Source: Halorubrum kocurii JCM 14978 (GTDB lineage: Archaea > Halobacteriota > Halobacteria > Halobacteriales > Haloferacaceae). From it: 34,254 nt of DNA. The stretch covers positions 1-34,254 of the forward strand of contig NZ_AOJH01000102.1 in NCBI RefSeq assembly GCF_000337355.1. The letters run 5' to 3'. The stretch's first letter is position 1, and the number at the start of each line of letters is the position of its first letter. The translations under genes were made by a program, and so were the position numbers. Below the pieces are notes generated by a model. That model had not been told where the DNA came from, did no database searches, and saw only the letters and a list, made by a program, of their open reading frames with translations. Shown in pieces: positions 1-34,254 of the stretch.

Positions 1-330
1 ATTGCGACCGACGACGCGAAAGAGTGGCTGACGGCGATCAAAGGCGTGGGCCCGAAGACCGCCAGCGTCGTGTTGAACTTCCACTTCGGGAAGCCGACGA
101 TGGCCGTCGACACCCACGTCGAGCGGGTCTCCAAGCGGTTCGGGCTGGTGCCGGAGTCGGCGTCGAATCAGGCCGCGCACGACGCGCTCGACGACCTGGT
201 GCCCGACGAGCTGATCTACCCGCTTCACGTCCTCCTGATCCGACACGGCCGAGAGCGCTGCTCGGCCCGCGGCGCCGACTGCGACAACCCGGTGTGTGCG
301 GCGTACTGCGACTGCGAATACTGTTCGTAA
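1..330 (+). CDS. nth: Endonuclease III, C-terminal part (cut by window edge)
   Basis: This is the 3' part of a base-excision-repair DNA glycosylase/AP lyase that removes oxidised pyrimidines. The reading frame is open from base 1, so the N-terminus lies outside the window. The helix-hairpin-helix segment KGVGPKTA contains the catalytic-type lysine, and the following VDTHV carries the catalytic aspartate of the HhH-GPD family. The C-terminus has a cluster of cysteines (CSARGADC, then VC, YCDC, YC) in the place of the [4Fe-4S] cluster of Nth. It ends about 200 bp before the tRNA and belongs to the core chromosome. I am confident of the family. The exact subfamily (Nth versus a related haloarchaeal paralogue) cannot be decided from a fragment. 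Confidence 0.93.
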   Translation: MATDDAKEWLTAIKGVGPKTASVVLNFHFGKPTMAVDTHVERVSKRFGLVPESASNQAAHDALDDLVPDELIYPLHVLLIRHGRERCSARGADCDNPVCAAYCDCEYCS

Positions 331-471
331 GTCGGATCGTTGTCTGTTGATCGCGGTTCAGTCGATCGCATATAAACGGTTGCGCGCAGACCGGTGACGA
401 AGGCCGCGAACGCTCCAGCCGCGCATGCGCTCCTCGCGCCCTGCGGGCGCTCGGCGGCGCGCGCCACCGCA

Positions 472-479
472 TTTATAAA
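472..479 (+). promoter_or_regulatory. TATA-like box, probable tRNA-Leu promoter
   Basis: TTTATAAA stands out in GC-rich DNA about 60 bp before the tRNA. Transcription would begin around 500-505 and give a short 5' leader that is trimmed. It lies outside the integrated element, so insertion left the tRNA promoter intact. Confidence 0.45.
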
Positions 480-538
480 GCGTGTCGCCGTCGGCGGTTC
501 GTCAGGTTCTTGAGTCGGTTTCGCCTACGCTCGGTCGC

Positions 539-623
539 GCGCGGGTTGCCGAGCCAGGCCAAAGGCGTAGCGCTTAGGACGCTATCCCGTAGGGGTCCGC
601 CGGTTCAAATCCGGTCCCGCGCA
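539..623 (+). tRNA. tRNA-Leu (anticodon UAG)
   Basis: The acceptor arm GCGCGGG pairs with CCCGCGC (616-622), followed by discriminator A623. The anticodon stem TAGCG/CGCTA encloses the loop CTTAGGA, giving anticodon UAG (reads CUA, leucine). The long variable arm is that of a class II tRNA, as expected for leucine. The T-arm GCCGG-TTCAAAT-CCGGT is complete. CCA is not encoded. No intron is seen. The 3' part from base 570 is the attachment site of the element that follows, and integration restored a complete gene. Confidence 0.95.
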
Positions 624-624
624 T
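570..624 (+). repeat. attL: 55-bp direct repeat inside tRNA-Leu
   Basis: These 55 bases, from the anticodon stem to one base past the tRNA end, are repeated without mismatch at 15599-15653. Identity stops sharply on both sides. This is the usual footprint of site-specific integration into a tRNA 3' end. Confidence 0.93.
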
Positions 625-661
625 TCTCTACCTCCCGTTTTCGCTTTGTCTATCTACAAGC

Positions 662-1762
662 ATGAGCGAAACAAACCTCGATAAGCCGAATACGCTGAAA
701 CGCTGTCCCGGTTTCGATTCGGATATGCTAGAGCCGAATAGAACGATTACAATAGTCCGGAAGGGCCAACGCGACTTCTTAACCCGGAAGGCCGCCGTAG
801 ACTACTACGAGTACCGCAAGCCCTTCTTGACCTACCTCCTCAAAATGGGAAAGAACCCCAAGAAGGCGAAGGGATACTCCCCATATACGGTGTGTCAAAC
901 TGGTCATCGGTGCGCTCGGTTCGACTTGTGGGTATGGGAGAACCGTGGCGGATACAAAGCACCACCTGACCAAGAGGATGCTCGGGCCTACATGGAAGAG
1001 GTCGCCTTCCGGGATGTAACCGAATCAACGAAAGGCAAGATCCTCGGTTCCCTCGGACGGTATTCGAAGTGGCTTCAGCACAAGTTTAACCGAGACGAAT
1101 GGGAGTTTAACTGGAATTTCCAATCAGGTGGAGGCAACAACGGCCCGAGAGATTTCCTAACAAAGCCTGAGAGACGAAAAATCCGACAGGCTGCACTCGG
1201 GAAGGACGGCACGCCTAACTACGGGACAGACGATCTTCTCGAAGCTGACCCCGAGAGTTGGAAGTTCACCTCTCTCGTTTGGACAAGCCTCGATGCCGGT
1301 CTTCGTCCGGTGGAAGTTGGGAACGCTAGGGTTAGCTGGTGTGAACCGGAAAATTCTCTCCTTCGCATCCCGCGAGAAGATTCGGCGAAGAACGAGGGGA
1401 ATTGGACGGTCAGTCTCACCGACAGAACAGCAACCGCGTTAGAACGGTGGATAGACGAGCGAGAAGACCATCCGAGATACGAAGACACCGACAAGCTGTG
1501 GCTCACTCGGCATGGGAACCGCTACGGTTCGAACGAACTGAGTCGGATACTCAAAGACCTGTGCGATAGAGCTGGAATCAATCACCAGAATCGCCAGATG
1601 TCGTGGTACTCCATTCGCCATTCAGTTGGTACTCACATGACCAAAGAACGGGACCTTGCCGCAACACAGGCTCAGTTACGTCACGAGTCGGTGAAGACCA
1701 CGCTCAAGTACGATAACGTCCCGGTTGAAGATCGACGAGAGGCACTTGATAAAATGGGCTGA
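662..1762 (+). CDS. Tyrosine recombinase / integrase
   Basis: This enzyme would integrate and excise the element at the tRNA-Leu 3' end. The N-terminal half (about residues 30-150) looks like a SAM-like, core-DNA-binding domain. The C-terminal catalytic domain shows the first arginine in LDAGLRPVEVG (about R215), a Y-x-x-R box in WYSIRHSVGTH (Y316, R319) and the nucleophile in TTLKYDNVP (Y350). Tyrosine replaces the first histidine of the bacterial HxxR box, as described for one archaeal integrase class (R..YxxR..Y). The 366-aa length is normal. The ATG at 662 is the first plausible start after the tRNA. The gene is transcribed away from attL, is entire, and is not split by the att site as SSV-type integrases are. 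Confidence 0.92.
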   Translation: MSETNLDKPNTLKRCPGFDSDMLEPNRTITIVRKGQRDFLTRKAAVDYYEYRKPFLTYLLKMGKNPKKAKGYSPYTVCQTGHRCARFDLWVWENRGGYKAPPDQEDARAYMEEVAFRDVTESTKGKILGSLGRYSKWLQHKFNRDEWEFNWNFQSGGGNNGPRDFLTKPERRKIRQAALGKDGTPNYGTDDLLEADPESWKFTSLVWTSLDAGLRPVEVGNARVSWCEPENSLLRIPREDSAKNEGNWTVSLTDRTATALERWIDEREDHPRYEDTDKLWLTRHGNRYGSNELSRILKDLCDRAGINHQNRQMSWYSIRHSVGTHMTKERDLAATQAQLRHESVKTTLKYDNVPVEDRREALDKMG

Positions 1763-1974
1763 GAACCCTACCTGCGTACAGATTGTGGTCACCACAGAAC
1801 GACATCTCGTCGACGTCCCTCGATCCGTGCGTAAGTCGACGACAAGGGGGTCTATCACTTTGACCTGCAACGGTACAAACGCCTACTTTGCTTAGATTGG
1901 GCAAGGTGAACTAACATCCCTACGAAACCGGCGTAGCGTGGCTATATTTCCGATGGGCCCTCAAGTACTAGGGG

Positions 1975-1983
1975 ATTTATGAA
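1975..1983 (+). promoter_or_regulatory. TATA-like box of the hsd operon
   Basis: ATTTATGAA is centred about 26 bp before the hsdM ATG at 2005, which predicts a leaderless or nearly leaderless transcript. The 242 bp between the integrase stop and hsdM hold no convincing gene. Confidence 0.5.
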
Positions 1984-2004
1984 GTGCAGGAATAATTCAT
2001 AACT

Positions 2005-4029
2005 ATGTCTGACTTCAACGAAATATCGAACTTCGTTTGGGGAACTGCTGATCTAATTCGTGACAAATTTAAGCGAGGCGATTACGAAGAAGTTATTCTT
2101 CCGTTTGTTGTTCTGAGACGGCTTGACTCTGTTCTCGAACCCAATAACGATGACGTGCGGGAAGCCTACGAACAATACGGTGGCGAGCTGAACGAACAGG
2201 CCCTCCAAGAAGTCCTGAAAGATGCCGCGGATGCACCCTTCTATAATTACTCTGAGTACACCCTCGAAACTCTGCTCGACGAGCCGAGCGACATCGAGCG
2301 GAATCTCAAGGAGTACGTTCACTCTTTCTCTCCGGAGATGCAGGAGATTCTCGACAACTTCGGGTTCGAATCTACTATTGAGGAGCTTGCTAAGCACGAT
2401 CTCCTCTACAAAGTCGTGAAGCGATTCACACAGCCAGAAGTTGATCTGCACCCTGACCGAGTCGACAACTCCACGATGGGGGACATCTTCGAGGAACTCA
2501 TTCGCAGATTCAACGAATCTCTTGACGAGAACCCTGGCGAGCACTTCACTCCGAGAGAAGTCGTCCATCTGATGGCAGAGTTGGCAATCGAGCCAGACAG
2601 AGACACATTCGAGGAAAACCAGATCCTCCACGTGTACGACCCCTGCTGTGGTACCGGTGGGATGCTGACCGAGACTGAAGGCCGAATAAAACAGATCAAC
2701 GACGACGTCGAAGTCTGGTCGTTCGGTCAGGAAGTCAATCCCCAGACACACGCCATCGCCAAGTCAGACATGTTTATCAAGGGGGAAGACACCACAGCAG
2801 CAAACAACATCTCGGATGGCTCCACCCTCGCGGAAGACGCTTTCCCGGACAAGCAGTTCGACTACATGCTCGCCAATCCCCCATATGGGAAAGACTGGAA
2901 AAGCGACAAAGAAGCCGTAAAAAAGGAATACGAGCAAGGCTGGGGAGGAAGATTCGGCGCAGGGCTTCCCGCCAAAGATGATGGCCAGTTCCTCTTTCTA
3001 CAGACAATGCTTTCGAAGATGCAGGACCCAGACGAGGGCGGAAGTAGAGTTGCGTTTATCTCTAATGGCTCACCACTCTTTACCGCGGACCCAAACATCT
3101 CTGATAGCAAAAACGAATGTAGTATCCGAAGATGGATAATCGAAAACGACTGGATTGAAGCGATGATTCGTCTTCCAGATGAACTCTTCTACAATACTAA
3201 GATTACTACCTACGTCTGGGTTCTTTCCAATGATAAACCCGATGAGCGGAAAGAACAAATTCAATTGATAGACGCATCTGGCGAAGAGTTTTGGACCCTA
3301 ATGGATGATAACAAGGGAGACAAGCGAAAGGAACTCACGGAAGACCAAATCCAGAACATCCTCAAAATATATAAGAAAAAAGATAACACTGCAAATTCTC
3401 AGATTCATTCGCTACGTGAATTTGGATACAGAAAAGTACGGATCGAACGCCCACTTCGCAAGAATTTCAGGGCCTCTGAAGACCGGATAGAACAGATCAA
3501 AGATGAAAGGGCATTCCAGAACCTCTCTGGCAGCAAGGAGGGCAAACAGAAGCAGAAAGCCATTATCAAAATGCTACACGGAATAGATGATGGACTCTAC
3601 AAAAATAGAGGAGGGTTTGAAGAGATAGTAGATGATGCAATAGAAGAGGCAGGTCTTGATCTCAAGAAATCCGTCCGTGGTAATATTTTCAACGCCCTTG
3701 GTGAGAAGGATCCGGACGCAGAAATCGTAAGAGATAGCAAGGGCCGCCCTGAGCGAGATACGGACCTTAGCGACTACGAGTATATTCCTCTGGAGAAAGA
3801 CGTACGGGACTACTTCGAAGAGGAGGTACAACCCTACCGACCCAATGCATGGATCAATGAGGATATGACTGATCCTAATGACGGCGAGCTTGGGAAGATC
3901 GGATACGAAATCAATTTTAACCGCTACTTCTACAATTACGAATCCCCACGACCTCTCGAAAATATTGAGAAGGACATTAAACGAGTAAAACAACAAGTAG
4001 TTGATATGATTCAAGAGGTGACCGAGTGA
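2005..4029 (+). CDS. hsdM: Type I restriction-modification, M subunit (N6-adenine methyltransferase)
   Basis: This is the modification subunit. With HsdS it methylates adenine in the recognition sequence, and it is also part of the restriction complex. The N-terminal helical domain (about residues 1-140) is followed by the N6-methyltransferase domain. HFTPREVVHLM, the SAM-binding motif DPCCGTGG (residues 212-219) and the catalytic NPPY (291-294) are all intact. At 674 aa it is longer than the classical enzymes (about 500-530), with extra acidic sequence at the C-terminus. The stop TGA shares its A with the hsdS ATG, so translation is probably coupled. Catalytic residues look functional. Confidence 0.96.
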   Translation: MSDFNEISNFVWGTADLIRDKFKRGDYEEVILPFVVLRRLDSVLEPNNDDVREAYEQYGGELNEQALQEVLKDAADAPFYNYSEYTLETLLDEPSDIERNLKEYVHSFSPEMQEILDNFGFESTIEELAKHDLLYKVVKRFTQPEVDLHPDRVDNSTMGDIFEELIRRFNESLDENPGEHFTPREVVHLMAELAIEPDRDTFEENQILHVYDPCCGTGGMLTETEGRIKQINDDVEVWSFGQEVNPQTHAIAKSDMFIKGEDTTAANNISDGSTLAEDAFPDKQFDYMLANPPYGKDWKSDKEAVKKEYEQGWGGRFGAGLPAKDDGQFLFLQTMLSKMQDPDEGGSRVAFISNGSPLFTADPNISDSKNECSIRRWIIENDWIEAMIRLPDELFYNTKITTYVWVLSNDKPDERKEQIQLIDASGEEFWTLMDDNKGDKRKELTEDQIQNILKIYKKKDNTANSQIHSLREFGYRKVRIERPLRKNFRASEDRIEQIKDERAFQNLSGSKEGKQKQKAIIKMLHGIDDGLYKNRGGFEEIVDDAIEEAGLDLKKSVRGNIFNALGEKDPDAEIVRDSKGRPERDTDLSDYEYIPLEKDVRDYFEEEVQPYRPNAWINEDMTDPNDGELGKIGYEINFNRYFYNYESPRPLENIEKDIKRVKQQVVDMIQEVTE

Positions 4030-5420
4030 TGGATCCTATCAATAAAAAAATAGAAGGTGGGCTCGCCAACGATAGTAAAAACAAATATTTGAAATATGGG
4101 GATTATGCGACTCCTGGTATTGAATGGCTAGATGAGATTCCAGCCCACTGGGAGGAAAAAAAGCTAAAAGAGACTATAAAGGAGTGTATAAATGGTATTT
4201 GGGGATCTGACCCAGAAGATGTTGAAAAAGTCATCAAATGTGTTCGTGTGGCTGATTTCGATTACAATAGAGTTAGAATAAATAGTGAAAACCTTACTGA
4301 GAGGGATATACCAGAAAATAAAAAAACTGGGAGGATACTAAAGAATGGCGACTTATTAATTGAAAAGTCAGGAGGTGGTGATAAGCAACTTGTCGGTAGA
4401 GTTGTTCTTTTCAACCTTGATGAAAAAATGGTTTGTTCTAACTTTATTGGCAGGATGCCTGTTCGATCTGGTTATAATTCAAATTACCTTGCATATCTTC
4501 ACAAATGCTTGTACCAGTATAGGATAAACTTAAAATCGATTAAACAGACCACTGGTATCCAAAACTTGGATATAAATCAGTATTTGAACGAAAGAGTTCC
4601 AATTCCGCCATTAGAAGAACAAAAATGTATTGCACAGTTCCTTGATGAAGAGACCAAGAAGAGTAATAGATTAATAACCAAGAAAAGAGAATTAATCGAT
4701 CTTCTAGAAGAAAAGCGTGCTTCAGTAATTAATGATCTAGTCACCGGGAACACTAATAATTCGAATACAAAAGATACTGAGCTTGATTGGTTCGGTTCGA
4801 TTCCACAAGGCTGGCAGACAATCAGTCTAAGAAATATCGTAGACGATTTTGTAGACTATCGTGGTGCTACACCCGAGAAGAGTGATACTGGAATAACGCT
4901 CATTACAGCGAAAAATATTGAAAACGGCAAATTAGATTTCTCTGAAAGCCACGAGTACATATCCGAAAAAGAATACAACGATTGGATGACGAGGGGTAAA
5001 CCAGAAGCAGGTGATATACTGATCACGACTGAAGCGCCGATGGGTGAGGTAGCCCAAATCCAGGAAACGCCAGTAGCTCTTGCTCAGAGAATTATCCTAT
5101 TAAAATCTAACACAGATATTATTAATAAAACTCATCTAAAATATTTCTTGTTCTCTGAGATTAACCAAGCACAGCTAATGAAGAATCAAACAGGATCAAC
5201 TGCAAAGGGAATTAAAGCCTCTAAACTGAAGGGGATTCGTGTTTTTGTTCCTCCGAAAGAGGAGCAGAAGAATATTGTTGAAAAGATAGAAGATGAATCG
5301 GGTGAAATTGACAATTTAATATTCAAAGTAGAACAGGGAATAGAATACTTGAAGGAGTACAGAAGGGCTCTAATCGCTGAGGCCGTGACTGGACAGATTG
5401 ACGTGCAAGGTGAGATCTAA
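4029..5420 (+). CDS. hsdS: Type I restriction-modification, S (specificity) subunit
   Basis: HsdS reads the bipartite DNA target for both methylation and cleavage. Two target-recognition domains are visible. Each opens with the usual phrase (IPAHWEEKKLK near residue 38, IPQGWQTISLR near residue 258) and each ends in a conserved helix (PIPPLEEQKCIAQFLDEE and VPPKEEQKNIVEKIEDE) that acts as the spacer coiled coil. The end, EYRRALIAEAVTGQIDV, is the family's classic C-terminus. The ATG at 4029 overlaps the hsdM stop; a GTG at 4026 would add one residue. The stop TAA shares its last A with the hsdR ATG. The gene is markedly AT-rich compared with hsdM and hsdR, suggesting that specificity domains were exchanged from another source. 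Confidence 0.95.
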   Translation: MDPINKKIEGGLANDSKNKYLKYGDYATPGIEWLDEIPAHWEEKKLKETIKECINGIWGSDPEDVEKVIKCVRVADFDYNRVRINSENLTERDIPENKKTGRILKNGDLLIEKSGGGDKQLVGRVVLFNLDEKMVCSNFIGRMPVRSGYNSNYLAYLHKCLYQYRINLKSIKQTTGIQNLDINQYLNERVPIPPLEEQKCIAQFLDEETKKSNRLITKKRELIDLLEEKRASVINDLVTGNTNNSNTKDTELDWFGSIPQGWQTISLRNIVDDFVDYRGATPEKSDTGITLITAKNIENGKLDFSESHEYISEKEYNDWMTRGKPEAGDILITTEAPMGEVAQIQETPVALAQRIILLKSNTDIINKTHLKYFLFSEINQAQLMKNQTGSTAKGIKASKLKGIRVFVPPKEEQKNIVEKIEDESGEIDNLIFKVEQGIEYLKEYRRALIAEAVTGQIDVQGEI

Positions 5421-8400
5421 TGTCTGATAAGCTCAGTGAGAGAGCATTTGAGGAGGAAATTGTAAATGATCTTATCTCAGACACGAATTGGGAGGAAGGC
5501 GAGTTAGAACCGCTATATGAGCAGTTTGATCCCGGTGGATACCGTGAACGGGAAAATCGCCATTACGACAAAGAACTCGCCCTGATCCCGGAGGACGTTT
5601 TGGCGTTTGTCAAGGCGACCCAGCCCGACGAGTGGGAAAAGTTGGCGGATTTCCACGGTGAGGGTGCCGAGGGCAAATTCCTGAACACGCTCGACAGACA
5701 GATCAAACGGAAAGGCGCAATCTACGTACTCCGAAACGGTTTGAGGCTTAGTGGAGCGAGGTTTCAGCAATTTGCATACTTCGAACCCGCTACAGACCGC
5801 AACAAGAAGGCGGTCGAAAACTACCAGAAGAATATCTTCTCGGTCATACCAAGGCTCACCTACAAGTCGGGATCGAATCTGGAAGTCGATCTCGTCATCT
5901 TCCTGAACGGCATTCCGATTTTCACTGCTGAGCTGAAAGGAGAGTTTACTGGGCAGGACGTTATCGACGCTAAGGATCAGTATCGGACAGACCGGGATCC
6001 GAGAGACAAGCTATTCAGCCCTGGTCGTTGCCTCGCTCACTTCGCCGTTGATCCTGAGGAAGTGTATATGGCCACCGAGCTTGATGCGCAAGACACCTAT
6101 TTCCTACCGTTCAACAAGGGATACAAGGAGGGTGCCGGCAACCCTCCCAATCCCTCTGGCTACCGGACAAGCTACTTCTGGAAGTACCTGCTGAGCCCGG
6201 ACAGCGTTCTCGACGTCGTCCAGAATTTCATAACCGAATTTCGTGAACGAGACGATCAGGGGAACCTGAAAGACTCCGAGTTCCTTGTTTTCCCACGGTA
6301 CCACCAGCTCCAGGCGGTAAGGCGGAGTGTCGTCGACGCAGAGCAGAACGGTGCGGGGCAGCGATACCTCATCCAACACAGCGCGGGTAGTGGTAAGACC
6401 TTCACCATCTCCTGGCTTGGGCACCAGCTTGCTGAACTCCATAGCGATCAGAACGAGCCGATATTCGACTCAGTGATCGTTATCTCCGACCGGAGAGTGC
6501 TTGACGACCAACTACAGCACCATCTGAAGCAGTTCTCTCAGGTCGACGGGGTCGTTGCCAACGTCGAGGACAACTCCCAGCAACTGAAGGAGGCGCTCGA
6601 AAGCGGGGAGAAGATCATCGTTACCACGATCCACAAGTTCGACTACATCGTCGAGGAGATGCAGGATCTCTCCGACAGGAATTTTGCCGTTCTGATCGAC
6701 GAGGCTCACTCCTCCCAGACGGGCGAACTCAAGGATAGTCAAACGAGAGCTCTCTCCGAAGAATCCGCTACCGAGGGCGGAGAGGACGGTGAAGATATCT
6801 CCGTCCAGGATCGGTTGACTCAGGATATGGAAGGGAGGGGAGTCCTCTCGAACGTCAGCTCGTTCGCCTTCACCGCCACGCCCAAAGAGAAGACCCTTGA
6901 GATGTTTGGCGAGGAGACCGAAGACGGCGGGTACGAGCCGTTCAGTCTGTACAGTATGCGGCAGGCCATCGAGGAAGGGTTCATTCTCGACGTTTTGCAG
7001 AACTACACGACGTATCAGGACTATTTCAACCTGCTAAAGACAATAGAGGACAACCCGGAGTTTGAGGAGTCCAAAGCGAAGAGACTGCTCAAGTCATTTG
7101 TCGACAGCCACGATCTCGTTATTTCGAAGAAGACCGAAATCATCGTCGAGCACTTCGCTGAAGAGGTGATGCACCGGATAGACGGGAAAGCGAAAGCAAT
7201 GGTCGTCACGGGATCGAGAGAGCAGGTGGTCAAGTACAAGAGAGCATTTGACGAGTACCTTTCCGAGAACGGCTATGACTTCGAGGCTTTGGCTGCCTTC
7301 TCTGATTTCAAATATGAGGGCGAGAAGCTTACAGAGAAGAAGGTCAACAAGAACCTCGATACCAAAATTGAGGACCGATTCGACGAGGATAATGCACGGA
7401 TCATTATTGTCGCAAACAAGTTCCAGACTGGGTTCGATCAGCCTCTTCTGCACACGATGTACGTCGACAAGAAGCTTGGAGGTGTGAGGGCTGTCCAGAC
7501 CCTCTCTAGGCTTAACAGAACCCATCCAAATAAGGAAGATACGATGGTCGTTGACTTCAGGAACGATCCGGACGACATCCAGGCTGCATTCGAGGATTTC
7601 TACACCAAAACGAGGGTCAAGCAGGGAACTAACCCGCAGCTTGTTTACGATCTTGAAGACGACCTACGCGAATTCAGACTGTTCGAAGACAGCGAAGTTG
7701 AGGAGTTCACCGAACTCTGGTACGGTGACGACACGACCCAAGATCAGTTGAGCGCTGTGCTCGATCCCGTCAAAGAACGGTACAGGAGTAAGGACAAGGA
7801 GACTCAGGAAGAGTTCCGCAAGAAGTTGCGGGACTTCATACAGCTCTACTCGTTTCTCATCAAAGTCGTGAACTTCCGGGACGAAGAACTGCACAAGCTC
7901 TATCAGTTTTCGAGGGTCCTGTTCAGGAAACTGGACGTGGAGCGTGGGGAGATGCCGAACGAGGTCAAGCAATTCGTTGATCTTGAACAGTACCGCATCA
8001 AAGAGGTTACTTCTGAGGAGAATCGGTCGCTTGAGAAGTCGAACGGTGATTTGGGACCGACTCACAAGTCGAAAGACGGGACGGCCAGGACGGAGGAGAA
8101 GAAGTCTCCGTTGGATAACATCGTTGAGATGCTGAACCAGCAGTTTGGTTACGAAGTTGATGAACAGGACAAGACCTTCATCAAGCATCTTAAGAAACGC
8201 TTGGAAGAGAATAACGCGTTGAAGGAGACTGTGGAGAAGAACAGCACTGAGAAGGCCCAGATGAAGTTTGAGAACGTCACTCGGCAGGAGATGCTGGATA
8301 TGATTGACCAGAATACGAAATTTTTCAACAAGGCCACAAATGATGACGAGTTTGCAGAGGTGTTCCAGAGCTGGTTGTTCAATCAGTTCGTTAGCTCCTC

Positions 8401-8872
8401 AAAGGAAGATACTCGGGGGCTGATAGAGAAGGGCCGAAGCAAGACGGTCGAATTCGAAGAGCATCTCCTGCCAGATACAGAGTCTGACGATCTCGCAAAA
8501 GAGAGAGTCGCAAAACACGTCGCTGCGTTCGCTAATACCGCAGGAGGCCACGTGATCGTCGGCGTTGACAAAGAGGGGGTAGTTCAGGGCTTAGAAAGTG
8601 ACTTTAAATCAATCACAAAAGGTCAAGAAGGATTCAAGAAACAACTTGAGAATGGGTTGGCTGAACACCTTGGGGAGACATTTGCGACTCAACAAACTGA
8701 ACTCCAATTCAGCACTATTGATGAGAGATCTGTATGTGTCGTGAAAGTAGAGCCAAATGATGAGCCCATAGCGATGGAGGGGGACGAGCTATACGTTAGA
8801 AAAGAAGGTGAAACCAAGCAGCTCAGCTCCAGAGATTCAAAGGAATACATTCAAAAGCATTTCAGAGGATAG
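5420..8872 (+). CDS. hsdR: Type I restriction enzyme R subunit with C-terminal AlbA_2/Schlafen-like domain
   Basis: HsdR is the ATP-driven DNA translocase and nuclease of the complex. The N-terminal nuclease domain has the HSDR_N pattern with the acidic residue in LEVDLVIF and E-L-K at 171-173. Helicase motor motifs follow: Walker A SAGSGKT (about 319-325), DEAH (427-430), FAFTATP (about 482), and FQTGFDQP with QTLSRLNR (about 670-700). After a helical region, residues about 1000-1145 form an extra domain with VEFEEHLLP and FANTAGGHVIVGVDKEG, which matches the AlbA_2/Schlafen-like putative DNA- or RNA-binding fold (PF04326 as I recall it). The length of 1150 aa exceeds the usual 1000-1050 and the difference is this tail. 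All motor and nuclease residues appear intact. Confidence 0.95.
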   Translation: MSDKLSERAFEEEIVNDLISDTNWEEGELEPLYEQFDPGGYRERENRHYDKELALIPEDVLAFVKATQPDEWEKLADFHGEGAEGKFLNTLDRQIKRKGAIYVLRNGLRLSGARFQQFAYFEPATDRNKKAVENYQKNIFSVIPRLTYKSGSNLEVDLVIFLNGIPIFTAELKGEFTGQDVIDAKDQYRTDRDPRDKLFSPGRCLAHFAVDPEEVYMATELDAQDTYFLPFNKGYKEGAGNPPNPSGYRTSYFWKYLLSPDSVLDVVQNFITEFRERDDQGNLKDSEFLVFPRYHQLQAVRRSVVDAEQNGAGQRYLIQHSAGSGKTFTISWLGHQLAELHSDQNEPIFDSVIVISDRRVLDDQLQHHLKQFSQVDGVVANVEDNSQQLKEALESGEKIIVTTIHKFDYIVEEMQDLSDRNFAVLIDEAHSSQTGELKDSQTRALSEESATEGGEDGEDISVQDRLTQDMEGRGVLSNVSSFAFTATPKEKTLEMFGEETEDGGYEPFSLYSMRQAIEEGFILDVLQNYTTYQDYFNLLKTIEDNPEFEESKAKRLLKSFVDSHDLVISKKTEIIVEHFAEEVMHRIDGKAKAMVVTGSREQVVKYKRAFDEYLSENGYDFEALAAFSDFKYEGEKLTEKKVNKNLDTKIEDRFDEDNARIIIVANKFQTGFDQPLLHTMYVDKKLGGVRAVQTLSRLNRTHPNKEDTMVVDFRNDPDDIQAAFEDFYTKTRVKQGTNPQLVYDLEDDLREFRLFEDSEVEEFTELWYGDDTTQDQLSAVLDPVKERYRSKDKETQEEFRKKLRDFIQLYSFLIKVVNFRDEELHKLYQFSRVLFRKLDVERGEMPNEVKQFVDLEQYRIKEVTSEENRSLEKSNGDLGPTHKSKDGTARTEEKKSPLDNIVEMLNQQFGYEVDEQDKTFIKHLKKRLEENNALKETVEKNSTEKAQMKFENVTRQEMLDMIDQNTKFFNKATNDDEFAEVFQSWLFNQFVSSSKEDTRGLIEKGRSKTVEFEEHLLPDTESDDLAKERVAKHVAAFANTAGGHVIVGVDKEGVVQGLESDFKSITKGQEGFKKQLENGLAEHLGETFATQQTELQFSTIDERSVCVVKVEPNDEPIAMEGDELYVRKEGETKQLSSRDSKEYIQKHFRG

Positions 8873-9543
8873 AATAACCACATTACTACGAATTACAACC
8901 CGGAAGGCGCCGCAGTCACGCCGCTGTACCAAGTGTACGCTAGTCGCACGTTCCACCAGAACAGATAGACTCTCCCGTACAGAACCTCAGCTTTTCCACA
9001 CATCGATAGCCAACTTATTCTAGTCGTTACCTTTCGCCCTCGCGCCCACTTTTGGGGGTAAATTCTGGCAAAAATGCCGCTGGGATGTAGGCCGGGTTAC
9101 TAATTGGCGCGCACAGAATCCCCGACGATGTTCTAACCATGGTTATCAAATATTCGACTGATAAATTTATCCTTCATAACCCCCGAATTAACTGTACAGA
9201 TGTATCCACTAAGATCGACCCATATGTAGCTTCACGTCCGGGGTATCTGAGATGGGCAGAAACTGACCGTAGTGTAGCCGCACGTAAAGCACAATCAAAA
9301 ATTGAGGCCAGCTCAACTCGGTGGTGGTCAATTAAATCGCTCAATCGAGCTGATATGGACCGCTCAAACCCCCGGTTCAGGACTCCAGAATATCGCTCGA
9401 AAACAAACTCTATAGAGAATCCTATTAATTCTGAACTGAAATACCCGACTTACGTATAGCGTTTCCCTATAGACTCATCAAATACCAAGGTTTTTCTGTC
9501 TGTGGCTCTATGCCCTATACGAGCACTTCCCATTCAAAGAGAC

Positions 9544-9565
9544 GAGACTATCCTCGGGTAGTCTC
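9544..9565. repeat. Strong inverted repeat (hairpin)
   Basis: GAGACTATC and GGTAGTCTC form a 9-bp stem (one G-T pair) around the loop CTCG. There is no T-run directly after it, so it is not a simple terminator. It could be an RNA structure or a protein site. Confidence 0.6.
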
Positions 9566-9610
9566 TTGCCGAACCTCCGATAGGTCGTGGATCGGGGGAT
9601 AGGAGCTTGG

Positions 9611-9631
9611 GTAGGTAATGGCCGAACCTAC
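9611..9631. repeat. Inverted repeat followed by AGTTTTA
   Basis: GTAGGT and ACCTAC form a perfect 6-bp stem with a 9-base loop, followed by AGTTTTACA. A related GCCGAACCTC occurs 50 bp upstream at 9568, so part of the loop and stem is repeated. It may end a transcript coming from the left. Confidence 0.45.
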
Positions 9632-10298
9632 AGTTTTACAATAACTGTCAGACCAGACGTTTGAACGCTGGAAGGTCGCCGGGTTTAGTTCGATATGTGA
9701 ACACAGATGCGAAATCATATGTCTAGATATAATGTATCCTATATTAGTTGAAATAATACCTTGAGCTAAATCGATTTTGAAGAATGGTAGTACAAATATG
9801 ATATTGTATTCGTGTTCTTGTTACTATATTTGGTGAACGACAGGTAATTACCACAGCATAACTATATTATTCGCCAGTCAGACTCGAAATAATGGCGGCT
9901 GTCGCAGTTCCGCAGCCACCCCTTCCAGCGTCTAACGCCGTAACTTCCAATCGTGGAAATGGAAGGATCAGTTTGCCGTAGGGAGAGTTTCCATCGATGA
10001 AAGATAGCATAATTGGAATCAGACTTCCTTCGTACGGGTAGTGAATGATGGATTCATAAATAGCAGCGATTAGGTCAACAACCCCTATGACTATGTGCTA
10101 GTCCTCGAAAAATTTCTCTACCGGACAGTCAAACTTGGACACACGACTCCGTCGGCTACTTTTCGATTGGGGGAGTCATAGAACAGTTCACATACCTTGT
10201 TTACTAATCCGTAAGTCGTTCAGTATAGTATATTCATTAAGCAAAATATCATTGAGATAAATCTCAGAAATTTAGAAGCATGTTTATCTATCACCGGC

Positions 10299-11075
10299 TT
10301 AATCGATATTCTCACTAACTTTTGTTAAATCACTTGTATGTAAAAAGTAATCAGCGCTAAATTTATCTGGGGAATTTCTAGCACTTTTGTTGAATTTGTC
10401 GATGTCTGACACACCAAGAATATCAATTTCAATTGGGGAATTAAACTCTGCCATCCAATCTATTTCCTTATTGAACTTATATACTACAAATTTCCCCATA
10501 TCTTCAAATTTATCAAATTTTCTTCTTATTTCTCCTAAATAATCTGGATCTTCTTGTATCTCCTTATCTCCCACAATATGCGTTATCCTAGTCGGACCAG
10601 GTTGTATCAGATCAGCATGATTCCCCCAGTCCCTAAATGAGACTTTAGCTGCGCTGACAAGAGTGTCTGATGGGAGACGATTATATTGTCTCTCAGTTAG
10701 GGTTACCCAGTTATAATGAGGTTGGAGGCCTCTTATTGAAAGTCGGTTCTCTAACGAATTAGTCTTAATCGTTAGTCGTTGATTCCAAGGGTTGTGAAAT
10801 GATGTCCAATCAATCCTTTCATCAATTCCTCTAACCCTACTGCTAATATTATATTCTTTTTCCAGCATTTTTTGGAATCCTAATCGAGCTAACAAGTGGT
10901 GAAGTTCGTACGATAGAAAATCCTCCCATATCCTTCTTGTTCGAAAACTAGTCACATCATATTCGTCTGTCTCCTCTTGATACTGAGATACAACTTCATG
11001 TCCAACATTGTTTCCGATTTGACCAACCGTCTCCAAGGTGGTTTTAAATTCTGACTCGTTAATCTGGTACGTCAT
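10299..11075 (-). CDS. Orphan AT-rich protein, possible degenerate nuclease-like fold
   Basis: I do not recognise this 258-aa protein. No signal peptide or membrane segment is seen. A middle stretch (residues about 90-145) reads RIDWTSFHNP, then LTIKTNS, then WVTLTERQYNRL. The order of an acidic residue, a strand ending in x-K-T, and 'TLTERQ' resembles the core of PD-(D/E)xK-type domains, but a threonine stands where the second acidic residue should be, so activity is doubtful and the comparison is only a suggestion. The gene is far more AT-rich than its neighbours, which points to recent transfer. It is transcribed alone towards the left; a CTATATC box lies about 26 bp before the ATG. Its place between a restriction operon and a Rep-like gene makes a defence role possible. 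Confidence 0.7.
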   Translation of the reverse strand: MTYQINESEFKTTLETVGQIGNNVGHEVVSQYQEETDEYDVTSFRTRRIWEDFLSYELHHLLARLGFQKMLEKEYNISSRVRGIDERIDWTSFHNPWNQRLTIKTNSLENRLSIRGLQPHYNWVTLTERQYNRLPSDTLVSAAKVSFRDWGNHADLIQPGPTRITHIVGDKEIQEDPDYLGEIRRKFDKFEDMGKFVVYKFNKEIDWMAEFNSPIEIDILGVSDIDKFNKSARNSPDKFSADYFLHTSDLTKVSENID

Positions 11076-11181
11076 ATATGATTGAATTCTAACTATATCA
11101 TAGTATCTTCCGGATAGTCTCTCCTCAAATACCGTGTAATTAATAGAAGGAGTGCCCTAGTAGTAGATATTACAATCCAAC

Positions 11182-11201
11182 CAGTCAATTGAAATTGACT
11201 G
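11182..11201. repeat. Perfect 20-bp dyad
   Basis: CAGTCAATTGAAATTGACTG is two perfect 9-bp arms around GA. It lies in the 294-bp gap between two leftward genes, about 107 bp before the start of the orphan gene. It may be an operator or part of a terminator for the Rep-like gene; there is no T-run. Confidence 0.7.
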
Positions 11202-11369
11202 TTCGAATGCTCGTCCTGCCAATTGATTCATCGAATCCCAGATGAAATCAGGTCCTTGCGAATAATTCGATGACACCCTCTGTCGATTGCCAAAATTGAA
11301 TTAGTCATCTCGGAGAGCGCTACGGCGAGCGGAGTGGGGGTAGATTTCCGGTGGTTGGCACATAGTCAT

Positions 11370-12245
11370 TTATGGTAGATCCGGAACACCCCCACTTGCT
11401 CGGAACCAATGATACGGACTGGCCCAAGCAAGCGCACCTCCATTCAGTAGAGTATCAGACGGATTACTTCGCTTGCTGTTGTGATAGTCCCCGACAGGAA
11501 GATGGACGAGCTGGCTAGCAACAAATTTCGCTCCTGCGGTATTTGCGTAGCTCGGCTCTTCGCTATCCTCCTGAATCTTCCAGAAGTCGTCCTTAGAGTG
11601 ACTGGCTAATGGCGGCGAGTGTCTGACCGTAATGGCACCAGCACTTCCGTTCTTATGATACGCATGGTCTTCCTCGAAAGCTTTCGCGCATCTATCTATG
11701 TGCTTGTCCAAGGCGGGGGATAGCCACTCAGCAGACACCTTGTTGTCGGGATCGTCAATCCAGAGATAAATATACTCTCGCGGCGCACCTGATGTCTGTG
11801 TTACGCTCGTAACTCCTACCGACTCAAAATCAAAGTCTCTCTTTTCTGAGAGGTGATAATTAATTGCTTCCCGTACACTCCGCCGTATTTCTCCCCCATT
11901 GAGCATCGCATCAAGCTCCCACGGTGTCAACCGTTCACCAGATTCATCAAATGGAGAAAGACCACGAGTGAGTTTAGCGGTCGTCAATCCTTCATATTGT
12001 TCTTGAAATCGTCTGTCAGATTCCAAGATTCGTGGATAGAGGACCTTTTGATGCCGCGTGTACTTCGATGTGCGGTCGTCAGACTTCCACGAAGCCCGTT
12101 CAATTCGTAAGTACGTCTCTCGGGCTTCATCTACGGTTAGAGATCTTGTGCCGTCGTGTAACGGATCGGGGAGATCGTCTACATCAACTGATGAAGGAGT
12201 CAATCGTAGGCTATCCGAGTTTGACGAGTTCACAAGTGAATTCAA
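11370..12245 (-). CDS. Conserved haloarchaeal Rep-like protein of mobile elements
   Basis: This 291-aa soluble, acidic protein has a distinctive C-terminal half: EYIYLWIDDPDN, LDKHIDRCAKAFEEDHAYHKNG, TAGAKFVASQLVHLPVGDY, and ALAWASPYHWFRASGGVP. I recall similar endings in haloarchaeal plasmid and integrative-element proteins, often annotated loosely as replication proteins. I could not verify this, and no HUH, helicase or primase motif is visible. The N-terminal third is charged and probably helical. It runs leftward, and the small winged-helix gene lies just upstream in the same direction, 159 bp away. I infer a role in replication or maintenance of the element from its context. The start ATG at 12245 is the first in frame. 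Confidence 0.72.
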   Translation of the reverse strand: MNSLVNSSNSDSLRLTPSSVDVDDLPDPLHDGTRSLTVDEARETYLRIERASWKSDDRTSKYTRHQKVLYPRILESDRRFQEQYEGLTTAKLTRGLSPFDESGERLTPWELDAMLNGGEIRRSVREAINYHLSEKRDFDFESVGVTSVTQTSGAPREYIYLWIDDPDNKVSAEWLSPALDKHIDRCAKAFEEDHAYHKNGSAGAITVRHSPPLASHSKDDFWKIQEDSEEPSYANTAGAKFVASQLVHLPVGDYHNSKRSNPSDTLLNGGALAWASPYHWFRASGGVPDLP

Positions 12246-12404
12246 ATCATCTTTCGGATAGTGGTATTTGAAAAGTTCGTTCGACCTGTCTATAACTGTC
12301 CGCTTAGATCGCGGGAAGATGGCCGAGATGGGTTCTATTTTTTCGCCATCAGTTATTGTATGTCCTTGATGGAATTATTAGGTGTCCTGAGAGGCTGGTT
12401 CCTA

Positions 12405-12641
12405 CTATTTGTCCATGGAAATGTAGACCACAGCTCGCGCTCCGACTTTCTTTTTGTGTAGATCTCCCTGCTCGACGAGATCTTCGAGTTTGTTGTATGC
12501 GCTTGGTCGGGAACAGTCCAACTCCTCCGCAACTTCGCTGGCAGTCAATACTGGCACCTCGACGCGGTTGAAGACAGAGAGCACGCTATCGAGTGAGATC
12601 TGCTCCGTGTACCGACCAGTATCATCACGTCCTTTCTCCAT
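12405..12641 (-). CDS. Small winged-helix transcriptional regulator
   Basis: This 78-aa DNA-binding protein has a winged helix-turn-helix: VLTASEVAEELDCSRPSAYNKLEDLVEQGDLHKKKVG (split here by helix boundaries at about residues 31-66), then a wing strand RAVVYI. It resembles the short MarR/TrmB-like regulators found beside replication genes in haloarchaeal elements. An inverted repeat (12649-12662) lies between its TATA-like box (about 12662-12670, read leftward) and its start codon, exactly where an autorepressor would act. Divergent genes to the right begin at 12822, so one intergenic region may control both directions. Confidence 0.85.
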   Translation of the reverse strand: MEKGRDDTGRYTEQISLDSVLSVFNRVEVPVLTASEVAEELDCSRPSAYNKLEDLVEQGDLHKKKVGARAVVYISMDK

Positions 12642-12648
12642 GCGCGTA

Positions 12649-12662
12649 TGTACGAGCGTACA
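12649..12662. promoter_or_regulatory. Inverted repeat, candidate operator of the winged-helix gene
   Basis: TGTACGAGCGTACA is two perfect 6-bp arms around AG. It starts 8 bp before the regulator's start codon (12641, leftward), over its probable transcription start. Autoregulation is inferred. Confidence 0.6.
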
Positions 12663-12685
12663 AAGTATAGTCCCTGTGACTTCGA

Positions 12686-12729
12686 AGTTAGTGGAAAAGA
12701 CTTATTACCAATAACTACGAAGTTACTGG
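12686..12729. promoter_or_regulatory. Three copies of AGTTANTGG around a rightward TATA-like box
   Basis: AGTTAGTGG (12686-12694), its relative AGTTATTGG on the opposite strand (12708-12716 reads CCAATAACT) and AGTTACTGG (12721-12729) lie within 44 bp. The first and third share the longer form CGAAGTTA(G/C)TGG, 35 bp apart. The rightward TATA-like TTATTA (12702-12707) lies between the first two. They may be repressor sites or iterons. Confidence 0.55.
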
Positions 12730-12770
12730 TAGAAGGTTGCCCGTTCCTCGGGGCGTTGCGGCTTGGAAAA

Positions 12771-12798
12771 CGCCCGGTGCTAGAACACCGGACGGGCG
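12771..12798 (+). other. Structured 5' leader with alternative pairings
   Basis: CCGGTG (12774-12779) can pair with CACCGG (12786-12791). Alternatively CGCCC (12771-12775) can pair with GGGCG (12794-12798). The two stems compete for the same bases. The element lies about 25 bp before the ATG at 12822, inside the predicted leader. Such a switch could affect translation, but no known riboswitch is recognised. Confidence 0.35.
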
Positions 12799-12821
12799 GC
12801 CTTCCGGGTTACCAGAAAGCC

Positions 12822-13085
12822 ATGACAGAACACAACTCTCCGGCAGATAAGAGCATCGTTGAGGAACTAGAGACCATCGTAGATATTCGAGACGTTCTCA
12901 TCCCGGCTGAGTGCGGGTGTAAGGCCGGTAATTACGAAGACTACTGTGGCTACCAGCAAGTGGTCGAAACTGCTAGAGCCGGTGTCTGTGCAGTTCTACA
13001 TGTTGCTGCTGTAGACCGTAAGAACTCCTCGCCCTTCCGGGTTTCAGGACTCGCTTGCTATGCCCGCTTTGAGGTGGATCTATGA
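12822..13085 (+). CDS. Small hypothetical protein with cysteine cluster
   Basis: I do not recognise this 87-aa protein. It begins MTEHNSPADKS, is acidic, and contains ECGCKAGNYEDYC, which may bind a metal. No membrane segment is seen. The frame is open upstream to 12648, but that part crosses the operator repeats and the structured leader, so the ATG at 12822 is the better start. Its stop TGA lies inside the ATGA that starts the next gene, so the two are translationally coupled. Similar small proteins before zinc-finger genes occur in haloarchaeal elements, as I recall. Confidence 0.68.
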   Translation: MTEHNSPADKSIVEELETIVDIRDVLIPAECGCKAGNYEDYCGYQQVVETARAGVCAVLHVAAVDRKNSSPFRVSGLACYARFEVDL

Positions 13086-13942
13086 CAGATCACCAGAACG
13101 ACGAGCGCACCGTACGCTGTCCGGTCGAAGGGTGTGACGCAACGCCGCTAGCAAGAGGCGTGAATCTTCACGTTAATCGTTCGAGTGGGGACGGTCACGG
13201 ACCACGAGGCGAGGTTCCACCAGACGTCTCGTTCGAAGATCTCGAAACCGTAGGGGCACGCGAAGTTGAGATGGACTATCCGGAAGAACGCGAAAACGAG
13301 AAACACGCTCGGCTGTGTCCGTACTGTAATCAGACGTTCGCTGGCGAGCAAGGAGTGATGATCCACCTCGGTCAGACAGCTGGTCGAAAGAACCATCCAG
13401 AGAGTGCTGGCGAGCATCACACTATCGACGACTTCCCACGCGTGGAAGTTGACGAGCGGGGCAATATAACAAGCGTCATCGATGGAAGTGAAGACATCAA
13501 TCTAGTTGAGGACAGGATGATGGTTCCAGCTCGGGCTGTCTACACTCTTGTTGCTGAGTTCGTCGCTGAGGACGATCTGGTGACAGCTCATCGTCTCCGC
13601 AAGCACCTTCTCGGTGTTGACAATCCAACACGCCCGCTTCGAACTGCGCCAACGGACCAGAAGTTGTTCTCGGCGCTCTTGGGACGGGGGTACGACGGGG
13701 AAGCCGGACAACAGGTGTCTTCTACAGTTCGGAAGGATGGGATCATGATTGCTTGCCGAGGTGAGTCTGCGCTCTACTCTGCTGATGAAGCCTTAGATCT
13801 CGCAGCAGCGTTAGAAAGGACCGCCAGTCGGGAGGATTGGCAGGGAGAAATTCCCAGCTTTATTCAATTCCTCCGTAACGGAGCCGAAGCTCTTGACGGC
13901 GACAGGATGGAGAGTGAACTGCCCAAAGAGTTCGAACATTAG
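13082..13942 (+). CDS. C2H2 zinc-finger protein
   Basis: This 286-aa soluble protein has two finger-like motifs in its N-terminal third: C13-x4-C18-x11-H30-x8-H39 and the more canonical C79-x2-C82-x12-H95-x9-H105 (CPYCNQTF). The remainder is an alpha/beta region without a recognised family, with a conserved-looking MVPARAVYTLVAEFVAEDD. It is probably a DNA-binding regulator or accessory factor of the element. It overlaps the preceding gene by ATGA and closes the small operon. Archaeal viruses and plasmids commonly encode such fingers. The target is unknown. Confidence 0.82.
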   Translation: MTDHQNDERTVRCPVEGCDATPLARGVNLHVNRSSGDGHGPRGEVPPDVSFEDLETVGAREVEMDYPEERENEKHARLCPYCNQTFAGEQGVMIHLGQTAGRKNHPESAGEHHTIDDFPRVEVDERGNITSVIDGSEDINLVEDRMMVPARAVYTLVAEFVAEDDLVTAHRLRKHLLGVDNPTRPLRTAPTDQKLFSALLGRGYDGEAGQQVSSTVRKDGIMIACRGESALYSADEALDLAAALERTASREDWQGEIPSFIQFLRNGAEALDGDRMESELPKEFEH

Positions 13943-14078
13943 CGGCAAGCGGTCAGATAGCGTGACCCGTACTTAATGCTGTACCGGTCGAAGAGGTTTG
14001 TTTCCTTTATATTAAGACAGAATACATATCATCAATATTAGTAAGATACTGAACACATTTTAATAGCTTGAAGTTGCA

Positions 14079-14390
14079 ATGGATGACATGAGCGAACGTA
14101 CGACATCAATCTCACAATCAATTGAATACGAGACGGCAGCATGCGCACTCTGTGATGATGATGTGTTTGTTGATGATAAAAAAGATAATATTGAGAATAT
14201 GCCGGAGGGGGTACCTGTTGTTATCGGTGGTGGTAAACACATGTCGGTAAATAAAACGGATCGAGTTAGTTTGAACAAAGACCACTGGCAGCCAGAAGTT
14301 TTAATCAAATGGTTTACAGATGATGAGCAAGATCCAGATTTAACCGAACAGTACCTCTGTCCATCTTGCACAAAATCCTTATATAAATAA
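14079..14390 (+). CDS. Zinc-ribbon protein, soluble paralogue of a tandem pair
   Basis: This 103-aa protein has an N-terminal C-x2-C (CALC) and a C-terminal C-x2-C (CPSC) that can form one zinc ribbon across the chain. Between them is an acidic region with VPVVIGGGKH. It aligns in layout with the next protein: a Y-(E/D)-T phrase before the first Cys pair, then a valine-glycine strand, then the second Cys pair. TTTTAATA at 14058-14065 is a TATA-like box about 18-21 bp before the ATG. A second ATG at codon 4 is possible. It ends in TAATG overlapping the next start. The function is not known. Confidence 0.75.
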   Translation: MDDMSERTTSISQSIEYETAACALCDDDVFVDDKKDNIENMPEGVPVVIGGGKHMSVNKTDRVSLNKDHWQPEVLIKWFTDDEQDPDLTEQYLCPSCTKSLYK

Positions 14391-14824
14391 TGAAAGATGA
14401 GAGTGCAGTCACCAAGACCATCACATACGATACCGAAAACTGCTCAATTTGTGAGACAGAAGTTGCCCTTGACAGTTCAGTCCCGAAGGATGCATTTGAA
14501 TCAAAAGGATATGCAGTAATTCTTGGAGAAGGTAAGGTTAATAAACGCATCGAGGAGGAGGGTAACTGGGATTTTGAACTGAAATTCAATTTAGATGCAA
14601 CTGATCAAAAACATCCGTCTGTTAGTGGTTATATTATCTGTGAAGACTGCGCGTATAGCATGCATGATCACCCCGAAAGCGCGGATTATTATTATGGAAG
14701 CATTCCTACTGAAATAGATTCTACCTCCATATCTAGTGATTTGGGAACAGCAGACGATCAGTTAAAAATAGCACTAGCAATTCTGCTGGTTCTATCTGTT
14801 GTTATAATAATGTTTGTTCTTTAG
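14390..14824 (+). CDS. Zinc-ribbon protein with C-terminal membrane anchor
   Basis: This 144-aa protein has CSIC near residues 18-21 and CEDC near residue 84, so a zinc ribbon is likely. The final 20 residues (LKIALAILLVLSVVIIMFVL) are a single hydrophobic helix that reaches the C-terminus, which makes it a tail-anchored membrane protein with its zinc domain in the cytoplasm. It appears to be a paralogue of the preceding gene and is translated from an overlapping start. Its end overlaps the 3' end of the opposing gene by four bases. The function is not known; the pair looks like a membrane and cytosol two-part system. Confidence 0.78.
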   Translation: MKDESAVTKTITYDTENCSICETEVALDSSVPKDAFESKGYAVILGEGKVNKRIEEEGNWDFELKFNLDATDQKHPSVSGYIICEDCAYSMHDHPESADYYYGSIPTEIDSTSISSDLGTADDQLKIALAILLVLSVVIIMFVL

Positions 14825-15399
14825 ATCTGGTCCATCAGTTTCTCTTTTTTATTTTGGAATTCTTCATCAGATATCACACCACTTTCATTTAATTCGCTCA
14901 GCTTTTCAATTCTATCTATAGGATCTTCAGATTTCTCATCTGCATTCTGCCTATTTTGTCCGCTATCTCCACATTTTTCTCTAACAAAATCTACTATTGC
15001 TTGAATCTCATCTGAATCCTGCGTCTCCGTTATACCAATTCCGTGTATTGTTGCTGACATTTCCAAGGCCAATTTTTTGAAAACCATCCCGCTTTTTAGA
15101 TTCACCGATGAAATGTCCTTATAATTAAATGTGTTTTGTTCATTTCCAATCAGTTTGTGTTTTCTCTTGACAAATATGCGTTTATCAGTTAATACCATGC
15201 GTACGTTGAATGTCTGTTTTTCTTCACCGTTTATAGAGTATCTAGAGCCCGATGAGATATAGTGGACCTTCTCGCCTGGCGAAAGGTGCTGATCAATTTT
15301 TGCTACGTTAGACTTGGTAACTGATTTTCCCTGTGGACTACAGTCTAGGTCGGCATTCTCTAGAACAATTTCATTATCATCCTGGCTGAATATCCCCAT
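14821..15399 (-). CDS. PH-like domain protein with C-terminal SHOCT domain
   Basis: This 192-aa protein has a bacterial-PH-like (YokE/bPH type) beta domain at about residues 40-130: LSPGEKVHYISSGS, VRMVLTDKRIFVKRK, YKDISSVNLKSGM. A charged linker follows, then a SHOCT helix pair at the end (DPIDRIEKLSELNESGVISDEEF, broken by one turn, then KKEKLMDQI). SHOCT domains often mark oligomerising or membrane-associated proteins. There is no signal peptide or membrane helix. It is transcribed towards the zinc-ribbon pair and is the last gene before attR. The function is not known. Confidence 0.82.
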   Translation of the reverse strand: MGIFSQDDNEIVLENADLDCSPQGKSVTKSNVAKIDQHLSPGEKVHYISSGSRYSINGEEKQTFNVRMVLTDKRIFVKRKHKLIGNEQNTFNYKDISSVNLKSGMVFKKLALEMSATIHGIGITETQDSDEIQAIVDFVREKCGDSGQNRQNADEKSEDPIDRIEKLSELNESGVISDEEFQNKKEKLMDQI

Positions 15400-15478
15400 G
15401 TAAACTGTTATGAAATTGTATGATGATAATGATTTCCCTGTCAGAGACAGCCACGTCCAGCCGGTTGGCTAACGTGAT

Positions 15479-15498
15479 TAGCGCCTAACGCTATCCCG
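15479..15498 (+). repeat. Degenerate second copy of the tRNA-Leu anticodon arm
   Basis: TAGCGCCTAACGCTATCCCG matches tRNA bases 568-589 with one substitution and a missing GG at the anticodon. It is 101-120 bp inside attR and the T-arm is not present here. It may be an older or secondary attachment site. Confidence 0.55.
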
Positions 15499-15580
15499 GT
15501 GAAACTTTATAAGTAAGCCGGCCATTTGTTCCGGTAGACAGAGGAAGACGGTGTTTTGAGAGCGTGTTACGGGGCTGTAG

Positions 15581-15595
15581 AGTGCCGAAGGCACT
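15581..15595. repeat. Hairpin beside attR
   Basis: AGTGCC-GAA-GGCACT is a perfect 6-bp dyad that ends three bases before the 55-bp repeat. It may be an integrase arm site or a structure that replaces the lost tRNA 5' half. Confidence 0.5.
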
Positions 15596-15598
15596 CAG

Positions 15599-15653
15599 GC
15601 GCTTAGGACGCTATCCCGTAGGGGTCCGCCGGTTCAAATCCGGTCCCGCGCAT
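15599..15653 (+). repeat. attR: second copy of the 55-bp tRNA repeat
   Basis: Identical to 570-624. The tRNA 5' half (acceptor 5' strand and D-arm) is absent upstream, so this is an attachment site and not a working tRNA gene. GC-rich chromosome resumes directly after it. Confidence 0.93.
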
Positions 15654-15834
15654 GCCTCTCCTCGCGTCGTCCCGACGTCGTTCCAGACACCCGTCTCGGC
15701 CGTCGGTCCCGACCGGGCTCTCGTCAATCATTGCCGCCGACGGGATTCCCGCACAAACGCGACCGCTATCGGGGACCCCCGTCAGCGTTGGCCGCGGAGG
15801 ACCCGATTAAACCGATATGGGGCGACGAGCGGGT

Positions 15835-16983
15835 ATGGACACCGAATTCGCGTACTGGGTGCCGAACGTCAGCGGCGGGCTGGTCGTGTCGGACTGGGAG
15901 ACGGAGACGGACTGGACGTACGACTACAACCTCGACCTCGCCCGCACGGCGGAGGCGGTCGGCTTCGACTACGCGCTGGCGCAGGCGCGGTTCTTCGGCA
16001 GCTACGGGGCGGACAAGCAGCTGGAGGCGCTGTCGATCGCCAACGCGCTCGCCGCGCAGACCGACGAGCTGCACGTCATCGGGGCAGTCCACCCCGGGCT
16101 GTGGGAGCCCGGCCCGCTGGCGAACTTCATCTCGACCGCCGACCGCATCAGCGACGGGCGGTTCTCGATCAACGTCGTCTCCGGCTGGTTCAAAGGGGAG
16201 TTCACCGGATTCGGCCAGCCGTGGCTCGAACACGACGAGCGGTACGCCCGCTCGTCGGAGTTCATCGAGGTGCTGAAAGCGCTGTGGACCGAAGAGCGCG
16301 CGACCTACGACGGCCGGTTCTACACGATCGGGAGGGATATCGACGGCTTCGAGGGCGCACCGTTAGAGCCCAAGCCCGTGCAGGACCCCTACCCGCAGGT
16401 GTTCCAGGGCGGGAACTCGCAGGCGGCCCGGGAGATGGCCGCGAGACACGCGGACGTCCTCTTCATCAACGGCGGGAGCCTCCAGGACATCCGCGCCGTC
16501 ATCGACGACGTCGAGGCGTACGCCGACGAGTTCGGGACGGAGCCGCCGCGGTTCGCCGCGAACGCGTTCGTCATCCAGCGCGAGACGGAGGCCGAGGCCA
16601 AGGCGACGTTGGAGGGGATCATCGAGAACGCCACCGACGAGGCGGTCGACGCGTTCAAAGAGCAGGTGACACAGGCCGGGCAGTCGTCGGCGGAGGGCGA
16701 CGGGATGTGGGCCGACTCCGACGTCGAGGACCTCGTGCAGTACAACGACGGCTTCAAGACCGGCCTCATCGGGACCGACGACCAGATCGTCGAGCGGATC
16801 CGGAAGCTGGACGCGATCGGGGTCGACATCGTCCTCGCGGGCTTCCTCGACTTCGAGCCGGAGCTCGAACGCTTCGGCGAGACGATCATCCCGGCGATCG
16901 ACGAGGCGGACCCGCTCGACCCCGACGCGGTCGACGCGGTCGACGAGATCGAGACGGTCGGCGGCGCGACGGTGGCCCGGTAG
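15835..16983 (+). CDS. sfnG: FMNH2-dependent dimethylsulfone monooxygenase-like (LLM family)
   Basis: This is a bacterial-luciferase-type (LLM) flavin monooxygenase. The opening FAYWVPNVSGGLVVS, the segment RISDGRFSINVVSGWFKGEF and VFQGGNS are typical of the SfnG group, which oxidises dimethylsulfone to methanesulfinate and frees the sulfur for assimilation. Related alkanesulfonate monooxygenases (SsuD) share much of this, so the substrate is a family inference. The ATG at 15835 follows TTAAAC (about 15807-15812) by about 26 bp, a leaderless layout; the upstream ATG at 15817 is less likely. The stop is directly followed by the start of an FMN reductase, its natural partner. Length (382 aa) is normal. 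Confidence 0.87.
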   Translation: MDTEFAYWVPNVSGGLVVSDWETETDWTYDYNLDLARTAEAVGFDYALAQARFFGSYGADKQLEALSIANALAAQTDELHVIGAVHPGLWEPGPLANFISTADRISDGRFSINVVSGWFKGEFTGFGQPWLEHDERYARSSEFIEVLKALWTEERATYDGRFYTIGRDIDGFEGAPLEPKPVQDPYPQVFQGGNSQAAREMAARHADVLFINGGSLQDIRAVIDDVEAYADEFGTEPPRFAANAFVIQRETEAEAKATLEGIIENATDEAVDAFKEQVTQAGQSSAEGDGMWADSDVEDLVQYNDGFKTGLIGTDDQIVERIRKLDAIGVDIVLAGFLDFEPELERFGETIIPAIDEADPLDPDAVDAVDEIETVGGATVAR

Positions 16984-17580
16984 ATGGGGGACCGGACCCT
17001 GCTCGGGATCGTCGGCAGCGTCTCCGCCGACTCCCGGACGCGGACCGCGGTCGAACTCGCGCTGGACGCGGCGGCCGACCGGCACGGCGTCGAGACCGAC
17101 GTGCTCCACCTCGCCGAGTACGACCTCGACACCGCGGACGGCCGCGGCATCGACGGCTACGCGGGCGACACCGTCGAGGCGCTAGACCTGATCGTCGAGG
17201 CGGACGCCTACGTCGTCGGGACGCCGGTGTACCGCGGGTCGTACTCCGGCGCGCTCAAGAACCTCCTCGACATGGTCCCCCGGGGGCAGTGGCAGGGCGA
17301 CGTCGCCCCCTTCGAGAACGCGGCGGTCGGGCTCGTCGCGACCGGCGCGACGGACCACCACTTCCTCGCGGTCGATCAGGTGCTGCGCCCGGCCTTCGCC
17401 TTTTTCGGCGCGCACGCCGTCGGGGGCGCGACGTACGCGACCGACGCCGACTTCGACGAGGGCGAAATCGCGGACGACGCGGTCCGAGAGCGGCTCGCAA
17501 CCCTCGGCGCGGCCACCGCGGAGCTGGCGGCGGCCGTCGACGAGTCCGCGGCCCTCGGGTCGCTCGGGCCCGCCGTTTAA
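16984..17580 (+). CDS. NAD(P)H-dependent FMN reductase
   Basis: This flavodoxin-fold reductase supplies reduced FMN to the preceding monooxygenase (SsuE/MsuE type). Visible are the N-terminal GSVSADSRT phosphate-binding loop and the FMN-site signature GTPVYRGSYSGALKNLLDMV. The 198-aa length fits. The ATG follows the upstream stop without a gap, so the two are co-transcribed and form a two-component monooxygenase. The protein ends in an alanine-rich tail. Confidence 0.88.
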   Translation: MGDRTLLGIVGSVSADSRTRTAVELALDAAADRHGVETDVLHLAEYDLDTADGRGIDGYAGDTVEALDLIVEADAYVVGTPVYRGSYSGALKNLLDMVPRGQWQGDVAPFENAAVGLVATGATDHHFLAVDQVLRPAFAFFGAHAVGGATYATDADFDEGEIADDAVRERLATLGAATAELAAAVDESAALGSLGPAV

Positions 17581-17625
17581 ATACTGATCTCGCGGGCACG
17601 GTATTCGTCTCGCCGTCTCGTCGCC

Positions 17626-17688
17626 CAGACAGCGCCGTCGCCCCAGTAGCGCCGTCAGCAGACAGCGCCGTCGCCCAAGTAGCGCCGA
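17626..17688. repeat. Two 30-bp direct repeats with 33-bp period
   Basis: The unit starting CAGACAGCGCCGTCGCCC occurs at 17626-17655 and 17659-17688 with two mismatches. It lies in the gap after the FMN reductase, near convergent gene ends. There is no sign that it is translated. Confidence 0.65.
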
Positions 17689-17745
17689 CGCTAGCGGGGA
17701 TAGCGACAGTTCGCGCGAACGGTGGACTACGCGAAAAACGGCGAT

Positions 17746-18174
17746 TCAGCGGCCGAGGGCGCCGACGACGAACGCCGTCAGCGGGACTGCGACGAGCAGG
17801 TGATACAGGACGAGCAGGCCCTGTCCGGTCGGCGTGACGCCCATCGCGGGCGCCACGGCGACGACGGGGACGAGCATGACGAGGAAGACCGCCGCCGCGA
17901 TCGCGACGAAGTTCCGCACCGGACGGGCGGTGAATCTGTCGACGGCCGCGTACGTGAGCGCGGCGCCCGCGCCGGCGACGATCGCTGATCCGACCAACGC
18001 TCCCGCCGAGAACGGCGACATCGCGCCGGTCGCGCCGACGGCGATCTCGGTCGCGTCGACGACCGCCTGCGTGCCGAGCAGGGCGACGACCGCGACGAGG
18101 ACGCCGAGCGTCGTACGGCGGGCGAGCCCGGTGCCCGCCCGCGTGATCGGGACTTGAGGGGTTGCTTGAGCCAT
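17746..18174 (-). CDS. DUF6069-like membrane protein, four helices
   Basis: This 142-aa integral membrane protein has four hydrophobic segments (about residues 22-42, 58-78, 87-110, 118-140). The pattern, a conserved-looking YAAVDRFTARPVRNF between helices 2 and 3, agrees with the DUF6069 family as I recall it. The function is unknown. TATA-like GTTAAATA (about 18195-18202) lies 21-28 bp before the ATG, so it is probably leaderless. It is monocistronic and converges on the FMN reductase gene. Confidence 0.8.
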   Translation of the reverse strand: MAQATPQVPITRAGTGLARRTTLGVLVAVVALLGTQAVVDATEIAVGATGAMSPFSAGALVGSAIVAGAGAALTYAAVDRFTARPVRNFVAIAAAVFLVMLVPVVAVAPAMGVTPTGQGLLVLYHLLVAVPLTAFVVGALGR

Positions 18175-18269
18175 CCAAGAGATAGGTGCTCAGATGTTAA
18201 ATACATGTCGTGTAGATCGAAAAAAGAATTGCGGAGTCGTTGCGGGGCGTCGGGAGGGCGACGGCGGAG

Positions 18270-18419
18270 TTACTCGCGGGGCTTCGAGAGGTTCTCCACG
18301 TCGCCGCCGCACTGCGGACACGACTGGAGTCCGGCCTCAGTCCAAACGCGGTCGAGGCAGTCCCGGCACTCGTACTGGTCCCTCGTCGCGGAGGGGCCCG
18401 AAGTCGTGTTTCTTGTCAT
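18270..18419 (-). CDS. Small rubrerythrin-like zinc-ribbon protein
   Basis: A 49-aa protein with two C-x2-C knuckles: YECRDC at about residues 17-21 and SCPQCGGD at about 33-40, the layout of the small haloarchaeal rubrerythrin-like zinc ribbons. It binds one metal ion; the function is unknown. The start is chosen at 18419 because an AATATTAAAC box lies about 26 bp upstream; the longer open frame to 18734 runs antisense through a GC-rich gene and is not believable. Confidence 0.82.
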   Translation of the reverse strand: MTRNTTSGPSATRDQYECRDCLDRVWTEAGLQSCPQCGGDVENLSKPRE

Positions 18420-18496
18420 CACGTACCAATGGGTCCGTGAAATATTAAACCGTTCGTCGCAACGGCAGATACCGGGCGGAGCGGCGTTTTCGCGCC

Positions 18497-19327
18497 CTAC
18501 GCGGCGACGAGGGCGGTGATCGAGGCGCCGACGAACACGACGTGAACGGTCGCGTGCGAGAGCATCGCGGCTTCGAGACTGCGCCGCCAGAACAGCCAGC
18601 CGAAGATGACCCCGCCCACGGCGTTGCCGACGACGATGTACGCGACGACGCCGGGAGTCAGGGTGAAAACCCTCGCCGCGGCTGGGAGGTGTCCGGCGCC
18701 GAAGACGACCGCCGAGAGGAGAACGGCCGCCCACATGACGCGGTCAGACGGCGCGTCCCGCGTCCGGTCGATCGCCGCGAAGAGGCCGAAGGCGACCGTC
18801 GACATGAACCCCCACCGGAGGAGGAGTTCCTCGGTGACCCCGCCGTAGAGGAAGCGGAACGGGACCGTCGCGAGAACGCCGCCGACGGTCTCGGTGCCCG
18901 CCCGCGGCGCGAGCCCCTCGACGACGAGTCCGAACCCGAACTGCACCGCCAGGATGGCGACGCCGGCGACCACGCCCCACCGGACCGCGGACGCGACGTC
19001 ACGGCGGAGCCGCGGCAATACCGGCGCGTCGCGGACCGCCCAGTCGAGGAGGTACGAGCGGAGGCCGAGGCGCGGCGCGGTCTTGAGCCCCGCGACGACG
19101 GCGATCGCGAGCAGAATCGTCGGCGTGATCAGGGACGCCGCCGCGAGCGCCGGCAGCGACGTTCCCGGCGGAAGCGGCGCGTTTCTGAGCTGTTCGAGGG
19201 CCGTCGGGTACAGGCTCGCGACGCCCGCCATCCCGGCCCCGAAGAGGACCGCGAACCGGCGCGGGGTGAGCGTCGCGTCCGACGTGACGCCCGGAGGGTC
19301 GCCCGTCGCGTCCCGAGTCGTCTTCAT
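18497..19327 (-). CDS. CPBP-family intramembrane protease homologue
   Basis: This 276-aa polytopic protein has about seven to eight hydrophobic segments. The CPBP/CAAX-protease signature is present: GGVTEELLLRWGF gives the E-E-x3-R motif, FGAGHLP gives the second metal- or proton-handling histidine, and AMLSHATVHV the last motif. Substrates of archaeal members are not known; they are considered site-2-type glutamic or metallo-proteases. The ATG at 19327 is preferred over an upstream frame because TGATAAAAC lies about 25 bp upstream. The neighbouring genes run in the same direction but with separate promoters. Confidence 0.85.
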   Translation of the reverse strand: MKTTRDATGDPPGVTSDATLTPRRFAVLFGAGMAGVASLYPTALEQLRNAPLPPGTSLPALAAASLITPTILLAIAVVAGLKTAPRLGLRSYLLDWAVRDAPVLPRLRRDVASAVRWGVVAGVAILAVQFGFGLVVEGLAPRAGTETVGGVLATVPFRFLYGGVTEELLLRWGFMSTVAFGLFAAIDRTRDAPSDRVMWAAVLLSAVVFGAGHLPAAARVFTLTPGVVAYIVVGNAVGGVIFGWLFWRRSLEAAMLSHATVHVVFVGASITALVAA

Positions 19328-19409
19328 AGCCGCCAATCTCGGAGAATCGTGATAAAACGAACTCCCTCTGGGCGCCCTCGGCGACTCCGACCGGGACGGC
19401 CGTGCCCCC

Positions 19410-20282
19410 TCACGGGTCGGGGAGCCGCGTCTCGGCGTCCGCGCGCGGTCTGGTCGCCGTCGCCCGCGGGGAGATGGCACTGAAGAATCGGCCCGTGAGC
19501 GCGAGGCCGGCGACGCTCAAGAGGGCGAACAGCGCGATCTGCGGGGCGGGAACCGGCTGGCCGCTCCGGAGCATGAAGGCGATCATGGCGAGGACCGCGA
19601 GGCCGAGGGTGGTGCCCTTCACGAGGAGGACGCCGGTGAAGACGTAGCCCCACGCCCGCCGCTTCCAGAGGAAGGCCGCAGAGAGCGCGAACGACGGGAT
19701 GACGACGGCGAGGTCCAGCGACTGGATGACGGGCACGGGAAGCGTCGTCCCGGCGATGCTCTCGGGTCTCGTGCCGGCGAGGCTCGCCGGGCCGACGTCG
19801 GCGAGCCACAGCAGCGCCACGAGCCCGGCGACGAGCGCTTGGAAGGCGACGTACCCGCGGACCGGATGCCCGTCGAGCGCGGTCTTCACCGCCGTCGGAT
19901 CGAGGCGAGCGACGCCGCCGACGAGCGTGTACAGCGTCAGGCCGAACAGCGCCACGTAGACGAGGTAGAGCTCGTTGAACGTCGTGAGAAGCGCGTAGGA
20001 GGCGTACGTGTAAAGGAAATAGCCGGTGACGCCGAGCCAGACGACGTACCCGCGGAGCGACCCGCGGCGCGCGGACCGGAGGGCGACGGCGAGCGCGGGC
20101 ACGGCCACGGCGAGCGTCAGGAGGTCCTGGCCGTACAGCTGCGGGAGGAGGACCGCGGCGTCCCGGTAGAACCCCGGGACGAACAGCCCGACGCCGGCCG
20201 CGACGACCGCGAGCAGGAGGGTGAGCGCCGACGCCGCCACGTACGGGCGCGTCAGGCGGCGGGGGGAGTACGGGGTTGTCAT
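19410..20282 (-). CDS. Polytopic membrane protein of unknown function
   Basis: A 290-aa protein with about eight predicted membrane helices, beginning in VAASALTLLLAVVAAGVGLFV (split by one charged residue before it) and ending near residue 270, followed by a short charged tail. YFLYTYASYALLTTFNELYL between helices 3 and 4 is notable for its aromatic residues. I do not recognise the family. Its ATG overlaps the stop of the flavodoxin-like gene (ATGA), so the two are translated together and may act together at the membrane. Confidence 0.82.
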   Translation of the reverse strand: MTTPYSPRRLTRPYVAASALTLLLAVVAAGVGLFVPGFYRDAAVLLPQLYGQDLLTLAVAVPALAVALRSARRGSLRGYVVWLGVTGYFLYTYASYALLTTFNELYLVYVALFGLTLYTLVGGVARLDPTAVKTALDGHPVRGYVAFQALVAGLVALLWLADVGPASLAGTRPESIAGTTLPVPVIQSLDLAVVIPSFALSAAFLWKRRAWGYVFTGVLLVKGTTLGLAVLAMIAFMLRSGQPVPAPQIALFALLSVAGLALTGRFFSAISPRATATRPRADAETRLPDP

Positions 20283-20860
20283 GGCCCCGGACCGTCGGTG
20301 GCGTCAGGCGCGACGCCGAGGCGCCCTTCGACGAACGCGGCGACGTCGGCCGCGAACGCGTCGACGGCGTCCCAGTCGGTGAACTCGACGTCGCCGCTCG
20401 GGTCCCGCTCGTCGGCGAGCAGGTCCTTGGCGATCCGTTTCATCATGAGGCGCTTGAGGAACCCGTACTCGGAGAACCGGAGCGCGCCGCCGAACTGGCC
20501 GATCCGGTCCGGGTGCCACCCGGTCTCCGCGATGAACGACTCGACGTACCCCGCGGCCTCGGCGCGCTTCTCCTCGTTCGCCGAGGAGAGCGACACCTGA
20601 TAGAACGCGGTCGGCACCGCCGAGAGGGCGTCCCGATTCGCGGCGACGAACTCACGGACCGCGGACTGGTGTTCGCCGACGTGGATCGACGCGCCCACGA
20701 CGACGGCGTCGTACGCCTCGAGCGCGACCGAGTCCGGGCGGTCGCGCACGTCGATCGCGGTCGTCTCGTGGCCGCGCTCGCCGATGACGGTCGCGATCCG
20801 GTCCGCGATCTTCGCGGTCTGTCCCTCGCCGGTCCCGTAGAGTATCAGAACGGAGCTCAC
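20279..20860 (-). CDS. Flavodoxin-domain protein, HemG-like
   Basis: This FMN-binding flavodoxin-fold protein (193 aa) resembles the HemG group, protoporphyrinogen IX dehydrogenase linked to menaquinone. It has the phosphate loop YGTGEGQTAKIADRIA and VVVGASIHVGEHQ around the flavin. The role in haem synthesis is a family inference. The GTG at 20860 is chosen because GAGGTGG lies at ribosome-binding distance before it and a TATA-like TTTATC (20902-20907) would start the transcript near 20879. An upstream GTG at 20890 would lie before that point. Translation is coupled to the downstream membrane protein. Confidence 0.84.
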   Translation of the reverse strand: MSSVLILYGTGEGQTAKIADRIATVIGERGHETTAIDVRDRPDSVALEAYDAVVVGASIHVGEHQSAVREFVAANRDALSAVPTAFYQVSLSSANEEKRAEAAGYVESFIAETGWHPDRIGQFGGALRFSEYGFLKRLMMKRIAKDLLADERDPSGDVEFTDWDAVDAFAADVAAFVEGRLGVAPDATDGPGP

Positions 20861-20867
20861 GTGTGAT

Positions 20868-20883
20868 TCCACCTCAAGGTGGA
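20868..20883 (-). promoter_or_regulatory. 16-bp dyad overlapping the ribosome-binding site
   Basis: TCCACCTCAAGGTGGA is two perfect 7-bp arms around CA. Read leftward, its second arm contains GAGGTGG, the likely Shine-Dalgarno for the GTG at 20860. If transcribed, the hairpin would hide the site. Confidence 0.5.
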
Positions 20884-20988
20884 CGTTCACCGCGCCGGCA
20901 GATAAATGTCGTCAGGCTAATGCGATCAGTCGCCACGGTGCGCGGTCGCTCGCCGCCGCCGTCGCGTCTGTGCGGGGCCAGTTCCGGC

Positions 20989-21888
20989 TCACCGACGCGG
21001 GGCGCCCGATCGATCCGACGGCGGCAGGCCGGCGTCTCGGGGGGTCGGCGGGTCGCGATCCGCGAGGCGGTCGCCGCCGTAGACGACGAGCAGCGCGAGC
21101 GCGACCAGCACGAGCGGAACGGCGCCGGTGACTTCGGCCAGCAGGTTCAGCCACGGGTCCGGCACGCCGTTCGGGATGAGCGCCGCCGGGTCGGCGGGGT
21201 GGTAGATCCCCATCGTGTTGATGCCGGCGTGGAACACCGCGACTGCGAGGACGCTGCCGCCGGTGCTGTTGTACATCCACGTCCAGAGGACGGACCCGGC
21301 GAGGATGGAGACCAGCCAGAGGAGCTGCTGGGAGCGCGCCCACCCGCCGTGGGTGGTCGTGGCGTTCAGAAACAGCGGGAGGTGCCAGGTGGCCCACGTG
21401 ACGCCGACGATGGCGCTCGACGTCAGCGCGCTGTAGGAGTCCTGCAGGACGGGCAGCATGAAGCCGCGCCACCCGAGGTCCTCCTGCCCGCCGCCCCACA
21501 CGGTCCCCCACGCCATCGCGAACAGGTAGATGAACGGCGATTCGAACCCGGAGAGGTCGAGCGGCCCGCCGGCGGCGGCGAACAAGAGAACCCCGACCGT
21601 GAGGATGATCGCGGGCAGGCCCAACGCGAGCGCCCACCACTTCGCGCCGATCCGCCACTTGAACATCTGGCCGACCCACCTGCGGAGGCTGCCCCCGGTG
21701 GCCCAGATGACGACCGCCGCCCCGACCGGGGGGCCGAACCCGCCGAAGCCGATCAGTATCGAGTGCGTCCACGACGCTTCCAGCCCCAAATACGCGAGGA
21801 CGCCCTGCACGGTCCACGTGAACGCGTAGGCGATCGCGACGAAGCTCGCGAGGCGGTGTCGGTCGATCCACGCGCGGATGCCACTCAT
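20989..21888 (-). CDS. CPBP-family intramembrane protease homologue
   Basis: This is the second CPBP-type protein in the window (299 aa, about eight hydrophobic segments). The signature GGGQEDLGWRGFMLP carries E-D in place of the usual E-E, followed by WRG; ATWHLPLF and FHAGINT hold the two conserved histidines. The E-to-D change may or may not preserve activity. The ATG at 21888 is chosen; a GTG three codons upstream (21897) is also possible, and TAAAACTAAAC lies at leaderless distance from either. The last 30 residues are charged and outside the membrane. Confidence 0.85.
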   Translation of the reverse strand: MSGIRAWIDRHRLASFVAIAYAFTWTVQGVLAYLGLEASWTHSILIGFGGFGPPVGAAVVIWATGGSLRRWVGQMFKWRIGAKWWALALGLPAIILTVGVLLFAAAGGPLDLSGFESPFIYLFAMAWGTVWGGGQEDLGWRGFMLPVLQDSYSALTSSAIVGVTWATWHLPLFLNATTTHGGWARSQQLLWLVSILAGSVLWTWMYNSTGGSVLAVAVFHAGINTMGIYHPADPAALIPNGVPDPWLNLLAEVTGAVPLVLVALALLVVYGGDRLADRDPPTPRDAGLPPSDRSGAPRR

Positions 21889-21969
21889 GGCCGACACCTG
21901 TGATCGGGAGCTAGTTTAGTTTTACCAACAATTAGCGCGAGCGACCCACCAGTTTGACCGGCGAGCAAC

Positions 21970-22884
21970 CTACCAGACCGACGGGGAGTACTCGAAGGTC
22001 AGCTCGTCGACGGTCTCGGGAGGGATCCCGATGTCGTCGAACAGCTCTCGGAAGACGTCTCGATACGTCTCTTCGGGGATCTCTTCGCCGACCGGGAGTC
22101 CGACCCGCGCGTACAGCCCCCCGAGGCGGTCCAGCTTGAGCGTGTACGTTCGGTCCCCGTCGCGTGTCCGTATCTTCGCGCTCTGGACGATGAAGAACAC
22201 GCTCAGGATCCGCCGGTCGTCGCGGAACGAGGTCTCGGTGTACCAGCCGTCACCGCCCGTCGGGGAGCCGGTGGCGTCGGTCCGCTCGCCGCGGGCGGCC
22301 TCGTAGACGGCCTCGAAGTCGACGGGCGCGGCCACCTCGACGCTCGGGATGTCGGTGCCCTCCGCCGCCTGCTCGCGCAGATCGGCCGCGCGCTCGCGGG
22401 CGTCCGCCGCCGAGACGTCGAACGCGAGCGTGAGCCGGTCGACGAGCCACGCCTCCGGCGGGACCGATTCGACGGGGAACTCCCCGGCGACGGACGCCTC
22501 GTCGAACAGCGAGACGGACGGCGTCTCGCCCGTCACGCCGACCTCGGCGAAGACGCGGTCGGTGTGGTACAGCGAGAACCCGAACACCCGGTAGTCGTCG
22601 CCGAATCGCGCCTCGAGGTCGGCGATGTCGCCCGGAGCGATCCCGAGCGGCTCGGTCGAGTTCACGTAAAAGGGTTCCTCCACCGCGTATCCGGCCTCGC
22701 GAGCGGCGGCCAACGCGTCGTCGTACGCGACGTCGACCTGGAGGCTGTCGGACCAGTACGACGCCTCGTCGGCGGTAAGCGTCGAGCAGCCGGCCACCGA
22801 CGCCGCGACCGCGGCGCCCGCGGCGGCCATCACCCGCCGTCGCGTGACCGTCCTCCGTGGAGACGGCTCGCGTTGCTGGTTCAT
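21970..22884 (-). CDS. Secreted lipoprotein of unknown function
   Basis: A 304-aa protein exported by the Tat route and lipid-anchored: the N-terminus has TRRRVMAAAGAAVAASVAGC, with twin arginines and a lipobox cysteine at residue 33. The mature part is acidic and soluble, with no recognised domain; SVFFIVQSAKIRT and YTLKLDRLGGLYARVGLP are its more structured strands. The ATG at 22884 is preferred to a GTG at 22893. The probable TATA (about 22906-22913) lies at the very edge of the IS-derived remnant to the right, so that insertion may have altered its promoter. Confidence 0.82.
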   Translation of the reverse strand: MNQQREPSPRRTVTRRRVMAAAGAAVAASVAGCSTLTADEASYWSDSLQVDVAYDDALAAAREAGYAVEEPFYVNSTEPLGIAPGDIADLEARFGDDYRVFGFSLYHTDRVFAEVGVTGETPSVSLFDEASVAGEFPVESVPPEAWLVDRLTLAFDVSAADARERAADLREQAAEGTDIPSVEVAAPVDFEAVYEAARGERTDATGSPTGGDGWYTETSFRDDRRILSVFFIVQSAKIRTRDGDRTYTLKLDRLGGLYARVGLPVGEEIPEETYRDVFRELFDDIGIPPETVDELTFEYSPSVW

Positions 22885-22920
22885 ACGGGGCACTACGAGT
22901 CAGATAGTTATTGACATCCT

Positions 22921-22940
22921 CCTCCGCGTAAACGCGGAGG
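22921..22940. repeat. Perfect 8-bp hairpin at the right end of the remnant
   Basis: CCTCCGCG, loop TAAA, CGCGGAGG on the plus strand. It is a subterminal hairpin typical of elements moved by HUH transposases. Confidence 0.75.
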
Positions 22941-23388
22941 AATCCCGAGCGGTGGGAGTTTCAGGTTTGTAGTCCAATCAGTTGACTACCAGACCTTTCG
23001 GGCACGGGTAGTCCCACAGTGTCGGACTGGTGGACTGCTGGCCATGCCAAGTGGCCGTTACCCCTATCCTTCACCGTGTATGGCGTCCCACATGTTGTTT
23101 TTGCCACGGGGACGCCGGCAGGCATCAGCGGAGTTGGGGGTATCGTGTCGCGTGCTTTGAGCAGTCGGCAGAGACACACCCTTCGAGGATGTGGCGTTCA
23201 CCGACTGCCCTTTCAGATACTGCCTCGTTACGCGGGCGGACAGGCCGCCTCCGAAGGACGGTTCGGAATCCGCTCCGTTCCGACCGATTCCTGCCTTCAC
23301 ATAGAGCGGCCTGTCAGTTAAATCTCCGTATGTGAAACTCGGTACAGACGTTCGGCTAGTGGATTGCTTCCCACCATGTCGGCTTCAT

Positions 23389-23408
23389 CACCCGCCTGAA
23401 GGCGGGTG
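23389..23408. repeat. Perfect 8-bp hairpin at the left end of the remnant
   Basis: CACCCGCC, loop TGAA, GGCGGGTG. It is the partner of the hairpin at 22921 and differs from it in sequence, as IS605-type ends do. Confidence 0.75.
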
Positions 23409-23511
23409 TATTCGCCTTGCCGTCTTTATAACTATGCGTGCCGAGCGCACCGCCCGGTTCGCTCACCGGGCCTGCGGGGCGCTCATCCGACGAGCTGATC
23501 GATTCGCCGAC

Positions 23512-23598
23512 CCGCGGCGGTTGGCCGAGCCGCGGCGGCTCGCCGGGCCGCGGCGGTTGCCCGAGACGATCGATTCACCGAGCCGCGGCGATTCACCG
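23512..23598. repeat. GC-rich 18-bp tandem repeat
   Basis: Three units beginning CCGCGGCGG (23512-23529, 23530-23547, 23548-23565) are followed by a degenerate unit and a fifth partial CCGCGGCGA. GATCGATTC(G/A)CCGA occurs before the array and again inside it. It lies between the IS remnant and the 3' end of the HalOD1 gene, whose stop (23593-23595) falls in the last partial unit. Confidence 0.7.
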
Positions 23599-23967
23599 CG
23601 GTTCGGGGTCGGTCGGCTCGCACACCCGCACCCATCCGCCGCTGTTGACCTCGACGAGATACTCGGCGTAGCGGAATTCGACGCTCCCCGTCGTTTCGCG
23701 AGCGGTCCCGTCCGGACGAGCGCCGAAGAGGGCTCCTTCGATCGCGGCGACGTCGACCACGTTGTACAACGTCGGAGCGTCGACCTCAGTCGGCGCGACG
23801 CCCTCGGCGTCCGCGATGGCGAACACGATCACCGACGTGAGGGCGTCGTCTTGGTCGGGGTCGTACAGTCGTTTGGCGACTTGCTGCCACCGCGTGTCCC
23901 GATCGGGGGTCACGTCGTCGCCGCTGTCGGTCCCGCTGCCCGCTCCGCCGTTGTTAGTTTTCGGCAT
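23593..23967 (-). CDS. HalOD1 output-domain protein
   Basis: This 124-aa acidic protein consists almost wholly of a HalOD1 output domain, a haloarchaeal domain thought to act in signal output: the helix DALTSVIVFAIADAEGV, the phrase VDAPTLYNVVDVAAIEGALF and the final strands VEFRYAEYLVEV and GGWVRV. The first 30 residues are disordered and charged. The ATG at 23967 is preferred over the upstream GTG (23976). It overlaps the upstream DUF7344-like gene by 14 bases, so the two are one operon and probably one signalling unit. Confidence 0.85.
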   Translation of the reverse strand: MPKTNNGGAGSGTDSGDDVTPDRDTRWQQVAKRLYDPDQDDALTSVIVFAIADAEGVAPTEVDAPTLYNVVDVAAIEGALFGARPDGTARETTGSVEFRYAEYLVEVNSGGWVRVCEPTDPEPR

Positions 23968-24397
23968 TCGTCTCACCGTTCGCGTTCTGCTGGCTGTCCA
24001 AGGCCGCTCCGGCTCCGATCAGCGCCGCCGTCACCTGCTCTGCGTTTGCAGCGGGCATGACCGTCTCGCTCGCCGCATCGAAGCTGACGACCCCGAGGGC
24101 GACTAACTTCGGGATGTGGGTGTGATAGAGCGAGACGTACGCCCGCTCGTGTTGACGGTGGGTGACCGCCCCTTCGGGAACGTCGTTCTCCCACGCGGCG
24201 ACGTCCGTCGCCAACTCTGTCAGTGACTGCTGTGCGTCCTCGAGCAGCGAGTAACAGACGTATCGACGCCGTCTGTGAGCCAACGCCTCGTAGACGTGAT
24301 CGAACTCGAGTATCTTCCGTGGGAGAGAGCGGTCCCCGGTCGCTCGGACCGAGACGGCGACGTTGCCGTCGTCCTCTCCCGTCGATTCCTCGCTCAT
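23954..24397 (-). CDS. DUF7344-like winged-helix regulator
   Basis: This 147-aa protein carries the haloarchaeal DUF7344 pattern: HVYEALAHRRRRYVCYSLL, then SLTELATDVAAWE, then ERAYVSLYHTHIPKLVALG, a winged-helix arrangement resembling ArsR-type regulators. It is probably a transcription regulator. GTATTAATA (24422-24430) stands 25-33 bp before the ATG, giving a leaderless start. The C-terminal 30 residues are alanine- and asparagine-rich. It overlaps the HalOD1 gene downstream by 14 bases. Confidence 0.84.
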   Translation of the reverse strand: MSEESTGEDDGNVAVSVRATGDRSLPRKILEFDHVYEALAHRRRRYVCYSLLEDAQQSLTELATDVAAWENDVPEGAVTHRQHERAYVSLYHTHIPKLVALGVVSFDAASETVMPAANAEQVTAALIGAGAALDSQQNANGETNAEN

Positions 24398-24668
24398 CTT
24401 GCCGTCCGAGAGGCTCGTAGCGTATTAATACTCTCCGCAGGGGTGAGTATCCGGGAGTAGCGACCCGAACGAGTGGCCCGTCGGCATCTCCGCGACACAC
24501 CGGCGTCCGATCGCGGTCTCGCGTCGCGGCTCCCGAGCCGGGCGTCAGGAGCGTCGTCGGGCGTGGTACTGACGGCGGTCCGGATCGCTCGGCGTGTCCC
24601 GGGACAACGACTACGTCACTGCCCCGAGAACCGGTGGTCATGCGCCGTCACTCGGCACGGAGGCTGGC

Positions 24669-25286
24669 ATGAGCGCGCCGGTTCGGGTCCCGGAACGGCC
24701 GGTCGCGCACGTGTACGACGCGGCGTACGCGGGCGTGCCGAACTGGGACATCGGCCGGCCGCAACAGGCGTTCGTTCGGCTGCTGGACGCGCGGCTCGTT
24801 CGGAGTCCCGTCCTCGACGTCGGGTGCGGGACCGGAGAGCTCTCGCTGTTCCTCGCCCGTCACGGCCACGACGTGCTCGGGATCGACCTCTCGCCGACGG
24901 CGATCCGACAGGCCACCGAAAAGGCGCGGTGGCGCCGGATCCCCGCTCACTTTCTCGTCTGGGACGCGCTGGAGGTTGCGAGGCTCGGAGAAGCGGGCCT
25001 CTCGTTCCGGACGGTCGTGGACTCGGCGATGCTCCACATCTTGGGTGACCGGGAACGCGACCGGTTCATCGAGGGGCTCGGCGACGTCCTCGACACCGGC
25101 GGGCTCTACTGCGTGCTGGGCGACGCCCGTCGCAGGGAACGCGACACCTACGGCATCACGCCCGCGGAGATCCGGGCCCGGTTCCGCGAGGCGGACGGGT
25201 GGGAGGTGCTGTTCGCCTCCCCGACGGTGTTCGAGCGGCGGTGGAGCAGCAACGCGGCGTATCTCATCGTCGTTCTGCGACGGTGA
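24669..25286 (+). CDS. Class I SAM-dependent methyltransferase
   Basis: A 205-aa Rossmann-fold methyltransferase with motif I VLDVGCGTGELSLF (residues 48-61), the acidic end of strand 2 in VLGIDLSPTA, and VVDSAMLHIL as motif IV region. The substrate is unknown; small size and the 'YDAAYAGVPNWDIGRPQ' opening (with W/P positions) are typical of the TehB/thiopurine-like group that methylates small molecules. The ATG at 24669 follows GGAG at ribosome-binding distance; a GTG at 24594 would add 25 residues without homology-like features. Confidence 0.87.
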   Translation: MSAPVRVPERPVAHVYDAAYAGVPNWDIGRPQQAFVRLLDARLVRSPVLDVGCGTGELSLFLARHGHDVLGIDLSPTAIRQATEKARWRRIPAHFLVWDALEVARLGEAGLSFRTVVDSAMLHILGDRERDRFIEGLGDVLDTGGLYCVLGDARRRERDTYGITPAEIRARFREADGWEVLFASPTVFERRWSSNAAYLIVVLRR

Positions 25287-25309
25287 CAGGCGGCGTCGTC
25301 ACCGAGGCG

Positions 25310-25678
25310 TCAGCGCTCGGCGACCCCACGGTCTTCGAAAAACAGAAACAGCGCTATCGCGGCGAGTCCGACGCTCAAGACGCCGGATGCAACGCCGAAC
25401 AGCAGGAACCGCATCCCGTCGAGGAGCCAGAGCACGGCCAGTATCGCGACGTGGAGGACTCCGACCACGTAGAGGATCGGTCTCCAGAACCGGCTCACGT
25501 ACAACCCGACCCCGAGGAGAAAGCTCCCGGCGATCGCGAAGAACTGCGGTTCGCCCGCCGTGTACCCGACGTACCCGTTGATCGCGGCGACGCCCAGCGA
25601 GAGGAAGACGCCGGTCCAGTGGATCCAGCTCCACGACGAGACGTCGGCGATCAGCCCGTCCGGTTCTGCAGTTGCCAT
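25310..25678 (-). CDS. Small four-helix membrane protein
   Basis: A 122-aa protein with four hydrophobic helices (about residues 20-38, 46-62, 66-86, 90-112) and aromatic residues at the start of the first (SWSWIHWTGVFLSLG). I recall haloarchaeal DUF-family proteins of this layout but cannot name it firmly. The function is unknown. TAGTTATAAAC lies about 26 bp before the ATG, so it is leaderless. It converges on the methyltransferase gene; their stop codons are 24 bp apart. Confidence 0.8.
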   Translation of the reverse strand: MATAEPDGLIADVSSWSWIHWTGVFLSLGVAAINGYVGYTAGEPQFFAIAGSFLLGVGLYVSRFWRPILYVVGVLHVAILAVLWLLDGMRFLLFGVASGVLSVGLAAIALFLFFEDRGVAER

Positions 25679-25760
25679 GTGGGCGCGTCTACGCTACAGG
25701 GTATAGTTATAAACCCAAATGCGGCGGTGCGGCGGCGGGACCGGCCGGCGTGGCGGGTCG

Positions 25761-26780
25761 CTATTCGTCCGGCGACGACACCCGCACGACCTGCTTGCCG
25801 ATGTTGTCGCCCGAGAAGAGGCCGAGGAAGGCGTCGGGGGCGTTCTCTAACCCCTCGACGACCGTCTCGCGGTGTTCGAGGTCGCCGGTCGCGACCCAGC
25901 GTCCGAGCCGCTCGCTCGCCTCGCCGAACCGGGTCGCGAAGTCGCCGACGAGCAGCCCTTGGACCCGCGCGCGGACCGGGATCAGCCCGGGGAGCTTCCG
26001 CGGTCCGGTCGGGACCTCCTCGTCGTTGTAGTGGGCGATCTGCCCGCAGACCGCGACCCGCGCGTCGAGGTTCAGCTTGGTGAAGACGGCGTCCGTGATG
26101 GGCCCGCCGACGTTGTCGAAGTACACGTCGACGCCGTCGGGTGCGGCCTCGTCGAGCGCGGCGCGGTAGTCGTCCGTGGTCTTGTAGTTGATCGCGGCGT
26201 CGAAGCCGAGGTCGTCGGTGAGCCACGCGGTTTTCTCGTCGCTGCCGGCGAAGCCGACCACGCGACAGCCGTTCCGCTTGGCGATCTGACCGACGACCGA
26301 CCCGACCGCGCCCGCCGCGCCGGAGACGACGACGGTGTCGCCCGGCTTGGGCTCGCCGACCTCCAGCAGGCCGAAGTAGGCGGTCCGGCCCGGCATGCCG
26401 AGGACGCCGAGGTACGCCTCCGGATCGGCGACGGACGGGTCGACCGGCGCGACGTCGTCGGCGTCGAGCGTCGCGTAGTCGCCCCACCGGCCCTCGCCGG
26501 TCACGAGGTCGCCCGCCTCGTAGGCGTCGCTCGCGCTCTCGACCACTTCGCCGACGACCCCGCCCTTGAGCGCGTCGCCGACGTCCCACGGCTCCGCGTA
26601 CGACTCGGCGTCGCGCATCCGACCGCGCATGTACGGATCGACTGAGAGGAATCGCGTCCGGACGAGGAGTTCGCCGGGGGCAGGCGACGGAACGTCCGTC
26701 TCGCGCAGTTCGAAGCAGTCCTGATCGGGCTCGCCTTCGGGTCGCTCGGCGAGCAGCCACTCGCGGTTGGTGTTCGTCAC
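25761..26780 (-). CDS. NADP-dependent MDR-family oxidoreductase
   Basis: This is a medium-chain reductase of the prostaglandin reductase/leukotriene B4 dehydrogenase and CurA group, which reduces the C=C bond of unsaturated carbonyls with NADPH. It has the N-terminal GroES-like part with FLSVDPYMRGRM (the signature of this group) and the nucleotide-binding GAAGAVGS at residues 154-161. Zinc ligands are absent, as usual here. Its 339 aa match the family. The GTG at 26780 gives the natural N-terminus TNTNREWLLAERP. The open frame continues upstream to 26898 in low-value sequence. Confidence 0.9.
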   Translation of the reverse strand: MTNTNREWLLAERPEGEPDQDCFELRETDVPSPAPGELLVRTRFLSVDPYMRGRMRDAESYAEPWDVGDALKGGVVGEVVESASDAYEAGDLVTGEGRWGDYATLDADDVAPVDPSVADPEAYLGVLGMPGRTAYFGLLEVGEPKPGDTVVVSGAAGAVGSVVGQIAKRNGCRVVGFAGSDEKTAWLTDDLGFDAAINYKTTDDYRAALDEAAPDGVDVYFDNVGGPITDAVFTKLNLDARVAVCGQIAHYNDEEVPTGPRKLPGLIPVRARVQGLLVGDFATRFGEASERLGRWVATGDLEHRETVVEGLENAPDAFLGLFSGDNIGKQVVRVSSPDE

Positions 26781-26894
26781 GGTCGGCCTTGACCGCAGTG
26801 ACCCAATAGGGTTTGGACGCCAGCAGGGAGCGGGGGCGACTCGGGTGGACGCGCGGCGCCGTGGGGAAGACAGCACGGATCGGTCGGGGAGAGG

Positions 26895-27767
26895 TCAATC
26901 GCGCTCCGCGCGGATCCGCTCGACGTGGTACTCGATCACAGAGGCGTCCTCGTTGAGCGAGAAACGCAGCGCGTCGCCGTCGTACGACGCGTCGACCGTG
27001 ACCCGGAGCGGGGACTCGGAGTCGACGTGCGCGCGGTCCGAGTCAGTCAGGAACGGCAGCGACCACAGAGACGCCTCGCGGACGTCTCTCCCCCGTTCGA
27101 GGTAGAACGCCTGAAGGACGGGGTGCGTGAGCACGGCGAGCGAGATCGGTGCACGGAAGAAGCGCCCGCAGTCGTGACACTGCGCCTCCAGCACCGGCGC
27201 CCCCGCCTCCAACACGACGCCTGACTCGATCGCCCTGTAACAGCTCGGGCAGACGTCGCGGGTCACCAGGTCGAGATCCTGTTGTCCGAGCAGCGCCGCC
27301 AGCGCCGTCACCTCCGGGAGCGGTCGCTCCTCGACGAGGCTCCCCGGGAGGTAGTCGCTGTGGTTGAGATGGCCGTTGTCGCACTCGACGAGGAGTTTCC
27401 CGGCCTCGTAGCGGGCGCGGACCGTCTCGCCGCAGGCCCGGCACGGCGCGTTCAGGGCGGTGGGCCCCGACTGCCCCTCGGAGCCGAAGCTCCGGGACAG
27501 AACCGCGCCGACGACCTTTTGTCCGGCGGCATTGAGTTCGTAGCCCGCGTCCGTCTCCTGAACGAACCGCCCGGTGAGCCTGTCGAGGTGGTAGTTGAAC
27601 CGCCCCGAGTCGGAGACACCAACTCGCTCCCGGAGCTCGGAGAAGCTCGCCCCCGGGCTCCGGGGGTCGTCGACCCGCTCTTGGACCAGCGCCTCGAGGA
27701 TACCGATGCGTACCTCCTGACCGAGCGCGTCGAACGCCGCCGCGGCCTCGGGATCGAAGTCAGTCAT
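26895..27767 (-). CDS. ArsR-like winged-helix protein with two zinc ribbons
   Basis: A 290-aa regulator. Residues about 10-95 form an ArsR-type winged helix (FDALGQEVRIGILEALV, then FNYHLDRLTGRFVQ). Then come two zinc knuckle pairs: CRACGETVRARY with CDNGH, and CPSCYRAI with CHDCGRFF. The C-terminal 80 residues are beta-rich (VTVDASYDGDALRFSL). This layout is common in haloarchaea (DUF7351-type as I recall). It probably controls transcription in response to a signal sensed by the C-terminal part. It lies upstream of the MDR reductase in the same direction, with a gap of 114 bp. Confidence 0.87.
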   Translation of the reverse strand: MTDFDPEAAAAFDALGQEVRIGILEALVQERVDDPRSPGASFSELRERVGVSDSGRFNYHLDRLTGRFVQETDAGYELNAAGQKVVGAVLSRSFGSEGQSGPTALNAPCRACGETVRARYEAGKLLVECDNGHLNHSDYLPGSLVEERPLPEVTALAALLGQQDLDLVTRDVCPSCYRAIESGVVLEAGAPVLEAQCHDCGRFFRAPISLAVLTHPVLQAFYLERGRDVREASLWSLPFLTDSDRAHVDSESPLRVTVDASYDGDALRFSLNEDASVIEYHVERIRAERD

Positions 27768-27889
27768 CGTCTGGAAGGGTACCGGATCGTATCGCGCCTC
27801 AGGTTGATTGGTCTACCGGTCGCAGGGACCACGAGCCGATCGGGACCCTCAGCGTGCCGCGACGGTCGGATCGGAGCGGTTCGCGCGGC

Positions 27890-28150
27890 TCACGCGTCGT
27901 GTGTCGTCCACCGCAAATGGCCGAGAGGCGTGTTTTCGCCCCGTTTCCAAGCCTTTCGCGCTCGACAGTGGAGCTTCGCGAGCGCAGCGCCGCCGACGAC
28001 CGCGGTCGTCGTGGCGGGGTAGCTCGCGGACAGGACGACCGCGACGGGCAACAGGACGAACGGGACGACCCCGGCCGCCGTCCGCGGAGGCGGCGCTGTC
28101 GTTTCGTCGCGTCTGCGGGTCGACACCGGACCGGTTGCGTATCCTACCAT
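27890..28150 (-). CDS. Small hypothetical membrane protein
   Basis: An 86-aa protein with two hydrophobic stretches (VVPFVLLPVAVVLSAS and TTTAVVGGAALAKL), probably a helical hairpin, and a basic C-terminus. The ATG at 28150 (MVGYATGP) is chosen because TTACTATTATGG lies about 26 bp upstream. No family is recognised. Confidence 0.6.
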   Translation of the reverse strand: MVGYATGPVSTRRRDETTAPPPRTAAGVVPFVLLPVAVVLSASYPATTTAVVGGAALAKLHCRARKAWKRGENTPLGHLRWTTHDA

Positions 28151-28324
28151 ATCAGTTCGAACGGATCGCACACCCATAATAGTAATCTGAATGATATTTC
28201 TGTAGCGCAGTTTACTGAAATTCAGTTCACCACCGCGGCCGACGGGGTCGCCGAGGCGATACCCCGGACACGCCGCGCGGTTCCCGTGCGTTCGAAGTCG
28301 ATTGGGCGCCCGCGGACGGTCCGG

Positions 28325-29452
28325 TCACCGCTCGCCGAGCGGGATCCGCAGTCCCTCCGTCGTTCGCTCAACCGCGGTGTCGAACGCCGCGGAGCGCTCG
28401 GCGACCGTCTCCCGGACCCACTCGGCGACCTCGCCGTCCGCCAGCGTCGCCGTCTCGTCGACGATTTCGATCGGTTCGACGACCAGCTCGTCGAGGTCGC
28501 CGTCGCGCACGACGAGTTCGAAGAGCGCGCTCCGCTTGTTGCGGACGCCCTGGCGGTCCTGATAGCTGACGTAGTCGTCGACGAAGTCGCCCGCGTCGTA
28601 GATGATCGGGCGTCCCTGATACACCTCGACGCCCTGCAGCACGTGCGCGCTGTGGCCGTGGACGACGTCGACGCCCCGCTCGATCAGCCACCGGCCGAAC
28701 CGCTCGTGGACGGCCCGCGGCTCCGTCTCCCAGTTCGGCCCCCAGTGGAGCGAGGCGACGACGAGGTCAGGGTCGTGGGCCGCCGCGCGATCGAGGACCG
28801 CCTCGACGAGCGAGCGCGTCGCGGATCGCCCGGGGTCGAGCGTCGCGAAGGCGGTCCCGGGCGTCGACGCCCCCGCCGCGAACTCCCGAGACTGATCGGT
28901 GAGGCCGAAGGCGGCGACGGTGCGGTCGCCGGCCTCGAACACCGCGGGTTCGAGCGCGGACTCGCGGTCGGTGCCGGCGCCGGCGTGGGCGATTCCCGCC
29001 TCGGTCAGGTGCGTGTCGGTGTCACGGAGCGCGCGCTCGCCGTAGTCGAGGACGTGGTTGTTCGCGAGCGAGACGAACGACGCGTCGGCGGCCGCTAAGG
29101 CCGGAATCGCGAACGACGGGTCCGACCGGAAGTAGTACACCTTGTCGGGCCACTGCGTGCCGCGGTCGGAGATACAACACTCGAGGTTCGCGACGAGCCC
29201 GTCGAGATCCCCGAGCCGCGGCAGCGTCGACCCCCAGACGCCCGCGGGGTCGTCGTCGGCCCACCGCTCGTTGACGCTGCGCCCGAGCATGAGGTCACCG
29301 ACGAACCCGATCCGCGCGTCGACGTCGGCCGCGTCGAGGTCGTCGCGGGCCGCCCGGTCACCGTCTCGCCGACCGGACGGCAGCGCGGCGCAGCCGGCGA
29401 CGCCGGCGAGTCCGGCGACGCCCGCCGCCAACAGGCTTCGACGCGTTCGCAT
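28325..29452 (-). CDS. CapA-family metallophosphatase-like lipoprotein
   Basis: A 375-aa exported lipoprotein: TRRSLLAAGVAGLAGVAGC gives a twin-arginine start and lipobox cysteine at residue 21. The mature part is the CapA/PGA_cap fold of the calcineurin-like phosphatases: GDLMLGR (D53), NLECC, ANNHVLDYG (N and H as metal ligands), SLHWGPNWE and HGHSAHVLQG. Bacterial CapA takes part in poly-gamma-glutamate export or release; archaeal members are not proven to do so. No capB or capC homologue lies nearby, so the role remains open. It is the last GC-rich core-like gene before the accessory region. Confidence 0.9.
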   Translation of the reverse strand: MRTRRSLLAAGVAGLAGVAGCAALPSGRRDGDRAARDDLDAADVDARIGFVGDLMLGRSVNERWADDDPAGVWGSTLPRLGDLDGLVANLECCISDRGTQWPDKVYYFRSDPSFAIPALAAADASFVSLANNHVLDYGERALRDTDTHLTEAGIAHAGAGTDRESALEPAVFEAGDRTVAAFGLTDQSREFAAGASTPGTAFATLDPGRSATRSLVEAVLDRAAAHDPDLVVASLHWGPNWETEPRAVHERFGRWLIERGVDVVHGHSAHVLQGVEVYQGRPIIYDAGDFVDDYVSYQDRQGVRNKRSALFELVVRDGDLDELVVEPIEIVDETATLADGEVAEWVRETVAERSAAFDTAVERTTEGLRIPLGER

Positions 29453-29516
29453 TAATTACTGGTTCACTGAGCGGTGATTTGAATTCTCCGGCTGTTAAGT
29501 CTGATCACCCCGAGTA

Positions 29517-29804
29517 TCAGTCGTCACCGGGCTTGTACGCACCTGACCGCTTTTCGATCGTATACACCCAGAGCAAGCGATCGTCGTGATCGGCTTCGCA
29601 GCCGAGGCGAAACGCACCGATCCGGAGCTTCGAATGTGGGACGCCTGTGAGCGGTTCCAAATAGTCGGTCGGTTCACGCCACTGGTCCGTTACAATCTCG
29701 TCGAGTTTCGAGACGATACGCTCCTGCTCGTGGCGTTGCAATCTCTCATACTCGCGTTTTGCTGGATCGCTGAACGCCCAGTCCCAGTCGTCACTCCCCG
29801 CCAT
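29517..29804 (-). CDS. RelE/ParE-family toxin
   Basis: A 95-aa toxin of the RelE superfamily: WAFSDPAKREYERLQRHEQERIVSKLDEI, broken at helix ends, then GVPHSKLRIGAFRLGCE and LLWVYTIEKRSGAY. The R-x-G-x-(F/Y)-R-L core strand and basic C-terminal residues are in place, so mRNA cleavage activity is plausible. It follows and overlaps the antitoxin gene by 14 bp in the usual antitoxin-first order. Confidence 0.9.
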   Translation of the reverse strand: MAGSDDWDWAFSDPAKREYERLQRHEQERIVSKLDEIVTDQWREPTDYLEPLTGVPHSKLRIGAFRLGCEADHDDRLLWVYTIEKRSGAYKPGDD

Positions 29805-30087
29805 CCGCGCCCTCGCTCAGGCGTGTTTTTATTTCGTCGCTGCTGTAGGTTTCCCCGTCGCCGGTCCGCAGCTGATGTTCGCTCGTCGCGATATCCTTCC
29901 AGCCAGACCGCGAAAAGGCCGGATGTTTCACTGCGTCTCGGAGTGCCCACCGGATAAACTCACTTCGAGACGGGAAATCCTCCGCACGCCACGTCGCGTC
30001 GAGATCGTCAAGAAACGCCTCCGGGACTTTCAGCGTGATCGTGGTCATGTTGGGGTCGTTGTTACCCCCGGAATCTGCGTCGGACAT
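29791..30087 (-). CDS. Ribbon-helix-helix antitoxin
   Basis: A 98-aa protein with an MTTITLKVPEAFLDDLDAT strand-helix and FPSRSEFIRWALRDAVK second helix, the ribbon-helix-helix (CopG-like) fold. The C-terminal half would wrap the RelE toxin. It also normally represses its own operon. The ATG at 30087 has TTTAGGTAA about 26 bp upstream; a later ATG (30048) starts directly at the ribbon and cannot be excluded. Confidence 0.88.
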   Translation of the reverse strand: MSDADSGGNNDPNMTTITLKVPEAFLDDLDATWRAEDFPSRSEFIRWALRDAVKHPAFSRSGWKDIATSEHQLRTGDGETYSSDEIKTRLSEGADGGE

Positions 30088-30209
30088 ACCAGAGTATTAC
30101 CATTGTGTTACCTAAACGTTGTCGGCGGCCTAGATGGATTGCGTCACTAGCTACCCAGACCGACGCTAGCCTTTTGTATGACTGAGAAAAAGTAATAATA
30201 GAAAATAGT

Positions 30210-30485
30210 ATGAGTGAAACAGAGTCTGAAAAGGTGGTCTCTGTGTCGTCGCGGGGACAAGCGACCATCCCGAAAGAGTTCCGCGAGGAGTTGGGTATCG
30301 ACACGCCCGGCCGTGTGAAGTTCGTTCGGACCGAGGAGGGCGACATCGTTGTACGTCCTATCCACTCGGTGACAGACCTGCGTGGGATTCTGAAAGACAA
30401 AACTGACGACCAGGGGCGCTCGGCAACCGAGCGTCTTCAGAAGGAACGCGAAGCGGACAACGCCAGCGAAGCAGCGTTGCGGTAG
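30210..30485 (+). CDS. AbrB-type antitoxin, no toxin partner beside it
   Basis: A 91-aa SpoVT/AbrB-fold DNA-binding protein: VVSVSSRGQATIPKEFREELGI and VKFVRTEEGDIVVRPI are the swapped-hairpin strands. A toxin-binding tail follows. In haloarchaea such genes usually precede a PIN-domain VapC toxin. Here the next 120 bp hold no open frame with PIN motifs, and the next gene runs the opposite way, so it is an orphan. It diverges from the RelE pair, with 122 bp between starts. Confidence 0.9.
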   Translation: MSETESEKVVSVSSRGQATIPKEFREELGIDTPGRVKFVRTEEGDIVVRPIHSVTDLRGILKDKTDDQGRSATERLQKEREADNASEAALR

Positions 30486-30578
30486 CGCTACACCAGTGAA
30501 GCCAACCGACCCGGCCTATCCGTTCACCAAGAGCGGTTTCTAGGAGTTGAGGGATTCACTAAGGAGCTCAACGCACGC

Positions 30579-30592
30579 TGGATCTAGATCCA
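30579..30592. repeat. Perfect 14-bp palindrome
   Basis: TGGATCTAGATCCA lies between the convergent AbrB and hydrolase genes. It may be a protein site or part of a bidirectional terminator. Confidence 0.6.
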
Positions 30593-30607
30593 AGCACAAC
30601 ATGTCTC

Positions 30608-32101
30608 TCACTGACTGGTTAACATCGAAAACAGCTTTTGTACGTCAGTGACTGTAAATTCGCCGTCGCCGTTGATATCCTCAAACGTCCCATCCCCGTC
30701 TGGATCTGTCGCCTCCGTCGATGCCGATAACTCGTCATTAAACTGTTCGATGGACTCATCGGCAAGGCTCCGTTGGTGGAACTCTACAATATCGTCAATT
30801 GCTGGCCGTGGCGTGTGGCCCTCACGCTCGTATATTTTGAATGCTGCCGTGACGTTCTGATCCTCATAGACGGACTGACAGTACGGCATCCGGTCGCGCT
30901 GCATGTTTGGTCCGTACACGTCAAGCGCGATTTCCCGCTGTGAGTCGCTCCACGCGTCACCGTACGGCAGCGTGTCGTTGAAATCAAGCGCCCCCATGTA
31001 GAGAAATTGATTGACGTCGCGGAAAGCCTCAATATCGAACGATTCTCCGGTAAGTTCCTCAATATTTGCGGCGCCAATCTGGTAGTTTAGCGTGTGACCT
31101 TCCGCCTCCGTGATCGGAAGAAACGCGGTTCCATTGATTCCTCCCGCCGACACAGATAGTACCTCATGAGGATGAAGCGCGGCAAATCGGTTGACGAAGT
31201 TCCCTGAGGCTGAAAAGCCGTTGAGTATTATTCCCGCTGTACTAGCTGTGTACTCTTGATCAGCAATTACGCTACGCGCATCCTTGACCATCTGGATAAG
31301 CTGCTTGTCAATCCGGGCCAAGTCACCGTCGTCAATCGCCATCGTCTCCGTGTCCAGCTGGTGAGTGTAATGTCGCCAGTCAACAGGCTCTGATTCTGGT
31401 CGCGGGAAAGCTGGCACAAGCAGCGGCACGCCCAGCCGACCGCTGATCTCTCGCCCACTCCCGCCGTTATGATCACCACGTGCGGTGTCGCGGGCAGCAG
31501 CGAGATGCTCGTCAAAATTATCGGTTGCTGTTCCGGTATTGTTTGGCTCAACGAGTATTGGGCCCGACGCCTCCTGGGACCGCACTCGGGGTACGTATAA
31601 AAAGTACGGATAGTTGAATCCTGCTGCGGGGTCTGCATCGACCCGTGTTACTGAGAGTCCATCGGTAAACGTGACACTGTCATCGATAGTTATTGACGCA
31701 GTGTCTCGGGCGAGCGAATTTCCGCCGCCATCGGGATACAGAGAGATAGACATTTGTACGTCTTGCCGAACGATCTCTGTCAACTCAAGCGTGTACTCGG
31801 TCGTGTCGATCCCGGATTCAAATTCTCCTCGGTATACCGTTTGATCGTTTTCGGTCCGTACAGTCACCAATACGGGCTCTGCCGTTTTCAACTCAGCAAG
31901 AACAATCGTGTCGCCTGGGGTCGTCTGATCATTAAATACGACTGCTGTTTGGTCGCTGGTGGCTGCTGCCCCGCTACCGGTCCCAGTACCTGCCAGTACT
32001 GTAGAGCCCACTCCAGCGCCTACTGCCAGCTGGAGTGCGCGTCGTCTCGACAGGTTCGATGGAGTCTGAGAGTGGCCAGACCGGTTGTTCCGATTAGACA
32101 T
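30608..32101 (-). CDS. Tat-exported alpha/beta hydrolase with half dockerin-like end
   Basis: A 497-aa secreted protein. The signal has twin arginines (SRRRALQLAVGAG) and no lipobox, so it is released or wall-bound. Residues about 50-150 form a beta domain; from about 160 comes an alpha/beta-hydrolase fold with LNGFSASGNF (nucleophile serine near 294) and a late histidine in EREGHTPRP. The substrate is unknown. The last 30 residues, DPDGDGTFEDINGDGEF and TDVQKLF, are a calcium-binding dockerin-type repeat, but only one is present before the stop. GC is lower than in the core. ATTAAACTC (about 32128-32136) is its likely promoter. It diverges from the beta-propeller gene that has a full version of the same C-terminal module. 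Confidence 0.83.
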   Translation of the reverse strand: MSNRNNRSGHSQTPSNLSRRRALQLAVGAGVGSTVLAGTGTGSGAAATSDQTAVVFNDQTTPGDTIVLAELKTAEPVLVTVRTENDQTVYRGEFESGIDTTEYTLELTEIVRQDVQMSISLYPDGGGNSLARDTASITIDDSVTFTDGLSVTRVDADPAAGFNYPYFLYVPRVRSQEASGPILVEPNNTGTATDNFDEHLAAARDTARGDHNGGSGREISGRLGVPLLVPAFPRPESEPVDWRHYTHQLDTETMAIDDGDLARIDKQLIQMVKDARSVIADQEYTASTAGIILNGFSASGNFVNRFAALHPHEVLSVSAGGINGTAFLPITEAEGHTLNYQIGAANIEELTGESFDIEAFRDVNQFLYMGALDFNDTLPYGDAWSDSQREIALDVYGPNMQRDRMPYCQSVYEDQNVTAAFKIYEREGHTPRPAIDDIVEFHQRSLADESIEQFNDELSASTEATDPDGDGTFEDINGDGEFTVTDVQKLFSMLTSQ

Positions 32102-32590
32102 TATTTGTAACTACGCACACAATTGTAGAGTTTAATGTTTATTTAATAATACCGTAGTTTGAATTCTGGTAGAAAGGGTACCGACAGGATGGAGATATAC
32201 CCTGTAATAATGAATTTATACTCACATAGAGGATACGAGCGGAATCTTATGGGAATGAAGCGGCGGGTTTGTGGCTCACCTGACCCGGATCGACATGGTT
32301 TCAGATGGACCTTTGTAGGGTTAAAGCACCAGAGCATGCCCTCGTGAGGCCATAGCCACCAGCGTTCTAGACGAACTCTCAGTAGGTAGCTGATTGTTCA
32401 GAATATGGGGGTTGTCTGAACAGTTATTTTAGGACTAGAAAATGTACTACTTGCATATCTACCGATTGATATGTTGAAGTTACTATGACGGTCAAGGAAG
32501 GTCAATCATCGTATTGATGTCAAATTTTGATCGACCATATTTTGAGGTATGGTTAGATTTATTATATTACTATCTAAATATACCGGTGAG
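32102..32590. other. 489-bp divergent promoter region
   Basis: The gap between the divergent hydrolase and beta-propeller genes is AT-rich. A short frame (32159-32347) on each strand is not convincing. TGTTCAG (32395-32401) and CTGAACA (32416-32422) form an inverted repeat. GGTCAA occurs twice near 32491-32505. TATATT before 32570 is a candidate TATA for the rightward gene. A conserved-looking part near 32260-32345 could be the relic of an insertion, but I cannot assign it. Confidence 0.45.
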
Positions 32591-33949
32591 ATGAAACCTG
32601 TCAGAATGTGCCTCGGAATCGTGGTTATAGCAACTATTTTACTCGCTTGTACGAGTGGTGCATCAGCACAGAGCGTTGGCGAGCCGATATGGGAACAAGG
32701 GGAAATTTCAGAACCGGGTCAGGTCTATGAAACGAATGACACGATATATATTGCGGACGGGGATGCAACCAACTTATACGCTGTTGACATCGAAACAGGC
32801 GGGATCAAGTGGCGTCGTAGTCTCCCAACTGTAAGCGATGAGCCTACTCAGCTTGTTGTTGGCGAAGATTACGTTTATCTTGTGCTTGAGGATTGGCGTA
32901 GTCGTTATCATAGTGACCGTCTTTTAGTCTTTGATAAGGATGGAAATGGTCTTGTCTGGTCAGCCGAGTTCAATGATAGAAGACTCAGTAGTACCAAAAT
33001 AAAGCCAACTGATGACGGGCTCTTGCTGTTTGATACCGATGATTATCCTTCTGAGCAGATATTAAACTTCGATAAAAAGACGGGCGAGGTTACACGGTCG
33101 CTAGCTGTGGCACCTGAGATCGACGGTGAGCCTGAAAAAGTCGTCCTTACTTCTGATTACATTACAGTAGGAAACGAATCCAGTGTGTCGACTATTAATG
33201 CGTTTACCGGAAAAGTTGTATGGACACAGCGCTACGGGACGGTTGGTGCTGTCGGCGGTGATGAAACGTTACATGTGGTCGCAGGAAGCGACCCAGAGAG
33301 TGACGAATTCACATCTCACTTGATTTCTTATGACATCTCATCACAAAGGCGTACTAATGACGCTGATTTCAGGTACGCTAGTACCAAAGCGAAAATTGTA
33401 CACTCTGACGAAGTGGTTCTGATTAGAAATCGAGAAGATGATAGAATAATTGGATATAATACAACAACTGGTGGGCTAGCTTACGATGTTAATCAAGACA
33501 CCTACGACTATTCTATTGGGACCAGTAAGAACCACTTTATTGCTGGAAATTCATTCCGAGATATAAAGACTGGTGAGCAAGTAGCAACTGTTGACGAATC
33601 AATAAGGTTCACAGGATTTCGCACTCCTGTTGGGCTGACAAACAGTACTGCGATTGTTTGGGGTTATAATTCCAATTCAGATGCTGAAGACTCCCTTATC
33701 GGTGTTAAATCACCAGTAGAAAGAGAATCACCGCCTTCTGTACTTTCTAGTCCTGTGACTGACCCCGATAGCGATGGATTATATGAGGACGTAAACGGTG
33801 ATGGAGATTACTCTATCGTTGATGTTCAAGCTCTATTCGCGAATCTCGATTCTGACGCTGTACAGCAAAATCCGGAAAAGTTCGACTTTAATGACGATGG
33901 TAGCGTCACCATCACTGATGTCCAGGCTCTATTCTTCCAATTGAGCTGA
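32591..33949 (+). CDS. Secreted PQQ-type beta-propeller protein with dockerin-like C-terminus
   Basis: A 452-aa exported protein with Sec signal MKPVRMCLGIVVIATILLAC and cleavage site GASA-QS. The ATG at 32591 gives this clean signal; the upstream ATG (32549) adds 14 residues. The body shows repeated PQQ/quinoprotein-like blades, each with a turn of the type D-x-x-T-G-x-x-x-W (YAVDIETGGIKWR, NAFTGKVVWTQ, YNTTTGGLAYD). The C-terminus has two dockerin-type units: DPDSDGLYEDVNGDGDY with VDVQALFANL, and DFNDDGSV with TDVQALFFQL. It may bind calcium and attach to a surface partner. No enzyme active site is seen. Confidence 0.83.
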   Translation: MKPVRMCLGIVVIATILLACTSGASAQSVGEPIWEQGEISEPGQVYETNDTIYIADGDATNLYAVDIETGGIKWRRSLPTVSDEPTQLVVGEDYVYLVLEDWRSRYHSDRLLVFDKDGNGLVWSAEFNDRRLSSTKIKPTDDGLLLFDTDDYPSEQILNFDKKTGEVTRSLAVAPEIDGEPEKVVLTSDYITVGNESSVSTINAFTGKVVWTQRYGTVGAVGGDETLHVVAGSDPESDEFTSHLISYDISSQRRTNDADFRYASTKAKIVHSDEVVLIRNREDDRIIGYNTTTGGLAYDVNQDTYDYSIGTSKNHFIAGNSFRDIKTGEQVATVDESIRFTGFRTPVGLTNSTAIVWGYNSNSDAEDSLIGVKSPVERESPPSVLSSPVTDPDSDGLYEDVNGDGDYSIVDVQALFANLDSDAVQQNPEKFDFNDDGSVTITDVQALFFQLS

Positions 33950-34254
33950 TTTTAGCAGCTCCTTTATTGGTATTACTGTATAAAATGCCAACGTACAGGA
34001 CAGTGAGTCAGTACCGGCTTGAGGACCGCGCCTGTACTGCTGACTGAAAAATGCGTTCTGCGTTCTGCTGAGGCTCAACACTTCCAGAAGTGTGTGAGAT
34101 CTTGCCCCGCTCTCGTCGGTCTGATCAAGCCAGATTCGCTTCCCGTCTCTATCCCAGAAACCCACCATCCGTCTTCAGTTAAGACTCACACCTCGGTTGT
34201 GTAGCGGTAGCGAGCGTCTCTTGTAAGATCGGTCGCTGCTTGTGGATCTTTTGA
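33950..34254. other. Window-end intergenic region
   Basis: No gene is supported here. ACACTTCCAGAAGTGT (34078-34093) is a perfect 16-bp dyad. The short frames on both strands lack motifs and acidic composition. It may lead to a further mobile element beyond the window. Confidence 0.45.

Follow-up and report, generated by a model that had tools for sequence, protein, structure and literature searches.

A Schlafen-type AlbA_2 domain fused to the HsdR subunit of a type I restriction-modification system in Halorubrum kocurii: a rare variant of HsdR architecture

The domain composition of type I restriction enzymes is usually presented as fixed, and the accessory domains of HsdR have been little explored. 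The preliminary description of a locus in Halorubrum kocurii JCM 14978 proposed that HsdR is fused there to an AlbA_2/Schlafen-like domain, which raises the question of whether such a fusion really exists and what it might do on a type I motor. The stretch of DNA analyzed here, which is referred to below as the window, consists of 34,254 nucleotides (contig NZ_AOJH01000102.1), and its features are listed in Table 1.

Table 1. Coordinates of the features of the integrated element, its type I operon, and the HsdR tail in the window
Feature	Coordinates	Strand	Remarks
Left 55-bp direct repeat, probable att site	570..624	+	Overlaps 3' part of tRNA-Leu 539-623
Tyrosine integrase of the element	662..1762	+	Pfam Phage_integrase 8.3e-16
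hsdM, type I N6-adenine methyltransferase, 674 aa	2005..4029	+	Pfam N6_Mtase 3.7e-60, HsdM_N 6.8e-22; PADLOC MTase_I 1.4e-249; DPCCGTGG and NPPY motifs
hsdS, specificity subunit, two Methylase_S stretches	4026..5420	+	Pfam Methylase_S 9.9e-24; PADLOC Specificity_I 7e-93
hsdR::AlbA_2 fusion, 1150 aa	5420..8872	+	Nuclease and motor motifs, Pfam
C-terminal extension	8402..8869	+	Residues 995-1150, missing from tail-less HsdRs of the same subfamily
SLFN_AlbA_2 domain, residues 1007-1135	8438..8824	+	Pfam and genome profile search
Rep-like DUF1424 protein	11370..12245	-	Within the element
Right 55-bp direct repeat, probable att site	15599..15653	+	G+C near 70% past the repeat

The hsdM, hsdS, and hsdR genes are adjacent on one strand, hsdS and hsdR each beginning at or before the stop codon of the preceding gene, and on the motifs detected they form a complete type I restriction-modification operon. 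In HsdR, the residues D157...ELK(171-173), GSGKT at 323, DEAH at 427, TAT at 485, and QTLSRLNR at 693 were found, along with Pfam matches to HSDR_N (1.1e-11), SWI2_SNF2 (3.8e-26), and T1R_D3-like (6.7e-13); the TIGR00348 model also aligns to the protein, with a score under its cut-off (238.8 vs 284.55). Since the catalytic motifs of both HsdR and HsdM are present, the enzyme looks intact, and the system should restrict and modify DNA like an ordinary type I enzyme. It resembles the known type I systems (HsdR of EcoR124I, PDB 2w00) in the hsdM-hsdS-hsdR operon, the PD-(D/E)XK nuclease, the SF2 motor motifs, and the helical region preceding the tail. The operon is carried by a predicted integrative element of about 15 kb (570-15653) in the tRNA-Leu gene of this haloarchaeon: perfect 55-bp direct repeats form its bounds, and its G+C content is 41-57%, as compared with about 70% in the flanking chromosome. 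A second stretch of lower G+C content (0.54 to 0.44) follows the 70% G+C region at positions 30000-34000.

Classical HsdR proteins end at about 1000-1040 residues, whereas the window HsdR has 156 more, including the AlbA_2 domain. In the classical type I enzymes, the helical C-terminal region of HsdR docks to HsdM. Sixteen HsdRs of the same subfamily, showing 42-44% identity, were identified in 292 haloarchaeal genomes; they are alignable only up to about residue 989-1005 of the window HsdR, and the intact aligned ones end near residue 995, past the helical C-terminal region, the window protein running about 156 residues further. The fact that these relatives stop at about residue 995 indicates that the AlbA_2 domain was added after a complete HsdR, and rules out the possibility that the tail is the ordinary C-terminus of HsdR.

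The identity of the tail was examined by profile and structure searches. The AlbA_2 pattern had been placed at about residues 1000-1145 in the preliminary description, and the in-frame SLFN_AlbA_2 domain (PF04326) detected with Pfam-A (E 1.9e-14, 54.6 bits vs a cut-off of 25.3) does indeed contain both of the motifs on which this placement was based, VEFEEHLLP (residues 1010-1018) and FANTAGGHVIVGVDKEG (residues 1037-1053). The isolated tail matched the same family with an E-value of 2.7e-16, and the PF04326 profile had a single match in the whole H. kocurii genome, that given in Table 1. When the PDB was searched with the tail as a single sequence, Schlafen proteins alone were obtained at E <0.02 (SLFN14, 2.8e-4), and a profile built from 13 related modules reached SLFN14 at 8.6e-15. 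In a Foldseek search with an AlphaFold model of the tail, the confidence of which is modest (pLDDT 57.7 with six sequences, 37 with two), the best 28 matches were all AlbA_2, Schlafen, or SAMD9-tRNase structures. The tail comprises 20.5% D+E vs 14.1% K+R; since its acidity matches that of the remainder of this halophilic HsdR, nucleic-acid binding cannot be read from its charge.

How common this architecture might be was the question raised by the preliminary description, and two intact cases were found. The second, detected by searching 391 Halobacteria genomes with the tail, is that of Halomicroarcula rubra F13, where a 1152-codon frame encodes a protein 93% identical to the window HsdR (82% in the tail). 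This matching architecture in another genus rules out an assembly or frameshift artefact. When 84,980 species, each represented by one genome, were scanned for exact-peptide patterns, which is the form in which bacterial chromosomes were covered, only H. rubra and one relic were obtained. In Haloarcula amylovorans LR21, about the last 171 codons of the fusion are present and the upstream part of the operon is missing, while the DNA past this relic is 98% identical to the H. rubra locus. A shorter tail relic (61% identity over 61 residues) occurs on a plasmid of Natrinema gelatinilyticum. No other HsdR-type tail was found among 52 Halorubrum genomes, no HsdR carrying the tail in the plasmids searched, and no match to the HsdR tail in phages and viral contigs. 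A match reaching residue 1026 in an HsdR from a Klebsiella plasmid was rejected as spurious because it extends across a stop codon. In a 1334-aa HsdR from a genome having no tail match (G105), the AlbA_2 motif was not seen by eye in the last 450 residues. Among the genomes covered, the fusion is rare.

The two intact copies made it possible to examine the selection acting on the tail. Between the window and H. rubra, the dN/dS ratio is 0.05 in HsdR residues 1-994 (dS 0.47) and about 0.07 in residues 995-1150, the latter value being approximate because dS (1.8) is near saturation; judging from these ratios, the tail is under purifying selection. The idea that it is a functionless fused module hitch-hiking on a mobile element fits the rarity of the fusion and the truncated, relic state of two of the four copies known, but we consider it very unlikely in view of this low ratio and of a tail that is still open in two genera, at 70-80% identity, with synonymous sites near saturation. 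In sliding windows, pS amounts to about 0.35 in the hsdR core and rises near codon 1050, i.e., inside the AlbA_2 domain, to near-saturated values of about 0.8-0.9 past this codon, which suggests that the distal parts of the two tails split long ago and yet have both remained open. When hsdM is compared with locus L065, its synonymous divergence increases abruptly near codon 300, from about 0.3 to about 0.8, and this point is likely to be a recombination breakpoint. The simplest reading would be a recent swap of most of hsdR and a part of hsdM between lineages that were both already tailed, in which case the fusion would be old. The hsdS gene of H. rubra shows 32% identity with that of the window over part of its length and the flanks of the two loci do not match, so that the tail does not seem to be tied to one specificity.

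Relatives of the tail are reused at the C-terminus of other proteins. GmrSD (DUF262) proteins terminate in such a module in haloarchaea, in other archaea, in Sinorhizobium, and in viral contigs, and the same is true of YaaA-like proteins, of TPR proteins, and of several proteins to whose N-terminal part Pfam assigns no name; a type I operon of Pseudoalteromonas includes an N6-methyltransferase ending in a related module. When viral contigs were scanned with four queries representing related modules, three GmrSD-type loci were obtained, and a single query accounted for all of them. The GmrSD proteins carry the same module on a restriction-type nuclease (about 35-39% identity among haloarchaeal members), but on a different host enzyme. 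In the phylogenetic tree, a single long branch unites the HsdR tails (support 0.99); it falls within a group (0.91) that also includes the Pseudoalteromonas methylase, the haloarchaeal modules, and two GIY-YIG-looking proteins. Some further arrangements were observed in the course of this survey. On the Pseudoalteromonas plasmid (L054:5945-16068), the N6-methyltransferase-AlbA_2 protein and a separate protein with an N-terminal AlbA_2 lie beside hsdM, hsdS, and hsdR. Eco57I-like archaeal methylases of 1506-1516 residues end in an AlbA_2 with the canonical Glu, Glu, Lys (L097:3278-7804, minus strand; L098:5812-10362, plus strand; L099:4911-9431, plus strand). Haloarchaeal proteins of 453 aa (L063:7747-9108 and L064:8344-9705, both on the minus strand) have a C-terminal AlbA_2 and an N-terminus that looks like GIY-YIG by eye and has no Pfam match.

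In SLFN11, the substitutions E209A, E214A, and K216A each abolish the nuclease activity, whereas D252A does not, and Schlafens in which one of the three essential residues is missing are nuclease-deficient (PMC9482658). The residues at these four positions in the HsdR tail are R1006, E1011, E1013, and K1051, respectively, so that the Glu, Glu, Lys triad of the active Schlafen endoribonucleases is not present. In an alignment of 52 modules spanning these positions, the E214 equivalent is always Glu (52/52), while Glu at the E209 position and Lys at the K216 position are each found in 49 of the 52, the sole three exceptions being the HsdR-type sequences, which have Arg and Glu. All the aligned GmrSD members retain the Glu and the Lys, both of which are lacking in the HsdR tail. 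Since the three altered sequences form a single lineage, this loss counts as one event. The loss of the equivalents of E209 and K216 suggests that Schlafen-type RNase activity has likely disappeared, which would make the tail of HsdR a nuclease-dead domain.

The RNA-related response to infection contemplated in the preliminary description is therefore disfavoured as far as RNA cutting is concerned, Glu1011 alone having been kept. An active effector of this kind would be a Schlafen-type tRNase fired when the motor meets foreign DNA, serving as an abortive-infection back-up to restriction. Such tRNases do exist among the AlbA_2/Schlafen domains, Schlafen RNases linked to BREX loci have been described as back-up effectors (PMC12839542), and the related C-terminal modules of GmrSD and other proteins retain Glu, Glu, Lys; moreover, E1013, E1014, and D1050, located near the site, could form an altered metal site with E1011. 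The replacement of two of the three essential residues in both the window and the H. rubra proteins nevertheless makes this explanation highly improbable in our opinion.

The reading that we favour, to which we assign about an even chance, is that the motor of an intact type I system may have acquired a Schlafen domain that is nuclease-dead and serves to bind nucleic acid or to dock. The tail, which would no longer cut RNA, would be a nucleic-acid-binding or docking domain on a translocating motor, comparable to the nuclease-deficient SLFN5, the nearest Schlafen to it in the loss of the E209 and K216 equivalents. It might tune the positions at which the R2M2S complex engages invading DNA, moves along it, or pairs on it, or the stability with which the complex does so. 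With the Schlafen cores of SLFN5, SLFN11, SLFN13, and SLFN14, the tail has in common the AlbA_2 profile and the Glu equivalent to E214, and, to judge from a model of modest confidence, it may also share their fold; it differs from them in being a single AlbA_2 unit on a DNA translocase, with Arg and Glu at the other two positions. A parallel exists in the long-B pAgos, where a defence nuclease likewise carries a fused AlbA_2, putatively an additional domain for nucleic-acid binding, although the fusion is at the N-terminal side and to an Argonaute protein (PMC6299218).

Two other readings of a non-cutting tail deserve consideration. The tail might be a docking or dimerisation module without any direct nucleic-acid role, pairing two HsdRs or two complexes or recruiting a host partner. 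Its position after the helical region that docks to HsdM in classical enzymes is in keeping with this reading, as is the head-to-tail pairing of the Schlafen core domains in the SLFN11 dimer (PMC9482658), but no partner was found and the single-chain model is shallow (pLDDT 57.7); we regard it as unlikely. The tail may also provide a second nucleic-acid sensor or contact: the nuclease-dead domain might act as a built-in sensor on the motor, detecting for instance ssDNA, RNA, or a modified end that arises in the course of an infection, and a second signal besides site methylation would then gate restriction, which we regard as quite unlikely.

Among the papers searched, HsdR and Schlafen were not found together, and the single paper with both HsdR and AlbA_2 concerned an unrelated enzyme. 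The fusion thus exists, is rare, and is maintained by selection; it is not a new system but a rare new variant of HsdR architecture, in which a type I motor has gained a Schlafen-type module that is RNase-like elsewhere and that here has apparently turned into a non-cutting one. If the tail does gate or guide restriction, comparing the enzyme with and without it would ask whether restriction answers to a second signal.
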